DNA from: an uncultured Pelagibacteraceae bacterium
Lineage (GTDB): Bacteria; Pseudomonadota; Alphaproteobacteria; Pelagibacterales; Pelagibacteraceae
Length of the DNA stretch: 64,000 bases
Direction: 5' to 3'
Assembly: GCA_902590915.1 (NCBI GenBank)
Contig: CACIYQ010000002.1
Coordinates: 62,001-126,000 of the forward strand
A program made the translations under genes and the position numbers. Numbering within the stretch: the first letter of the stretch is position 1; each line of letters begins with the position of its first letter. A model generated the notes under the pieces. That model saw only the letters and a program-made list of their open reading frames with translations, searched no databases and was not told where the DNA came from. Positions 1-64,000 of this stretch are shown here, one piece after another.

Positions 1-28
1 GACAAGAGGTGCCAAAATATTTAACTAA

Positions 29-1069
<1,041 letters not shown>

Positions 1070-1173
1070 ATTTTGATAAAAGCCCAAAAGTGACTTAAAA
1101 TTTAGTATAAATTTAACATTTATTTTGCAATATCACCTATAGATTGTAATATAAATTTTTCTAAAATTTAGTT

Positions 1174-2745
1174 ATGAGCAACAAAGATAGAGTTATAATT
1201 TTCGATACTACCATGCGAGATGGTGAGCAATCACCAGGTGCGTCTATGAGTTTGGAGGAAAAAATCCAAATTGCAAGGGTATTTGATGAATTAGGAATAG
1301 ATATTATTGAAGCAGGCTTTCCAATTGCATCCCCTGGAGATTTTGAAGCAGTAACTGAAGTTAGCAAGATTTTAAAAAAATCTATCCCTGCAGGATTATC
1401 TAGACATTCCAAGAAAGATATTGATAGAGCCTATGAAGCTTTAAAACATGCTCCAAGATTTAGAATTCACACATTTATTTCAACAAGTCCTCTTCATATG
1501 AAGCATAAGTTAAATATGTCTCCAGATGATGTGTACGAGTCTATTGGACAGCATGTTGCCTATGCAAGAAAATTTACTGATGATGTTGAATGGTCATGTG
1601 AAGATGGCACAAGAACAGATATGGATTTTATGTGCAAGACCGTGGAACTAGCTATTAAAAATGGGGCAACAACAATAAATATTCCTGATACGGTTGGTTA
1701 TACTATTCCATCTGAGTTTACCAAAATAATTGAAACATTATTAAATAAAGTTCCAAATATTGATCAAGCAATTTTATCAACACACTGTCATAATGACTTA
1801 GGTTTAGCAGTTGCAAACTCTTTAGCTGGCGTACAGGCTGGAGCTAGACAAATTGAATGTACCATCAATGGGTTAGGAGAAAGAGCTGGAAATGCTGCAC
1901 TTGAAGAAGTTGTGATGGCAATCAAAACGAGACCAGATTTGATGCCTTATGAAACAGGCATTAACACAACCCTTCTAAGTAAAGCTTCTAAAATTGTTTC
2001 AAATGCAACAGGATTTCCTGTACAATATAACAAAGCAATTGTTGGGAAAAATGCTTTTGCACATGAGGCAGGTATTCATCAGGATGGAATGCTTAAAAAT
2101 AGACAAACATACGAAATTATGACCCCTGAAAGTGTTGGTGTTAAACAAACCTCATTAGTAATGGGTAAACATTCTGGCAGACATGCATTTAAAGATAAAT
2201 TAAACAGTTTAGGCTATCCTGATTTAATGGATGATGTTGTAAGCAATGCTTTTGCTAAGTTTAAAGTTTTAGCGGATAAGAAAAAACATGTTTATGATGA
2301 GGATATCATTGCTTTAATAGATGATAGTTTGATTATTGATAATAAAGTAAATGCAATTAGTCTCAAATCTTTAAAAGTTTTTGCTGGAACGGGTGAACCT
2401 CAAAGAGCAGAAATGACTTTGGATGTATATGGCGACATCAAAAAAGCGTCAGAAACTGGAGATGGTCCAGTAGATGCGATTTTTAAATGTATCAAAACAC
2501 TATTTCCGCATGAAGTAAATTTACAATTGTATCAAGTACACGCTGTAACGGAAGGAACAGATGCTCAAGCTACAGTTAGTGTCAAAATTGAGGAAAAAGG
2601 AAAAACCACAGTTGGGCAGGCTGCTGATACAGATACATTAGTAGCATCGGCAAATGCATATATTAATTCATTAAATAAAATGATTATAAAACGTGATAAA
2701 ACAGCTCCAATGGAGCAAGAAAGTCAGAAAGTAAGAGGTATATAA
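1174..2745 (+). CDS. leuA: 2-isopropylmalate synthase
   Basis: First committed step of leucine synthesis: acetyl-CoA plus 2-ketoisovalerate gives 2-isopropylmalate. The N-terminal HMGL-like TIM barrel starts with the DTTMRDGEQSPG motif near residue 11. It also carries the metal-binding STHCHNDLG motif and the GLGERAGNA signature near residues 230-240. The remaining C-terminal part (about 390-523) is the LeuA dimerisation/allosteric domain that normally gives leucine feedback inhibition. Length 523 is standard. The stop codon is directly followed by the mreB ATG, so leuA and the cell-shape operon are probably one transcript. Confidence 0.97.
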   Translation: MSNKDRVIIFDTTMRDGEQSPGASMSLEEKIQIARVFDELGIDIIEAGFPIASPGDFEAVTEVSKILKKSIPAGLSRHSKKDIDRAYEALKHAPRFRIHTFISTSPLHMKHKLNMSPDDVYESIGQHVAYARKFTDDVEWSCEDGTRTDMDFMCKTVELAIKNGATTINIPDTVGYTIPSEFTKIIETLLNKVPNIDQAILSTHCHNDLGLAVANSLAGVQAGARQIECTINGLGERAGNAALEEVVMAIKTRPDLMPYETGINTTLLSKASKIVSNATGFPVQYNKAIVGKNAFAHEAGIHQDGMLKNRQTYEIMTPESVGVKQTSLVMGKHSGRHAFKDKLNSLGYPDLMDDVVSNAFAKFKVLADKKKHVYDEDIIALIDDSLIIDNKVNAISLKSLKVFAGTGEPQRAEMTLDVYGDIKKASETGDGPVDAIFKCIKTLFPHEVNLQLYQVHAVTEGTDAQATVSVKIEEKGKTTVGQAADTDTLVASANAYINSLNKMIIKRDKTAPMEQESQKVRGI

Positions 2746-3780
<1,035 letters not shown>

Positions 3781-3785
3781 AAATA

Positions 3786-4634
3786 ATGGCTGTAGGCAGA
3801 GATGATTTTGTAATTGCCTTTAGATCTGCCTTTCTTAGCAAAAAAGGTAAACAGAAATTTTCTTTACTAAGTTTAATCATATTATCAATTATAATAATTA
3901 TATTAAGCAATATCAATTTCAAACCTATCAGTTCTTTAAGGGTAGGTATTAACGAAATTATTTACTCTTTATCGTATTTAGTATCAATTCCTGAAAAAAA
4001 AATTCAAAAATTTAATAATCAATTGAGCAAACATTTAAACTTATTTGAAATATATCAAAATACAAAGATAGAATTAGAGAATATAAAACAAAAAGAATTA
4101 ACCAATAATTTTTTGGAATTGGAAAATCAAAAATTAAGAAATTTAATCGATGAAAATATATCTTCTGAGGAAATTTTAGCAAAAGTTTTGATTGATAAAG
4201 ACAGTCCTTTCTTAAAATCGATTATTTTGAATAAAGGAAGCAAAGATAACATTAAAGCAGGAATGGGTATAATTGATGGGGTTTACCTTGTTGGTCAAAT
4301 AATTGAGGTAAATTATACCTATTCGCGCGCCCTATTATTATCTGATTTAAATAGTAAAATACCATCAGTTTTAGCACCGAACAATATTCAAGCAGTCATT
4401 TCAGGTACTGGAAAAAATTTTGGAAAAATTGAACATACTAAAGATGATATTAAAGATGACCTAAAAGATAAGGAAGTCATAATTTATACTTCAGGGCTTG
4501 GAGGAATTTTTAAACCTGGAATACCTATCGGTAAAATTTCTAAAGATAATCAAAATAGAGTAATTTTTTTCTCTGATTTTACTCAGTTGGATTATGTAAA
4601 GATAATCTCATTTAAAGTTGGAGATATCAAATAA
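3786..4634 (+). CDS. mreC: Rod shape-determining protein MreC
   Basis: Bitopic inner-membrane protein whose periplasmic part contacts and activates PBP2 in the elongasome. One transmembrane helix (about residues 26-45) is followed by a coiled-coil stretch rich in Q, K, E and L (about 70-120) and a beta-rich MreC domain. That domain includes the conserved GIIDGVYLVGQI segment. Length 282 is normal. The gene overlaps mreD by one base (TAATG), which suggests translational coupling. The lack of much sequence beyond the family pattern is usual for this fast-evolving protein. Confidence 0.9.
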   Translation: MAVGRDDFVIAFRSAFLSKKGKQKFSLLSLIILSIIIIILSNINFKPISSLRVGINEIIYSLSYLVSIPEKKIQKFNNQLSKHLNLFEIYQNTKIELENIKQKELTNNFLELENQKLRNLIDENISSEEILAKVLIDKDSPFLKSIILNKGSKDNIKAGMGIIDGVYLVGQIIEVNYTYSRALLLSDLNSKIPSVLAPNNIQAVISGTGKNFGKIEHTKDDIKDDLKDKEVIIYTSGLGGIFKPGIPIGKISKDNQNRVIFFSDFTQLDYVKIISFKVGDIK

Positions 4635-5152
4635 TGTCATCTTTAAATAAAGTTTCTCTCCAAAGAGTATTCATATCTTATTTACCATTAATATTTTTGT
4701 TCGTTTCGGTGCTTAACAATTTTGATTTTAATTATTTAAAAATTGAAAATTTTTCCTTTAACTTTGCTTATATTTTAATTTTTTATTGGACTTTAAGAAA
4801 TCCAGACAGCTTAGGATACCTGGCAATTTTTTTTGCAGGGATAATTAATGACGTTGTAATAGCTTTTCCCCTAGGAATAAGTAGCTTGTGCTACTTGCTT
4901 TTATGTTCAGTTACTTCATATATAAGAAATATTACTCTAAATCCAAACTTTGTAAAAGATTGGTTTTCTTTTTTATTTGTAATAATTTTAATTAATTCAG
5001 TTCAAGTAATTACACTCGATTTAATATTTTTATTGGACATCAATTATATGAGATATTTAACTAATACAGGATTTACATTTTTATTTTATCCTGCATTTTT
5101 TGTATTTTTTAATTACTTGAGTACTAAAATTTCAAAATATAAAAATGATTAA
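4634..5152 (+). CDS. mreD: Rod shape-determining protein MreD
   Basis: Small integral membrane partner of MreC and MreB. The 172 residues are almost entirely hydrophobic, with about five predicted membrane segments. The motif-like stretch GIINDVVIAFPLGISS is typical of MreD, where a Gly-x-x-x-Asp followed by a short loop is conserved. Identification rests on topology, length and position between mreC and mrdA more than on strong motifs. It overlaps mreC by one base and mrdA by eight bases. Confidence 0.87.
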   Translation: MSSLNKVSLQRVFISYLPLIFLFVSVLNNFDFNYLKIENFSFNFAYILIFYWTLRNPDSLGYLAIFFAGIINDVVIAFPLGISSLCYLLLCSVTSYIRNITLNPNFVKDWFSFLFVIILINSVQVITLDLIFLLDINYMRYLTNTGFTFLFYPAFFVFFNYLSTKISKYKND

Positions 5153-7049
5153 AGAAAATTTAGGTATCAGAAAGTCAGACGTTTTTAATAGACGAATGTT
5201 TATAATTGGTATGGTTAAGGTGGTTATTTTAGCTGGAATTGTTTCTCGTCTTTTTTCACTTCAAATTAATGAAAACAAAAAATATCTTACCCTCTCAGAC
5301 AAAAATAGAATACGTGAGTGGAAACTACCCCCTACCAGAGGAAACATTGTAGATTATTTTGGAAACATAATCGCAGGAAATTTAAAAGTTTATCAGTTAC
5401 ATATTATACCTGAACAAGTTGAAAACTTTAATTATCTTCTTGTAAGACTTAAAACACTTCTAGATTTGAGTGATAAAAAAATTCAAAAAATAACTGAGTT
5501 AAAAAATAAATTAAAACCCTGGGACAGTATAATTGTCTCTGAAAATTTAACCTGGAGTCAGTTTTTGAAAGTCAATAATTATCTCTACGATCTTGTTGGT
5601 GTAAAACCTGTGATGACAATATCAAGAAATTATCCATTTAATGATGTTTATACACATGTTCTTGGCTATGTTAGCCAGCCCAATCAAGAGGAAATTATTG
5701 AAAATAAAACAGTACAAGAAAGATTCGTGCCAGGAATGAAAATTGGAAAATTGGGACTAGAAAAAAAGTTTGAAAATCATTTAATTGGAACTAACTCAAT
5801 TCAAAGATATGAGGTTAATGCTTATGGTAAAAGGATCAATCAACTTGAGTTCCAAAAAGGATCTCAAGGTAATAAAATCAGACTCACTTTAGACACTGAA
5901 GTTCAAAAACTTTCAGCAAAATTACTTTTAAATAAAGCTGGATCAATAAGTGTGATGGATATTTATACTGGCGATATAATTGCAATGTATTCCTCACCAT
6001 CTTACGATCCAAATTTATTTTTATTTGGAATTAGCCAAGATGAATGGGAATTAATAAGAAATAACCCATTAAAACCTTTGATCCATAAAACTATTTCTGG
6101 CCTTTATTCACCGGGATCAACCATAAAACCTATCGTAGCTCTTTCAGCTTTGGAAAATAAAATCATAAATCCAAATTTTAAGGTTAAATGTACTGGTAAA
6201 ACAGAACTTTATGGACAAACGTTTCATTGTTGGAAAGAGAAGGGCCATGGATTTGTCAGCTTAAAAAATGCAATGAAACAATCCTGTGATACTTATTTTT
6301 ATGAAATTGCACGTTTGTTAGGTGTTGATCGATTAAATATTACTGCCAAAAAATTTGGGCTTGGTGAAAAGGTATTAGGACAATATTTCGATAATGAAAA
6401 ACAAGGATTGTTTCCAAATACTAGCTGGAAAAAAAATAATCTAGGAAGAGGATGGGTGTTAGGTGAAACATTGATTACAGGAATTGGACAAGGTTACACC
6501 CAAACTACTCCTTTACAGTTATGTTTAATGACCGCGCAAATTGCAAATGGCGGATACAAAATAAAACCAAAAATTCTTGTAAATAATAAGCCATTGAGTT
6601 TGGAACAGGCAAAAAATTCAATGAAATTTGACTCTTTACATTCTTCTAATTTAAAATTATTTGATGATCCAAAAAATATTAAAATAGTTCAAGAGGCAAT
6701 GTTTAGTTCTACTAATGAAATATATGGAACCTCCTATAAATCTAGAATTGATGACCCCAAATATCAATTCGCAGGAAAAACAGGCACATCTCAAGTAAAA
6801 AGAATCAGTAAAAGAGAAAGAGAGCTAGATCTCAAATTAGAACAAATACCTTACAAAGACAGAGATCACGCACTTTATGTTGCCTATGGACCTTACATAA
6901 ATCCCCGGTATGCTTTGAGTATAATTGTTGAACATGGTGGCTCGGGAAGTAAAACGGCCGCTCCAATGGCAAAAGAATTATTTAAACTTATAATAGATAG
7001 AGACGATCTAAGAAAAAAACAATCTAACTTCGAGGATATAAATATATAA
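5145..7049 (+). CDS. mrdA: Penicillin-binding protein 2 (elongasome transpeptidase)
   Basis: Class B PBP that cross-links peptidoglycan during elongation, anchored by one N-terminal membrane helix (about residues 20-40) with the rest periplasmic. The three transpeptidase motifs are present: S325-T-I-K328 (active-site serine), S380-C-D382, and K545-T-G-T. The pedestal domain (about 60-240) carries the PPTRGNIVD box typical of class B enzymes. The 634-residue length fits PBP2. It sits between mreD and mrdB (rodA), its glycosyltransferase partner, whose ATG directly follows this stop codon. Confidence 0.96.
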   Translation: MIKENLGIRKSDVFNRRMFIIGMVKVVILAGIVSRLFSLQINENKKYLTLSDKNRIREWKLPPTRGNIVDYFGNIIAGNLKVYQLHIIPEQVENFNYLLVRLKTLLDLSDKKIQKITELKNKLKPWDSIIVSENLTWSQFLKVNNYLYDLVGVKPVMTISRNYPFNDVYTHVLGYVSQPNQEEIIENKTVQERFVPGMKIGKLGLEKKFENHLIGTNSIQRYEVNAYGKRINQLEFQKGSQGNKIRLTLDTEVQKLSAKLLLNKAGSISVMDIYTGDIIAMYSSPSYDPNLFLFGISQDEWELIRNNPLKPLIHKTISGLYSPGSTIKPIVALSALENKIINPNFKVKCTGKTELYGQTFHCWKEKGHGFVSLKNAMKQSCDTYFYEIARLLGVDRLNITAKKFGLGEKVLGQYFDNEKQGLFPNTSWKKNNLGRGWVLGETLITGIGQGYTQTTPLQLCLMTAQIANGGYKIKPKILVNNKPLSLEQAKNSMKFDSLHSSNLKLFDDPKNIKIVQEAMFSSTNEIYGTSYKSRIDDPKYQFAGKTGTSQVKRISKRERELDLKLEQIPYKDRDHALYVAYGPYINPRYALSIIVEHGGSGSKTAAPMAKELFKLIIDRDDLRKKQSNFEDINI

Positions 7050-8177
7050 ATGTTTTATTATAAACGATTAAACTCAGATCTTTCGTTTATTCAAAAAATT
7101 AAGGAGATAGATTATGTACTTTTAATCTGCATAATACTTTTATCTTTAATAAGCTTGATGGTGATGTATTCAACAGATGGTGGAGATATACTTTTCCATA
7201 CTAAAAACCATTTCATGAAACTTACAGTTCTATTTCCATTAATGATGGTGATAGCTTTTTTTAATATTAAACATTGGCATACTTTTGCTTATCTTCTTTA
7301 TTTTCTAATTATTCTTTTGTTAGTTTGGGTTTCTTTTTTTGGCCTTAAAGCTTCAGGTTCGCAAAGATGGATGAATTTGTATTTTTTTGTTCTACAACCT
7401 TCAGAATTAATGAAAATAGCTATCATATTAACATTAGCAAAATATTATCATCGAGTAAAAATTGAAAATGTAAATTCTCTTGGTAGTATAACTTTAGTTT
7501 TAGCAATCATATTGTTACCTGTTATTCTAGTAATTTCTCAACCAGATCTTGGTACATCAGTATTAATAGCCCTAAGTGGATTAATTATTCTGTGGATTGC
7601 AGGTATTAAAATCAAATATTTTGTTTATTCTTTTATTTTTGGAATTATTTCCTTACCTTTTATTATTTCGTTTTTAAAACCCTATCAAAAACTAAGAATT
7701 CTTACCTTTTTAGACCCGGATAGAGATCCTCTAGGTGCGGGATATCAAATTATCCAATCTAAAATTGCAATTGGTTCAGGTGGATTTAATGGTAAAGGAT
7801 TTTTAAAAGGCACACAGAGCTATCTAGATTTTTTACCAGAAAAGCATACAGATTTTATTTTTACATTATTTTCAGAGGAATTTGGCTTTATTGGATCTGT
7901 AGGACTTTTAATTTTATATACAATAATCATTATAAGAATTATTCGTATCGGAGCTTTATCGAGAAGTAATTTTTCTAAATTGTTTTGTTTTGGTTTTGCT
8001 TTTTCAATTTTTATTTATATCGTAGTAAATCTATCAATGGTTTTAGGCTTACTGCCAATCGTTGGATCACCTTTACCCATCATTTCATATGGTGGTTCTT
8101 CTTTGTTAACTACGATGATTGGGTTTGGAATTGTTTTTAGTGCCAAAATAAATCACAGGCAATTAATTGCTGGATAA
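7050..8177 (+). CDS. mrdB: Peptidoglycan glycosyltransferase RodA
   Basis: SEDS-family lipid II polymerase that works with PBP2 in cell elongation. The 375-residue protein has about ten membrane segments. It carries SEDS signatures: the QPSELMKI motif near residues 113-120, QPDLGTS, the EKHTDFIFTLFSEEFGF loop, and the C-terminal PIISYGGSSLL box. It is the last gene of the leuA-mreBCD-mrdA-mrdB run; 75 bases follow before the next ATG, and they contain a candidate promoter for the ammonium transporter gene. Confidence 0.96.
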   Translation: MFYYKRLNSDLSFIQKIKEIDYVLLICIILLSLISLMVMYSTDGGDILFHTKNHFMKLTVLFPLMMVIAFFNIKHWHTFAYLLYFLIILLLVWVSFFGLKASGSQRWMNLYFFVLQPSELMKIAIILTLAKYYHRVKIENVNSLGSITLVLAIILLPVILVISQPDLGTSVLIALSGLIILWIAGIKIKYFVYSFIFGIISLPFIISFLKPYQKLRILTFLDPDRDPLGAGYQIIQSKIAIGSGGFNGKGFLKGTQSYLDFLPEKHTDFIFTLFSEEFGFIGSVGLLILYTIIIIRIIRIGALSRSNFSKLFCFGFAFSIFIYIVVNLSMVLGLLPIVGSPLPIISYGGSSLLTTMIGFGIVFSAKINHRQLIAG

Positions 8178-8196
8178 AAGCTGAATAAAACCTACT

Positions 8197-8225
8197 TTGA
8201 ACATTAATCTAATTTGTTATATATA
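8197..8225 (+). promoter_or_regulatory. Candidate sigma-70-type promoter of the Amt-phosphatase gene
   Basis: TTGAAC at 8197-8202 and TATATA at 8220-8225 are 17 bases apart, a good fit to a vegetative promoter. Transcription would start about 20 bases before the ribosome-binding site AAGGAG that precedes the ATG at 8253. A second TATAAT at 8234-8239 has no matching upstream box. No sigma-54 (GG-N10-GC) element is visible, although many ammonium transporter genes use one. This is pattern matching in very AT-rich DNA, so confidence is limited. Confidence 0.35.
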
Positions 8226-8252
8226 CTTTAAGTTATAATCTAAAGGAGTAAC

Positions 8253-10403
8253 ATGGAGAGTTTAAATTTGGACTCAGTTAAATCATTTGTTGATACCCTT
8301 TGGGTTATAGATTGTGCAATTCTAGTTTTCATTATGCAGGCTGGATTTATGTGTATGGAAACTGGACTTTCTAGATATAAAAATAGTATTAATGTTGCTT
8401 TGAAGAATGCTGCCGATTTTGGTGTAGCTGTAGTTATTTTCTGGATATTTGGTTTCGGCTTAATGTTTGGTAAAAGTTATAACGGCATAATTGGCACAGA
8501 CCTATTCTTTTTCAAAACTGAACAAGCTGAATATATGACATATTTCGTTTTTCAAGCGATGTTTGTTGCAACAGCAGCAACTATTGTCTCAGGTGCAGTT
8601 GCTGAGAGAATGAAATTTAATGGATATATAATAATAACCATTCTTGCGACTGGAATTATTTATCCAATTGTCGGTCATTGGGCATGGTCATCAAGTTACT
8701 TAAATAATATAGATGCAACTAGACAATTGTTAGCCATAACCGGACAAGTAAAGACAACGGGTTGGTTAACAGACATTGGATTTATAGATTTTGCAGGCAG
8801 TACGATTGTACACTCTGTTGGAGGCTGGATTGCTTTATCGGCAGTGTTGGTCTTAGGACCAAGAATTGGAAAATATTCAGAGGCTAATAAAGGTAAGTTT
8901 ACTGGTTCAAGTTTTCCTTTAGCGGTTTTAGGAACTTTAATTTTATGGTTTGGATGGTTTGGATTTAATGGTGGGAGCAATGGAGCAATGGACGAGGTAG
9001 TACCTTTAATTTTAATCAATACTTTTCTTGCAGCTGCATTTGGTTTGTTAACTGGTTTAGGAATATCTTTTGCTTTATTTAAAAAACCAGATCCTTATTA
9101 TATTATTCTTGGACCACTGGCTGGATTAGTAGCAATTACCGCTGGCTGTAATTCTATGACGTCTGTCACATCCATTTTTGTGGGGATCATTGGTGCAGTT
9201 GTCGCAATTTTTGTTAATGAAGTTTTAAATAAATTAGAAATTGATGATGTTGTTGGCGCAGTCCCAGTTCATCTTGCAGCAGGTGTTTGGGGTACCTTAG
9301 CAGTTGGTTTGTTAAGTGATCTTGATATTTTAGGCACAGGGTTAACTCGATTTGAGCAAATTAAGGCGCAGTTAATTGGAATAGTGACAATTGGTATATT
9401 TTCTTTCTTTGGATCCTACATTTTACTAAAATTACTAAATTATTTTTATCCATTAAGAGTCAGCCCGATTCAAGAAGAACTTGGACTAAATATTGCAGAA
9501 CATAACGCAACTTCTGTAGAACATGATTTAATTTCGGTTTTAGAAAAACAATCAAAATCTGGAGATTTAAAAGTTAGAGGTCCTCAAGATCCATTTACAG
9601 CAGGAGGTGTCATTGGTCTTTATTATAATAGATTGATGAGTAAATTGGAAAACACAGAGGCAGAAAAACAAAAATGGAGAGATAGAATTTCTAATGAAGT
9701 TAAACTTGCGGTAAAAGTTCAGGAAAATTTTTTACCAAAAAGAAATTTAGAAAATTATCCAGTAACTGGAATTAATATTGCAGCAAGAGAAGTTTCAGGT
9801 GATTTTTTTAGTTTTTACCCTCATAATGATAGTGTTTATTTTATTATAGCGGATGTTGCTGGAAAAGGGATTCATGCAGGAATGGTGATGGCTAAGGCAT
9901 CGACATTATTTGAAATAATGTCAAGAGACAAGGTAGACCCTGATGAAATGATGTTTCACATGAATAATGATTTGTTTTTAACTAAAACAGGCGGAATGTT
10001 CGTTACTTCTATTTTAGGTGAATATAATATTAAAACTGATGAATTAAGATGGGTAAATGGTGGTCATCAACCAGCAATCATTCGTTCAATGAACGGAGAT
10101 TATCAGCAGTATGAAAGTAATTCACCTCCAATGGGCGTAATACTTCAAAAAGATAAATCTGTTTACAAAACTCATAAAGTTAAATTAGAAAATAAAAGAT
10201 TTTTTGCTTTTACAGATGGTTTATCTGAAAGTCTTAATAACTCAGGTGAAGAAATAGGTATTGATGGCTCCATAAAGATAATTGAAGACAATTTTAATAC
10301 TAATACAGGAAAACAATTATCCGATATATCAAATATGATTGTTAAAACTGCTGGTAAAAATAGCTTGAGTGATGATCTAACTTTAATTTGTATAGGGAAC
10401 TAA
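8253..10403 (+). CDS. Ammonium transporter fused to a PP2C/SpoIIE (RsbU-type) phosphatase
   Basis: Residues 1 to about 410 are a full Amt/MEP/Rh channel with about eleven membrane helices. They keep the twin histidines of the ammonia pore (H187 in STIVH, H340 in AVPVH), the DFAGS aspartate and the gate region near FVFQAMF. A linker (about 410-480) contains a charged helical stretch. Residues 485-716 are a PP2C-like SpoIIE/RsbU phosphatase with metal-binding aspartates in SGDFF (D517), DVAGKG (D534), FTDGLSE and SDDLTL. Fusion in one intact frame implies a transceptor: ammonium transport or binding could set phosphatase activity. The likely substrate is a phosphorylated STAS protein such as the one encoded at 36907-37206. 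A ribosome-binding site AAGGAG lies just upstream. Confidence 0.93.
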   Translation: MESLNLDSVKSFVDTLWVIDCAILVFIMQAGFMCMETGLSRYKNSINVALKNAADFGVAVVIFWIFGFGLMFGKSYNGIIGTDLFFFKTEQAEYMTYFVFQAMFVATAATIVSGAVAERMKFNGYIIITILATGIIYPIVGHWAWSSSYLNNIDATRQLLAITGQVKTTGWLTDIGFIDFAGSTIVHSVGGWIALSAVLVLGPRIGKYSEANKGKFTGSSFPLAVLGTLILWFGWFGFNGGSNGAMDEVVPLILINTFLAAAFGLLTGLGISFALFKKPDPYYIILGPLAGLVAITAGCNSMTSVTSIFVGIIGAVVAIFVNEVLNKLEIDDVVGAVPVHLAAGVWGTLAVGLLSDLDILGTGLTRFEQIKAQLIGIVTIGIFSFFGSYILLKLLNYFYPLRVSPIQEELGLNIAEHNATSVEHDLISVLEKQSKSGDLKVRGPQDPFTAGGVIGLYYNRLMSKLENTEAEKQKWRDRISNEVKLAVKVQENFLPKRNLENYPVTGINIAAREVSGDFFSFYPHNDSVYFIIADVAGKGIHAGMVMAKASTLFEIMSRDKVDPDEMMFHMNNDLFLTKTGGMFVTSILGEYNIKTDELRWVNGGHQPAIIRSMNGDYQQYESNSPPMGVILQKDKSVYKTHKVKLENKRFFAFTDGLSESLNNSGEEIGIDGSIKIIEDNFNTNTGKQLSDISNMIVKTAGKNSLSDDLTLICIGN

Positions 10404-10475
10404 AATTTTTAAAAAAATAAACCCGCGATCAAATATCATCTATAATAGTTGTATCGAAGAAAATATACCTATTGC

Positions 10476-11720
10476 GTGTTAGAAAAAAATATAAAAATTG
10501 GAGTGATTGGAGCAGGAATACAAGGTGTATGTAATGCTTTGTTTTTACAAAAAAAAGGCTTTAGGGTAACTATTTTCGATAGAAATAACCCTGGAGCACA
10601 AGCAGCTTCTTACGGTAATGCAGGGCATTTTTCGCCATATGCATCAGTTCCAATCAACAGACCAGATGTATTAACGGATGTGCCTGCAATGCTTTTGAGT
10701 TCAACAGGTCCACTAGCTTTAAAATGGAACTATGTTCCAAAAATGATCCCATGGTTTTTGAAATTTATAATGAATTCTACAAGTAATAAAATGATGCATA
10801 CAGCCAAAAATATGCATCAAATATTGGATCTTGCTTTACCAGCATACGATGAACTATTTGATGAAATTGATTTAGAAGGTTTAGTTGAGAACAAAGGAAT
10901 TCTTTATATTTGGAACGATCAAAATTTAAAAAGTAGAGAACTTGAAATTAATGTAAGAGAGGAATTGGGGGTTAAGCAGCAACTAGTTAACAAAGCTGAA
11001 ATTCACGACTTAGAACCACATATTAAACCTATCTATCATGCAGGGGTTTATTATCCATATGCAAGACACGCTCGTAATCCAAAAAAAATACTTTTAAAAC
11101 TATTTGATTTATTTTTGAAGAAAGGTGGAAAATTTAACAAAGTAAATATTAATGATGTTAATTTTGATAAAGAACGACCTGTTTTTAAAACTGATATACA
11201 AAGTTATGTTTTTGATAAAGCGGTAATTGCGTGTGGTGCTTTTTCAAAAAAATTGACAGATAACTTTGGTGAAAAAATACCGCTCGATACTGAAAGAGGA
11301 TATCATGTACATTTTAAAAATTGTGATCACTTACTTAGTAGACCGGTAATATTTTCAAATAGAGGATTTGGTATAACACCAATGGAACAAGGTTTAAGAG
11401 TAGTAGGAACAGTTGAATTTGGAGGATTGGATAATCCTCTGTCTAAATCAAGAGTTAAAAATTTAATTAACAACGCTAAATATATGCTTGGTGATTTACC
11501 TGAGCACGAAGATGAATGGTTGGGGTTTAGACCTACACTTCCTGATTTTTTACCAGTAATGGGTCCATCTAAAAATTATAAAAATATTTTTTATTGTTTT
11601 GGTCATCATCATTTGGGTTGGACTTTAGGACCTATATCAGGAAAGATTGTTTCTGGCATGATCGCAAACGAAAATACTAATTTAAATTTAAAACCTTATA
11701 GTTCTCTGAGATTTTCTTAA
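10476..11720 (+). CDS. FAD-dependent D-amino-acid dehydrogenase-like oxidoreductase (DadA family)
   Basis: Oxidoreductase of the DAO superfamily, expected to oxidise an amino acid (in DadA, a D-amino acid to 2-oxoacid plus ammonia) and feed electrons to the respiratory chain. The N-terminal FAD-binding motif is GVIGAGIQG, followed by a DadA-like SYGNAGHFSP segment. Near the C-terminus GHHHLGWTLGP is the typical FAD-contact region. I place the start at GTG 10476, which puts the dinucleotide fold close to the N-terminus. A TTG at 10449 is in frame, but it lies beside a TATAAT box (10441-10446) and may be upstream of the mRNA start. The substrate cannot be read from sequence. Ammonia release would fit the ammonium transporter next door. 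Confidence 0.8.
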   Translation: MLEKNIKIGVIGAGIQGVCNALFLQKKGFRVTIFDRNNPGAQAASYGNAGHFSPYASVPINRPDVLTDVPAMLLSSTGPLALKWNYVPKMIPWFLKFIMNSTSNKMMHTAKNMHQILDLALPAYDELFDEIDLEGLVENKGILYIWNDQNLKSRELEINVREELGVKQQLVNKAEIHDLEPHIKPIYHAGVYYPYARHARNPKKILLKLFDLFLKKGGKFNKVNINDVNFDKERPVFKTDIQSYVFDKAVIACGAFSKKLTDNFGEKIPLDTERGYHVHFKNCDHLLSRPVIFSNRGFGITPMEQGLRVVGTVEFGGLDNPLSKSRVKNLINNAKYMLGDLPEHEDEWLGFRPTLPDFLPVMGPSKNYKNIFYCFGHHHLGWTLGPISGKIVSGMIANENTNLNLKPYSSLRFS

Positions 11721-11722
11721 TT

Positions 11723-13012
11723 TTAAGTATCGAGCACAACAATTGTTAAATCGTCTTTTTGGATATATTTAGAATTTAATACATTATCAATTATCATTTG
11801 TAATCGTTCATTATTAGGCTTATCTTTAAATTTAGTGATGTAGTTCTGAAAGCCTATTGAACCAAGCTCTTCACCTTGAGGGTTCTTGATTTCTGTTATC
11901 CCGTCAGTAAAAACATACATTGATGAATTTTTAAAACTTATTTTATGTTCTTGATATTGTGTTTTCGAAACAATCCCTAAAGGAGGTCCCGCCTCATTAA
12001 AATTTGAAAACTCATTTTTATCATTCATTATAATTGGCGGTTCATGACCTGCATTTCCTAATAATAATTCATCAGTATTTTTATCATAAATTCCAATAAG
12101 CATAGTAACAAACATTCCTCGTGAAATAGTTTCACAAATTTCATTATTTAATTGAGTTAATAAATTAGCTGGAGAAAAATTAGTTTTACTCAAGCAACTA
12201 TATAGGCTAGATGCTTTAGACATTAACAAGGATGACTTTATTCCTTTTCCAGAAACATCAGCAACTCCGAACCCATATTTGCCATCTCCTAAATCATTAA
12301 AATTATAAAAGTCTCCAGAGACAACTTTTGCAGGAATATTAATCCCTGCTAGGGGAAAAGATTCTTTTTTATTTGAGGATAATAGTGATTTTTGTATCTC
12401 TCCGACTATTTCTACCTCTTTTTGTATTTTATTTTGCTCAACCATCTCTTTAGCCATTTTCGCATTTCTTATCGCAAGTGCAGCAGGAGTAGATAATAAT
12501 TCTAATAGTTTTCGGTCATCTTCAATAAATAATTTTTCATTAGTTTTTTTGTTCAAACAATGAATAACTCCAATACAATCATTTGCAGCAATTAATGGAG
12601 CACATAAAACGGAATAAGTTGTAAAATTAGTTTTATTATCCAGATCAAAATAGAATTCTGCAATTTCTCTGACATCTTTTCTAACATTACCTACTCGAAT
12701 ACATTTTCTTTGATCAACAGCTTTTGCCATTACTCCGTCGGTTAATTCTAATTTGTATTCCTCTAGATGATCCTGATTGATTGATGCGATACACTCAAAT
12801 TTTTTAATTTTATTGTTTATTAAAAAGACGTTTGCCGCTTGTGCCTCTAATCTTGCAATAATTATTTGGAGTGCAGTTTTTAACGTTTCATTTAAATCAA
12901 GTGAGACTGCAAACTCTTGATTCATCTTGTTGATTATTTGTAAATCAACATTATCTTGAGTTTCACTTCTAGCTTCATTCAAGACAGGTTTCTTTGGTTT
13001 AAATAAGAACAT
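11723..13012 (-). CDS. GAF-domain PP2C/SpoIIE (RsbU-type) serine phosphatase
   Basis: A soluble protein of 429 residues with a GAF sensor domain (about 40-185), a helical linker (about 185-212) and a SpoIIE/RsbU phosphatase domain (about 215-429). The metal-binding aspartates lie in SGDFY (D234), DVSGKG (D252), FTDGITE and KDDLTI. It is the same phosphatase type as the Amt fusion and shares motif order with it, so the two are probably paralogous inputs to one STAS protein. The GAF ligand is unknown. The gene converges on the dehydrogenase gene with a 2-base gap. ATG at 13012 gives a short lysine-rich N-terminus with no membrane anchor. Confidence 0.9.
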   Translation of the reverse strand: MFLFKPKKPVLNEARSETQDNVDLQIINKMNQEFAVSLDLNETLKTALQIIIARLEAQAANVFLINNKIKKFECIASINQDHLEEYKLELTDGVMAKAVDQRKCIRVGNVRKDVREIAEFYFDLDNKTNFTTYSVLCAPLIAANDCIGVIHCLNKKTNEKLFIEDDRKLLELLSTPAALAIRNAKMAKEMVEQNKIQKEVEIVGEIQKSLLSSNKKESFPLAGINIPAKVVSGDFYNFNDLGDGKYGFGVADVSGKGIKSSLLMSKASSLYSCLSKTNFSPANLLTQLNNEICETISRGMFVTMLIGIYDKNTDELLLGNAGHEPPIIMNDKNEFSNFNEAGPPLGIVSKTQYQEHKISFKNSSMYVFTDGITEIKNPQGEELGSIGFQNYITKFKDKPNNERLQMIIDNVLNSKYIQKDDLTIVVLDT

Positions 13013-13057
13013 TTTATACTCTAGTATTTTAACTCATTTTTGTTAAATTTAGCAAAT

Positions 13058-13171
13058 ATGGAAATCGTATTATCATCGCCTAATCTGTATATACACTTGC
13101 ATGATGCTGTTGTAATTGTTCAGTTTATAATTGACGGTTTTGTTGAATTAGCAGCAAAATTTGAAATATAA
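13058..13171 (+). CDS. Possible 37-residue protein of unknown function
   Basis: An ATG at 13058 opens a 37-codon frame ending just before the prepilin peptidase gene. There is no good ribosome-binding site and no recognisable domain. It fills most of the 175-base gap between the GAF phosphatase start and pilD, which must also hold promoters for both. It may be chance. I list it only because nothing else in the gap is readable. Confidence 0.15.
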   Translation: MEIVLSSPNLYIHLHDAVVIVQFIIDGFVELAAKFEI

Positions 13172-13187
13172 TTAATATTAATTTTTT

Positions 13188-13952
13188 GTGGATTTTATTT
13201 TTGTCATTGTACTAGGAGCCCTTTGGGGTAGTTTTGCTAATGTTTGTATTTTTAGACTACCTTTAAATAAAGGAGTTGTTGCAGGACGATCCTTTTGCTT
13301 TCAATGTAAAAAAAAAATATATTGGTATGATAACATTCCTGTTATTTCTTTTGTAATTCTAAGTGGAAAATGTAGAAAATGTAAAAATAAAATTTCTCCT
13401 CAATATTTATTAGTAGAAATTTTATCTACCTTAGGTTTTTTTTTAATTTATTTTATTTATGGTTTAACCACCACTACCTTTTTTTTAATTATTTTATCTG
13501 TAGGCTTTATTATAATTTTTTTTATAGATCTAAAACATTTTATTATTCCAAATAGCTTGACGTTTCCATTAATGATTTTAGGTTTTTTGAAATCTTTTGA
13601 TCCTAACCTAAATTCATTATTTCCAAATTATGTTAATTCATTAATTGGAGGTTTATTTGGTTACGGAATTATTTGGTCTATAATATTTTTTTATAAACAA
13701 TTACGAAAAAAAGAAGGGATGGGCTTAGGTGATGCAAAGTTATTATCCGTAATCGGATTTTGGTTTGGTTGGATAGCCATACCTTTTGTAATTTTTATTT
13801 CATCAATTATTGCCTTGTTTTCAGTAATACCTAGCTTAATAAAAAAAAGTAAAAATATGTCCTCTCAAATTCCATTTGGGCCTTTTCTCATTTTGGGATG
13901 TCTAGGGTTTATAATTTTTAAAAATGAATACCAATTTCTTTTATTTGGATAA
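13188..13952 (+). CDS. pilD: Type IV prepilin peptidase/N-methyltransferase
   Basis: Inner-membrane A24 aspartyl peptidase that cleaves the positively charged leader before the conserved F1 of prepilins and methylates the new N-terminus. The N-terminal WGSFANVCIFR motif and a four-cysteine CxxC...CxxC zinc loop (about residues 40-65) mark the methyltransferase part. The catalytic aspartates lie in FFIDLKHFIIPN and GMGLGDAKL. About seven hydrophobic helices are visible over 254 residues. The start is GTG at 13188. Its substrates are encoded in this window: four pilins plus FimT, PilV, PilW and PilX. Confidence 0.93.
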   Translation: MDFIFVIVLGALWGSFANVCIFRLPLNKGVVAGRSFCFQCKKKIYWYDNIPVISFVILSGKCRKCKNKISPQYLLVEILSTLGFFLIYFIYGLTTTTFFLIILSVGFIIIFFIDLKHFIIPNSLTFPLMILGFLKSFDPNLNSLFPNYVNSLIGGLFGYGIIWSIIFFYKQLRKKEGMGLGDAKLLSVIGFWFGWIAIPFVIFISSIIALFSVIPSLIKKSKNMSSQIPFGPFLILGCLGFIIFKNEYQFLLFG

Positions 13953-14013
13953 TAAACTAATGATTGTATTTGGTATTAAAGTTTTTTAGATATATAGAAA
14001 TACTAAATTTTTT

Positions 14014-14286
14014 ATGCCTTTATTAAATGAAAACCTGAAAATGATCTCCTGCAGTGATTTTAGATTATTTTTAAAAAAAATGGTCCAAGACAAAATCGAA
14101 AAAGAGTGGACAGAGGACTTTGTAGAAAAAATTGACTTAGTGTTGCTCCCAAGAAATACGATTAAAAGAAGGTATGAAAACAAAGGTATTGATTTAATCA
14201 AATTAATCAATGACTCAAGTTATTACAAACATGTTAAGAGAAATGTTAATCCTCAGGGAAATTTAGAATTTCAACATAAAAATTAA
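14014..14286 (+). CDS. Conserved-looking small protein of unknown function
   Basis: A 90-residue soluble protein rich in lysine, with no signal peptide or membrane segment and no domain I recognise. It lies between pilD and a surface protein gene. A 74-codon frame on the opposite strand (13986-14210) covers part of the same DNA. I prefer this strand because it is longer, runs with its neighbours and has a hydrophilic, mixed composition. The function is unknown and the gene itself is only moderately certain. Confidence 0.45.
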   Translation: MPLLNENLKMISCSDFRLFLKKMVQDKIEKEWTEDFVEKIDLVLLPRNTIKRRYENKGIDLIKLINDSSYYKHVKRNVNPQGNLEFQHKN

Positions 14287-14324
14287 ATTAATATTGTGCT
14301 AATTAATCTCTTAATATTTAATCA

Positions 14325-16136
14325 ATGAAAAATAAATATTATCATATATTTTTTTTGTTTTTAACTATTTTAATCAACCCTAAAGTTTCGCACGCTGTTG
14401 ATTTATCATCAAGTACTCCTTCAGATAATGCAACACAGATTGCAGTGAATACTGGAATAGATCTCGTGTGGCTAGCATCAGGGTCTGTATCAGCAAATAA
14501 TGGAAATGTAATTTTAAAAAAAACATCAGATGACAGTACTGTTGAAACTTTTTCAACTAATGGAATGTTTCTAGCTATGAGTTTGTCCTCTCCAGCAACA
14601 GTTACAGCCACATTTGCTTTATCATCAAATTTAGATGAGGATACTGAATATTATATCCTAGTAGATAGTGCAGCATTTAATAATTTTGATGGTATTTCAA
14701 GTAAAACAGCATTAAATTTTAAAACAGTAGATAATAACAATCCTACTTTAACATCTTCTTCGCCATCTGATGACTCAGCTAATTTTAATATATCCTCAAA
14801 TATAGTACTCACATTTAATGAAGCTGTAGATGTTGAGAGTGGAAATATTGATATTATCAATACCTCAACTGGGGAGGCTATAGAAATTGATGTTACTGGA
14901 ACTTTATTATCAGGAAGTGGGACGACTGAAATAACTATTAATCCATCATCCGACTTAGATCATGAAACATCATATCATATTAAAATTGACTCAACGGCAT
15001 TTGATGATGTTGCAGGAAATTCTTATGCAGGTATTTCAACAACTACTGCGTTAAATTTTTCTACAAAACCTGAAGAAGTTTTTAGCAACACTACTGTGAA
15101 AACCTTAACAAAAAATCAATCTACAGCATCTGTAAATTCTTTAAATCAGTCACTGAATAGAATTGCAGGTAGGATGAACTATATAAGATCTGGTAATAAT
15201 AATTCTTCAAATCAAAATATTAGATTAGCGATCAATTTTGACAATCCGCTAGTTACCGAAGTGTTAAATAAACTGTCAGCAAAACTACTAAACAAGGAAA
15301 AAAAGACTGAAAAATTGGGAGTATGGAGTGAGGGAAATATTTCATTTGGTAGAATAGGGCAACAAGATGGAAATTTAGGCCAAGATATTCATAGTGATGG
15401 AATTATTTTTGGTATTGATAAAAGAGTAAATGATAAAAAGACCATTGGATTTGCAGTCAGTAAATCATGGCAAGAAACTGAGGTAGGCAGTAATGAAGCA
15501 AATATGGATGCTGCTGCATTCAGCATTATGAATTACACAAGTTTTAAAATTGAGGATAAAAGATTTTTTGAAATTGTCGCTGGAATTGGAGAAATGGATA
15601 TTAATTTAAGTAGAGATGTTACAAGTGGAAAAAATATTGGTAAAAGAAAAGGGAATCAACTTTTTGGAAGCTTTACTTATTTGTTAGAACCTGATGTTGA
15701 AATTGTGGGTAGAAATTTAAATTATTATACTAGACTTGATTTAGGCTTTACTCAGTTGAAAGCCTATACAGAAACAGGCGACGGTACGGCGGTGAGCTAT
15801 AAAAAACAAAACGTCAAAAGCGCATCACTATCTGCAGGTTTTAATTTAAGTAAAATTATAGAGACCAAAAAAGCTATTTTGGAGCCATCGTTAAAATTTG
15901 AACTTGGAAAAGACAAGACAATTAATTCCGTTTCAGAAGCTTATTATATTAATAATCCATCTGAAATTTACAGTAATGCTTTAGGAGATCAAAATTCAGA
16001 ACATCTATTATTTAATTTAGGTGTAGGAGCAAAATTTAAAAATGAATTAACTATAAATACATCATATGAGCATTACAGAAGTACTGATGATGCTTTTAAT
16101 AATAACTTTTCTATTTATTTTAGAAAACCTTTGTAA
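14325..16136 (+). CDS. Surface protein: two Ig-like (Big_5) domains plus C-terminal beta-barrel
   Basis: A signal peptide (about 1-25, ending SHA) is followed by two tandem SbsA/Big_5-type Ig-like domains (about 26-132 and 138-248). Both begin with an S-x-P-S-D/DxA pattern and close with TEYYILVDS- or TSYHIKIDS-like strands. A linker (250-320) leads to an autotransporter-like 12-strand-type barrel (about 330-603) ending in an aromatic FSIYFRKPL terminus, as expected for BAM insertion. It is probably an outer-membrane protein displaying a short Ig stalk. It lies just upstream of a pilin gene within the pilus locus, so a role in adhesion is a reasonable inference but not shown. Confidence 0.72.
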   Translation: MKNKYYHIFFLFLTILINPKVSHAVDLSSSTPSDNATQIAVNTGIDLVWLASGSVSANNGNVILKKTSDDSTVETFSTNGMFLAMSLSSPATVTATFALSSNLDEDTEYYILVDSAAFNNFDGISSKTALNFKTVDNNNPTLTSSSPSDDSANFNISSNIVLTFNEAVDVESGNIDIINTSTGEAIEIDVTGTLLSGSGTTEITINPSSDLDHETSYHIKIDSTAFDDVAGNSYAGISTTTALNFSTKPEEVFSNTTVKTLTKNQSTASVNSLNQSLNRIAGRMNYIRSGNNNSSNQNIRLAINFDNPLVTEVLNKLSAKLLNKEKKTEKLGVWSEGNISFGRIGQQDGNLGQDIHSDGIIFGIDKRVNDKKTIGFAVSKSWQETEVGSNEANMDAAAFSIMNYTSFKIEDKRFFEIVAGIGEMDINLSRDVTSGKNIGKRKGNQLFGSFTYLLEPDVEIVGRNLNYYTRLDLGFTQLKAYTETGDGTAVSYKKQNVKSASLSAGFNLSKIIETKKAILEPSLKFELGKDKTINSVSEAYYINNPSEIYSNALGDQNSEHLLFNLGVGAKFKNELTINTSYEHYRSTDDAFNNNFSIYFRKPL

Positions 16137-16175
16137 TTGTAACTATGAGATATCTAGAAAATTTGTTAATTTAAA

Positions 16176-16673
16176 ATGATGAAATTTTCAAAGAACACCA
16201 AAGGTTTTACTCTTATTGAACTTTTAGTTGTTGTAGCAATTATTGGTATCCTTGCTGCTGTAGGGGTGGTTGCTTATAGTGGATATACAAGTGGAGCTAA
16301 AAAGCAGGCAGCCAGTTCTAACCATAAAGCAATTGTAAAATATATAATTTCTGAGACCATGAAGTGTTCTATGGGAAATGAGAGAGCAATGGGTGATGAA
16401 TTAGATTGCAGCAAACAAAATTTGAACACCTGGAAAGACGTAGTGGCAAAGGCAGCAGAAAGAGCTTTAGCAGATTTTAAAAATCCTTACGATACATCAG
16501 AAAAAGCTTTAACTCATGGAGGAGGAGTATCTAATGATACCGATGTTGGTTATAATAGAATGAGATCTCCTGGAACCAAAATTCAAGTACTTACCTGTGT
16601 ACAAACTCCATGTTCAGGTACACAATGCAGTATTCCGAATCATGTTTGCAGTGCTGATATTGATTTGAAATAA
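16176..16673 (+). CDS. Type IV pilin (PilA/PilE-like)
   Basis: Prepilin with a short basic leader ending in G, cleaved before F of FTLIELLVVVAIIGILAA. It has the E5 residue and the long hydrophobic N-terminal helix of class IVa pilins. The 165-residue protein has several cysteines in the globular head, including a cluster near the C-terminus that could form the D-region disulfides. It aligns along much of its length with the pilin at 37353-37826 (shared DFKNPY-TSE segment). An ATG one codon further in (16179) is equally possible as the start. It lies between two barrel-protein genes. Confidence 0.92.
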   Translation: MMKFSKNTKGFTLIELLVVVAIIGILAAVGVVAYSGYTSGAKKQAASSNHKAIVKYIISETMKCSMGNERAMGDELDCSKQNLNTWKDVVAKAAERALADFKNPYDTSEKALTHGGGVSNDTDVGYNRMRSPGTKIQVLTCVQTPCSGTQCSIPNHVCSADIDLK

Positions 16674-16685
16674 TTTTTATATCAT

Positions 16686-19376
16686 ATGAAAGTAAAAAAA
16701 TTCATACTAATCAAACTTTTTTTTATTTTTATTATTTTAATAAACTCAAATGTCGCTAAAGCTGGAGATTGTGAAACAACAATTTCATCTGCCACAACAT
16801 CTCAATTAACCTGTGCTGATGATGACAGTCTCACGTTTACCTCTGCTGGATCCATTTCATATAATAATCATAAAACTATTGATCTTGAAGATGAAAAAGG
16901 AGTACAGATAACCAACAACGGAACAATTGAAACGGCCAATAATTCTAATAAGCAAAAACCAATACATGCTCAGTCTTCACTTGACTTTACAATAACAAAT
17001 AGTGGAACTATCAATTCAGACAATAATGAAGGAATTTATTTAGATTATGCAGAAAATGTAACAATCACTAACAATACAGGTGCCACTATTAGCGCTGAAG
17101 GAGCAAATGCGATTGAGGGTAAAAATATTGGTTGGTGTGATAAGGCTGGAAATAACGATAATTGTCAATCTAGTTTATCATCTTCGGGTTCTACTGGAGT
17201 TGGTCTAACATTGCATAATCATGGGATGATTAGTTCAACAAATGGAACGGTTTGGTTTGGCTCTGGGAGTGGGGGATCACCACGAAGTCGAGGTAATAAA
17301 ATTTATAATTATGATGGAGGAACAATTAAATCTACTTCAGGTAATTCACCAATTGTCGGAAAATTTTTTACAGATAGTGAAATTATAAATTATGAGGGAG
17401 CAACAATTGAAAGTGCAAGTAGATTTGGTATAGACACGGAATATGGATCAAATATTACCATTGATAATCGTGGGACAATAACTTCAGATAGAAATAGTTT
17501 TTATTGTAGAGAGTGCTCTGGAGTTACATTTACAAATTCAGGAACGATTAGCTCAACAAATACAGGCACTAATTCAGGCACAGTTCTTATTGATAGACAA
17601 GAAGACAGTGATGCTGCTCATACCATCACTAATAGTGGCACTATTGAGTCAGCATATGGAGCAGCAATACAGTTATCTAGAAACACGGGTGGAACCACCA
17701 TCAACAATACTGGAACATTAACATCATCAACAAGTGTTATAGGAGCTGGTAGAACAAAGAACCTTACTATAAATAATCATGGTACGATTACATCAACAGG
17801 TGAAGATAATACGACTTCCTTTGGAATTGGGTTTGGTAACGACTCAACTTCTGTAGAAGCTGGTGAAAATGTAGTTTTAAATAATTTTGGAACCATCAGT
17901 GCAATTAATGGTGATGCAGATGCAATTAAAGTTGGAGATTATCATGACAATAAAAACTTTAATGGTTTAACAATTAATAATTCGGGAACTATTTCGGGAG
18001 GTGACAATTCTATTGTCATGGCAAACTCAAATAACACAGGATTAGAAATAGTTACAAAAGGTGATGGTACTTATGTTGGTGAAATTGAATTAAATAGCAC
18101 CTCCACCACAATGACATTAGATTGTAGTATTTCAAAAGATCAAGATATTGAATTACATGGAAAAACTAACATCACAATAACAAATAATTTATGTGGAAAT
18201 GACACTTACGTAATTTTAGATTCAAATAAAAATAAAGACACAGATAATTTAGAAGCTAATGGTTATCTGAGAATTTATGGAGAAGAATTAGATGTTGTTA
18301 GTAATAACAAAAAATATAGAACTGAAATATTTAGTAATAGTATTAAAAATTTGTTTAAATCTTTAAGTGATATTAAAGAAAGATCAACATTTTATACTCA
18401 ATCTAAAAGAAACAATATTTATGAAAACTCTATTAAGGGTGTTTCAGGATATTTTTTAAAAAATGATTATACGGAAGAAAAGAAAAGAACTTTTTTAACT
18501 TATTTTGAGCAAAACGCTAATTTTAATAGCAAAGAAAAAAGTAAAAGTGAAAACTTAGCTTTTGGTTATGATATAAAAACAAATACTGATAATCTTTCAA
18601 TAAAACCATTGTTTGGTATATCTAGCAATAAATTTACCGACATAGAAAATGAAACTGGGCAAATAAAAAGAAATAATTTCCTAGGTCAGTTTGTTGCATT
18701 AAATACAAATTATAAATTAACTAGAAAAATTCAAAAAAATAGTAATTTATCTTTAACAGTAATTGGAGAGTATGGCGCTCACAGACTACCAAAATATGTA
18801 TCAAATTTTACCCATGGAGATCTATCAGTCGATGAAGCAATAGACCAAGTTTTAGGCATTGGTTTCGATGTTGAGTATTCAATAAATAATGAAAATGGAT
18901 TTATTTTAAAACCTTATACTGGTTTAGCATTTAATAAAACTTTAAGTGGTAAAGTTAAAATGAATGATATTAATGCTGTAAGATTAAAAGAGGATATATC
19001 TCAAGATCATACAATGAATGGAGCTGTTATAAAAAAGATTGGGTTATCTTTAACTAAAAATACAGAAGATATTGGATTTAATTTAAATTTTGAACATAGC
19101 AAACAAGATAATGTTGTTAGTAATAATGTAAATTTTTCAATAAGTAAAAAACTTCAAAAAATTGCAAAAAAAAGAAAAGAAGAACAAAAATTAGATCCAG
19201 AGCTCGAGAAATTATTTAATCAACTACAAATTATAAGAGAGAATGAAAGACTTGCATTGATTGCAAACAAACTAAATAAAGAAAATCAAGTTATGAAAGA
19301 TTTAATTATTCAATTAATTAAAGAAAATCAAAAAATTAAAACTGAAAATAAGTTATTAATTAAAAATATAAATTAA
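16686..19376 (+). CDS. Autotransporter-like adhesin with beta-helix repeats, barrel and C-terminal coiled coil
   Basis: A signal peptide (about 1-27, ending AKA) is followed by about eleven degenerate repeats of the type (I/L)(T/N)N(S/N/H)GTI(S/E/T)S (nt about 16905-18005), expected to form a right-handed beta-helix passenger. Residues about 600-820 look like an outer-membrane barrel, closing with NVNFSIS. Unusually, 76 further residues (821-896), rich in E, K, L and N with heptad-like spacing, form a predicted coiled coil after the barrel. Autotransporters normally end at the last barrel strand. The gene lies between two pilin genes. An adhesin role is inferred. Confidence 0.75.
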   Translation: MKVKKFILIKLFFIFIILINSNVAKAGDCETTISSATTSQLTCADDDSLTFTSAGSISYNNHKTIDLEDEKGVQITNNGTIETANNSNKQKPIHAQSSLDFTITNSGTINSDNNEGIYLDYAENVTITNNTGATISAEGANAIEGKNIGWCDKAGNNDNCQSSLSSSGSTGVGLTLHNHGMISSTNGTVWFGSGSGGSPRSRGNKIYNYDGGTIKSTSGNSPIVGKFFTDSEIINYEGATIESASRFGIDTEYGSNITIDNRGTITSDRNSFYCRECSGVTFTNSGTISSTNTGTNSGTVLIDRQEDSDAAHTITNSGTIESAYGAAIQLSRNTGGTTINNTGTLTSSTSVIGAGRTKNLTINNHGTITSTGEDNTTSFGIGFGNDSTSVEAGENVVLNNFGTISAINGDADAIKVGDYHDNKNFNGLTINNSGTISGGDNSIVMANSNNTGLEIVTKGDGTYVGEIELNSTSTTMTLDCSISKDQDIELHGKTNITITNNLCGNDTYVILDSNKNKDTDNLEANGYLRIYGEELDVVSNNKKYRTEIFSNSIKNLFKSLSDIKERSTFYTQSKRNNIYENSIKGVSGYFLKNDYTEEKKRTFLTYFEQNANFNSKEKSKSENLAFGYDIKTNTDNLSIKPLFGISSNKFTDIENETGQIKRNNFLGQFVALNTNYKLTRKIQKNSNLSLTVIGEYGAHRLPKYVSNFTHGDLSVDEAIDQVLGIGFDVEYSINNENGFILKPYTGLAFNKTLSGKVKMNDINAVRLKEDISQDHTMNGAVIKKIGLSLTKNTEDIGFNLNFEHSKQDNVVSNNVNFSISKKLQKIAKKRKEEQKLDPELEKLFNQLQIIRENERLALIANKLNKENQVMKDLIIQLIKENQKIKTENKLLIKNIN

Positions 19377-19388
19377 ATTGATTAAAAA

Positions 19389-19619
19389 ATGGATTTATTT
19401 CTATTCATAAATATTGTTATTACTGGGCTCAATATTTTTATTATTGTTTATGCTTATTCGTTAAGTTTTTTCCCAGTAAAATGGAGAAAAAAGGTCAATC
19501 AAGATACTTTAGTTGGACTTGCTTTAATTTTTTTTACGATGATCACCATGTTTGTTTGGATCATTTATTTTTATTTTCAAATTTTCAGACCTTTTGACGA
19601 TATTGCGATTTTCACATAG
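19389..19619 (+). CDS. Small membrane protein of unknown function
   Basis: A 76-residue protein with two clear membrane helices (about 4-28 and 41-66) joined by a short basic loop. It begins 12 bases after the adhesin stop and ends 9 bases before the next pilin gene, so it is likely to be co-transcribed with them. I know of no pilus component with this layout. It may help assembly or membrane insertion of a neighbour. Confidence 0.6.
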   Translation: MDLFLFINIVITGLNIFIIVYAYSLSFFPVKWRKKVNQDTLVGLALIFFTMITMFVWIIYFYFQIFRPFDDIAIFT

Positions 19620-19628
19620 TATATTTAA

Positions 19629-20132
19629 ATGAAAAACAAAGGCTTCACCCTAATAGAACTCTTAGTTGTTGTAGCTATCATCGGTATATTAGCAGCTGTT
19701 GGGGTAGTTGCTTATTCTGGCTATACTTCTAGTGCAAAAAGAAATGCAACACTTGCACAACATGAAAAAGCAGTAAAATTTATTCAAAATAATTTAGGTT
19801 TATGTGATGTTCAAGGAGGCGGGACTTTAAAATTAAGCTCTACAAGATCATTTAGCTGTGAAATGATTGCAAATAAAGGCAATATAAAAAATTTAAACAA
19901 TATTTTAATTGGACATTTTTTAGACTTAGGCTGGAAAAATCCTTATGGAGATCCAGATCCCCTAATTTATGCTGGAACTAATAGTTCACAAGATCGAGAT
20001 GGAAGAATGAGAATTGACGAAACAGAATGTCCTGGTGGTTATTCAAATGGAGCTCGAATTGCTTTGTGGATAAAAACGCATAAAGAATATTATCCAGTAT
20101 TAATTGAAAAAGATGGGTGGTGTAAAAATTAA
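19629..20132 (+). CDS. Type IV pilin (PilA/PilE-like)
   Basis: Prepilin with a short leader (MKNKG) and mature N-terminus FTLIELLVVVAIIGILAA, including E5. The first 40 mature residues match the pilins at 16176 and 37353, but the 167-residue protein has its own globular head with several cysteines. These include a pair near the C-terminus suitable for a D-loop. The shared K-NPY motif in the head supports common descent. It converges on the PilY1 gene, whose stop lies 8 bases away. I see no terminator between them. Confidence 0.92.
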   Translation: MKNKGFTLIELLVVVAIIGILAAVGVVAYSGYTSSAKRNATLAQHEKAVKFIQNNLGLCDVQGGGTLKLSSTRSFSCEMIANKGNIKNLNNILIGHFLDLGWKNPYGDPDPLIYAGTNSSQDRDGRMRIDETECPGGYSNGARIALWIKTHKEYYPVLIEKDGWCKN

Positions 20133-20139
20133 ATAATAT

Positions 20140-23100
20140 TTAGAAATTATGTCTCCAAGAATTTCGATAAGTATTTACCTGACCTGAACCAGCACTAATA
20201 CTTATTAAATCTTTCTTTTTACTATCTTCACATTCTTTCTTTTTCTTTTGGTCAGTGATTTTACTACAATCTACTTTACCTGCTATATTGGCAAAAAGAG
20301 TGTCTCCAAAGGTTACTATTTTAGATAATACACCTTGCCCAACCCAAGCACATTTATTATTTTTACCTAATGTTTGTCCAAGCTCAGATGAAGCATTTGT
20401 TCCACACTCATCATCAACACCGCAGATATAGGCATCTCCTAGGCTACATTTGTTCACAGATTTTGTTGGTTCATATACTGGAAAGTAAACTTGACCACGA
20501 TATACAGTTGGTTCAGCTGAAACTTTTGCAAAATCTTTTAAATTTATATACCAACCTGTATCTGCATTTTGAGGACAATTAGCTCCTGTTGTATCGTCTG
20601 TGGTATTTTTACATTCGGTAATCGTGTCAGCTTTTGCTGGCAATGCTACATCTTTATAGAATGGATAATCAACATCTTTAATTCCAAGCATGAAGTTTTG
20701 TACTCCAGAAGTAGTATCATTGATTCTTTCATAATCACCCGTTCCTGCGAATAACCACATGGAATTTGTTGTATCCCCTATAGTTGCATCCATTGCATGA
20801 TACATATATCTTCCATTTGCTTTTGTTGAACCAGCGTTAAATAATGTTGTGGTGTCATAAATTTTAATTGAATTTCCACTATTATCATCACTCATATTAG
20901 TTAAATTCACTTTGGTTATTTTTCCCTCTAAATCACTAACATAAGCTAAACCTCCAGAGTAATTTACTCCAGATGCTGTATCAGGTGTTACTAAGACTAT
21001 AGACGAGGGAACCGAATTTACAATATCGCTAGCGTCAGTATCCTCTATTTGTATTCTTTTATATAAACTTCCTGGGTTTGTTTCATCTTCTAAATTTATT
21101 AAAGTTAAGTTTGAACCAACGCCTTCGAATTGAGTTCCATATCCGCCTCCCATTGCAGCTACATACACATCATCGAGAATATTACTATCTCCAGCTCCAT
21201 TATTTGGAATTCTAAATATTCTTGGATCAGACCAAGTTTCACCTAACTCACTATAATCATATTCGGGATTTGTTTGTACTCCTGTAGCCTTTGATCCTGC
21301 TTTAATAAACACACCAAGCATTGAACTTGTGTTGGTATCTCCAGGATCTGCTGAGTAAGTCATATCAGTTCCAAAAGTGATTTCAGTGTCACCACTTGAA
21401 TTTGTCGACACACTAAAATTAGTATAATTATTGTCATTAAAAGTGACTAAGATATCACTTTTTTTAATTCCTTGGACTGGGAACGTCCATTTTTTGCCTT
21501 TGTAACATGATGTAGATTGGGATGAATTACATGTATTAGATACAGTATTATCATCATTATAATTATCTGTAACTTTTATAGACTCTCCAAATGAAGCAAG
21601 AGAGTAAGATTTGCCAATATAATCATAATTATAAATGACTTGATTATGATCAACTCTGTAGACTCTATGATTGATTTTATCATTAAAAATTGACCATAAG
21701 TGCAAAGGTTTATCAGGATTAGTTACATCTAACACACTCATTCCAGCTCCGCCTCTTCCATAAGGAACTAATAAAATTGTGTGCCATTTTTTAGCAGTAT
21801 CTAATGGAGATTTAAAATACATATCATGTGCAACAATAGAACCATCAACTCCAAAGATTGCGTTTGATCCTCCACCTTTTGCAAGATTTAAATTATTATT
21901 CATAACCAAAGGTAAGTAAGGTGCAACTAATGGTGGAACAAATCCCCATTTTTCTTCTCCACTTTCTGCATCAAATGCATGAAGAATTCCACTATTAGAA
22001 CCAGCATATATAACAGGTTTATCACCTCTCGCTTTTAAAGAGTTTTTCCATGCAACATATCCATTAACATTTCTAAAATAAGATTCTTGATTACTGTTTT
22101 GAAATTGTGTGTCTGCAGAGGGTGCACCTACCACAATCAACTGTGAATGGTATATATCACCTAGATAAATATTTTTTCCATCTTTTGTTCTCTTTTCAGT
22201 AAGATTACAATCTCCATCATAATCAAAATAATCAGCTCCTCTTAAGAAATTAATTAATCCTTTTAAATCATCATCTGTACCATCTAGAACCCCAGCAGAA
22301 TTTGCACATCTTCTATTTAGACTTGACCCACCTGGAGAGTCTGTTTTTCTGTGATAATCTTGAATATCATTTTCATATAATGACATGACATTTCCAATCT
22401 CTGTTGCATATGTATCTCTAAAGTTATTATAATCTGCTTTATAATCAGTGCCTGGAATTATACTCCAGAGTTTTCTAGAAGCTGGCGCAGGAACTTTATC
22501 TTGTGCCGACCAGTTATCAACGTGATTTTCATCAATACTTCCGTCTGGATTTATTTTTGTTCTTGTAAGTGTTCCAATCCATTCTTTATTTTGTTGGTAA
22601 TCAAATTGAGCTTGGTATAAAGATCCACCTTTTTCAATTGTTGCTGTAATTGCAGGAGCAGTAAACGAGAGTTTTTCAGCAATGATTTCTCCAATTTTAG
22701 CTTTAAGTTGGGCTGTTAATGCAGCTCCAGTTGTAGCTACAATTGACTTACCTGTGCCGCCTGCTTTTGCAACGTCTTGGAAATATCTGTATCCATTTGC
22801 ACTGATACCAGTACCAAATGCAACTGAGAAAGTTTTAATCTTATTATTATTGTAAAGATCTTTAACTATTTTTAAACCTCTAGTATGAGTATGACTGAAC
22901 CAATCTCCATCGCCAATTAAAATTACATAAGAATTTTGACAATCTAGATTTTTATCTATAGGTGAATAAGTAGTATTTTTATAATACCTCGATGCAATTC
23001 TCATTGCAGAGTCTAAGTGTGTACCTCCACCTGGATTAACTGTCCTTATCATTTTAGCAATTTGAGCAGCTCCACCTTTATAAATTGGCACTTTTAGACA

Positions 23101-24300
23101 ATTATAGGTGGTACAAGGGGTTGAATACCCTTGACCAGTTTTATGATTTCCGTGCCATCTGTTAAATCCAGATGCTCCTGCTGACCAATAAGCAAATCCA
23201 AAATCAACCCCAGACGTTAATGATGAGTCTTTTACTATAGCTTCTATAGCCTCATATGCGGCTTGCATTCTTGTTTTTGGAGCTCCACCAATAGACTTAA
23301 TCCACCCACCATTTTGATCTAAAGCATGCACTTGGCCATTATTTAAGTTTGCTGCAAGTATTCTATTATTGTTATCATCATATCCTAAACCCCATGGATA
23401 GTAAAAATACAAGTTGCTAGCAGATGATGCCGATCTGCTTCTTTTTCCTTTTGTTAATAAAGTACTATAACTACTTCCTGAGGGATTCATTTGAATTTTC
23501 TTCATCCTGCTATTGCTCCAAGAAAGTGTCCACATATTATTACCACCAACATGCTGTAATCCAACGTATGATCCTTCAGGATAATAAAAACTTCCACCAG
23601 ATGTTGCAGGACACCCTCCAGATTGATTTAATGGAAATCTGTAAATTCTGTTACTTCTGTAAGAAAAAATTGCTCCTGCATCACTTGCAGTCCCATAACT
23701 ATATCTAAGCTGAGAATTCACATTACAGTTCCTTATAGAACCAGAATTTACGTCAATAATTTTGAAACCAAAAGATCCTCCTACAAACAATTTATTTCCA
23801 TCCATTGTCATATTATAAGGGTAACCACCAAGGTTATATTTAACCATACATCTTCCATCACTAGCCCTTATACCGACAACTGCTCTTTCATAATATGCAG
23901 TTGTATAGTAAATGCCGTTATATGTTTCTCCACTGTATGAATAAGAAGTTCGACAATTACTATTACCCTCATATTTAGAATTTCCTTTGCCAGAAACTCC
24001 ATTATTTCCAAATCCACTATCTGTTGTAGCTGTATCGTACAAAAATTTTTTAACTCCATCTCTGTTATATTGAGAAACTAAAATATTTCCACTAGCATCT
24101 GCATCAGCGTCATAAGGATATCTCATACTCGCAGTTCCTCCGCTCATACGCCAGCCCATACTCCCAGATTTATCTAATAAAATTAATACATTTGCTGGTA
24201 CATCACCAATACCAGTACCTGGAGGCAAAGCTTTAGCAAATAAATTTTCCGTTGTTAAAAATAAAAATAAAAAACTAAAGATTAATTTTTTTAATTTCAT
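20140..24300 (-). CDS. pilY1: PilY1-type pilus tip protein with a split VWA domain
   Basis: A signal peptide (about 1-22) is followed by a VWA domain whose first strand and MIDAS DKSGSMG lie at residues 43-49. The rest of the VWA resumes near residue 343 (AYEAIEAI; T427 in GGGTHLD; IGDGDWF near 465). The roughly 280 residues between (nt about 23281-24129) look like a beta-propeller/NHL-type insert with repeated GxxxxVxD/G-type strands. The C-terminal half (from about 700) is the PilC/PilY propeller with the AGSNSGILHAFDA signature. PilY1 primes pilus assembly with the minor pilins and acts as adhesin or mechanosensor. At 1386 residues it is somewhat long for the family. It is the last gene of the fimT-pilVWX run. 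Confidence 0.88.
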   Translation of the reverse strand: MKLKKLIFSFLFLFLTTENLFAKALPPGTGIGDVPANVLILLDKSGSMGWRMSGGTASMRYPYDADADASGNILVSQYNRDGVKKFLYDTATTDSGFGNNGVSGKGNSKYEGNSNCRTSYSYSGETYNGIYYTTAYYERAVVGIRASDGRCMVKYNLGGYPYNMTMDGNKLFVGGSFGFKIIDVNSGSIRNCNVNSQLRYSYGTASDAGAIFSYRSNRIYRFPLNQSGGCPATSGGSFYYPEGSYVGLQHVGGNNMWTLSWSNSRMKKIQMNPSGSSYSTLLTKGKRSRSASSASNLYFYYPWGLGYDDNNNRILAANLNNGQVHALDQNGGWIKSIGGAPKTRMQAAYEAIEAIVKDSSLTSGVDFGFAYWSAGASGFNRWHGNHKTGQGYSTPCTTYNCLKVPIYKGGAAQIAKMIRTVNPGGGTHLDSAMRIASRYYKNTTYSPIDKNLDCQNSYVILIGDGDWFSHTHTRGLKIVKDLYNNNKIKTFSVAFGTGISANGYRYFQDVAKAGGTGKSIVATTGAALTAQLKAKIGEIIAEKLSFTAPAITATIEKGGSLYQAQFDYQQNKEWIGTLTRTKINPDGSIDENHVDNWSAQDKVPAPASRKLWSIIPGTDYKADYNNFRDTYATEIGNVMSLYENDIQDYHRKTDSPGGSSLNRRCANSAGVLDGTDDDLKGLINFLRGADYFDYDGDCNLTEKRTKDGKNIYLGDIYHSQLIVVGAPSADTQFQNSNQESYFRNVNGYVAWKNSLKARGDKPVIYAGSNSGILHAFDAESGEEKWGFVPPLVAPYLPLVMNNNLNLAKGGGSNAIFGVDGSIVAHDMYFKSPLDTAKKWHTILLVPYGRGGAGMSVLDVTNPDKPLHLWSIFNDKINHRVYRVDHNQVIYNYDYIGKSYSLASFGESIKVTDNYNDDNTVSNTCNSSQSTSCYKGKKWTFPVQGIKKSDILVTFNDNNYTNFSVSTNSSGDTEITFGTDMTYSADPGDTNTSSMLGVFIKAGSKATGVQTNPEYDYSELGETWSDPRIFRIPNNGAGDSNILDDVYVAAMGGGYGTQFEGVGSNLTLINLEDETNPGSLYKRIQIEDTDASDIVNSVPSSIVLVTPDTASGVNYSGGLAYVSDLEGKITKVNLTNMSDDNSGNSIKIYDTTTLFNAGSTKANGRYMYHAMDATIGDTTNSMWLFAGTGDYERINDTTSGVQNFMLGIKDVDYPFYKDVALPAKADTITECKNTTDDTTGANCPQNADTGWYINLKDFAKVSAEPTVYRGQVYFPVYEPTKSVNKCSLGDAYICGVDDECGTNASSELGQTLGKNNKCAWVGQGVLSKIVTFGDTLFANIAGKVDCSKITDQKKKKECEDSKKKDLISISAGSGQVNTYRNSWRHNF

Positions 24301-24836
24301 TGTGAATTTTTCAATTCTTCCATTTCTCTTTTAGCATAGAATTTTGATAATTTTTCATCTAGTTTAGGTGTTGAAATATAAATCTGTTCATCTTTAATTC
24401 CATCATCACCAGTTAATCTTTGATAAACAATAAATAAATTTGTTTTTTCAATTACCTCTACACCTTCATAAGAGTTTGGATTATTTCCAGTATCAAAATC
24501 CTTATAATTTTTTTTTACATAATTCATTAATGTCAATTTTTCTGTTACTAAATTTCGATCGTCATTTAAAGCAACAAAATTAACTGCAACCAATTCGTCA
24601 TTTAAAAATCTATATTCAATACCAACATCGTTTAATTTTTGGTTTGGGCAAACATCATTTGCTAAAACAGGATAAACATCTAATTCTGCATATTCCATTG
24701 GAAAGGGTCTTGTAGCAATTTCTCTTTTTTCAAAAATTTCTTTTTTTTCTCCAAATTCAGCTATTAGATCACAAGCTGAATATGCAGCACTGAATGAAAA
24801 AACTGTAATCAGAAAAGATTTTATTAATAATTTCAT
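24297..24836 (-). CDS. Secreted protein of unknown function linked to PilY1
   Basis: A 179-residue protein with a signal peptide (about 1-20, ending AYSA) and two cysteines in the N-terminal third. I recognise no domain. It overlaps the pilY1 start by four bases (ATGA), which implies translational coupling, and follows pilX after 58 bases. Position and export suggest a periplasmic or tip accessory factor for PilY1, possibly a chaperone or minor tip subunit. This is inference only. Confidence 0.65.
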   Translation of the reverse strand: MKLLIKSFLITVFSFSAAYSACDLIAEFGEKKEIFEKREIATRPFPMEYAELDVYPVLANDVCPNQKLNDVGIEYRFLNDELVAVNFVALNDDRNLVTEKLTLMNYVKKNYKDFDTGNNPNSYEGVEVIEKTNLFIVYQRLTGDDGIKDEQIYISTPKLDEKLSKFYAKREMEELKNSQ

Positions 24837-24894
24837 AAAATGATTTTAACTATAAATTATTTTATTATATTAGTGAAAAAAAAATTTGTCATTT

Positions 24895-25620
24895 TTACTT
24901 AGGTAAAACAACTACACTTTCTAGTGCTACAACTATCCTTTTTTTAGACCCAGAATTAATTGAATGCTTTTTATTGTTCTTATTATAAGCATGTTCTTCA
25001 GCTTTTATTCCACATCCAAAAACCCTATAAGCCATACCATTTTGACCACTATTACCGGCTTGTTTTTTTACACTTGATCCTGTTCCTCTAAATGGGGCAT
25101 CCCCTATATTTGTAACAAAATATTCATAATAATAACCTTTGAGTCTTTCAGCCTCATGCTTCTCATTTTCTGATGCATTATTGTTAAAACTATCTCGAAT
25201 AACATCACCAAAATTCCAACTTTCACCAGTAACTACTTTAAGCTTATCTGGTTTATCTGGAAAACTGTTAAAGCAATACTCTGAAGTATCAAAGTAATAT
25301 TTATCAGAAGTTTTATAATTGATCTTAATCATTTGACCCTTAAAAACAGTATTCTGATTTGCTGGTAAATTTCTTTTGTTTAATTGTCTCTTATGATTAC
25401 CCGGGTCCCAAGGACCTAGAAATTGATTAAGTATATATTTTTCACCCTCTAATAAAGCGGTTTCTGCTACATAAAAAGTTTGTTGATACTCGTCACTCTT
25501 ATTATTACTTTGATGATCATTCGCAGACATTACAATAAGCGCTCCACCCATTAGAGACATTGCTAACATTAAAACTAATGAAAGGACTAAAGCAAAGCCT
25601 TGTTCATTTTTTTTAATCAT
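24895..25620 (-). CDS. pilX: Minor pilin PilX
   Basis: Prepilin-like N-terminus with cleavage after QG, followed by FALVLSLVLMLAMSLMGGAL. As in the PilX family, the usual Glu at mature position 5 is absent (Leu here). Residues QTFYVAETALLEGEKYI match the conserved PilX_N region (A-A-E-x-x-L pattern). The 241-residue length is typical. It overlaps pilW by four bases. With PilV, PilW, FimT and PilY1 it would form the tip/priming complex of the pilus. Confidence 0.88.
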   Translation of the reverse strand: MIKKNEQGFALVLSLVLMLAMSLMGGALIVMSANDHQSNNKSDEYQQTFYVAETALLEGEKYILNQFLGPWDPGNHKRQLNKRNLPANQNTVFKGQMIKINYKTSDKYYFDTSEYCFNSFPDKPDKLKVVTGESWNFGDVIRDSFNNNASENEKHEAERLKGYYYEYFVTNIGDAPFRGTGSSVKKQAGNSGQNGMAYRVFGCGIKAEEHAYNKNNKKHSINSGSKKRIVVALESVVVLPK

Positions 25621-26456
25621 GATCCAACATTCCTAGCGTGTGCCGTTACAACAATTGTATCTCTTAAAAATTTATCAGTTTTTTTTATATTTCTTGATGT
25701 GTCTGTCATTGCAAAAATTTCTCTTGCTTTAGAAGTTCTAAAAAAATCTTTGGTTGATCTTACTGTCAATGCAATATCAATAGTTTTTATTTTATACAAT
25801 TTATCTTTTGTTGCATTAGTTGGGGTAGGGGGTGGCTTGATTAATAATCCCTTGTCATCAATCGCATTAAACACTAGATCACTAATATGGTCTGTAACCA
25901 ATGATGGTCCATATGTTTTTGTGTTATTATCTGTATCACCATCATCCCATTTTTTATCGGTTGTATTCCACTTTACTTTTGATTTGTAAATTGCAAATGC
26001 ATCTATTGGAGGGTATTTGTTTCCAGGTAGAGGAGGTGCAGACTTGTCTGGAATTTTTGATCTTTTGCATTCATAAGTAATTTTATATCTTTCATATTCA
26101 TATTTGAGAGGATCACCTGTTGGTTTTCCTGCTAGTGTTCCATAAACAATTTCAATCTTATCACACGCTTGTGCAAAGTTTCTTGATTTAGTAATGATGA
26201 TAGGAGCATGTTCATTTGAAGTTGGAATATTATCATTATGATACTTGAATCCCGCAAGTCGAATATCTCTTAATAACATCCCTATAACATCCCTTCCAGC
26301 AGTTGAAATTTTTGCTCGATCAGCAACTTGTGAATAGGAGTTGTTAACAACAGTATAAGAAGTAAACATAGCTGCCATCATTACAACTGAAATTATAATT
26401 CCGATTAGAATTTCAATTAATGTTACCCCAGCAATTGAGCTAAATTTTTTTTTCAT
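25617..26456 (-). CDS. pilW: Minor pilin PilW
   Basis: Prepilin with leader ending in AG and a mature N-terminus VTLIEILIGIIISVVMMAAM that keeps E5. Next comes the PilW-typical segment in which a helix ends in GRDVIGMLLRDIRLAGF. The 279-residue length fits. The first mature residue is V rather than F, which is common in minor pilins. It abuts pilV (gap 0) and overlaps pilX by four bases, so the minor pilins form one translationally coupled operon. Confidence 0.9.
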   Translation of the reverse strand: MKKKFSSIAGVTLIEILIGIIISVVMMAAMFTSYTVVNNSYSQVADRAKISTAGRDVIGMLLRDIRLAGFKYHNDNIPTSNEHAPIIITKSRNFAQACDKIEIVYGTLAGKPTGDPLKYEYERYKITYECKRSKIPDKSAPPLPGNKYPPIDAFAIYKSKVKWNTTDKKWDDGDTDNNTKTYGPSLVTDHISDLVFNAIDDKGLLIKPPPTPTNATKDKLYKIKTIDIALTVRSTKDFFRTSKAREIFAMTDTSRNIKKTDKFLRDTIVVTAHARNVGS

Positions 26457-27062
26457 TTAATGAATTTGAAAATAAAGAAATTTTTTTTTGCTACCATCAT
26501 TCATATTCACTTCCATTTTTCCTAAGTACCATTTTTCATAAATTCCAGTACCTTGTTGGCCTGGTCCTTTGTAATTTTGAGTATTATTATAAGTACAATT
26601 ATTTCCCGATGCACTATTGTTACAAATATCAAATACTTTTAAAAATTTTATATCTTGTGATCCTTTACATTTAATTCTTCTTTTAGAAAATCTATCATCC
26701 CATTTTTTAAATTTATTCTGAGCAGTATTTGTAAATGAACCCGTTTGTGTGGTTCCTGAGGAGCAGCTACCCATTCTCCAAGATGATTTACTACCTGATA
26801 TTTTATTAGAAACTAAATAATCCATTAATTTTACATCTTTTTTTGGGGAAGTTGAGTTTTTTTCTGCAATTAGGTCTTCTGCCACCATACCGACTAGATA
26901 ATTAGATTTTGTTCTCTCGCCTGATGTATCGATCGATTGAACCGAATAGTTAACCATTTGAAATATAGCAACAAAACCAATCCCAATGATAGCCGTAGAA
27001 ACTAGCGCTTCTATTAATGTTATTCCTTTTTCGTGAATTCTTTTACCTAATTGTCCAATCAC
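26457..27062 (-). CDS. pilV: Minor pilin PilV
   Basis: Prepilin with the class III-like mature start ITLIEALVSTAIIGIGFVAI after a GQLGKRIHEKG leader. It keeps E5 and is the PilV/GspI type (ITLIEALV). I choose the GTG at 27062, because a GAGG ribosome-binding sequence sits five bases before it and it gives a normal 13-residue leader. A TTG at 27095 would add eleven residues and a 53-base overlap with fimT. With the GTG the overlap is 20 bases. The head has several cysteines. Confidence 0.85.
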   Translation of the reverse strand: MIGQLGKRIHEKGITLIEALVSTAIIGIGFVAIFQMVNYSVQSIDTSGERTKSNYLVGMVAEDLIAEKNSTSPKKDVKLMDYLVSNKISGSKSSWRMGSCSSGTTQTGSFTNTAQNKFKKWDDRFSKRRIKCKGSQDIKFLKVFDICNNSASGNNCTYNNTQNYKGPGQQGTGIYEKWYLGKMEVNMNDGSKKKFLYFQIH

Positions 27063-27660
27063 TTTTACCTCGCTTATATTTAGTAATTGTACCAAATCTT
27101 GACCAGAGAACCAAGTAACTAGGTTTTACTAAAGTACCGCTCACATCGCATGAGTTACTTTTGCCACAAACTACTACATAATCCTTTTGATCCTCACCAT
27201 TTATTTTAATTCTAAATTGATTTTGTAGTGATCCTGTTTGTAAGAATTTAGTACCATCTTTTGAAAAACATACCGCACCCTCTTTATCATTGTGTATTTG
27301 AGTATCAATTACAATTTCTTGAACTGTTTCATCCCAGTAACTATCATCATTACTACATTGAATACCCCCTGAATTAATTTTTGTTGAGTAAGTATCTTGA
27401 TAAATACCTTTAGTTTTAATTGTAGTTGAATTACCTTTAGGAAGTATTTGAAACTGAACGTACTGAAAATTGCCTCTTTGTAGTTGAGTGTTAATATTTG
27501 TAAGCATTGACGCAATTTGTTCTGAGGCTTTTCTTACTTTTCTATCCTCACTCCATTCCATAAAGTTTGGGTAACCAACAGCAGAGACAATAGCTACTAT
27601 AGTAATTACAACTAGTAGTTCTAAAATCGTAAAACCTTTAATGTCCTGCTTTTGCTGCAC
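27043..27660 (-). CDS. fimT: Minor pilin FimT/GspH-type pseudopilin
   Basis: Prepilin leader MQQKQDIKG followed by FTILELLVVITIVAIVSAVG, with E5 retained, then a GspH/FimT-like stretch (WSEDRKVRKASEQIASML). In this family the protein is a minor pilin of the tip complex and in some bacteria binds DNA during uptake. Length is 205. Its ATG lies inside the end of pilT (23-base overlap), linking retraction ATPase and minor pilin genes in one operon. Confidence 0.85.
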   Translation of the reverse strand: MQQKQDIKGFTILELLVVITIVAIVSAVGYPNFMEWSEDRKVRKASEQIASMLTNINTQLQRGNFQYVQFQILPKGNSTTIKTKGIYQDTYSTKINSGGIQCSNDDSYWDETVQEIVIDTQIHNDKEGAVCFSKDGTKFLQTGSLQNQFRIKINGEDQKDYVVVCGKSNSCDVSGTLVKPSYLVLWSRFGTITKYKRGKSDWTIR

Positions 27661-28654
27661 CTGGATCTATCTTTCCTGACTTAACCAACTCTTCTAAAGA
27701 TTTATCCATTGTAATCATTCCATCCCTAACTGCAGTTTGCATGATACTTGGAATTTGGTGAATTTTAGCTTCACGGATTAAGTTTTGAATTGGTGGAGTA
27801 CATTTCATTATTTCAAATGCACCAACACGTCCTTGACCATCTTTTGTTTTTAATAATCTTTGCGTTACTACCATTTTTAAAGAAGTTGAAATTTGTGCAC
27901 GAATTTGTTCCTGTTGTTCAGGTGGGAACACGTCAATAATTCTATTAATTGTACTTGGTGCACCACTAGTGTGCAATGTTCCAAAAACTAAGTGACCTGT
28001 TTCAGCAGCTGTTAATGCTAAACTTATTGTTTCTAGGTCTCGCATCTCTCCAACTAAAATTACATCTGGATCTTCCCTCAATGCTGCTTTCAATGCCGCA
28101 GCAAAAGATTGAGTTTGTTTTCCAACTTCTCGATGAGAGACAATACTTTGGTTATCAGTATGAATAAACTCAACTGGATCTTCAACCGTGATTATATTTG
28201 AAGTTCTTGTTTTATTAATTTCATTTACAATCGCAGCAAGCGTTGTTGATTTTCCCGAACCTGTTGGACCGGTTACTAAAACTAAACCTTTATGAAAGTC
28301 GACAATATCATAAAGCGCTTGTGGTAAATTAAATTGATCCATATCAGGAATTTTACTTTCAACTCTTCTACACACACATGCCGGACCATTAATTGTTTTA
28401 TAAAAATTTGCTCTAAATCTCAGTCCACTTAAATTAACTGCTGTATCAAGTTCATGCGTCCTCTCAAATTTTTCTAACTCTTCTTCATTACAATTCATTG
28501 AAAGAAGATCTTTTAAATCTTGAGGGGTTACCATGACCTCATTAACTTTTATAATTTCGCCAGTAGCCCGATAAGCTAGAGGAGATCCAGCTCTAATATG
28601 AAAGTCTGATATTTTTTTATTATTTTTTGCTAGATCTTCTAATTTTTCAAACAT
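27638..28654 (-). CDS. pilT: Twitching motility (pilus retraction) ATPase PilT
   Basis: Hexameric secretion-type ATPase that powers pilus disassembly at the inner-membrane base. Walker A GPTGSGKS is at residues 129-136, followed by Asp-box VEDPVE, Walker B-like ILVGEMRD and the His-box LVFGTLHT. The conserved N-terminal (A/I)SDxHIxAG pattern is present. Length 338 is standard. No second retraction ATPase (PilU) is visible in the window. It heads the minus-strand run to pilY1 and is divergent from pilMN over 120 bases. Confidence 0.95.
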   Translation of the reverse strand: MFEKLEDLAKNNKKISDFHIRAGSPLAYRATGEIIKVNEVMVTPQDLKDLLSMNCNEEELEKFERTHELDTAVNLSGLRFRANFYKTINGPACVCRRVESKIPDMDQFNLPQALYDIVDFHKGLVLVTGPTGSGKSTTLAAIVNEINKTRTSNIITVEDPVEFIHTDNQSIVSHREVGKQTQSFAAALKAALREDPDVILVGEMRDLETISLALTAAETGHLVFGTLHTSGAPSTINRIIDVFPPEQQEQIRAQISTSLKMVVTQRLLKTKDGQGRVGAFEIMKCTPPIQNLIREAKIHQIPSIMQTAVRDGMITMDKSLEELVKSGKIDPGAAKAGH

Positions 28655-28774
28655 AATAAACTAATAATATAAATTTAGCATTTTTTGTGACTTTTTTTTT
28701 CATAAACGCCCATTATGATTAAATAATATTTTTATTCTAGTAAAAGTTGAGTATAACCTCAATAATATTGAATT

Positions 28775-30484
28775 ATGAAAAATCCTTTTGCAAATTTATT
28801 CAAAAAGAAAAAACAAACTGATGCTCCAGTTCCTAAACCAAAGACGGAAAATAAAAAAGAGAGTTTCTTTAGTAAATTTTTAAAAAACAGATTAGGAAAA
28901 TCTACTGCTAAAGGAGAAGAAATTATTGGAGTAGAGTTAACACCAACAGAAATACGTTTGTCACAAGTTTCTAATAATAAATCTAATCAATGGGTACTTG
29001 ATAAATTTCACGTTCATAAGTTTGAGGGAATACCTAAAGGGGGTACAGTATTAGAAAATCCAGATAAAGTAGCCGATGAGTTAAAAATTGCTCTTCAAAA
29101 ATTAAAAATCAACACAACCAATGCTGCAATAGCAATTCCTGTTACTAGTGCAATTATAAGAGTTGTTACTGCACCGTTAATGACAGATGACGAGTTAAAA
29201 AAAGCAATTGATACAGATTCTTTATGGGAAAACCTGGTTCAATTGACTGATAATTTAAATGATTATTCTATTTTTCACCAAGTGATAAATAAAGACAAAA
29301 CTGGAAATACAATGGATATTTTATTTGTTGCGTCGAAACTTTCAGACATCAACAATTACACCGATATTATTAAAAAAGGTGGACTAAATGCTGTCATAAT
29401 CGATGTTAAATGTTTTGCACTTAAATCTGCTGTAGACCAAGTAAATCAAATTGCAGGTTCAATTGAAGAAAGCAATTTAACCGCAGTTTTAGAATTTGGA
29501 TTAGATGAAAACTACGTCATGATTTTATATGAAAATAATCCTATCATCACAGACATCTTTATAAGAGGACAAGATAGAAAAACATTGGCAGAAAGTAATA
29601 ACCAAGAAGAAATGGATGCCCTGGTGAGAAGGTATATGACACAGGTTAAACAAGCCATTCAAGATTTTGAGACAAAATATGAAAAAAGAATTAGAAATTT
29701 AAAAGTTACTTCTAACTTAGAAAATGTTGAAGATTATTTAGCAAGTTTTAGAAAAAATATGACAAATACCGGGTATCAACTTTTTGATCCTTTTGATGGA
29801 ATAAAAATTCCTGCACAGCTTGAAAATGAAACAACAATGCAAAATAGATCCTATTTTTCTACAGTGATGGGATTAGCTTTTAGAAAATTAGATGTATTTG
29901 GTTATTACAAGTTCGTGACCGCAGTTAAAAATATTAACTTACTTCCTAACAGAGATAATATGATTGCTCAAAAAAAAGCAAAAGCTGTATCTAGTTTTGC
30001 TTTTAAAGGAGTAGTAGGTATTGTAGCGATAATCTACATAACCTTGTTTGGATTTTCTTTCTGGCAAATTTCAGAATTAAATGAAAAAATTGTTGGTTAC
30101 GAAGAAGTGGTTCAATCACATGAGCTTAAAACTTTAGAAAAAAATAAATACGCAAAAGAAATTGGCATAATGTTAAAATCATTAAAATTAAGTCAATCAA
30201 TTAAATCCAATAAAACAATAAGTTTTAGGGTGCTTGCTCAAATTGCATCTTCTGTGCCAAAAAGAGTGAAGTTTAAATCGATTGAATATAATGGGGTTGA
30301 TCAAATAGTAATAGAAGGCTCAGCATTTAGTGATCAAGATATTCTAAAGTTAATCAGTAATTTAAATAATAAAAAACTAATTTCCCAAGCATCTTTAGCA
30401 AGTATGACCTTGCCTGAAGATCAGCAACTAGGGTCACAAAAAATGAAAGGCTTTAAAATAGCCTGTATTTTGGAGAGTGCTTAA
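28775..30484 (+). CDS. pilMN: PilM-PilN fusion, pilus alignment subcomplex protein
   Basis: Residues about 47-385 are an actin-like PilM domain (EEIIGVELTPTEIRL near the start, an ATPase-type fold, and TAVLEFG near 236-242). Residues about 386-569 are PilN: the INLLP motif at 387-391, one membrane helix (about 409-430), a short coiled coil, and a PilN periplasmic ferredoxin-like domain. In most type IVa systems PilM is a separate cytoplasmic protein that binds the INLLP tail of PilN. Here the two are joined in one uninterrupted frame. The N-terminal 45 residues are lysine-rich. The pilO ATG overlaps the stop (TAATG), followed by pilP, Q, B, C. Confidence 0.88.
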   Translation: MKNPFANLFKKKKQTDAPVPKPKTENKKESFFSKFLKNRLGKSTAKGEEIIGVELTPTEIRLSQVSNNKSNQWVLDKFHVHKFEGIPKGGTVLENPDKVADELKIALQKLKINTTNAAIAIPVTSAIIRVVTAPLMTDDELKKAIDTDSLWENLVQLTDNLNDYSIFHQVINKDKTGNTMDILFVASKLSDINNYTDIIKKGGLNAVIIDVKCFALKSAVDQVNQIAGSIEESNLTAVLEFGLDENYVMILYENNPIITDIFIRGQDRKTLAESNNQEEMDALVRRYMTQVKQAIQDFETKYEKRIRNLKVTSNLENVEDYLASFRKNMTNTGYQLFDPFDGIKIPAQLENETTMQNRSYFSTVMGLAFRKLDVFGYYKFVTAVKNINLLPNRDNMIAQKKAKAVSSFAFKGVVGIVAIIYITLFGFSFWQISELNEKIVGYEEVVQSHELKTLEKNKYAKEIGIMLKSLKLSQSIKSNKTISFRVLAQIASSVPKRVKFKSIEYNGVDQIVIEGSAFSDQDILKLISNLNNKKLISQASLASMTLPEDQQLGSQKMKGFKIACILESA

Positions 30485-31125
30485 TGGATCTTAAAAATAT
30501 AACAATGTCAGATTTAAAAGCCAAGTTTAGTGGTGCTGCTGATAAAAAAACACTTGTCAAATTTGGTATAGGGTTTGGTGCAATAATTATATTTTTAATA
30601 ATTTATTACGCTATCCTAAATCCAATGGTTAAAGAACGTAAAGTAAAGTACGAAGATAAGTTGTTAAAGGAAAATGAAATTTCTCAATTCGAAAACGAAA
30701 TAATTCAATTTAAAGCTAGAATAAAAAAATTAAAACCTGAATTTGAAGATAGCTCGACTTTATTTCACTCCAAGGCAGAAGTTGAAGATTTGTATCAAAG
30801 TTTAAGTAAACACGCAGGTGTAAATGGATTGGTCATTTCGAAAATTGAAAAGAAAAAACCAATTCCTGTTATGAAAGATGGTGTTGCCAATCAATCTGCA
30901 GAAAACCTTACTGCTGACATGGTCTCTTATTACAAAATTCCAGTAGACTATGAGATAAAAGGAAAGTTTCTAGGCTATATAAAGTTTAAAAGAGCAGTAT
31001 CTAAGCAAAAGAAAATGCTTAATTTTGACAAAGAGACTATAAGTGTAGTACAAAATGATTCAACTGGAGCGATAATTGCAAAGGGAGAATTAACAATTGT
31101 GGGATTACCAAATGAATTTTTTTAG
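30484..31125 (+). CDS. pilO: Type IV pilus inner-membrane protein PilO
   Basis: Bitopic protein of the PilM-N-O-P alignment complex linking the inner-membrane platform to the secretin. There is one helix (about 26-45), then a coiled coil (about 50-85) and an alpha/beta periplasmic domain (about 90-213). That domain has the YYKIPVDYEIKGKFLGYIKF segment typical of PilO. Length 213 is normal. It begins inside the stop of pilMN and overlaps pilP by 14 bases. Confidence 0.87.
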   Translation: MDLKNITMSDLKAKFSGAADKKTLVKFGIGFGAIIIFLIIYYAILNPMVKERKVKYEDKLLKENEISQFENEIIQFKARIKKLKPEFEDSSTLFHSKAEVEDLYQSLSKHAGVNGLVISKIEKKKPIPVMKDGVANQSAENLTADMVSYYKIPVDYEIKGKFLGYIKFKRAVSKQKKMLNFDKETISVVQNDSTGAIIAKGELTIVGLPNEFF

Positions 31126-31555
31126 AATTTTATTAGTTATAATGATGATGGTTGCGAACATTTCATTGGCAGATAATCATGTTAAAAATGAAGAGCTCTT
31201 AGAACAAGTTAAAGAAATTACCCAAGGACTTGCTGATGAAGATGAAGTTCCATTGAATGATCCTTTTGCTGGCAATGAAGGTACGAATTCTTTAGCCAGT
31301 ATCCCTGATGGTGAGCAAGAAGATGAAATGAGTTTATATAATTTTAAACTTGCTGGATTAATTTCAGGCAAAGACCATAGTTATATTTCGGTAGTAAGTT
31401 CAGCGGGTGAGGCAATCACTCTAACATTAGGACAATTTTTAGGTAAAAATAAATTTATAGATTTAAGACTTACAGAGGCTATCTTTAAAAAAGAAGATGG
31501 TAAATATTTAATAATCGATTTTAATAATCAAATAAGAGAGGCTGATGAATATTAA
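31112..31555 (+). CDS. pilP: Type IV pilus assembly protein PilP
   Basis: Periplasmic connector between PilN/PilO and the secretin PilQ. An N-terminal signal-like helix (about 1-20, ending SLA) is followed by an acidic disordered linker with a conserved DPF element and a small beta-domain (about 70-147) as in PilP. There is no cysteine anywhere, so unlike classical PilP it cannot be a lipoprotein. I choose ATG 31112 rather than the TTG at 31097, since it gives a proper signal sequence. It overlaps pilQ by 11 bases. Confidence 0.82.
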   Translation: MNFFRILLVIMMMVANISLADNHVKNEELLEQVKEITQGLADEDEVPLNDPFAGNEGTNSLASIPDGEQEDEMSLYNFKLAGLISGKDHSYISVVSSAGEAITLTLGQFLGKNKFIDLRLTEAIFKKEDGKYLIIDFNNQIREADEY

Positions 31556-33104
31556 AAATTTATTTAATTTATCAGTAATTGTAATCTTAGGTTTTGTTCT
31601 GAGTAGTTGTGCTAATTCACAGTTTGCAAAAAAATATAATAAACCCTTCAAACACAATACTCCATTAATAAAGAGTAATGATATTACCAACTCCGGAAAG
31701 TCTGAAATTGCAAAAACTTTAGGTATGGGTCCTAAGCCAGTTGAGGGGGATACCAGAAAATTAGGTAAAAGAAAAAAAATATCTTCAGAAGCTCAAAGAA
31801 ATTATTTAATTATCTCAGATAATTTTCCTCTTCTTAAACAAAGAGTTACTTTAAAATTTAAGAATTTAGATTTTAAAGAGACGATGCAGTTAATGGGCAA
31901 AATTGGAGAAATTAATGTATTAGTTGGTGACGAAGTTGCCGGAGTAATTTCAGCTGAGTTAGTTGATGTGCCTTGGGATAAGGCCTTTCAGGCTTTGTTA
32001 GATATGAAAAATTATGCATCGGATGTAGATGTTGCAAGTAATTTGATTAGAGTTCATTCTCCAGAAACTTTAACCTCTCAAGAAACTTATAAATCAGAAA
32101 GAGCGCAAGCAGTTAAGAAAAAAGTTGAACTTGAAGATAGTGTTGAGCCAATATTCTCAGAAATATTCAGACTATATTATATTTCTCCAGCACAAGCAAA
32201 ATCAACCATTGAAGAATTGTTTACATCACAATCAGGTGATAGTTCTTTCAACCCAATTCAAATTACAGAAGAAGTAACAACTAGATCAATAATTGTGAGA
32301 GGGAAAGAAAAAGATTTAGATGTAGTTGATAAAGTTATTAAAGAAATTGATATTAGAACTAAACAAGTCCTAATTGAAGCTTTCATCGTCGAAGCAAATT
32401 CAGACTTTGAAAGAGCTTTGGGATCGAGGTTAGGTGGATATTATTCTAATAAAGGACGAGTTGCAGGTGGTGTAGCTGGTACTAGTAGTGGAAGTGCTGT
32501 TGGAACTAGTTTAGATGAGGCAGCTGGACTGGGATCAGCGACAGATAGTATTGCAAACTTTCCAGTAACAGGTGCAACAAGTGGTATTGGATTATTAAGA
32601 AAAACAACTACAGGGGTTTTAAAGGCTGAAATAACTGCACTTGAAAGTATGGGTATGGGAAAAACTATTTCAAATCCAAAAGTTTTCACATTAGATAATC
32701 AGTTAGCAACAGTTACTCAAGGGGAAGAAATTCCTTATCAAACAACATCGGATGGAACTACTTCAACTTCATTTAAAGAAGCAGCTTTGAAATTAGAGGT
32801 GACGCCAAGTATTATAGGGGATGGAAATGTATTATTAACCATCAAAGTTAATAATGACACACCAAATAGAGCTGCAGCATCAGATGAGCCACCTATCAAT
32901 AAAATGGAAATTGTTACAAAATTATTAGTAGCCGACGGAGATATTGTTGTAATTGGTGGAATTAAGAAAAATGTTCAAACAAATAATAAAAGCCAATTAC
33001 CAGGTGTCGGAAATATGCCTGTGATCGGTAATCTCTTTAAAGGTAAGTCTAATTCTGATAATCTAGATGAATTATTGGTGTTTATTGCACCAAGAATTTT
33101 ATAA
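31545..33104 (+). CDS. pilQ: Type IV pilus secretin PilQ, predicted lipoprotein
   Basis: Outer-membrane secretin through which the pilus exits. The signal peptide ends in a lipobox-like VLSSC with C22, so the mature protein is probably lipid-anchored. The N-terminal STN-like domain (about 95-175) is followed by an N1-type domain (about 200-270, VTTRSIIVRG). The secretin domain (about 280-519) includes VLIEAFIVEAN, the gate region and the VPxxGNLF-like end motif (LPGVGNMPVIGNLFKG). At 519 residues it is shorter than classical PilQ and has no visible AMIN domains. Overlap of one base with pilB. Confidence 0.92.
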   Translation: MNIKNLFNLSVIVILGFVLSSCANSQFAKKYNKPFKHNTPLIKSNDITNSGKSEIAKTLGMGPKPVEGDTRKLGKRKKISSEAQRNYLIISDNFPLLKQRVTLKFKNLDFKETMQLMGKIGEINVLVGDEVAGVISAELVDVPWDKAFQALLDMKNYASDVDVASNLIRVHSPETLTSQETYKSERAQAVKKKVELEDSVEPIFSEIFRLYYISPAQAKSTIEELFTSQSGDSSFNPIQITEEVTTRSIIVRGKEKDLDVVDKVIKEIDIRTKQVLIEAFIVEANSDFERALGSRLGGYYSNKGRVAGGVAGTSSGSAVGTSLDEAAGLGSATDSIANFPVTGATSGIGLLRKTTTGVLKAEITALESMGMGKTISNPKVFTLDNQLATVTQGEEIPYQTTSDGTTSTSFKEAALKLEVTPSIIGDGNVLLTIKVNNDTPNRAAASDEPPINKMEIVTKLLVADGDIVVIGGIKKNVQTNNKSQLPGVGNMPVIGNLFKGKSNSDNLDELLVFIAPRIL

Positions 33105-34852
33105 TGATTAATATAAGTAGAGAATCTGAGATAAACCTTATTAATATCTTGATTGATCAAGATATAATATCAGGAAAAGATTTAGCCAACATAAAAAAAG
33201 TTTCAAGCGAAACACAAAAATCTCAACTGGATGCAGTTTTTGAACTTAATTTAACAGACGAAAATAAAATTTTAGATTTATTGGTTAAAGAACAATCATT
33301 AGATGTAATCGATTTGTCGTCTACTCCGATTGCAGATGAAATAAAGTCAGTTCTTCCTTCAAATTATATTCATATGAATTTTATCGCTCCATTTAAAGTC
33401 GAAGGTAAAATTCTACATATAGCAATCCCAGACAGTTCAAAATTAAGTTTAATGAGAAATTTAAGAACAATAACAAAAATGGATATAGAATTACATGCAG
33501 CTAAAATTTCTGATATTTCAAACTTTATAAAAAAACTTCATGCAGAGGGAGAGACAACATATGAAAGTATTCAAAAGAAAAATAAGGAAAAAGTTCAGAC
33601 CTTTGATTACGATATAGATGAAAACACAGAAATTTTAGATGAAAAACCTGAAGAGGATATTGAGGCTCTAGAAAATGAATCCGAAGTAATTAAATTTTCA
33701 ACAGCAGTTGTTGCAGAAGCAATTAAATCTGGTGTTTCCGATATTCATATTGAACCCTATAGATTTACTTCAAGAGTGAGATATCGATTAGATGGTATTT
33801 TACAGGAGCAAGAACAGTTTTCTAAATTTTTGCATTCTAACTATGGTGCGGTAGTTACTCGTTTTAAAATTATGGGTAAACTTGATATTGCAGAAAGAAG
33901 ACTTCCACAAGATGGAGCGATCCCATTTAAAATAGATGGCAAAGTAGTAGATTTACGTCTTTCAATATTACCTACGGCCAACAATGAAAGAATTGTGATG
34001 AGGGTTCTAAATAAAGATGCTGGCGATATTAGTCTGGAACAATTAAATTTTGAAGAAACAGATTTAAATAATTTAAGAAAAGCAATACACGGCACCCAAG
34101 GATTAGTCTTGGTAACTGGTCCTACAGGATCTGGAAAAACAACAACGCTTTACAGTATTTTAAAAGAAGTTTCAAAACCTCATCTAAACATTTTAACAGC
34201 AGAAGATCCCGTTGAATATGAATTAGATGGTGTAGGTCAAGTTCAAATTAAAGATGATATTGGTTTTAATTTTTCAACTGCCCTAAGATCTTTTTTAAGA
34301 CAAGACCCAGAAATCATTTTAGTTGGAGAGATGAGGGATAAAGAAACAGTGGATATAGGTTTGAAGGCTGCTTTAACTGGTCACTTGGTATTTAGCACTT
34401 TGCACACTAATGATGCGCCAAGTACCATTACAAGATTACAAAATATGGGAACACCAGATTATTTAATAAGTGCTGCAGTAACACTAGTATTAGCGCAAAG
34501 ACTTGCTAGAAAAACTTGCACTGAATGCAGAGTTCCTGATGATGATATTACCCCTAAAGCTTTAGCTGATTTTGGATTTACTGTTGAGCAAGCATCAAGA
34601 GCAAAAGTTCAAAAAGGTAAAGGTTGCCCGAAATGCAAAGAAACTGGCTACAAAGGAAGAATGGGTATCTATGAAATTTTAAATGTTACAAAACCAATTA
34701 AAGAAGCTATTTTAAGACAAGCAACAACACCGGAGCTTAAAGAGATAGCAACTAAAGAAGGTTTTAGAACAATGCAAGACATGGGTCGAGAAATGATTTT
34801 AACTGGTGATTTAAATTTCAGAGAATTCGATCGTGTTTTATCTGGAGAGTAG
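33104..34852 (+). CDS. pilB: Pilus extension ATPase PilB
   Basis: Hexameric ATPase that drives pilin polymerisation. The N-terminal MshEN/GspE-N domain (about 10-145) is followed by an acidic linker (about 165-195) and the ATPase core with VSDIHIEPYR. Walker A GPTGSGKT is at 339-346, followed by AEDPVEYE, Walker B ILVGEMRD and the His-box STLHTNDAP. Near the C-terminus are the paired CxxC motifs (CTEC, CPKC) of the zinc site. Length 582 is typical. It overlaps pilQ by one base, and pilC begins 5 bases later. Confidence 0.95.
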   Translation: MINISRESEINLINILIDQDIISGKDLANIKKVSSETQKSQLDAVFELNLTDENKILDLLVKEQSLDVIDLSSTPIADEIKSVLPSNYIHMNFIAPFKVEGKILHIAIPDSSKLSLMRNLRTITKMDIELHAAKISDISNFIKKLHAEGETTYESIQKKNKEKVQTFDYDIDENTEILDEKPEEDIEALENESEVIKFSTAVVAEAIKSGVSDIHIEPYRFTSRVRYRLDGILQEQEQFSKFLHSNYGAVVTRFKIMGKLDIAERRLPQDGAIPFKIDGKVVDLRLSILPTANNERIVMRVLNKDAGDISLEQLNFEETDLNNLRKAIHGTQGLVLVTGPTGSGKTTTLYSILKEVSKPHLNILTAEDPVEYELDGVGQVQIKDDIGFNFSTALRSFLRQDPEIILVGEMRDKETVDIGLKAALTGHLVFSTLHTNDAPSTITRLQNMGTPDYLISAAVTLVLAQRLARKTCTECRVPDDDITPKALADFGFTVEQASRAKVQKGKGCPKCKETGYKGRMGIYEILNVTKPIKEAILRQATTPELKEIATKEGFRTMQDMGREMILTGDLNFREFDRVLSGE

Positions 34853-34857
34853 TTTAA

Positions 34858-36099
34858 ATGTCTTCAGAAACTTTTTCATATAAAGGGATTTCAGCAGGGA
34901 AATATATTGAGGGTGAAATTGAGGCTCTTAACCAAGAAGAAGCTTCTTTTAAACTAAAAGAGCAAAAAGTAATCATTACTAATTTAATAAAGGTTAAAAA
35001 GAAAAAAGCTGCCAAAGATAAAAAAAAAGGAGGTGGATTTTCTTTTGGAAAGAAAGCAGTAAAGCCCCAAGACGTAGTAATTTTTTCAAAACAATTTGCC
35101 ACTATGGTGAAGGCGGGACTGCCAATTCTTAATGTATTAAGCATGTTAAGAGATCAAATTGAACATCCAACGATGAAAGAAATAATTGAGGATATCAGAA
35201 AAAGTTTGGAAGGTGGAATTACGCTTTCTAAATGTTTTGAAAAATATCCAAAAGTATTTGATAATATTTATATTAATTTGATCAAGGCAGGGGAGGCAAG
35301 CGGTAAACTTGATGTTTTCTTGATGAAGTTAGTTGAATCTTTGGAAAAAAGAGAAAAAGTTAAAAAGAAAATTAAAAGCGCTTTAACCTATCCGGTAGTG
35401 ATGTTTACTGTTGCAATAACTGTAATGGTTTTCATGCTAGTTAAAGTCGTCCCTGTTTTTGCAGAGATGTATGAAGGCATGGGTGTAGCACTTCCAACGC
35501 CAACGGCTGTCATTATGACAGCAAGTAACTTTATGAGAGGATCAGGCGGTCTAACACTAGGGATTGTAACGGTTATATTGTTTGTAGTATTTAAATATAC
35601 CACAACTAAAATTCCAGCTATTCGATATAAGTGGCATCAAAGAGTTTTAAAAATGCCAGTGTTTGGAGATATGATTTTAAAATCTTTGATCGCTAGAATT
35701 TCCTTGATAATGGGTAATCTTAGCTCTGCTGGAGTAAACTTACTTGAAAGCATTGAAATTGCAAAATCAGTAAGTAATAACGATGTAGTGACACTTGCAT
35801 TAGAAAACGTAAAAAAAGGTGTTTTTTCAGGAGACACACTTACAAAATTATTTTTAAAAGAACCCACTTTTCCACCAACTTTTAGCCAGTTAATTTCTGT
35901 TGGAGAACAAACAGGAAATTTGGATGAAATGTTTACCTCAGTATCAAATTATTATGAGGAGGAGTTTGATACAGCTGTAGACAATATGTCCAGTTTAATT
36001 GAACCAATTATGATTGTGTTTATGGGAGTAATGATTGGTGGACTGATGATTGCAATGTACTCACCAATCTTTAATGTTGGGGCAATTATTGGTGGTTAA
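34858..36099 (+). CDS. pilC: Inner-membrane platform protein PilC
   Basis: Polytopic platform of the pilus machine, contacted by PilB and PilT. Two GspF/PilC domains are seen (about 75-200 and 275-400), each with the conserved KAGExSG/QTGNL pattern (LIKAGEASGKLD; VGEQTGNLDEMF). Three membrane helices lie near 175-200, 220-240 and 380-405. A lysine-rich cytoplasmic N-terminus (about 40-70) precedes them. Length 413 is standard. It closes the pilMN-O-P-Q-B-C operon; 83 bases follow before the next gene. Confidence 0.94.
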   Translation: MSSETFSYKGISAGKYIEGEIEALNQEEASFKLKEQKVIITNLIKVKKKKAAKDKKKGGGFSFGKKAVKPQDVVIFSKQFATMVKAGLPILNVLSMLRDQIEHPTMKEIIEDIRKSLEGGITLSKCFEKYPKVFDNIYINLIKAGEASGKLDVFLMKLVESLEKREKVKKKIKSALTYPVVMFTVAITVMVFMLVKVVPVFAEMYEGMGVALPTPTAVIMTASNFMRGSGGLTLGIVTVILFVVFKYTTTKIPAIRYKWHQRVLKMPVFGDMILKSLIARISLIMGNLSSAGVNLLESIEIAKSVSNNDVVTLALENVKKGVFSGDTLTKLFLKEPTFPPTFSQLISVGEQTGNLDEMFTSVSNYYEEEFDTAVDNMSSLIEPIMIVFMGVMIGGLMIAMYSPIFNVGAIIGG

Positions 36100-36182
36100 A
36101 AAATCAAAATGGACACTCTGTATCAACTAAGTGTTTCAATATATCTTTAAATTTAAAATTCTTTAATATAAAAGTTCAGTTA

Positions 36183-36476
36183 GTGATTAAACATTTAAAA
36201 TTATTAATTATTTTTATTTTTCTTACAGGTTGTGCCCAGAGTGTTGCGGTTATTGGTCCAGCAGTAACAGTTGCTACTACCGGTAGCGTAAATCAAGCCT
36301 TACTATCAGGCACAATAAATACAGGTATTAAGCATCAAACAGGTAAAAATGTAAGTGAACATATGGTTCAAGCTTTTAATGAACCATTAGACTGTTCTAT
36401 GACAAGTAGTAATGAATTAGCAGAGATGTTCTTTGACGATTATAATGATTTAGATTGCTACCTAGAAAAAAATTAA
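36183..36476 (+). CDS. Small lipoprotein of unknown function
   Basis: 97 residues starting at GTG, with a signal peptide ending in a lipobox FLTGC (C17), then a glycine/threonine-rich stretch with small hydrophobic residues (about 22-50) and an acidic C-terminus with two cysteines. The hydrophobic AVIGPAVTVATTGSVNQA segment recalls small outer-membrane lipoproteins. Its position after pilC hints at a link with the pilus, possibly standing in for a pilotin, but it has no TPR repeats like PilF. It ends 4 bases into the converging RsbW-like gene. Confidence 0.6.
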   Translation: MIKHLKLLIIFIFLTGCAQSVAVIGPAVTVATTGSVNQALLSGTINTGIKHQTGKNVSEHMVQAFNEPLDCSMTSSNELAEMFFDDYNDLDCYLEKN

Positions 36477-36907
36477 TTATTTAAATTTTTAGAGAGTATT
36501 AAGTGATTAATCCATGGTTTTTCACCTTCTTTAAAAACCACTGCATCCATAATTTGTTGAATAAAAAAAGTCCCTAATCCACCAGGTTTAATATCATCAA
36601 TTTTTCGATGCCGTATTTTATCTTTTTCAACAGGTCTTCCTTTATCAAAAAAACCAATTTCTAATTGCCCATTACTAACAGATATTTTGATTTCCATTTT
36701 ATCCTCAGTTTCTTCATTGTTGTAGGCATGTTTGACAATATTTTGAGCTGCCTCAGCAATAGCTAAAACCAATTCATCCTTTAAATCTTGCTTGATATTT
36801 AATTTTTCAAAAACTTCTCTGCAAAAAGATCTAACATGTTTTAGATTAGATGAGTTAACCTCAAAATCTCTCTTTTCATCTAAATTAATTATTTGTGATT
36901 GTCTCAT
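36473..36907 (-). CDS. RsbW-like serine kinase / anti-sigma-type ATPase
   Basis: A single HATPase_c_2 (GHKL) domain of 144 residues. The N-box ELVLAIAEAAQNIVKHAYN (residues about 44-62), a short DKGRP G1-like motif and the G2 motif GGLGTFFIQQIMD are intact. In partner-switching systems such proteins bind either a sigma factor or their STAS partner and phosphorylate the latter. The ATG at 36907 overlaps the stop of the STAS gene by one base. A TTG at 36910 would add one residue. No sigma factor gene is nearby, so its other partner is unknown. Confidence 0.88.
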   Translation of the reverse strand: MRQSQIINLDEKRDFEVNSSNLKHVRSFCREVFEKLNIKQDLKDELVLAIAEAAQNIVKHAYNNEETEDKMEIKISVSNGQLEIGFFDKGRPVEKDKIRHRKIDDIKPGGLGTFFIQQIMDAVVFKEGEKPWINHLILSKNLNN

Positions 36908-37206
36908 CAATCCAAATTTAAGATTTGTTCTAGTTTGGCCATCATGATTACTTTAAGAACAGATTTACTAATTTCTTTTAAGGTAACTTTTGTTCCAAGT
37001 TCTGTAGCTTTTTGATGACTTTCAATAAGCACTGATATTCCCGATGAGTCCATGTACTGAACATCTTTCAAATTTAAATGAACTTCTTTTTTAGCTTCAA
37101 TGAGAGGCATGATTACCTCCTTTGCTCTTTCTGTGACATCCATATCTATCTCTCCATCAAGATAGACAGTGGAAATATTGTTCTCCTCAGTAACTCTATA
37201 GCTCAC
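36907..37206 (-). CDS. RsbV/SpoIIAA-like STAS anti-anti-sigma factor
   Basis: 99-residue STAS domain. Near residues 50-60 the MDSSGISVLI motif holds the serine that RsbW-type kinases phosphorylate and RsbU-type phosphatases restore. GTG start at 37206. It is translationally coupled to the downstream RsbW-like gene. Two candidate phosphatases for it are encoded in the window, the Amt fusion and the GAF protein. Its start faces the likely major pilin gene across 140 bases, so a shared or coordinated promoter region is possible. Confidence 0.9.
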   Translation of the reverse strand: MSYRVTEENNISTVYLDGEIDMDVTERAKEVIMPLIEAKKEVHLNLKDVQYMDSSGISVLIESHQKATELGTKVTLKEISKSVLKVIMMAKLEQILNLD

Positions 37207-37261
37207 AAACGCCTTTATTTATTAAATTTTAGTTAAAATCAATAAAAAATACAATCTATGA

Positions 37262-37291
37262 TTGACCCAAAATGATTAATTGCATTATATT
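37262..37291 (+). promoter_or_regulatory. Candidate promoter of the major pilin gene
   Basis: TTGACC at 37262-37267 and TATATT at 37286-37291, spacer 18, five of six consensus matches in each box. Transcription would begin near 37298, giving a leader of about 55 bases that contains the ribosome-binding site AGGA at 37341-37344, eight bases before the ATG at 37353. This is the best promoter plus ribosome-binding-site pair in the pilus locus, as expected for an abundant structural subunit. Confidence 0.5.
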
Positions 37292-37352
37292 ACTAAATAA
37301 TATTTAGTTATATATATTTTAAAATTATTACAAAATAAAAAGGATTTTGAAT

Positions 37353-37826
37353 ATGAAAAATAAAAACAATAAAGGTTTTACATTAATTGAGCTACTAGTT
37401 GTCGTAGCTATTATAGGAATTCTTGCAGCTGTTGGTGTTGTTGCTTACTCAGGTTACACATCAGGTGCTAAAAAACAGGCAGCTAAATCAACTCATGCAA
37501 ACGTTGTTAAATATATTGCAGCAGAATTGCAAAAATGTAACTTAGGTGAAACTTCTGCAATGGGAGGTAAATTAACATGTAGTGGTAAAACAGCAGGTAA
37601 AGTTATTACTGCAGCTACAGCAAGTGGTGGACCTTTTGATGATTTTAAAAATCCTTACTTAACTTCCGAGGGGGCAGTAAGGGATAGTCAAACAACTACT
37701 GTTGGTGGATATGTTAATTTACATGACACTAATAATACTACATTACAAGTTAAGACTTGCTTTACAGCAGATTCTGATTGTGGAACTTCAGGTAACGTTT
37801 TAGAGAAAACAATTACTATTGAGTAA
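37353..37826 (+). CDS. pilA: Type IV pilin, likely the major subunit
   Basis: Prepilin with a short leader (MKNKNNKG) and the mature start FTLIELLVVVAIIGILAA with E5. The head contains two cysteine pairs, one (KC...TC) early in the head and one near the C-terminus that would define a D-region. I use ATG 37353 because an AGGA ribosome-binding site lies at the right distance; a TTG at 37347 would merely add two residues. The strong promoter and stand-alone position suggest that this is the main pilus subunit. That is inference, since three similar pilins exist here. Confidence 0.92.
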   Translation: MKNKNNKGFTLIELLVVVAIIGILAAVGVVAYSGYTSGAKKQAAKSTHANVVKYIAAELQKCNLGETSAMGGKLTCSGKTAGKVITAATASGGPFDDFKNPYLTSEGAVRDSQTTTVGGYVNLHDTNNTTLQVKTCFTADSDCGTSGNVLEKTITIE

Positions 37827-37849
37827 TTTTAACTAAGAATAGAATTTTT

Positions 37850-38260
37850 ATGACCTCCAAAAGCTTAGGGTTTACCCTTATAGAGCTTTTGGTGGTTGTT
37901 GCAATTATAGGAATTTTAGCAGCGATAGGTATTGTAAGCTATAATGGCTACGTATCATCAGCTAAAAAAACTTCTGCTAAGAATGTTATGCAGCAAATTT
38001 CTTTAGGACAAACTGAATATTATTCAGATAATGGAAGGTATTATACCAAATCATGTCCTGCTTCAAACTCAACTTCAAGTGCGATTGAAGCAGATTTATT
38101 AGGTGGCACAGATAATATTAATGATGAGCTTGGTTATAATATTTGTATCGATCAAGATGGATCAAGTTATAAAATAATTGCAAAAGAAGTTGGGGGTGCC
38201 TGCGAATTGACACTTTTAGCAAGTGGAAGCTTTTCTCCAAAAAATGGAAAAAACTGTTAA
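37850..38260 (+). CDS. Type IV pilin, PilE/minor-type
   Basis: A 136-residue prepilin, leader MTSKSLG, mature start FTLIELLVVVAIIGILAA with E5. The helix is followed by a PilE-like segment with QTEYYSDNGRYY, seen in many PilE/ComP-type minor pilins. The head is short, with three cysteines (SCP; NIC; and GAC near the end) plus a terminal NC. It starts 23 bases after the preceding pilin gene and is likely to be co-transcribed with it. It is the most divergent of the four pilins, with G-I-V-S in place of G-V-V-A. Confidence 0.9.
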   Translation: MTSKSLGFTLIELLVVVAIIGILAAIGIVSYNGYVSSAKKTSAKNVMQQISLGQTEYYSDNGRYYTKSCPASNSTSSAIEADLLGGTDNINDELGYNICIDQDGSSYKIIAKEVGGACELTLLASGSFSPKNGKNC

Positions 38261-38271
38261 TTTAAATTCCC

Positions 38272-38535
38272 ATGAATTTTGAAGAGATTAAAAATTATAT
38301 TTCTAAAATTCCAAAAATTGATCTTTCAAATAAAACTAAAATTTTTGCAACCATTAGTTTAAGTTGGATGATATTTATAGGTTACCTAACCTGGTGGAAT
38401 GGTCTTAAAAGCTTTGCTTTGGATAAAAGTTTTAGATGGGATGAATGGTTTTGGTTTGGTGTTGTTCCAGCACTAGTTCCTTATATTTTTTATTTTATTT
38501 GGAAAAAAAAAGATCAAAATAATTCAGATGTTTAA
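38272..38535 (+). CDS. Small membrane protein of unknown function
   Basis: An 87-residue protein with an amphipathic N-terminus and two tryptophan-rich hydrophobic segments (about 24-40 and 58-78). It is 11 bases behind the pilin gene, so it is probably in the same transcript. I recognise no family. Together with the other two-helix protein at 19389-19619, which also sits beside a pilin gene, it may be a pilus-locus membrane accessory, but they share no obvious sequence. Confidence 0.6.
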   Translation: MNFEEIKNYISKIPKIDLSNKTKIFATISLSWMIFIGYLTWWNGLKSFALDKSFRWDEWFWFGVVPALVPYIFYFIWKKKDQNNSDV

Positions 38536-38582
38536 TCTTAAACTCTGATATTTGTTTTCTTTAATAGTTTTTTATATCAGTG

Positions 38583-39503
38583 ATGAATAATATATTTGAC
38601 AAATCAGGAAATTATACCGCTTATTTGGTTTTAGTTCTAACTACTTTATTTTGGTCTGGTAATTTTATAGCTGGCAAATTTGCGAGTTCATTTGGAATTC
38701 CACCTTTTTCTCTAAATTTCTACAGATGGCTTATTGCTGGATTAATACTTTTACCATTAACTTATAAGGAAATATTAGATTTTAAATCTGAAATTTTCAA
38801 AAATTTAGGCTCTTTTTTAATCTTAGGAATAAGTAGTATAACAATCTTTAATTCTATTGTTTATTATTCCTTGAATTATACCCAGGTAATTAATGGCGTA
38901 TTATTAATTTCAACAATTCCAGTTTGGATTATCGTTGTCTCTACGATATTGAAAGTAGAAAAATCAAATATTTTTCAAGTAATTGGGGTAACTTTGTCTT
39001 TATTAGGAGTGGTTTTTATAATTACAAAAGCAGATTTAAATTTAATTAGAAATTTAGACTTTAATAAAGGAGACCTTTCCATGGTTGTGGCAATGTTTTC
39101 TTGGGCAATTTATTCAGCATTTTTAAAGAAACAAAAGTTCAAGATATCTCAATTTGCATTGTTGGAAATAATTATCATTATTGGTTTAATTTTTTTAACA
39201 CCAGTTTTTTTGTTTGAATTAAATCAAGGAAGAGTTGTAGAACCTAATACATCCTTTTTTATGATTTTGACTTATGTAGTTATATTTCCAAGTTTACTTG
39301 CATATTTTTTTTACATTAAAGGGATTTCAATAATTGGAGCAAATAGATCGGGGGCATTTTTGCATTTAATGCCAATATTTGGAGCTATTATGGCACTTGT
39401 TATATTCAATGAAAAATTTATGTATTATCATTTTTTAGGAGCCATTTGCATTATTGCTGGAATAACATTATCAAATAGAAAAATTAAAAATAAAAATGCT
39501 TAA
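38583..39503 (+). CDS. EamA/DMT-superfamily permease
   Basis: Ten predicted membrane helices arranged as two EamA repeats over 306 residues. The first helix carries the usual FWSGNFIAGKFA pattern and the second repeat begins at GDLSMVVAMFSWAIYSAFLKK. Members export or import amino acids and other small metabolites; the substrate cannot be predicted. I start at ATG 38583; a GTG three bases upstream is in frame. It overlaps the following dehydrogenase gene by 8 bases, so the two are likely to work in the same metabolic context. Confidence 0.88.
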   Translation: MNNIFDKSGNYTAYLVLVLTTLFWSGNFIAGKFASSFGIPPFSLNFYRWLIAGLILLPLTYKEILDFKSEIFKNLGSFLILGISSITIFNSIVYYSLNYTQVINGVLLISTIPVWIIVVSTILKVEKSNIFQVIGVTLSLLGVVFIITKADLNLIRNLDFNKGDLSMVVAMFSWAIYSAFLKKQKFKISQFALLEIIIIIGLIFLTPVFLFELNQGRVVEPNTSFFMILTYVVIFPSLLAYFFYIKGISIIGANRSGAFLHLMPIFGAIMALVIFNEKFMYYHFLGAICIIAGITLSNRKIKNKNA

Positions 39504-40446
39504 AGTTGCTATCCTAGACGATTATCAAAATGTTGCACAACAATTTGTAGATTTAGAAAAATTGTCTGGGAAATACGAGTTCAAAATTTTTAGTGAGCCT
39601 TTCCTAGATGAAGCTGATGCAATCGAACAGCTGTTAGATTTTGAAGCTTTATTAATCATGAGAGAAAGAACTCCAATTACTAAAAATTTAATTGATAAAT
39701 TAAATAATTTAAAATTTGTTATTACTAGTGGGTTAAGAAATAAATCAATTGACTTAGTGGCTGCCAAAAAAAGAAAAGTAATTGTTTGTGGAACAGAAAT
39801 AAATAAAAATCCAACACCCGAGCTCACTTGGGCGCTGATATTGGGTTTAGCAAGAAATTTCAAAGAAGAGTTTGATAATATGTATCAAGGCTATTGGCAA
39901 ACAACCGTCGGTGTTGAATTGAAAGGTAAAATTCTTGGATTAATTGGTCTTGGACGTGTTGGTTCTCAAGTAGCAAAAATCGGTAAAGCTTTTGGTATGC
40001 AGGTTATGGCATGGAGTGAAAATTTAAATCTTGATACATGCAAAGAATTAGATGTGCTTCCATGTACAAAAGAAGACTTAATTAAAAATTCTGATTTTTT
40101 ATCGATTCATGTTCAAGGAGGTGACAGATATAAAGATTGTATCACGTTAAAGGAATTGGATAATATGAAAAAAACTTCGTTTATTATAAATACGTCTAGA
40201 GGAGAAATTATTAATGAGGATGATTTAATCATTGCATTATCAACTAACGTAATTGCGGGTGCTGGAATTGATGTTTACGAAAAAGAACCTTTGCCAGAAA
40301 ATAATAAATTAAGGTTTCTGCCTAACGCATTATTAACCCCACATATTGGTTATGTGACTGCAGAAAATTACAGTATCTTTTACGGTCAAATGATTGAAGG
40401 TTTAGAGGCTTGTGTCAACGGAAAGCCTATTCGAGTTTTAGAGTAA
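39496..40446 (+). CDS. D-2-hydroxyacid dehydrogenase (NAD-binding)
   Basis: Oxidises or forms a 2-hydroxyacid with NAD(P). The nucleotide motif is GLIGLGRVGSQVA (about residues 149-161). The catalytic Arg, Glu and His fall in NTSRGEIIN, DVYEKEP and TPHIGYVT near the C-terminus. Length 316 fits the phosphoglycerate-dehydrogenase-like family without a regulatory ACT domain, so it is not a classical SerA. Exact substrate unknown. It is coupled upstream to a DMT permease and followed after two bases by an HDAC-family gene. Confidence 0.85.
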   Translation: MLKVAILDDYQNVAQQFVDLEKLSGKYEFKIFSEPFLDEADAIEQLLDFEALLIMRERTPITKNLIDKLNNLKFVITSGLRNKSIDLVAAKKRKVIVCGTEINKNPTPELTWALILGLARNFKEEFDNMYQGYWQTTVGVELKGKILGLIGLGRVGSQVAKIGKAFGMQVMAWSENLNLDTCKELDVLPCTKEDLIKNSDFLSIHVQGGDRYKDCITLKELDNMKKTSFIINTSRGEIINEDDLIIALSTNVIAGAGIDVYEKEPLPENNKLRFLPNALLTPHIGYVTAENYSIFYGQMIEGLEACVNGKPIRVLE

Positions 40447-40448
40447 TA

Positions 40449-41342
40449 ATGGAGTTACCCGTCGTTAACCATGAGGATTATTTTGCAAAAATTGGGGATG
40501 ATCATAAATTTCCAATTAATAAGTTTGGTGAATTAGCGAATTACTTAATTAAAAATAAAATAGTAGAAAAGTTTCACAAGCCATATGCTTGTTCAGTTGA
40601 AACTTTAAATTATGCACACTCAAAAGAGTATATTTTTGACATTAAAAATAAAACTTTAAACAAAGATGGAGTGAAAAAAATAGGATTTCCTCTAGTTGAT
40701 AGTGTGGTGCAACGATCATTGATTGCAACGGGAGGGACAGTTCTGGCCTCAAAACTTGCAATTAAATATGGAATAGCTTGCAACACCGCAGGAGGTAGTC
40801 ATCATGCTAATTATGATGGTGGTGCTGGATATTGTGTATTTAATGACGTTGCAGTTGCTGCTCATTATTTAATTAACAGAGGTTTAGCCAATAAAATTCT
40901 TATTGTAGACTTAGATGTACACCAAGGAAATGGAAATTCGGATATATTTAAAGAAAACAAAAATGTTTTTACATTTAGTATGCATTCCAAGACAAATTAT
41001 CCAGCCAAAAAATCAAATAGTGATTTGGATGTAGAATTAGAAGATAACTTAGAAGATCAAAATTATATCAAGACACTTAAGTATTATATATCAGAACTGA
41101 ATAAAGAGAACTTTGATTATGTTTTTTATATTGCAGGAGTAGATATTCACTTTAATGACAGGTTAGGTAAACTAAAAATTTCTGATGAAGGAATAAGAAT
41201 GAGAGATGAATTAGTTATTGAAAATTTTTTTTCTAAAAGAGTCCCTTTTTGTGGTGTTCTTGGAGGAGGATATAATAAAGATTTTAACAAATTAGTTGAA
41301 TTACACTCCATGTTACATCAATCTTGTGCTAAATTTATTTGA
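40449..41342 (+). CDS. Histone deacetylase/acetoin-utilisation family amidohydrolase
   Basis: Zinc-dependent deacetylase fold of 297 residues. The active-site pair lies in TAGGSHHANYDGGAGYCVFND, the metal ligands in DLDVHQGNG and GVDIHFNDRLG, and the transition-state tyrosine in GGGYN. In bacteria such enzymes remove acyl groups from polyamines, acetylated metabolites or proteins; the substrate here is unknown. I start at ATG 40449. An upstream TTG (40410) would overlap the dehydrogenase gene. It is followed by msrB with almost no spacer. Confidence 0.87.
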   Translation: MELPVVNHEDYFAKIGDDHKFPINKFGELANYLIKNKIVEKFHKPYACSVETLNYAHSKEYIFDIKNKTLNKDGVKKIGFPLVDSVVQRSLIATGGTVLASKLAIKYGIACNTAGGSHHANYDGGAGYCVFNDVAVAAHYLINRGLANKILIVDLDVHQGNGNSDIFKENKNVFTFSMHSKTNYPAKKSNSDLDVELEDNLEDQNYIKTLKYYISELNKENFDYVFYIAGVDIHFNDRLGKLKISDEGIRMRDELVIENFFSKRVPFCGVLGGGYNKDFNKLVELHSMLHQSCAKFI

Positions 41343-41344
41343 TT

Positions 41345-41716
41345 ATGGTAAAAAAAATTAATCAAAATTTAACTGCTGAACAAAAACTTATTTTGTTTGA
41401 AGAAGGCACCGAACTTGCAGGGACCAGTGAACTAAATCATGAAAAAAGAGAAGGAAGCTTTCATTGTGCCAATTGTGGAGTTAAACTTTTCGATTCTAAA
41501 ACAAAATACGAAAGTGGATCAGGTTGGCCTTCATTTTACGAATCTTTGCCAGATGTTTTTGAAACAAAAACAGATCATCACATAGGTTATGCTAGAACTG
41601 AGTATCATTGTAAAAATTGTGGTGGTCACCATGGTCATATTTTTGAAGATGGACCACAACCGACCGGAAAAAGGTATTGTAATAACGGAGCTTGTCTTGT
41701 ATTTAAGCTCAAATAG
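41345..41716 (+). CDS. msrB: Peptide-methionine (R)-S-oxide reductase
   Basis: Repairs the R-epimer of methionine sulfoxide in proteins. SelR/MsrB fold with two zinc CxxC pairs (CANC and CKNC), the SGSGWPSF substrate motif, HHGHIFEDGP, and the catalytic cysteine in KRYCNNGACL. The position often used by a resolving cysteine in xGWPSF is Ser here, but a second Cys follows in NGACL. I use ATG 41345, three bases after the upstream stop; a TTG at 41339 would overlap it. It is the last gene of the EamA-dehydrogenase-HDAC-msrB run. Confidence 0.94.
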   Translation: MVKKINQNLTAEQKLILFEEGTELAGTSELNHEKREGSFHCANCGVKLFDSKTKYESGSGWPSFYESLPDVFETKTDHHIGYARTEYHCKNCGGHHGHIFEDGPQPTGKRYCNNGACLVFKLK

Positions 41717-41788
41717 TCTAATTTTCCTGTTAAACGTATTTAATAAAAAATTTTTGTTTAAACTTCAGTAATTGTGGTATTGTATCTT

Positions 41789-42643
41789 ATGAAGATTTTA
41801 TTTAGCCTAATAATTTCTGCTTTCCTTGCATTAAATGCAAATGCAGAAAGTTTATCTAAGAAGATATCAAATTTAATTGATAATTTTATTCCAGGCGAGG
41901 GTATAACGGATGTATCAATTCAGGTTCATGAAGAAGATAATCCAGATTTCGAAATTTTGACGAACAGGAGCTTAGATTTAACTGATGTGTCTAATCGATT
42001 TATTCAAATGAGTTTACATACTCAAGAAACGAATGATACAGACAGATTAATAACTAACCTAGGATATGGTTATAGACAATTAAGTGATGATCAATCTTTT
42101 ATGTATGGTGCTAATGTATTTATTGATTATGAATTTGAGGGACATGCACGTGCAAGCGTCGGACTAGAGGCTAGTGGACAATTACTGGACTTGAGTGCTA
42201 ATTTTTATGAAGCTTTATCAGGAGCTGAGGCTGTCGATGGAGTTGATGAGGAAGTACTTTCTGGTTATCAATTAAATTTATCAACCCAAATACCATACAT
42301 GCCTTGGTCAGTCGTAAACATACAAAAGTATAATTTTGATAGCGTAAAAGCTACGAACGACACAGAGGGAAACAAGGTTTCATTGGAAATGAATTTAACA
42401 CCAGCTTTGCAATTTGATATTTCTCAAGATTTTTCTGATACATCTGGAGTGGACGATGAGACAGATTTTAAGTTATCTTTTAGACATCCACCCTTAGAAA
42501 ACAAACCAAGCTTGCAAGATGGCTTTGTATCAAATACAGCTTTTGAAAAAGGTAATATGAAAGAAAAATTAGTCCAAAAAGTAAGAAGAGACAATAATTT
42601 AACTGTTGAAATACAAGGTGCAGTTATTTTAACAAAAAAATAA
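41789..42643 (+). CDS. Stand-alone inverse autotransporter beta-barrel (invasin/intimin-like)
   Basis: A signal peptide (about 1-20, ending NANA) precedes a region rich in alternating hydrophobic strands that matches the inverse autotransporter barrel domain. It shows the pattern of NLGYGYRQ, SFMYGANVFIDYEF, GHARASVGLEA and LDLSANFYEALSG, as in intimin and invasin. The whole protein is only 284 residues: barrel alone, with no Ig passenger after it. I use ATG 41789; a GTG at 41774 is the alternative. The next gene encodes a separate small secreted protein four bases later, so barrel and exported partner may be encoded in two genes. Confidence 0.75.
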   Translation: MKILFSLIISAFLALNANAESLSKKISNLIDNFIPGEGITDVSIQVHEEDNPDFEILTNRSLDLTDVSNRFIQMSLHTQETNDTDRLITNLGYGYRQLSDDQSFMYGANVFIDYEFEGHARASVGLEASGQLLDLSANFYEALSGAEAVDGVDEEVLSGYQLNLSTQIPYMPWSVVNIQKYNFDSVKATNDTEGNKVSLEMNLTPALQFDISQDFSDTSGVDDETDFKLSFRHPPLENKPSLQDGFVSNTAFEKGNMKEKLVQKVRRDNNLTVEIQGAVILTKK

Positions 42644-42647
42644 TTTT

Positions 42648-43340
42648 ATGAAAAAAATTTTAACCTCTACAATTACCCTCATATTTTTATTTTGTACATA
42701 TAATGCTTTTGCTGGAACAGGTCCTGCCACCGAGTACAAAGTTACTATGACAAAATTAGAATTATGTGAGACAGGAAGCACCACTGCTAATTGTTTAAAT
42801 CCTTTAACAATATCGCCTTCGAGTGAATCTGGTGCAGTTGATATTGCTTCTGTTAATGCAGGTGTTGCAGCAGGATCTTACGGAAATATAGCAAAAGCAA
42901 AAATAGGAACTTTATATACTTATCTGCAAATTACTATGAGCAGGCAATTTATAATAACTGGAACTGCAGGAAATAATTGTGCAACTAAAGCTGGTGAGTC
43001 AGGAACTAAAACTACAGACGCTGCAGGGCAAACAGGTGGTACTCCTGGATCCTCTACACTGTATGTACCTGATGGTAGTAGTTATAATGATCACATGAAT
43101 GGCTCAGTTGACTCATTGGGTGCTTCAGTTTCAAACGATGGTGTAATTGGATCAAGTGATGAATATTTTCAATACAGAAAAATTATTTCAGGAGGTGGTT
43201 TAAAAGTTAAAGCTGGTGACTTTCCAACAGTAAAAGTTGCTTTTGATGTATCTAATGCTGTTGGCAATAGCGGAGGTACTTGCACTAATGACGTAATGTA
43301 TGCCGAAGAACCAGGAATGACTATAACCTTCGTTGATTAA
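42648..43340 (+). CDS. Secreted protein of unknown function
   Basis: A 230-residue protein with a signal peptide (about 1-22, ending AFA). The mature part is rich in Gly, Ser, Thr and Ala, with six cysteines likely to form disulfides. It begins TEYKVTMTKLELCETGSTTA, a pattern seen in uncharacterised marine proteobacterial surface proteins. The four-base spacing behind the inverse-autotransporter barrel gene suggests co-expression and possibly surface display through it. I recognise no catalytic motif. Confidence 0.7.
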   Translation: MKKILTSTITLIFLFCTYNAFAGTGPATEYKVTMTKLELCETGSTTANCLNPLTISPSSESGAVDIASVNAGVAAGSYGNIAKAKIGTLYTYLQITMSRQFIITGTAGNNCATKAGESGTKTTDAAGQTGGTPGSSTLYVPDGSSYNDHMNGSVDSLGASVSNDGVIGSSDEYFQYRKIISGGGLKVKAGDFPTVKVAFDVSNAVGNSGGTCTNDVMYAEEPGMTITFVD

Positions 43341-43343
43341 ATA

Positions 43344-43598
43344 TTACTCCAAATAACTTAAAAGCTTTCCAGATTTTTCCAGTGCTCTTGTTTCATCATA
43401 CCCACCAATATGTTCATCATTAAAAAAAATTTGAGGTATAGTTCTTTTGCCATTGGCTTTTTTAATCATTTCGTCCATTGCGCCATCAACTTTTGAAATA
43501 TCTATTTCATCATAGGGCGCATTATTTCTTGCAAGTAATCTTTTTGCTGCTTCACAGTAATTACAAAATGGACCTGTATAAATTGTAATTTTTTTCAT
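43344..43598 (-). CDS. grxC: Glutaredoxin 3
   Basis: 84-residue dithiol glutaredoxin with active-site C12-N-Y-C15. The cis-proline and GSH-binding TIPQIFFNDEHIGGYDE segment is in the C-terminal half. It reduces protein and glutathione mixed disulfides in the cytoplasm. The active site is CNYC rather than the more common CPYC, a tolerated variant. It lies 4 bases from the end of the secreted-protein gene (convergent) and just downstream of the DUF2805 gene, likely in one transcript with it. Confidence 0.94.
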   Translation of the reverse strand: MKKITIYTGPFCNYCEAAKRLLARNNAPYDEIDISKVDGAMDEMIKKANGKRTIPQIFFNDEHIGGYDETRALEKSGKLLSYLE

Positions 43599-43601
43599 TA
43601 A

Positions 43602-43898
43602 TTATAAATAGTCACCTTTCTTAATTTTACTAGTGATTTCTTTTCTAGCGTACTCAAACTTTTTTCTATGTTTTATACTATTTTGATTAACCCTTTTTCT
43701 CCACAATCTAAAAGAGGATGACTTGATAGATCTTCTCATAATCCTAATTACTTCTGATTCTGTTTTTCCTGTTTTTTTTTCTATTTCTTCAAAAGTAATC
43801 CTATCGGCCCAAGCTGCCCAAATAATCCAATCTGGGTCAGTTATATCTGGTTCAGGATTTTTAACCCGCGTAATAGGGATGCGACCTTTTTTTTTCAT
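43602..43898 (-). CDS. DUF2805/TIGR03643 family protein
   Basis: 98-residue basic protein. The central block (about residues 22-68, with WADRITFEEIEKKTGK and SEVIRIMRRSIKSSSFRLWRKR) matches the TIGR03643/DUF2805 family of small helix-turn-helix-like proteins, whose function is not established. The fold suggests nucleic-acid binding. It is three bases from grxC and on the same strand. Its start lies 117 bases from the LysE-type gene on the opposite strand. Confidence 0.8.
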   Translation of the reverse strand: MKKKGRIPITRVKNPEPDITDPDWIIWAAWADRITFEEIEKKTGKTESEVIRIMRRSIKSSSFRLWRKRVNQNSIKHRKKFEYARKEITSKIKKGDYL

Positions 43899-43962
43899 AA
43901 ACCCTTTATATTTGAAATAAAAATTTAATGCATTTTTTTTTAGTCTCTGATATTATTTGCTT

Positions 43963-44009
43963 GATAGTCCTTCTTAGCCATCTTTAGCTCCCGGTTTTTA
44001 AGGACTATC
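43963..44009 (+). promoter_or_regulatory. Hairpin leader upstream of the LysE-type exporter
   Basis: A perfect 10-base inverted repeat (arms GATAGTCCTT at 43963-43972 and AAGGACTATC at 44000-44009) encloses a 27-base loop containing TAGCC and AGCTCCCGG. The hairpin ends 6 bases before the ATG at 44016, where a ribosome-binding site should be, and none is visible. A stem of this length with mixed base composition is uncommon in such AT-rich DNA. It may be a cis-regulatory RNA or an operator for a dimeric repressor. No U-run follows on either strand, so it does not look like a terminator. Confidence 0.45.
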
Positions 44010-44015
44010 TCAAAC

Positions 44016-44630
44016 ATGCTCCCCCTCGATTATTTTTTATTTTTACAAATAATTCTTTTCTTATTTATTACCCCTGGACCACCACGAATTGTGATTGTTT
44101 CTTATTCTATGAACTACGGTGTTCAAAAATGTGTCTGGACTGCTTTAGGCGATATTACTGCAAATATCATTCAAGCCACATTAGTTATTTTTGTAATTGG
44201 ATCTTTTTTTTCCGAAAACTCAAATTTACTTAATATATTTAAATGGGTTGGTGTGGCGTACATCTTATATTTAGCTTTTGATATTTATCAATCCACACCT
44301 AAAGAAATTGACTCTCATAAAGATTTATCAAAAAGTTTTTTTTCATTCTTCAAAGATGGTTTCCTTGTTGCTGGAACAAGTCCAAAAGCATGGATGTTTT
44401 TTCCATTAATATTCCCTCAGTTTATAGATTTTAACGGCAATTATTTAATTCAATTTGTAATTTTAATAACAACTTATGTTGTTTTAGATTTTTTATCACT
44501 AATTGGCTATGCTTTACTGGCACAAAAGCTAATTAGTTGGATTAAAACAAAACCAAGAACCATAAATACAATTTCTGCGAGTGTATTAGTAATTATTGCA
44601 ATTATTATTGTTGTTACTCAACAATACTAA
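44016..44630 (+). CDS. LysE/RhtB-family amino-acid exporter
   Basis: A 204-residue protein with about six membrane helices. The LysE/RhtB signature is present near the N-terminus (LFITPGPPRIVIVSYSMNYG), as is the GTSPKAWMFFPLIFPQF segment of the second half. Family members export lysine, homoserine, threonine or related compounds; the specific substrate is not readable. The usual TPGP(N/D) has become TPGPPR. A conspicuous hairpin precedes the ATG and may control translation. Confidence 0.87.
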   Translation: MLPLDYFLFLQIILFLFITPGPPRIVIVSYSMNYGVQKCVWTALGDITANIIQATLVIFVIGSFFSENSNLLNIFKWVGVAYILYLAFDIYQSTPKEIDSHKDLSKSFFSFFKDGFLVAGTSPKAWMFFPLIFPQFIDFNGNYLIQFVILITTYVVLDFLSLIGYALLAQKLISWIKTKPRTINTISASVLVIIAIIIVVTQQY

Positions 44631-44716
44631 AACCTCTTAGGTCTTTATTGTCACTTGCAATTAGATCAAATTCTTTATTAAATCGAAAAATTAATTAACA
44701 ACTAGAGGAAATAAAA

Positions 44717-45955
44717 ATGAAAATAAGTAAACTAATCATAAGTTTTATTTCTGCAGCTGTAATTTTATTATCAACATCTGTCGTATCTTTTGCGAAAGTT
44801 GTTGGAGATAAAATTGTTTTAGGTGCTGCAATTTCATTGACTGGAAAATACTCTTCAAATGGTGTTCATACTCAAAACGGTTACAACATGGCCGTTGATA
44901 GAATTAACAGCATGGGCGGTGTTAAAGTCGGTGGTAAAACTTATAAATTTGATATTATCTATTATGATGATGAGTCAAATCCAAAAAGAGCAGCTCAGCT
45001 TGCTGAAAGATTAATTTCACAAGATGGTGTTGAATTTATGCTTGGCCCATACAGTTCAGGATTAACTAAAGCGATAGCTCCAGTTACAGAAAAATATGGT
45101 GTTCCAATGGTAGAAGCAAATGGTGCATCTAGATCTTTGTTTACAAAAGGTTACAAATATCTATTTGCTGTCTTAGCTCCAGCTAACTTATATCTTGATG
45201 TTGCAATAGATTTAGCAGTTGAAAAGAATAATGGAAAAGGTGTAACTGTTGCAATGGCATTTGAGCAAGATGCTTTTTCTCAGGACGTAAGACTTGGAGT
45301 TTTAGATGCGATTAAGAGAACTGGCTCTAAAAAAGTAATTGATGATAAATTACCAAAAGAGCTAAATGATATGGCTGCAACATTAGTGAAAGTGAAGCAA
45401 ATGAAACCAGATGTTTTAGTTGTTTCAGGTCATACAAAAGGCGCCCTAACTGCAATCAGACAAATTTCTGAGATGAAAGTAGATGTTCCAATGTTAGCGA
45501 TGACACACTGCGATGCAGCTAAATTATCAAAGCAACATGGTAAAAACTCACAATATGCTTTATGCGCTTCTCAGTGGCATAAAACACTAACTTATAAAGA
45601 TGACTTCTTTAAAGATGGTATGACTTATGATGCAGACTTTACTAAAGAGTTTGGTTATGCACCACCATATCAAGCAGCAGAGTCGTCAGCTGCTCTATTG
45701 GTATTTAAAGATGCATTTGAAAGAGCAAATTCTTTTGATCAAAAGAAAGTAAGAGATGCTCTTGCAGCTACTAACATGCAAACATTTTATGGAAATATAA
45801 AATTTGCTGAAGGTGGTCAGAATGTTGACAAACCAATGGTACTTTTCCAAGTTATGTGTGATGATGGAGGGAAATGTGAAAATAAAGTTGTTGCTCCAAC
45901 TAAATGGGCTTCAGCTAAATTGATTCACCCAATTCCTTCGTGGTCTCAAAGATAA
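44717..45955 (+). CDS. Liv-type ABC transporter periplasmic binding protein
   Basis: A signal peptide (about 1-27, ending SFA) and a type I periplasmic-binding fold (Peripla_BP_6) of 412 residues. It begins KIVLGAAISLTGKYSSNGVHTQNG, the ligand-site start typical of the LivJ/amide-binding group. A ribosome-binding site AGAGGA lies just before the ATG. It captures branched-chain or other amino acids, amides or related compounds for the livHMGF genes that follow. A strong terminator between this gene and livH would make the binding protein more abundant than the membrane parts. Confidence 0.9.
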   Translation: MKISKLIISFISAAVILLSTSVVSFAKVVGDKIVLGAAISLTGKYSSNGVHTQNGYNMAVDRINSMGGVKVGGKTYKFDIIYYDDESNPKRAAQLAERLISQDGVEFMLGPYSSGLTKAIAPVTEKYGVPMVEANGASRSLFTKGYKYLFAVLAPANLYLDVAIDLAVEKNNGKGVTVAMAFEQDAFSQDVRLGVLDAIKRTGSKKVIDDKLPKELNDMAATLVKVKQMKPDVLVVSGHTKGALTAIRQISEMKVDVPMLAMTHCDAAKLSKQHGKNSQYALCASQWHKTLTYKDDFFKDGMTYDADFTKEFGYAPPYQAAESSAALLVFKDAFERANSFDQKKVRDALAATNMQTFYGNIKFAEGGQNVDKPMVLFQVMCDDGGKCENKVVAPTKWASAKLIHPIPSWSQR

Positions 45956-45967
45956 AACAAATCTATA

Positions 45968-46007
45968 AATACCCCCTAATATAATATATATAGGGGGTAT
46001 TTTTTTA
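45968..46007 (+). terminator. Rho-independent terminator/attenuator after the binding-protein gene
   Basis: The arms 45968-45978 and 45991-46001 (AATACCCCCTA / TAGGGGGTATT) form an 11-base-pair stem with a 12-base loop. They are followed by a run of T residues to 46007. It lies 12 bases after the binding-protein stop and 11 bases before the livH ATG. Partial read-through would give high binding protein and low permease expression, a common layout for such operons. Confidence 0.85.
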
Positions 46008-46018
46008 TAGGATACATT

Positions 46019-46912
46019 ATGGATTTCATGGTCTTCCAATATCCAATGATTTCTGTTCAAGCATGTTTGGACGGAATTTTACTTGGAATTTTATTTGCAT
46101 TGATTGCGTATGGTATGGCACTTCAATGGGGAGTAATGAATATAATTAATATTGCTCAAGGAGACCTAGTTATTTTAGGAGGATACATTGCTTATTTTAT
46201 GTATCTTTACGGCATTCACCCGGCATGGGGAGTTATCGTCTCACCAATAATAATGTTTTTTGTAGGGATAGCAATTTACAAACTTGTAATTAATAAAGTT
46301 GTAGATAGAGATTTATTTATATCTATATTAGCTACCTTTGGAATAAGTATTCTGTTCATGCAATTAATGAACTTTGCATTTGGAGCTGATGTTGTTCTTG
46401 CAAATTCAGATTATGGAACAACTATGTTATTTAATAGTAATGTTGTGTTGCCCAATTCAAAAATATTTTCAGCTTTTATAAGCATTTTATTCGCAATTTG
46501 TTTAGTAATTTACATGAAAAAATCTAAACTTGGTCGTGCAATTAGAGCTACAGCCCAAAATGCGAGAGCAGCAAAGATTTTAGGTGTTGATACGGAAAAA
46601 GTTTATGCGGCAACTTTTGGAATTAACGCAGCCCTTTGTGGTGTTGCAGGAGCATTAATTTCAATTACTTTTACAATTCATCCTTATATGGGATTACCTT
46701 ATACAATTAGATCATTTATGATCGTTATTGTTGCAGGATTAGGAAACTTACCTGGTGTTGCAATGTCAGGTATGGGTTTAGGTGTATTTGAAGAATTTGC
46801 AGATTACATACTCGGTACAGAATTTAGAATAGGGTCAGTATTTTTATTATTAGTTTTAATACTTGTTTACAGAAGATTTAAGCTTTCAAGAAAAAGAGAG
46901 TATTTAAAATGA
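46019..46912 (+). CDS. livH: Liv-type ABC transporter permease, LivH-like
   Basis: 297 residues with about eight membrane helices. It has the LivH pattern (GLIFALIAYGMALQWGVMNIINIAQGDLV-like start; YTIRSFMIVIVAGLGNLPG in the second half). It pairs with the LivM-like protein encoded by the overlapping next gene to form the membrane pore of the importer. It starts just after the terminator at 45968-46007. Substrate is set by the binding protein and cannot be read here. Confidence 0.92.
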   Translation: MDFMVFQYPMISVQACLDGILLGILFALIAYGMALQWGVMNIINIAQGDLVILGGYIAYFMYLYGIHPAWGVIVSPIIMFFVGIAIYKLVINKVVDRDLFISILATFGISILFMQLMNFAFGADVVLANSDYGTTMLFNSNVVLPNSKIFSAFISILFAICLVIYMKKSKLGRAIRATAQNARAAKILGVDTEKVYAATFGINAALCGVAGALISITFTIHPYMGLPYTIRSFMIVIVAGLGNLPGVAMSGMGLGVFEEFADYILGTEFRIGSVFLLLVLILVYRRFKLSRKREYLK

Positions 46913-47967
46913 GTATTAGCAAAAATAATCTTATTTTATACTTTGGAATATTAACTTTTGGTATAGCAGCTCCATTTATATTTCCTGCTTTTAAAGTCCA
47001 ACTTTCAATTCTTTGTGTATTAATAGTTTTAGCAACTACATGGAATATCCAAGGTGGCGAAATGGGCTATAATTCATTTGGTAATATTTTATTTTATGGA
47101 CTTGGAATGTACCTCTGTGCTTCTGTACAAGTGGGTATGTTTTTCCCGTTAGCTGAGTGGACGGAAAGTGGTGGTGAGAAAACATTTGTACATACTCCAG
47201 CACAATTTTTTCAGGGAATGGCTGTTGGATTGTTAGTAGCAGCTGTAGTACCAACCATAGTAGCTGGTTTAATTGGATATTCTATTTTAGGACTAAGAGG
47301 GCATTATTTTGCAATATGTACATTAGGACTAGGAGTTGCAGCAGGTGAAATTTCTGGAGGAATTGAAATTATTGGAGCCGGACAAGGTTTTACTACTCCA
47401 CCGTTTCCTGATGTTGGATCTTTAGATTCGAGAGGTGAATTTTTCTATTTCTTAAGTTTCTTTGTTTTAGTACTGACTTTCATTGCTGTAAGAGGAATTT
47501 ACTCAACTAGATTCAAATTAATTTTAAATGCAATAAGAGATAATGAAGATAAAGCTGAGGCAATGGGAATTGAAACGATGAAGTATAAAATAGTTGGTTG
47601 GATGATATCAGCTTTCTTTTGTGGTCTTGCAGGAGGCATCATGGGTGGCCTTGTTGGATATATAGACTCAACAGATGTTGCTTTTGATGGAAGAGAAATG
47701 GGAGTTTTTATGGTTCTAATGGCAATCCTAGGTGGAAAAGGAACTCTTTGGGGACCAATCATTGGTGCTACTGTTTTTCATATTTTTAAAGAGGGTTTTT
47801 GGACATTCTTCTTAGGTTGGCAATATGTTGCACTAGGAGTTTTAATTGTAGTTATCGTTATTTATTTTCCAGAGGGAATAATGGGATGGCTAAGAGAAAA
47901 ATATCCTGAAAGATTTGGCGAAGTTGTAGATGAAAAAGATCGTAAGGCGCAGGTGGAACTTAAATGA
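46909..47967 (+). CDS. livM: Liv-type ABC transporter permease, LivM-like
   Basis: 352 residues with about nine membrane helices. The LivM pattern is clear: LGLRGHYFAICTLGLGVAAGE, then RDNEDKAEAMGIETMKYKI (the coupling loop that contacts the ATPase), and FMVLMAILGGKGTLWGPIIGA. It overlaps livH and livG by four bases each. An uncommon extension near residues 75-95 carries a charged loop (EWTESGGEK) before a membrane helix. Confidence 0.92.
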   Translation: MSISKNNLILYFGILTFGIAAPFIFPAFKVQLSILCVLIVLATTWNIQGGEMGYNSFGNILFYGLGMYLCASVQVGMFFPLAEWTESGGEKTFVHTPAQFFQGMAVGLLVAAVVPTIVAGLIGYSILGLRGHYFAICTLGLGVAAGEISGGIEIIGAGQGFTTPPFPDVGSLDSRGEFFYFLSFFVLVLTFIAVRGIYSTRFKLILNAIRDNEDKAEAMGIETMKYKIVGWMISAFFCGLAGGIMGGLVGYIDSTDVAFDGREMGVFMVLMAILGGKGTLWGPIIGATVFHIFKEGFWTFFLGWQYVALGVLIVVIVIYFPEGIMGWLREKYPERFGEVVDEKDRKAQVELK

Positions 47968-48704
47968 GTATTCTAGAAGTTAGCAATGTTAGTAAATCAT
48001 TTGGTGGTGTTAAAGCTAATGTTGATATCTCAATGAATGTTGAAAAAGGTAAAATTGTTGGATTAATTGGTCCTAACGGATCGGGTAAAACAACATTATT
48101 TAATTCGATAGTTGGGACATACCCAATTGATAATGGTTCAATCAAGTTTAACGATAAGGAGGTTTCAGAACTACCAGTACCGGTTATCGCAAAACTTGGA
48201 TTGTTAAGAACTTTTCAACAAACTCGAATTTATGGAAAGCTTAATTGTGTAGAAAATATGCTTATTAGTCACAAAGGTAGTGATGAGAGTTTAATGAAGA
48301 TCTTTTCAACAATTCCAAAGGAACTCACAGAAAAGGCGGAAAATTTATTAAATTTTGTGGGTTTATATCAAAAAAGAAATTTAAGAGCAGGCGATTTATC
48401 CTTTGGACAGCAAAAATTATTAGAACTAGCAATGGCATTAATGAATGAGCCAGAAATGCTATTATTAGATGAGCCAACAGCTGGAATTAATCCAACATTG
48501 ATTAATGGAATTATAGATAGGTTAATTAAAGTAAATCAAGATTTTGGAATTACTCTTTTAGTTATCGAGCACAATATGAGAGTAATTATGCAGCTGGCTG
48601 AAAATATTTTCTGCCTAGCACATGGTAAAATGTTGGCCAACGGATCACCTGATGAAATTAAAAATGATAAACGTGTAATAGACGCGTATTTAGGAGCTCA
48701 ATAA
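47964..48704 (+). CDS. livG: Liv-type ABC transporter ATPase, LivG-like
   Basis: 246-residue nucleotide-binding subunit. Walker A GPNGSGKT, signature region LSFGQQKLLELA, Walker B MLLLDEPTAGINP and the H-loop IEHNMRVIM are present. The C-terminal BCA_ABC extension ends in DAYLGA, as is typical of LivG. The ABC signature reads LSFGQ rather than the common LSGGQ. It overlaps livF by one base. It powers uptake through LivH/LivM with LivF. Confidence 0.94.
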   Translation: MSILEVSNVSKSFGGVKANVDISMNVEKGKIVGLIGPNGSGKTTLFNSIVGTYPIDNGSIKFNDKEVSELPVPVIAKLGLLRTFQQTRIYGKLNCVENMLISHKGSDESLMKIFSTIPKELTEKAENLLNFVGLYQKRNLRAGDLSFGQQKLLELAMALMNEPEMLLLDEPTAGINPTLINGIIDRLIKVNQDFGITLLVIEHNMRVIMQLAENIFCLAHGKMLANGSPDEIKNDKRVIDAYLGAQ

Positions 48705-49489
48705 TGTCTAATCAATATGAAGTGTTGGGAAAAGCTCCTGGTCCAGAAGATTTAAAAAAATTATCACCAAGTGAAATACATTTAACTATTAAAGGTTTAA
48801 ATGCTGGTTATGGAAAAATGGAAATTCTGCATAATTTTGATTTGTATGTGAACAAGGCACAGTCTTTATGTTTAATAGGTCCAAATGGAGCAGGAAAATC
48901 TACAATACTTCATTCTATTTATGGATTTACCAATATTTTTTCAGGTCAAATAGAAATTGATGGCAAAGAAATTACAAATTTAACGCCAGCAGAAAAGTTA
49001 AAATCAGTAGGTATAGCTTATATACTTCAAGATAATTCAGTTTTTCCCGATATGACAGTTGAGGAAAATTTATTAATGGGTGGATATATAAAAGAAAATG
49101 TAGATGAATCTTATCAAGAAGCTGAAAGAATTTTTGAGAAATATGAAAGATTAAGAAATAGAAGAAATCAGCCCGCAAAAGTTTTGTCAGGGGGAGAGAG
49201 AAGATTGTTAGAAATTTCAAGAGCCCTTGTTATGAAACCATCAGTTTTATTAGTTGACGAACCATCGATTGGATTAGAACCAAGATACATAGATATGGTT
49301 TTTGAAATTTTGAGAGATCTTCAGGAAAATGAAAAAAAAACAATCATTCTTGTTGAACAAAATGCTAAAAAAGGATTAGAATTCGCAGACATAGGATACG
49401 TCTTAGTGTCTGGTGAAACTGCTATAGCCGGCAAAGGAGATGATTTACTTAAAAATCCTGATGTTGGTCGATTATTCCTTGGCGGCTAA
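48704..49489 (+). CDS. livF: Liv-type ABC transporter ATPase, LivF-like
   Basis: 261-residue nucleotide-binding subunit with Walker A GPNGAGKS, signature LSGGERRLLEI, Walker B VLLVDEPSIGLEP and a Q-loop in the ILQDNSVFP segment. An N-terminal extension of about 25 residues before the ABC core is slightly longer than usual. It overlaps livG and azlC by one base each, so the whole set from livH to azlD appears translationally coupled. Confidence 0.93.
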   Translation: MSNQYEVLGKAPGPEDLKKLSPSEIHLTIKGLNAGYGKMEILHNFDLYVNKAQSLCLIGPNGAGKSTILHSIYGFTNIFSGQIEIDGKEITNLTPAEKLKSVGIAYILQDNSVFPDMTVEENLLMGGYIKENVDESYQEAERIFEKYERLRNRRNQPAKVLSGGERRLLEISRALVMKPSVLLVDEPSIGLEPRYIDMVFEILRDLQENEKKTIILVEQNAKKGLEFADIGYVLVSGETAIAGKGDDLLKNPDVGRLFLGG

Positions 49490-50193
49490 TGATTGATAGG
49501 AAGTTCTTTTTAAAGGGATATAAATCAATTCTCGCACCTGATAGTCCTGCAATAGCGTTAGGATGTTGTTTCATTGCTATAGGAGCTTTACTTAAAAATT
49601 TAGGTTTTAACATTCAAGAAAGTATTTTTTCTACAATGTTAACTTATGCTTTACCAGGTTCATTAGTAATGGCTGAGTCATTATTAGTCGGAGCATCATT
49701 GCTAAATATGTTTTTAGCAGTTTGGTTTGTAAATGCGAGACTTTACCCAATGGCAGTTTCTTTGTTTCCACTAATGATGCATAAAAATCAACCTAAATGG
49801 AAATATTATTTTTCATGTCATTTCATTGCTGTTTCTGCTTGGTTGATTATGAAAAGTAATTATAAGACAGTTCCTAAAGAACATAGAATTGATTTTTGGA
49901 TTGGGATAGGTAGTGCAACCTGGAGCGTAGCAGTTTTAGGTACTTTTATAGGTTTTTATTTTTCAGAGTATTTAAATAAAGATATGATGATGGGATTAGC
50001 TATTTTAAATCCGGTTTATTTCTTATGTATGATGGTGGGAGCCTCAAAAACAATACAAATTACATTGTCAGTTATACTTGGAACAATATTAGGACCAATT
50101 TTTTATTTTTTATCACCAGAATGGTCTATTTTACTTGGAGGCATAATTGGTGGAACAATTGCATATTTCATCGGAGAGTTAAATGTCAGTTAG
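49489..50193 (+). CDS. azlC: AzlC-family branched-chain amino-acid exporter, large subunit
   Basis: 234 residues with about seven membrane helices. AzlC features include the early GCCFIAIGALLKNLGFNIQES segment, the LVGASLLNMFLAVWFVNARLYPMA loop, and a C-terminal GIIGGT region. AzlC with the small AzlD forms an efflux pump for branched-chain amino acids in Bacillus and homologues. Its ATG overlaps the livF stop, so exporter genes sit at the end of an importer operon. Assigning the exporter role rests on family membership. Confidence 0.85.
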   Translation: MIDRKFFLKGYKSILAPDSPAIALGCCFIAIGALLKNLGFNIQESIFSTMLTYALPGSLVMAESLLVGASLLNMFLAVWFVNARLYPMAVSLFPLMMHKNQPKWKYYFSCHFIAVSAWLIMKSNYKTVPKEHRIDFWIGIGSATWSVAVLGTFIGFYFSEYLNKDMMMGLAILNPVYFLCMMVGASKTIQITLSVILGTILGPIFYFLSPEWSILLGGIIGGTIAYFIGELNVS

Positions 50194-50506
50194 TATTTTT
50201 TATGCAATCTTAGTTACTTCATTAGCAACCTTTATTTCAAGATTTCTTGGAGCCATAAGTTCACAGGGTATCAAGGAGACTTCAAAATTATTTAAATGGT
50301 TTAATTGTTTAGCTTATGCAACTTTAGCAGCACTAATTGCTAGAACAATTATTTTTCCTGCTGGTGTACTTATTGACGCAAGTTATTTAAGCAGAATAAT
50401 TGTTATCGTATTGTCATTAGTTGTATTCTTTGTGTCTAAACAAAATTATGTTTATCCCACAGTTTTTTCTGCCTTAAGTATGGCGGCCATTAACAATTAT
50501 TTTTAA
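50183..50506 (+). CDS. azlD: AzlD-family small subunit of the exporter
   Basis: 107 residues with about four membrane helices, typical of AzlD (SRFLGAISS motif near the N-terminus, then ALIARTIIFPAG). It overlaps azlC by 11 bases, as is usual for the pair. The family partners AzlC in amino-acid export; the small subunit is required for activity in characterised systems. Confidence 0.82.
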   Translation: MSVSIFYAILVTSLATFISRFLGAISSQGIKETSKLFKWFNCLAYATLAALIARTIIFPAGVLIDASYLSRIIVIVLSLVVFFVSKQNYVYPTVFSALSMAAINNYF

Positions 50507-50546
50507 TTCAAATTGATTTATTATTTAAGTTAATTTAAAAGTTGAT

Positions 50547-51458
50547 ATGGAAAAAATTGAGGGTATAGATGTTCAAAATCATAAAGACTCTAGTAGAATA
50601 CTAAATATTCAACTAGATGATGATATTATAAAAAAATTAATTTTTCCTTTTAACAAATTTGATCTTACTGCACTAGAACTTAAACCATTTACTAGATTTA
50701 CAATTGCAAAAAGTCTTGATGATTTAACTAACAATAAGCTAAGTAAGTTAGTCAATTCGGTACTCCGAGATAGATCAACCGGTTGCTTTATAATTGGTCC
50801 TAAAAATATTTCATCAAAAACTAACGATAAATTTTTAGTAAAATTATCAACCGCAATTGCTCACCTTATTGGAATTCCAAATTATGACTCTATGGCGGGA
50901 AAATATTATGCTAGATTTCATGTAAAGCATGAGGATGCAAGTGACTCTTATTTGAGAAAAGCTTACAGAAATATGGATTTACATACAGATGGAACATATG
51001 TAAAGGAAGTTACCGACTGGTTAGTTATGACTAAACTAGAGGAGCAAAATGTGCAAGGTGGTGAAACTGCAATGTTACATTTAGATGATTGGGAGCATTG
51101 TGATGATTTGTCAAATGATCCTGTTGGACAACAAGATTTTATTTGGGGATCTCCTAAAAGCAAAAATATCGATTATAAAGTTGAGCATCCAGTTTTTTCG
51201 TTTGATAAAGAAGGAAGACCTAAAATCTCATACATAGATCAGTTTCCAGAACCTAAAAATATGGAACAAGGAAATTTTTTACAAAAATTGTCTGATGCCT
51301 TAGAGGAAAGTAAAAATAAAATAATTACTAAATTACCAGTAGGTCATTCTGTTATAGCTAATAATTATTTTTGGCTTCATGGAAGAAAACCATTTAAAGA
51401 AAATAAAGAATTAAGTAGGGAATTGTTAAGAATTAGAGGCTCTTTTTTTGTTAATTAA
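50547..51458 (+). CDS. glaH: Glutarate 2-hydroxylase (CsiD/GlaH-type Fe(II)/2-oxoglutarate dioxygenase)
   Basis: Converts glutarate with 2-oxoglutarate and O2 to L-2-hydroxyglutarate, succinate and CO2, a step of lysine/glutarate breakdown. The metal triad is H146 and D148 (HTDGTY) and H278 (WLHGR). Arg residues near 291-295 (RELLRIRG) are placed to bind 2-oxoglutarate. The QNVQGGETAMLHLDDWEH block and IDQFPEPK segment match the CsiD family closely. Length 303 is normal. The partner enzyme L-2-hydroxyglutarate dehydrogenase (LhgO) is not in this window. The surrounding amino/dicarboxylate transporters may supply the substrate. Confidence 0.88.
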   Translation: MEKIEGIDVQNHKDSSRILNIQLDDDIIKKLIFPFNKFDLTALELKPFTRFTIAKSLDDLTNNKLSKLVNSVLRDRSTGCFIIGPKNISSKTNDKFLVKLSTAIAHLIGIPNYDSMAGKYYARFHVKHEDASDSYLRKAYRNMDLHTDGTYVKEVTDWLVMTKLEEQNVQGGETAMLHLDDWEHCDDLSNDPVGQQDFIWGSPKSKNIDYKVEHPVFSFDKEGRPKISYIDQFPEPKNMEQGNFLQKLSDALEESKNKIITKLPVGHSVIANNYFWLHGRKPFKENKELSRELLRIRGSFFVN

Positions 51459-51492
51459 TTCAATATAATCAATATAAAGTAATCAAGACTTT

Positions 51493-52260
51493 ATGAATTT
51501 AGGATTTATTGGCACTGGTAAAATAGCATCTTCAGTAATTACTGGAATTTGTAATTCTAAAATTTCTTATAAGAAAATAATAATTTCTCCAAGAAATACA
51601 AAAATAGCTAAGGGTTTAAAGGCAAAATTTAAGAAAATTATCATTGCTAAAACCAATCAGCAAATTATTGATCAATCAGATTGGGTTTTTTTATCAGTAA
51701 CTCCAAGTGTTGGTGAAAAAATTATTAAAAACTTAAAATTCAAATCCAAACAGATAATTATAAGTTTTATTTCTACTATTACCTTATCACAGTTAAAAAA
51801 GGCTATAAAAGTAAAAGCGAAAATATTTAGAGCAATACCTCTGCCACCAATCTCTTTAAAGAAAGGGCCAGTGCCTATTTGCCCTCCAAATATTAAAGTT
51901 AAGAAGTTTTTTAATCACTTAGGAACCACTGTTGAAATTAAAAAAGAAAAATCTTCAATTAACTTTTGGACAACTTCTGGCATGATGGCTCCATTTTACC
52001 AGTTATTGAGAGTAATGACTGATTGGTTAATTAAGAGAGGAGTAAAGAGGGTGAATGCTCAAAAATATATCACATCTTTATTTTTAGCCTTATCTGAAGA
52101 TGCAGTTAATAATTCAAAAGAAAATTTAAAGTTTTTAGTTAAAGATTCTCAAACTCCAAAAGGATTAAACGAGCAAGGTGTTAAAGAGTTATCAAAAGCT
52201 GGATTTTATAAATCACTTGAAAAAACTTTAAACAGCATTCATCGAAGACTAGATAAATAG
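51493..52260 (+). CDS. Pyrroline-5-carboxylate reductase-like dehydrogenase
   Basis: A 255-residue protein with an NAD(P)-binding GFIGTGKIA motif at the N-terminus and the RAIPLPP loop (residue about 112) that corresponds to the P5CR RxMPN region. The C-terminal helical half is lysine-rich and lacks the usual SGSGPA substrate-binding loop (here TTSGMMAPFY). It belongs to the P5CR/F420-like dehydrogenase family, but the altered loops suggest a substrate other than P5C. Its place between glaH and transport ATPases hints at amino-acid or cyclic-imine metabolism. Not called proC for that reason. Confidence 0.72.
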   Translation: MNLGFIGTGKIASSVITGICNSKISYKKIIISPRNTKIAKGLKAKFKKIIIAKTNQQIIDQSDWVFLSVTPSVGEKIIKNLKFKSKQIIISFISTITLSQLKKAIKVKAKIFRAIPLPPISLKKGPVPICPPNIKVKKFFNHLGTTVEIKKEKSSINFWTTSGMMAPFYQLLRVMTDWLIKRGVKRVNAQKYITSLFLALSEDAVNNSKENLKFLVKDSQTPKGLNEQGVKELSKAGFYKSLEKTLNSIHRRLDK

Positions 52261-52265
52261 ACTGA

Positions 52266-53054
52266 ATGTCAAAGAATATTCTAGAAATCAAAAATTTATC
52301 AAAATATTTTGGTGGATTAGCAGCTGTTTCAGATTGCTCATTACAGGTTTCAAGGGGCAGTATAACAGGAATTATTGGACCGAACGGATCTGGTAAAACA
52401 ACATTATTTAATTTAATTGCAGGAAATATAAAATCTTCAGCTGGTGAAGTAATTTTTGATAATGAAAATATAACAGACGTACCTTCATTTGAGTTATTTT
52501 CAAAAGGATTATTAAGAACTTTTCAGATAGCACATGAATTTTCTAACTTATCTGTTTTAGAAAATTTAATGATGGTTCCTGGAAATCAATCAGGTGAAAA
52601 ATTAACGACAGCATTATTTAAACCAGGTTTGGTAGCTAAAGAAGAAAATATAATTAAGGAAAAAGCAAAAGAAGTAGTTGAATTTTTAAACCTTGAACAT
52701 TTATCCAATGAACTTGCTGGAAATCTTTCTGGGGGACAGAAAAAATTACTTGAACTTGGAAGAACTATGATGGTTGATGCAAAATTAGTTTTATTGGATG
52801 AAGTTGGAGCTGGTGTTAACAGAACTTTGCTTAAAGATTTAGGTACAGCTATTGAAAAGTTGAATAAAGAAAAAGGTTATACATTTTGTATGATAGAGCA
52901 CGATATGGACTTTATTGGAAGATTATGTGACCCCGTAATTGTAATGGCTGAAGGTTCAGTTTTGTTTGAAGGTTCAGTTGAGGAAGCAAAAAAAGATGAA
53001 AAAGTTATTGAGAGTTATCTTGGTAGAGGATCTAAAATTAAGGATGATAACTAA
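52266..53054 (+). CDS. Liv-type ABC transporter ATPase, LivG-like (second system)
   Basis: 262-residue nucleotide-binding subunit with Walker A GPNGSGKT, signature LSGGQKKLLELGR and the H-loop IEHDMDFIG. Its Walker B reads LVLLDEVGAGVN, with Val in place of the usual Pro. The BCA_ABC C-terminal extension is present. It heads the second importer set (G-F-H-M order) and starts only five bases after the dehydrogenase gene, so dehydrogenase and importer are likely to be one operon. Confidence 0.93.
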   Translation: MSKNILEIKNLSKYFGGLAAVSDCSLQVSRGSITGIIGPNGSGKTTLFNLIAGNIKSSAGEVIFDNENITDVPSFELFSKGLLRTFQIAHEFSNLSVLENLMMVPGNQSGEKLTTALFKPGLVAKEENIIKEKAKEVVEFLNLEHLSNELAGNLSGGQKKLLELGRTMMVDAKLVLLDEVGAGVNRTLLKDLGTAIEKLNKEKGYTFCMIEHDMDFIGRLCDPVIVMAEGSVLFEGSVEEAKKDEKVIESYLGRGSKIKDDN

Positions 53055-53761
53055 TGGCATATTTTGAGGGAATAAAAATGACTGGAGGTTATGGAAATGG
53101 CCCAGATATTATTAATTCTTGTTCAGTGGATGTAAATAAAGGAGAAATAGTTTCTATTCTAGGTCCTAATGGAGCTGGAAAGTCCACAGCCATGAAAGCG
53201 ATGCTTGGTTTACTAAATCTAAAATCTGGTACAGTAAAAATAGACGGTAAAGATATATCAAAACTTTCTCCACAAGATAGAGTTAAAGAGGGAATTTCTT
53301 TTGTACCACAAACAAAAAACGTTTTCTCAGGAATGACTGTTGAAGAAAATTTAGAAATAGGAGCTTTTCTTTTAAGTAATGAAATAAAAAATATAATTGA
53401 TGAAATTTATGAATTGTTTCCTGTTTTAAGAGAAAAAAGAGATCAAATGGTTGGAGAACTATCTGGCGGACAAAGACAACAAGTTGCATTAGGAAGAGCT
53501 TTAATGATCAAACCAACAGTTTTGATGTTAGATGAGCCAACTGCAGGTGTTTCACCTATAGTTATGGATGAGCTTTTTGATCATATTGTTAAAGTTAAAA
53601 AAACTAATGTTGCAATCTTAATGGTTGAGCAAAATGCCAAACAAGCTTTAAGTATATCTGATAGGGGGTATGTTTTAGTAACTGGAGAAAATCGTTATTC
53701 AGGAACTGGAAAAGAATTATTAAACGACTCAAGAGTTAGAAGCTCTTTTTTAGGAGGTTGA
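53054..53761 (+). CDS. Liv-type ABC transporter ATPase, LivF-like (second system)
   Basis: 235-residue nucleotide-binding subunit with Walker A GPNGAGKS, Q-loop FVPQTKNVF, signature LSGGQRQQVALGRAL and Walker B LMLDEPTAGVSP. Length and lack of extensions are typical of LivF. It overlaps the LivG-like gene by one base (TAATG) and is followed after one base by the LivH-like gene. Confidence 0.93.
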   Translation: MAYFEGIKMTGGYGNGPDIINSCSVDVNKGEIVSILGPNGAGKSTAMKAMLGLLNLKSGTVKIDGKDISKLSPQDRVKEGISFVPQTKNVFSGMTVEENLEIGAFLLSNEIKNIIDEIYELFPVLREKRDQMVGELSGGQRQQVALGRALMIKPTVLMLDEPTAGVSPIVMDELFDHIVKVKKTNVAILMVEQNAKQALSISDRGYVLVTGENRYSGTGKELLNDSRVRSSFLGG

Positions 53762-53762
53762 T

Positions 53763-54773
53763 ATGGACTTTTTTAATGCGTTAATTCTTTTACTAAATTA
53801 TATTTTTATTCCAGCCTTAACATATGGCTCACAATTAGCTTTAGGGGCAATATTTGTTACACTAATCTATGGAATTTTGAGATTTGCTAATTTTGCAACT
53901 GGAGACATGATGTCTTTTGGAACAATGGTTACAATTCTATTTACTTGGTATTTTCAATCACTTGGGATTTCTTTAGGAGTTTTGCCTACAGCTTTATTGG
54001 CAATTCCATTTGGAATTTTTTTTATGATTCTTTACATGCTTAGTATAGATAAGTTTGTTTTCAAGTATTATAGAATAAATAAAAGTCCTCCTGTTCAATT
54101 AGCTATGGTTAGTATCGGAGTAATGTTTGTTACCCAAGCAGTAGTTAGAATTATTATTGGGCCTTCAGACCAAAGATTTTTTGATGGCGAAAAATTTATA
54201 ATTAAAGCTAGAGAGTTCAAAGAGACGACTGGATTTAATGAGGGACTTGCTTTGAAATCAACACAGGTAATCACAGTGCTAGTTACAATTATATTAGTAT
54301 CTTTGTTGTTTTGGTTTTTAAATAAAACTAAAACAGGCAAAAGTATGAAAGCTTATTCAGATAATGAAGACTTAGCTTTACTATCAGGAATAGACCCTAA
54401 AAAAATTGTAATGATCACTTGGATAATCGCTGGAATATTAGCAACTATTGGAGGAGCATTATACGGTTTAGATAAAAGCTTCAAGCCATTCACTTATTTT
54501 AATAACATGCTCCCCATATTCGCAGCCGCTATAGTAGGCGGAATTGGAAATCCATTTGGTGCATTTTTAGGAGGATATGTAATTGCTTTTTCTGAGATAT
54601 TTTTAACCTACGCTTATAAAAAGTTCTTTATGTACATACTGCCTGAAAGCATGGAACCTGAGAGTTTACTACAGCTCTTATCAACAGATTATAAATTTGC
54701 AGTTTCATTTTCGATACTTGTAATAGTATTGCTTTATAGGCCATCAGGAATATTCAAAGGAAAAGTATTGTGA
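53763..54773 (+). CDS. Liv-type ABC transporter permease, LivH-like (second system)
   Basis: 336 residues, about eight membrane helices, with the LivH-like YGILRFANFATGDMMSFG start and the late IVGGIGNPFGAFLGGYVIA segment. It is longer than the first system's LivH by about 40 residues, mainly in a central polar loop (residues about 135-165) and near the C-terminus. It overlaps the next permease gene by four bases (GTGA). Confidence 0.9.
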   Translation: MDFFNALILLLNYIFIPALTYGSQLALGAIFVTLIYGILRFANFATGDMMSFGTMVTILFTWYFQSLGISLGVLPTALLAIPFGIFFMILYMLSIDKFVFKYYRINKSPPVQLAMVSIGVMFVTQAVVRIIIGPSDQRFFDGEKFIIKAREFKETTGFNEGLALKSTQVITVLVTIILVSLLFWFLNKTKTGKSMKAYSDNEDLALLSGIDPKKIVMITWIIAGILATIGGALYGLDKSFKPFTYFNNMLPIFAAAIVGGIGNPFGAFLGGYVIAFSEIFLTYAYKKFFMYILPESMEPESLLQLLSTDYKFAVSFSILVIVLLYRPSGIFKGKVL

Positions 54774-56140
54774 GAAAGAATTTAAATGTAATTGCAGCAT
54801 ACAGTATTATGATGGCCTTAATAATATTGGTTGGAATTTTTCAATCTTGGAATATCGCATTATCTATATTTAACCTCTGTTTAATCTCTGCTGTTATGAC
54901 TATGGGTGCTAATATTCAATGGGGCTATGCAGGATTAATAAATTTTGGAATTATGGGATACACGGCTTTAGGAGGACTAGCTGCAGTTTTAATTTCAGTT
55001 GATCCAGTTCAAGAAGCATGGAGTGCTGGAGGGTTTGATATAATGATGTCTCTCTGGCTTATTATAGCAATGGTATTAATAATTAGATTTATTTTAAAAA
55101 GATTTAATAAATCCAAAATTAGAACATACAGTATTGCTGTAATAATTATCTCAGGAATTTTATTAATAAGATTTTCAGCAGAGCCAGGTATAGAAGCTAT
55201 TGAAGCAGTTAATCCAGCCAAGACTGGTTTTTTAGGTGGTTTTGGATTACCAATTATTTTTTCATGGATTGTTGGAGCTTTTTTTGCAGGAGGTTTGGCG
55301 TTTATTGTTGGAAAAGTAGCCTTAGGCTTGAGAGCAGACTATTTAGCGATTGCTACTCTTTTGATATCAGAAATTGTCATAGCAATTATAAAACATGAGG
55401 ACTGGTTAACTAGAGGTGTTAAAAATGTAATTGGACTTAAAAGGCCTGCTCCTTATGAAGTAGATCTTCAATCAACAGATTGGTTTATAAATTTGATTGA
55501 AAAATTTAATTCTGGAAAATTAGAATTAATTTCTAATTTATCTGATCGACAACTTGAATTAAACCAACTTGTAATTGAAGGCTCATCTATCTTTGTAAAA
55601 CTTTGTTATTCAGGATTATTTTTAACAGTAGTAATTATTTTATTAATCCTTACACAAAAGGCTCTTTACTCTCCATGGGGTAGAATGATGAGAGCTATCA
55701 GAGATAATGAGGAAGCAGCTAACGCTATGGGAAAAAATGTTGTTAAACAGCATTTATTAATTTTTATTTTAGGTTCAGCAATTGTCGGAATTGCAGGAGC
55801 AATGTTAGTCACACAAGATGGATTGTTTACCCCGGGAAGTTACAGACCTATGAGATATACTTTTTTGATATGGGTTATGGTTATTGTTGGGGGAAGTGGT
55901 AACAATTTTGGAGCTATATTGGGTGGTTTTGCAGTTTGGTTCTTATGGATAGAAGCTGCTCCAATTGCATTATTTTTAATAAACTTTTTTACTGCAGGAA
56001 TGTCAGAAACTCATGCTCTTAAACTTCATTTAATAGAGAGTGTGCCATACTTTAGATTTTTAATGATGGGTTTAGGTTTGTTGCTGATAATGAGGTATCG
56101 ACCTAAAGGTATACTTCCTGAAAAAATAGAAATAAAATAA
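54770..56140 (+). CDS. Liv-type ABC transporter permease, LivM-like (second system)
   Basis: 456 residues starting at GTG. The LivM pattern is clear: ANIQWGYAGLINFGIMGYTALGG, LGLRADYLAIATLLISEI, the coupling loop RDNEEAANAMGKNV, and VMVIVGGSGNNFGAILGG. It is about 100 residues longer than a usual LivM because of two inserts: a pair of extra helices near 85-135 and a polar segment near 230-275. Such long forms go with other substrate classes such as amides or urea-like compounds, but this is not decisive. Confidence 0.9.
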   Translation: MRKNLNVIAAYSIMMALIILVGIFQSWNIALSIFNLCLISAVMTMGANIQWGYAGLINFGIMGYTALGGLAAVLISVDPVQEAWSAGGFDIMMSLWLIIAMVLIIRFILKRFNKSKIRTYSIAVIIISGILLIRFSAEPGIEAIEAVNPAKTGFLGGFGLPIIFSWIVGAFFAGGLAFIVGKVALGLRADYLAIATLLISEIVIAIIKHEDWLTRGVKNVIGLKRPAPYEVDLQSTDWFINLIEKFNSGKLELISNLSDRQLELNQLVIEGSSIFVKLCYSGLFLTVVIILLILTQKALYSPWGRMMRAIRDNEEAANAMGKNVVKQHLLIFILGSAIVGIAGAMLVTQDGLFTPGSYRPMRYTFLIWVMVIVGGSGNNFGAILGGFAVWFLWIEAAPIALFLINFFTAGMSETHALKLHLIESVPYFRFLMMGLGLLLIMRYRPKGILPEKIEIK

Positions 56141-56144
56141 GTCT

Positions 56145-56216
56145 ATGAAATATATTATTACAGGTGCTGCTTTTGCTTGGGCTTTGTATATGGTGGATAA
56201 ATATTTATTTTTTTAA
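56145..56216 (+). CDS. Possible 23-residue single-helix membrane peptide
   Basis: An ATG five bases after the permease stop opens a 23-codon frame that would encode a hydrophobic helix with lysines at both ends (start MKYIITGAAFA, end KYLFF). The spacing behind the permease gene and the clear membrane character argue for a real small protein. The length, and the lack of a known family, argue for caution. Confidence 0.4.
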   Translation: MKYIITGAAFAWALYMVDKYLFF

Positions 56217-56251
56217 AAAAAACCCCCAGTATTATAAAATGCCAGGGGTTT
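56215..56251 (-). terminator. Terminator of the second binding-protein gene
   Basis: Read on the minus strand, the arms at 56251-56245 and 56226-56220 (AAACCCC / GGGGTTT) form a 7-base-pair stem with an 18-base loop. A run of eight T residues follows (complement of the A-run at 56215-56222). It lies 19 bases after the stop of the binding-protein gene. On the plus strand it lacks a clean T-run, so it serves the minus strand best. Confidence 0.75.
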
Positions 56252-56270
56252 AATATTTGAAGATAATAAA

Positions 56271-57461
56271 TTATCTTTGTTTTTTAGTTTTGAATTTTCC
56301 GCCTTTGATTTCTTGTTCTAAGAAAGAACCTTCAGCTTCACCAACTGTAGTAAAAGTTACTGCGGTTGCACCTTCGTAATTGATTTTTTTACCTTCAGCT
56401 AGTAAATCTAAACCTTTTTTTAACTCACCTGGATAAATTTTAGTACCGGGTGCATTAGCTACATCCATTACATTTTTTGCAATAGAACCTCTGTCAGCTG
56501 AATTTCCAGCTTGCATAGCTAAAACGATTAAAGCTGCTGCATCATATGACTCACCTGTATAAGGTCCAGAAGAGTCTATGCCACTTGCTTTTGCAACATC
56601 AGCAAAAACACTAGCACCTTTTCCAGTAAAACCAGGCATAGATCCAAAAGATTTACTTAAATCTGTTCCAAATGCATCAACCAAAGATTGACCGATCATA
56701 CCATCAGATAAAATAAATTTATCAAATGCACCTGAGTCTAAAGAGGCTTGGATAATTCCTTTTCCACCTTGGTCAAGATACCCAATTACAGCTACAGCGT
56801 CTCCACCAGCTGAAGCAAGAGTTGCAACTTCTGATGAATAGTCAGCTTTACCATCTTCGTGAGCGGTTACTGTTGTTACTTTAATACCATGAGCTTTAAC
56901 AGCTGCTTCGTATACGTCTGCTAAGCCTTTTCCATAGTCGTTGTTAGTATAAGTAATAGCTACACTTTTAACTTTTCTGTCTTTTGTAATATCTGCAAGA
57001 ATTTGACCACCTCTAGCGTCAGATGGAGCTGTGCGAAAGAAGTATCCATTATCATCTAAAGTAGTTAATCCTGGAGAAGTTGCTGAAGGTGAAATCATAA
57101 CCACACCATTAGGTACAGCGACGTTTGATGCAATAGCACCTGTGACACCTGAACAATCAGCTCCCATAATAGCAGCTACACCTTGTGAAATAATTCCCTC
57201 AGCTGCTGCTGTTGCCGCTGCTGAGTCAACACAAGTTGAGTCAGCTCTTACTGGCTCAATTTTTTTTCCACCTAATAGCGAACCTGAGTCAGAAGCTTCT
57301 TTAAATGCAAGTTCAGCAGATGCTGCCATTGCCGGTGTAAGAGATTCAATTGGACCTGTGAACCCTAGAATTATCCCCATTTTGATAGAATGTCCGTCTG
57401 CTATTACATTTGATCCAAAACTTGAAACAAACATAAACACAGCAATAAATAGTTTTTTCAT
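56271..57461 (-). CDS. Liv-type ABC transporter periplasmic binding protein (second system)
   Basis: Signal peptide (about 1-21, ending VIA) and a 396-residue Peripla_BP_6 fold beginning KMGIILGFTGPIESLTPAM. It includes the segment with ADSTCVDSAAATAAAE, where two cysteines (this one and the later GADCSG) could pair. A good ribosome-binding site (GAGGAAG) precedes the ATG. It converges on the second LivGFHM set and is the natural partner for it, since that operon has no other binding protein. It is expressed from its own promoter, apart from the permease genes. Substrate unknown. Confidence 0.9.
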   Translation of the reverse strand: MKKLFIAVFMFVSSFGSNVIADGHSIKMGIILGFTGPIESLTPAMAASAELAFKEASDSGSLLGGKKIEPVRADSTCVDSAAATAAAEGIISQGVAAIMGADCSGVTGAIASNVAVPNGVVMISPSATSPGLTTLDDNGYFFRTAPSDARGGQILADITKDRKVKSVAITYTNNDYGKGLADVYEAAVKAHGIKVTTVTAHEDGKADYSSEVATLASAGGDAVAVIGYLDQGGKGIIQASLDSGAFDKFILSDGMIGQSLVDAFGTDLSKSFGSMPGFTGKGASVFADVAKASGIDSSGPYTGESYDAAALIVLAMQAGNSADRGSIAKNVMDVANAPGTKIYPGELKKGLDLLAEGKKINYEGATAVTFTTVGEAEGSFLEQEIKGGKFKTKKQR

Positions 57462-57538
57462 TGTCTTCCTCTATATTGTTTTCAATTTATAAAACCCAAT
57501 TTAATTATGAATACAAGTAATATTCAATCACAAATTTA

Positions 57539-58489
57539 TCATCTTCTTACTGGAGTTTTTGTTGCTACATACTGATCTCTAATTTTTTCTCTTATATAAA
57601 TATAAATACCTGCAGAAATTATAATTAAAACACCAAAAAAAGTTCTGTTGGATGGTATTTCATTGAATAAAAAATAACCTGGTATCATAGACATGATGAT
57701 GAGCGAATATTCGAATAAAGATACCAATGAAGGAGATGCTACGATATATGCAGAAAATATACATAAAAAAGCAATAAATGCAGCAAATCCAAAAAATAGT
57801 AAGAATTTCCATGTATAATCAAAATTTGAAAACCATTCTCTAAAGATGAATTGTGTTGTTGCATCATAATTTTGATTATTAAATTGCCCGTTGCCAATAA
57901 ACATGAAAATTATCACACAAAGAAGTATCGCTATTAAATAAAAGTAAAAAAGTTGAGTGTTAATATTATCCTTGTCAGATGTATATTTTGTTATTGTCAT
58001 TGAAGCAGCATAACAAAATGCACAAAAGACCGGTAACAAGTTCTTATACTCAAAATTAGAAAATGTTGGATTAAGCACAATGTATACTCCTACAAATCCA
58101 ACTATTATTGCCATCCATCTTCTAATTCCAATAAATTCTTTTAAAAAAAGTTTTGCAAAAATTGATACAAAAAAAGGTGATGAAAAGAAAAGTGCGTTAG
58201 CGGTTGCCAAAGGCATATATGTTAGCGAAATAAAAAATGCAGAAAAAGCTACAAAATGTAATAGAACACGAAGAACAGTTAAAAATGGATAATATGTTTT
58301 TAATGGTATTATTTGTTTTTTAAATTTGATGTAATAAAAAAGTAAAATTGCTGCAATTAAATACCTTGCAAAGAATATTTCATACAGTGCTGCTTTTTCA
58401 AATATAAATTTTATTAGAGCATCTTGCATCGCAAAAAAAGTCATTGCGATTATTACTAGAATAATACCTTTAGTATTATCAGTGGCCAT
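57539..58489 (-). CDS. EamA/DMT-superfamily permease
   Basis: 316 residues, about ten membrane helices in two EamA repeats; the first starts with GIILVIIAMTFFAMQDALIK, and repeat two begins near YKNLLPVFCAFCYAASMTITKY. The substrate is unknown. ATG 58489 is used; a TTG at 58492 gives one extra residue. It is one of three DMT permeases in the window. Confidence 0.87.
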   Translation of the reverse strand: MATDNTKGIILVIIAMTFFAMQDALIKFIFEKAALYEIFFARYLIAAILLFYYIKFKKQIIPLKTYYPFLTVLRVLLHFVAFSAFFISLTYMPLATANALFFSSPFFVSIFAKLFLKEFIGIRRWMAIIVGFVGVYIVLNPTFSNFEYKNLLPVFCAFCYAASMTITKYTSDKDNINTQLFYFYLIAILLCVIIFMFIGNGQFNNQNYDATTQFIFREWFSNFDYTWKFLLFFGFAAFIAFLCIFSAYIVASPSLVSLFEYSLIIMSMIPGYFLFNEIPSNRTFFGVLIIISAGIYIYIREKIRDQYVATKTPVRR

Positions 58490-58528
58490 CAAGCACCTAT
58501 ATCAAAACAATTTATTTATACCACTTAA

Positions 58529-58990
58529 TTATTTTTTCAATTTCGCACTAAAATACAGATTGTTTGTCGAAAAACTTGACTTATTGTCTATAATAAACTT
58601 GTCCATTAAAGTTAACTTATCATTTTCAAATTCTGTGACTTTTCTTTTATCTAGATCGATATAAAGTGAAATCCATTCCATATTTGCAGAGATCTGGTTT
58701 GTTTTTTTTTCAATCATTTCCATCTTCAAGTGAAGTCTTTTTTTATCATGATCAAAATAAGTTAGATTAACATTGACGTCATCTTTTTCCCTAACCTCTT
58801 TAAGATAAGCAGTATGTGTCTCTACAACCATTGTACTACGAGCTGAGTTTTTAGCAGCAGTTCCTCCCATTTTAAATTTTTCAAGAGCTACTTCCCAAGC
58901 CATATCAAACATAAGAACGTAGTAAGCCATATTTAAGTGATCATTATAATCAACCCATTCTTTTTTGACTTTGAAATTTTTAAGTAACAA
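58529..58990 (-). CDS. Hotdog-fold acyl-CoA thioesterase
   Basis: A 153-residue 4HBT-type thioesterase with the motif EWVDYNDHLNMAYYVLMFD near the N-terminus. That motif is characteristic of the group linked to carnitine metabolism (betainyl-CoA thioesterase and the C-terminal domain of some carnitine dehydrogenases). The only plausible start is TTG at 58990, as no ATG or GTG lies upstream in frame. It lies 36 bases downstream of the next DMT permease gene. The carnitine link is inference from the motif. Confidence 0.72.
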   Translation of the reverse strand: MLLKNFKVKKEWVDYNDHLNMAYYVLMFDMAWEVALEKFKMGGTAAKNSARSTMVVETHTAYLKEVREKDDVNVNLTYFDHDKKRLHLKMEMIEKKTNQISANMEWISLYIDLDKRKVTEFENDKLTLMDKFIIDNKSSFSTNNLYFSAKLKK

Positions 58991-59025
58991 TTTATTTTCT
59001 GATTTAATATTAATAAAAAAAAATA

Positions 59026-59877
59026 TTATTCATTTTTTAACAGAATTAATAATACTCCAACTATAATAATTGCTCCACCAATAAATAATTCTTGTGTAGG
59101 CTTTTCGCCTAACAAAAAAATAGCTGCTAATAATCCGGTTGGTGGTATACCCATTGTGACAATCGGGAGTACTTTGTAAAGAGGATTATTCTTTAAAACA
59201 TAATAGAAACAACCATAAGTAATTGGTTGCATGATAAAACCTATATAAATTACAATGATCCAATGTTCAAATTTTGCATTAATAAAATAATTAATTGTAT
59301 TTCCATCTATTAGTGCTGAAAAAAACATTAGAATTGGACCAGAAAATAACGCCAACCATGCGACTAAAGCCAAAGGATTAATTTCTTTACTTAAAGGTTT
59401 AACTAGTACTTGTCCAAGTGCCCAAGTAGCTGAACCTAGTATAGTAAGACTAATACCAATAATTTTACCATCTAAATTTGGAGATCCTGTTAGAATATAA
59501 ACTCCTACAAAAGCAATACTGATCCCAATCAAGGCTCTTATAGTTGGCTTTTCTTTGAGCATAAAATATGCAAATATAACTCCAAATGGAACCTCCGTTT
59601 GAACAAGGAGAACAGCAGCAGAGGCATCAATTAAATTTAGACCAGAATAAGTAATACTATATTGCAAAGTATTAGCGATGAATGATGCTATAAATATTTT
59701 TTTTAAATAGCCTTTTGGTATTGGAAACCACCAAATTAAAATAGAAGCAGCAAACATAAATCTTAATCCCATGAGTAAAATTGGTGGAAAAGACTCAAAT
59801 GCAGGTTTTGCAATCACAAAACCAAAACCTAAAAATATAGGAACTAAAGATGCAACAAAAGTATCTTTTATATTCAT
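59026..59877 (-). CDS. EamA/DMT-superfamily permease
   Basis: 283 residues, ten predicted helices in two EamA repeats (FVIAKPAFESFPPILLMGLRF in the first; GISLTILGSATWALGQVLVKP in the second). The second half ends GEKPTQELFIGGAIIIVGV, the usual EamA tail. Substrate unknown. It is divergent from the racemase-like gene over 60 bases and probably shares a transcript with the thioesterase. Confidence 0.88.
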   Translation of the reverse strand: MNIKDTFVASLVPIFLGFGFVIAKPAFESFPPILLMGLRFMFAASILIWWFPIPKGYLKKIFIASFIANTLQYSITYSGLNLIDASAAVLLVQTEVPFGVIFAYFMLKEKPTIRALIGISIAFVGVYILTGSPNLDGKIIGISLTILGSATWALGQVLVKPLSKEINPLALVAWLALFSGPILMFFSALIDGNTINYFINAKFEHWIIVIYIGFIMQPITYGCFYYVLKNNPLYKVLPIVTMGIPPTGLLAAIFLLGEKPTQELFIGGAIIIVGVLLILLKNE

Positions 59878-59937
59878 GTCGTTATTTTTAATATTAATGA
59901 TTATTAAAGAACTTCTGATATATTCACCTTTTAAAAT

Positions 59938-60684
59938 ATGAATTCAACAAAAATAGATCCTAAATATATCAATAAATCAAATCCAAGAGTTGGGCTCATA
60001 GCACTTGCTAGTGACTTTATGATTGAAAAAGATTTTATAAATGTACTTAAGGATAGAGACATAGATTTGTTTGTAAATCGAATTGAAAGCTATAATCCTT
60101 TAACAAAAGAAAATTTAATTAAAATGTCAGAAAAAGTAACTGAGGTTACTAAAGACATTTTGCCAGATCAAGAGTTGGATTGTGTAGTATACGGCTGTAC
60201 CTCTGGAACAATTGCTGCTGGCCATGCTTCGATCGAAAAAAAAGTGAGAGCAGCAAAACCCAAAGCATATGTTACCACACCAAGTACAGCTGCAATTAAT
60301 GCACTAAAAAAAATGAGTATAAACAAAATCTGTTTATTTACACCTTATAGTAAAAAATTAAATGATGAGGTCCTAGAATATTTCAAAGATGAAGGTTTTC
60401 ATATTACATCTAATGCATATTTTGATATAGAGTCTGATAATGATATTGGTAAGGTTGATCAAAGTTATTTATATGAAGTATTGTCTAACATTGATTTAAA
60501 TAATGCAGATGCTTTGTTTGTTTCTTGCACCGCTCTACCTATATTACCTATAATAGATAAATTGGAAAAAAAATTAAGTACAATAGTTTTATCTAGTAAT
60601 CAGGCATTGATTTGGGATACCCTTGTTAAAATAAACAAAAATAATTCAGTAAAAGGATTTGGTAAATTATTTCAAATAAATTGA
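59938..60684 (+). CDS. Asp/Glu racemase superfamily protein, EutA-like
   Basis: A 248-residue protein of the Asp/Glu racemase/maleate isomerase/arylmalonate decarboxylase superfamily. The two catalytic-type cysteines lie in VVYGCTSGT (C87) and FVSCTALP (C197). The gene directly before an ectoine-hydrolase-like gene in this family is eutA in ectoine-utilising alphaproteobacteria, where a racemase or isomerase role is proposed. The next gene's ATG overlaps this stop (TGATG), which supports a joint pathway. Substrate assignment is inference. Confidence 0.75.
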   Translation: MNSTKIDPKYINKSNPRVGLIALASDFMIEKDFINVLKDRDIDLFVNRIESYNPLTKENLIKMSEKVTEVTKDILPDQELDCVVYGCTSGTIAAGHASIEKKVRAAKPKAYVTTPSTAAINALKKMSINKICLFTPYSKKLNDEVLEYFKDEGFHITSNAYFDIESDNDIGKVDQSYLYEVLSNIDLNNADALFVSCTALPILPIIDKLEKKLSTIVLSSNQALIWDTLVKINKNNSVKGFGKLFQIN

Positions 60685-61853
60685 TGCTTTTTACAAAAGA
60701 AGAATACAAACAAAGATTAAATAAAGTACAAAAAATGATGCATAAAAAGGGCATCGATCTTTTAATTTCTCATGATACCAATAATTTAAATTACTTAACA
60801 GGTTATGATGCCTGGTCATTTTATTATGCTCAGTGCGCTATTGTTCACATTAATGCAGAAGAGCCTCTGTGTTTTATAAGAGCCCAAGATGCTGGGGGTG
60901 CCTATTTAAAAACATACTTAAAAAATGAAAATATATTAGTCTATGATGAGTCTTATATTCATACTTGGCCAAAACATCCTTATGATTATTTAGTAAATAT
61001 AATTAAAGACAGAAAATGGGATAAATTATCAATTGGTTTAGAGATGGATGCACATTATTTCACAGCATTTTGTTATGAAAAAATTAAATCGGGATTACCT
61101 AATGCCAAAATAAAAGACAGTGATCGGCTAGTTAATTGGGTAAGATTAGTTAAGTCAGAAACTGAAATTACTTATATGAAAGCTGCAGCAAAAATTTCTG
61201 AAAAAGGAATGAGAACTGCTATGGAAGTTATTAACCCAGGTGTAAGGCAGTGTGATGCGGTCGGAGAAATTCAGAAATCCTTATTTTATGGTACTGAGGA
61301 ATTTGGAGGAGAATATGCAAGTATTGCAACATTAGTTCCAACAGGAAAAGGAACTTCAGCATCTCATTTGACAGCCACACAAGAAAAATTTGTTAAAGGA
61401 GAGGCCACAATTATAGAATTATCAGGTACTTACAAAAGATATCATGCTCCAATGGCACGAACAGTGTTACTAGGAAGACCTGATCAATTAAAAATAGATA
61501 CTATGAATAAAACAATTGAGGCTCTGAACTCTGGCATTAATGCGATCAAACCTGGCAACACTGCCAATGATGTTGCTCAAGCATTTTGGAAAATTTTAGA
61601 TAAATATGGAATAGAAAAAAAATCTAGAACAGGATATTCGATTGGAATTGGTTACCCTCCAGATTGGGGTGAACATACTCTAAATATTTATAAAGGTGAT
61701 ATGACAATTTTAGAGCCCAATGTTTGTTTTCATATGATTGCAGTGATGCAGTTTGGAGATTGGGGAGTAGAAGCCTCTGAAGCAATTAGAGTTACAGAGA
61801 ATGGATCAGAATTATTTTGTAATTTTCCAAAAGAGCTTCATATTAAGAGTTAA
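60684..61853 (+). CDS. doeA: M24-family hydrolase, ectoine hydrolase (DoeA/EutD)-like
   Basis: A 389-residue pita-bread fold protein of the creatinase/prolidase family. The N-terminal domain (about 1-150) has the NLNYLTGYDAWSFYYAQ segment, and the C-terminal domain has GYSIGIGYPPDWGEHTLNI, a signature of the DoeA/EutD ectoine hydrolases. Several of the canonical M24 metal ligands are replaced (ELSGTYKRYHAPMART where prolidases have Asp-x-G), as in this non-peptidase group. DoeA opens ectoine to N-acetyl-diaminobutyrate. The coupled EutA-like gene and downstream ABC genes fit osmolyte uptake and use. I start at ATG 60684. Confidence 0.78.
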   Translation: MLFTKEEYKQRLNKVQKMMHKKGIDLLISHDTNNLNYLTGYDAWSFYYAQCAIVHINAEEPLCFIRAQDAGGAYLKTYLKNENILVYDESYIHTWPKHPYDYLVNIIKDRKWDKLSIGLEMDAHYFTAFCYEKIKSGLPNAKIKDSDRLVNWVRLVKSETEITYMKAAAKISEKGMRTAMEVINPGVRQCDAVGEIQKSLFYGTEEFGGEYASIATLVPTGKGTSASHLTATQEKFVKGEATIIELSGTYKRYHAPMARTVLLGRPDQLKIDTMNKTIEALNSGINAIKPGNTANDVAQAFWKILDKYGIEKKSRTGYSIGIGYPPDWGEHTLNIYKGDMTILEPNVCFHMIAVMQFGDWGVEASEAIRVTENGSELFCNFPKELHIKS

Positions 61854-61898
61854 TTAGCTATTGAATTATATTACCACAAATGTTTTATATTCACCTTT

Positions 61899-62984
61899 AT
61901 GTCTAAAAATCCAGAATTTGTTAAATTTGATAAAGTTGACAAAAGTTATGATGGTAAAGTTTTAGTTGTTAAAGATCTCCAATTAGATATTGCTGAGGGC
62001 GAATTTATTACCATGCTTGGTCCATCTGGTTCTGGTAAAACAACTTGTCTAATGATGCTTGCTGGTTTTGAAACTCCTACAAATGGTGAAATTTTATTAG
62101 ATGGAAATATAATTTCTAATATACCTCCCCACAAAAGAGGAATTGGAATGGTATTTCAAAATTATGCACTTTTTCCACACATGACAGTTTACGAAAATTT
62201 AGCTTTTCCATTGAGAGTAAGAAAAATTGAGAAAGATGAAATTGATAAAAAAGTTGATAAAGCTTTATCGATGGTTTCATTAAACGGGTTTGAAACAAGA
62301 ATGCCAGGACAGCTTTCAGGAGGACAACAGCAAAGGGTAGCAGTAGCTAGAGCTTTAGTTTTTGATCCAGCAGTAGTTTTGATGGATGAACCTTTAGGCG
62401 CCTTGGATAAAAATTTAAGAGAGAGTATGCAATATGAAATTAAACATATTCATGAGAGCATAGGCGTAACTGTAGTTTATGTTACTCACGACCAAAGTGA
62501 AGCCTTAACAATGTCTAATAGAATTGCAGTGTTTAATGATGGAAAAGTTCAACAGTTATCAAGTCCTGCAGAACTTTACGAAAAGCCAGTAAATTCATTC
62601 GTTGCAGAATTTATAGGTGAAAATAATACATTTAATGGTGAAGTATCAGATATTTCAGGTGATGAATGTAAAGTAAAATTGCCAAATGCTGAAATATTAT
62701 CAAATGCTATTTCTGTAAAATCTAAAGGAGAGAAAACAACTGTATCTCTAAGGCCAGAGAGAGCTTTAATTGAACCAACTGAAAAAATGGATAATTTGTT
62801 TAGTGGTAAGATAGAAGAGGTAATTTACCATGGAGATCATACAAGGGTAAGAGTTAATTTATTAGGTAACCCAGAATTTATTTTAAAAGTACCAAACTCT
62901 ACATCTAATTTAGAGCTTAAGGTTAGCCAAGAAATTAAAATTGGTTGGAATAGTTATGACGCAAGAGCTTTAGACCCAAAATAA
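61899..62984 (+). CDS. Polyamine/opine-type ABC transporter ATPase (PotA family)
   Basis: 361 residues with Walker A GPSGSGKT, Q-loop VFQNYALFPHMTVYENLAFP (family hallmark), signature LSGGQQQRVAVARAL and Walker B VLMDEPLGALDK. A TOBE regulatory domain occupies the C-terminal third (about 285-361). It energises a binding-protein importer of the spermidine/putrescine/opine class. The partner binding-protein gene follows after 123 bases; the permeases should lie beyond the window. Near doeA, it could import an ectoine-like compound. Confidence 0.93.
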   Translation: MSKNPEFVKFDKVDKSYDGKVLVVKDLQLDIAEGEFITMLGPSGSGKTTCLMMLAGFETPTNGEILLDGNIISNIPPHKRGIGMVFQNYALFPHMTVYENLAFPLRVRKIEKDEIDKKVDKALSMVSLNGFETRMPGQLSGGQQQRVAVARALVFDPAVVLMDEPLGALDKNLRESMQYEIKHIHESIGVTVVYVTHDQSEALTMSNRIAVFNDGKVQQLSSPAELYEKPVNSFVAEFIGENNTFNGEVSDISGDECKVKLPNAEILSNAISVKSKGEKTTVSLRPERALIEPTEKMDNLFSGKIEEVIYHGDHTRVRVNLLGNPEFILKVPNSTSNLELKVSQEIKIGWNSYDARALDPK

Positions 62985-63032
62985 ACAATCAATTTATCAA
63001 AGTATAAGTAACATTAGGAACATTATAAGCTG

Positions 63033-63061
63033 TTGACTCTTAATAACCATTTTGGTGTAAT
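63033..63061 (+). promoter_or_regulatory. Candidate promoter of the PotD-like binding-protein gene
   Basis: TTGACT at 63033-63038 and TGTAAT at 63056-63061 with a 17-base spacer, five of six matches in each box. The mRNA would start near 63068 and carry the GGAGG ribosome-binding site at 63099-63103. The gene thus seems to have its own strong promoter separate from the upstream ATPase gene. Confidence 0.5.
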
Positions 63062-63084
63062 TTACTTATATAAATTAATTTATA

Positions 63085-63096
63085 TTAAACGTTTAA
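63085..63096. promoter_or_regulatory. 12-base perfect palindrome, candidate operator
   Basis: TTAAACGTTTAA is a perfect 12-base palindrome, placed between the candidate promoter and the ribosome-binding site of the PotD-like gene. A central ACGT is common in operators of LacI/GntR-type regulators. It is a weak but well-placed candidate for control by an uptake-linked repressor. No regulator gene is visible nearby. Confidence 0.35.
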
Positions 63097-63107
63097 ACGG
63101 AGGAATA

Positions 63108-64000
63108 ATGAGAAAATTAAGTAAATTATTACTTGCTCTTTCTTTTGTTGTATCTGTAACTTCTTCAGCCTTTGCTGTTACTGTAGCATCTTGGGGTGGA
63201 GCTTATACAGACTCTCAAAAACAAGGGTATGGTGATCCTACAGCTAAGAAACTTGGTATAGAAATTAACTGGGTTGACTATTCTGGGGGATTATCAGAAA
63301 TCAAAGCACAAAAAGAAGCAGGTGCCATAACTTGGGATATTATCGATGTTTTTGCATTTGATACTATTAATGGTTGTGATGAAGGTATATTTGTTAAATT
63401 CGATTTTGACAAAGACTTCCCAGCAGCTCCAGATGGAACACCGGCTAGTAAAGACTTTTTTGCTCCAATGCCAAGTGAATGTGCAGTAGGAAATATTCTT
63501 TACTCTTGGAATTATGCTTTTGACACAAGAGCATTTGATGGAAAAGAACCTAAAACTATTAAAGATTTCTTTAACACTAAAAAATTTCCAGGTAAAAGAG
63601 CAATCTACAAGAGTGCTCTAACTAACTTAGAAATCGCTTTAGCTGCTGACGGTGTAAACATGGGTAAAGGTGGAGAATTACTTTACAGAAAACTTGAAGA
63701 GGAAGGCGGTGTTGACAGAGCTATGAATAAAATTAAAGAACTTTGTACAGATCCAAATGGTGGATGTGTATTCTGGTCTGCAGGTGCTCAACCACCAGAA
63801 TTATTAGTTGCCGGTGAAGTTGTTATGGCAACTGGTTGGAACGGAAGATTCTTTAATGCTGAAGTAGGTGAAGGTGCTCCAATTAAGCAAGTATGGCATG
63901 GACAAGGTCTTGACTATGAATATTTTGCATTAGTTAAAGGTGGACCAGATGAAGCAAATGCTAAAAAAGCTTTAGCTATGATGACTAACACTGAAATGTT
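63108..64000 (+). CDS. Spermidine/putrescine-type ABC binding protein (3' end beyond window)
   Basis: Open frame from ATG 63108 to the window end (about 297 codons) with no stop, so the gene is cut. A signal peptide (about 1-23, ending AFA) precedes a type II periplasmic fold starting VTVASWGGAYTDSQKQG, the mark of the PotD/opine-binding group. Later features include GLSEIKAQKEAGAITWDII and VVMATGWNGRFFNA. A strong ribosome-binding site GGAGG (63099-63103) precedes it. It partners the PotA-like ATPase gene upstream. The ligand may be a polyamine, opine or a related cation; ectoine is a guess from doeA nearby. Confidence 0.9.
   Translation, partial: MRKLSKLLLALSFVVSVTSSAFAVTVASWGGAYTDSQKQGYGDPTAKKLGIEINWVDYSGGLSEIKAQKEAGAITWDIIDVFAFDTINGCDEGIFVKFDFDKDFPAAPDGTPASKDFFAPMPSECAVGNILYSWNYAFDTRAFDGKEPKTIKDFFNTKKFPGKRAIYKSALTNLEIALAADGVNMGKGGELLYRKLEEEGGVDRAMNKIKELCTDPNGGCVFWSAGAQPPELLVAGEVVMATGWNGRFFNAEVGEGAPIKQVWHGQGLDYEYFALVKGGPDEANAKKALAMMTNTEM

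Follow-up and report, generated by a model that had tools for sequence, protein, structure and literature searches.

A type IVa pilus locus encoding PilY1

The window, by which we mean the whole 64,000-nucleotide stretch of DNA analysed here, comes from the marine SAR11 group (Pelagibacteraceae) and contains a complete type IVa pilus gene set (PilD, minor pilins, PilT, PilM-PilN, PilO, the secretin PilQ, PilB and PilC). An open reading frame on the minus strand, 20140-24300, encodes a PilY1 of 1386 residues, a putative type IVa pilus tip adhesin that was recognized from the reading frame, a profile match to structure 3hx6 and Pfam family PF05567. Directly upstream, on the same strand, lies a gene for a secreted protein of 179 residues (24297-24836), which has no Pfam match and is found by synteny at the same place in relatives. 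Further upstream on that strand lie PilX-, PilW-, PilV- and FimU-like minor pilin genes (24895-27660; N_methyl or PilX_N matches and conserved order) and the gene of a PilT-like retraction ATPase (27638-28654; PF00437, E 4.6e-49), designated PilT by its size and position. The relatives retain the order PilT, FimU, PilV, PilW, PilX, 179-residue secreted protein, PilY1, so that PilY1 is encoded together with type IVa minor pilins. On the plus strand, Pfam identified a PilM-PilN fusion, PilO, PilQ, PilB and PilC, with one further ORF among them (28775-36099), as well as the prepilin peptidase PilD (13188-13952; PF01478 and PF06750); a pilin gene occupies 19629-20132 (plus strand; N_methyl, E 2.8e-9). 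The fused PilM and PilN form a single protein of 569 residues (28775-30484).

Within PilY1, all of whose features lie on the minus strand, residues 1-23 (MKLKKLIFSFLFLFLTTENLFAK, 24232-24300) were judged by eye only to be a signal peptide. Residues from about 701 to 1386 (20143-22200) correspond to the C-terminal PilY1 beta-propeller: a profile of this part matched the Pseudomonas aeruginosa PilY1 propeller structure 3hx6 with an E-value of 6.4e-23. PF05567, the family of this propeller, scored 37.2 bits against a cut-off of 28.1 in the genome search and was also detected in 20 of 29 PilY1 homologues; a single-protein hmmscan of the window's PilY1 did not list it. The protein has a C-terminal propeller, a MIDAS-containing VWA domain and a minor pilin cluster in common with PilY1/PilC proteins that carry an N-terminal VWA domain, such as those of P. 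aeruginosa and Legionella and PilY1.3 of M. xanthus (PMC11891296, PMC13190605). An RGD tripeptide is present in the C-terminal propeller (KARGDKP, about residue 757); since it is absent from the homologue consensus, it probably arose by chance.

A VWA domain split at its MIDAS loop

Pfam gave only weak matches on the window's PilY1, to VWA_2 (residues 408-465) and NHL (residues 299-325). The first of the AlphaFold2 models covered residues 24-610 and was built from a narrow alignment of 22 sequences (21 homologues and the window's protein); its mean pLDDT was 78 and its pTM 0.62. The model runs from VWA strand b1 (residues 36-43) through a helical turn after the DKSGS motif (residues 43-47) into 23 strands arranged in six blades (residues 62-338), and then into helix a1 (residues 344-357) and the remaining VWA. 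Strand b1 and the MIDAS loop thus occupy residues 36-49 (24154-24195), the insert residues 53-339 (23284-24144) and the remaining VWA residues 340-545 (22666-23283). A preliminary description of 23281-24129, which is residues 58-340 of the reading frame, had proposed that the MIDAS motif is cut off from the rest of the VWA fold by about 280 residues. The separation was borne out, and its length in the AlphaFold2 model came to about 290 residues.

Since the matches listed for the whole 587-residue model were propellers, the VWA part was folded alone (residues 340-560). It adopted the order a1-b2-b3-a2-a3-b4-a4-b5-a5-b6-a6, lacking a first strand of its own, and matched VWA and integrin I domains with VIA-align Z-scores of 17.3 and below. 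In these alignments the known VWA structures join in just after the position of their DxSxS motif, as with integrin alpha M from residue 146. A MIDAS can be assembled across the split: D43, S45 and S47 are invariant in alignment A1, and T427 (23020-23022) and D464 (22909-22911) are invariant in the 29 homologues of alignment A4, as T88 and D125 of that alignment. The MIDAS is therefore complete by sequence, with a metal site predicted, and the domain combines a Rossmann-like fold with all MIDAS elements (DxSxS, T and D) while being discontinuous in sequence. An alternative arrangement, with an uninterrupted VWA from residue 343 onward that has its own first strand and follows a separate N-terminal domain (residues 43-339), would agree with the fact that Pfam VWA_2 scores only from residue 408 onward. 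However, the part folded alone starts with a1, the aligned structures begin after the DxSxS position, and the three MIDAS residues that it lacks come from the DxSxS at 43-47. As far as prediction goes, we rejected this arrangement as exceedingly improbable, and the interruption of the VWA suggested beforehand stands.

The insert is predicted to be an NHL-type propeller

The modelled insert is a six-bladed propeller with four-stranded blades, apart from blade 1, for which three strands were predicted, and the pLDDT of its strands (residues 62-338) lies mostly between 80 and 93. Foldseek and VIA-align placed it among NHL propellers. Its best structural match was the NHL domain of TRIM71 (Z 27.6, rmsd 2.2 A over 242 aligned residues), and Pizza6 designs and PknD were also among the matches. 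Independently of any model, a sequence profile of 28 inserts retrieved NHL chains with an E-value of 4.5e-20. Pfam NHL was detected in 16 of the 28 inserts at E-values up to 1 (best 1.6e-7) and reached 1.4e-11 in relatives of set A7; on the window's own insert it scored 19.9 bits, against a gathering score of 20. Confident model and profile match together identify the insert as a predicted NHL-type six-bladed propeller. The earlier suggestion of an NHL/SMP-30-type propeller was thus correct as to the propeller, and NHL fits better than SMP-30. Since this nested NHL propeller is accompanied by the C-terminal one resembling 3hx6, PilY1 has two propellers, which had also been anticipated. At a pTM of 0.62, the orientation of the NHL propeller on the VWA in the model is not reliable.

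Additional elements in the VWA domains of pilus adhesins have precedents. Acinetobacter ComC, like the SAR11 PilY1, carries a lineage-specific insertion in the VWA of a pilus tip adhesin, the so-called finger, which is required for adhesion, twitching and DNA uptake; it has a Tyr-rich motif and its genes are replaced as a cassette (PMC10374093). The SAR11 insert is likewise Tyr-rich (tyrosine makes up 8.4% of it and 4-5% elsewhere in PilY1) and exchanged, but the finger comprises 91 residues whereas the SAR11 insert has about 290 residues and is of NHL propeller type. PilB of Streptococcus sanguinis and RrgA of pneumococcus are also pilus adhesins with extra elements flanking the MIDAS of their VWA, although these are short arms in other types of pilus subunit rather than a folded propeller (PMC8179133); the VWA structure 7ba2 matched the SAR11 VWA with a VIA-align Z of 15.5. 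Further afield, ComZ of Thermus (cited in PMC8179133) is a type IV pilus subunit whose core domain has received a large beta domain; there the host is a pilin, not a VWA, and the inserted domain is a beta-solenoid, not a propeller. In integrin alpha subunits that contain an I domain (PMC12422189), VWA and propeller are likewise joined by insertion at an adhesion site, but the nesting is reversed, with the VWA inside the propeller, and we claim no homology of arrangement.

Distribution of PilY1 and of the insert

SAR11 cells are regarded as free-living, streamlined and non-attaching. Against this view, PilY1 was found in 80 of 247 Pelagibacterales genomes sampled, including 59 of the 149 nearly complete ones (about 40%). 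Sampling of the class Alphaproteobacteria yielded PilY1 in only three of 289 genomes, the window's own among them. The only other alphaproteobacterial PilY1s found belong to family f25, outside Pelagibacterales (L069, or G340:C31, and L124, or G471:C1). Both of these contigs begin just after the insert position, opening with FVDYIGRG, a stretch that may represent a last blade strand. An insert of 260-384 residues was present in all Pelagibacterales PilY1s, from two families of the order, whose MIDAS and a1 were both readable, and Pfam NHL was detected in six of seven of the more distant Pelagibacterales PilY1s.

PilY1s outside SAR11 were compared by sequence profiles only. In at least 12 of 45 other Pseudomonadota PilY1s, DxSxS and an a1-like NFANW..R.R motif are 140-297 residues apart, while some of the 45 have no insert there. 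Within their N-termini Pfam (E up to 0.01) detected neither NHL nor any other propeller besides PilY1's own; individual proteins matched PA14, lectin or carbohydrate-binding families. The PilY1/PilC family thus has many sampled members with a filled b1-a1 loop and, unlike SAR11, without a Pfam NHL signal in it. We rejected the idea that the insertion site is unique to SAR11, as other PilY1s hold unrelated inserts at the same loop; judging from sequence, the b1-a1 loop is probably a general PilY1 insertion site that has been filled by an NHL propeller in SAR11. Because the site is common to other PilY1s, the novelty lies in the NHL module: SAR11 is unusual in that an entire NHL propeller fills the site and undergoes recombination. 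The literature searched, which mostly excluded subscription journals, contained no report of an NHL propeller in PilY1, and the papers found did not describe a propeller within the VWA of PilY1 or PilC.

The insert is hypervariable and exchanged between lineages

The insert was the least identical region of PilY1 in 1448 of 1482 sequence pairs, in agreement with the expectation of a hypervariable insert in a conserved frame. In the bin of closest pairs, identity was about 82% in the insert and 95% in the C-terminal propeller, and pairs with 80-90% identity in the C-terminal propeller had a mean insert identity of 74%, compared with 89% for the VWA. Entropy increased from the blades next to the VWA (1 and 6) towards blades 3-5. 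This hypervariable and recombining core (residues 158-292, 23425-23829) was delimited from trees, AU tests, entropy and codon identity profiles.

Trees of blades 3-5 separated two classes of insert. Class A comprises the window, L044, L038, L041, L031 and L043, and class B comprises L032, L033, L040, L046, L034, L035, L036, L037, L042, L049 and L039; in the C-terminal tree, three frame clades each contain members of both classes. Neither the C-terminal part (p 1e-99) nor the VWA (p 6e-72) was compatible with class A as a single clade, and the insert rejected the window's frame clade (p 3e-4), these AU p-values being indicative because the classes were named after the trees had been seen. There is little doubt that insert and frame do not share one tree, with log-likelihood differences ranging from 167 to 1400. 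Since the insert classes cut across the lineages of the remaining protein, the propeller cassette recombines. The exchange can be read directly from pairs of sequences: the window and L044 are identical but for one codon over codons 95-338 and differ in the flanks, while the window and L032 are identical over codons 400-637 and share only 46-56% DNA identity in insert blades 3-4, the insert of this pair being nearly unalignable in places. Silent cassettes for gene conversion were considered and rejected, since a search of the window's own genome (1.04 Mb, 81% complete) with the insert profile gave a single match and no second copy of the insert.

In dN/dS the insert exceeds the frame several-fold; for L043 and L036, dN and dS were 0.198 and 0.66 in the insert and 0.002 and 0.31 in the frame. 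Its mean dN/dS is below 1, which leaves room for relaxed constraint together with recombination. Variability is spread over whole blades, at much the same level in top and bottom loops; we therefore rejected a single binding face marked by variability, and no one binding surface is indicated. These two observations, and the constant presence of a propeller at the MIDAS loop, would suit a propeller of structural function, a lid or spacer gating the MIDAS, with its variability reflecting weak constraint and ordinary SAR11 recombination. However, the cysteines of the insert are kept in most homologues, which argues that the fold is constrained, and the insert classes, which by dS predate the frame, have been retained in several lineages. 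We consider a lid or spacer unlikely.

Diversity at this locus extends beyond PilY1. Between some lineages (L035 and L036) the minor pilins diverge more than PilY1, with identities of 34-38% for FimU (lowest, 34%, in L035) and 55-62% for PilV, PilW and PilX, while PilT remains above 91%. The tip operon in its entirety is a hot spot of diversity, and with such minor pilin divergence diversification is not unique to the insert.

A candidate recognition module at the pilus tip

We favour the reading, at a probability of about 0.65, that the hypervariable NHL propeller, exchanged between lineages, is a swappable recognition module at the pilus tip that sets what the tip contacts. By homology, PilY1 would sit at the tip of a type IVa pilus that can be retracted. 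Its VWA and C-terminal propeller would make up a conserved frame, bound to the minor pilins and bearing load. With the VWA split by the NHL propeller at the b1-a1 (MIDAS) loop, the propeller is expected on the same face as the metal site, and MIDAS and propeller may be coupled under force. The propeller, chiefly its distal blades 3-5, would be the exchangeable part that chooses the contacts of the tip; selection would keep its alleles diverse, and homologous recombination in the conserved flanks would move them between lineages. A role of the propeller in recognition, in line with the ligand module first suggested, is made plausible by the ComC finger and by the MIDAS-flanking arms of PilB and RrgA (PMC10374093, PMC8179133). 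A tip module that diverges and recombines beyond the rest of the protein points to a strong interaction with particles, cells or phages.

More tentatively, the swappable propeller on the MIDAS of a force-bearing VWA may represent long-lived alleles that are traded between lineages while phages or ligand diversity impose balancing selection, in a manner resembling antigenic variation. If true, such a pilus-tip system would operate in one of the most abundant bacterial groups of the ocean. The recognition module may possibly be under phage pressure as well. Taken further, the pilus tip would be a phage receptor and allele exchange an escape from pelagiphages, with ligand choice secondary or absent. 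Two deep allele classes that are common to several lineages and recombine are what frequency-dependent selection predicts, and the cell-surface loci of SAR11 are hypervariable (HVR1-4; PMC2217521). Yet the literature search found no pelagiphage that uses a pilus, and a query with the window's VWA and insert found neither viral homologues nor a phage contig with the module. We regard a purely phage-driven origin as somewhat unlikely.

RNA binding is known for some NHL domains, and the net charge of the insert is slightly positive (+2.8 per 100 aa). Both would fit a tip module that binds DNA for natural transformation, as in other PilY1/ComC pili; Acinetobacter ComC is required for DNA uptake (PMC10374093). 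However, ComEC (PF03772), which was present in 10 of 14 control genomes, was absent from all 101 genomes searched (the window's and 100 relatives, 22 of them nearly complete). DNA uptake by the SAR11 pilus is therefore disfavoured and, in our view, very improbable. The insert offers a defined, expressible domain of 290 residues for finding out what SAR11 pili come into contact with.

Other PilY1 forms and neighbouring surface genes

A long form of PilY1 occurs in the same genus (L019, L021-L030), with 1530-1690 residues, an insert of 354-384 residues and a longer C-terminal half. Some SAR11 lineages have two or more PilY1 genes close together (L056, L057, L126, L052, L053), and among these we noted altered MIDAS-like motifs (DKSNSM, DKSQSM and DRTYSM) and inserts of about 350-380 residues. 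Beside the pilus genes of the window are encoded a surface protein that combines an autotransporter beta-domain with Ig-like domains (14325-16136) and a large repeat-rich secreted protein (16686-19376); two pilin genes are located between these or next to them. The arrangement resembles HVR1 of HTCC1062, which likewise contains autotransporters and pilins (PMC2217521).
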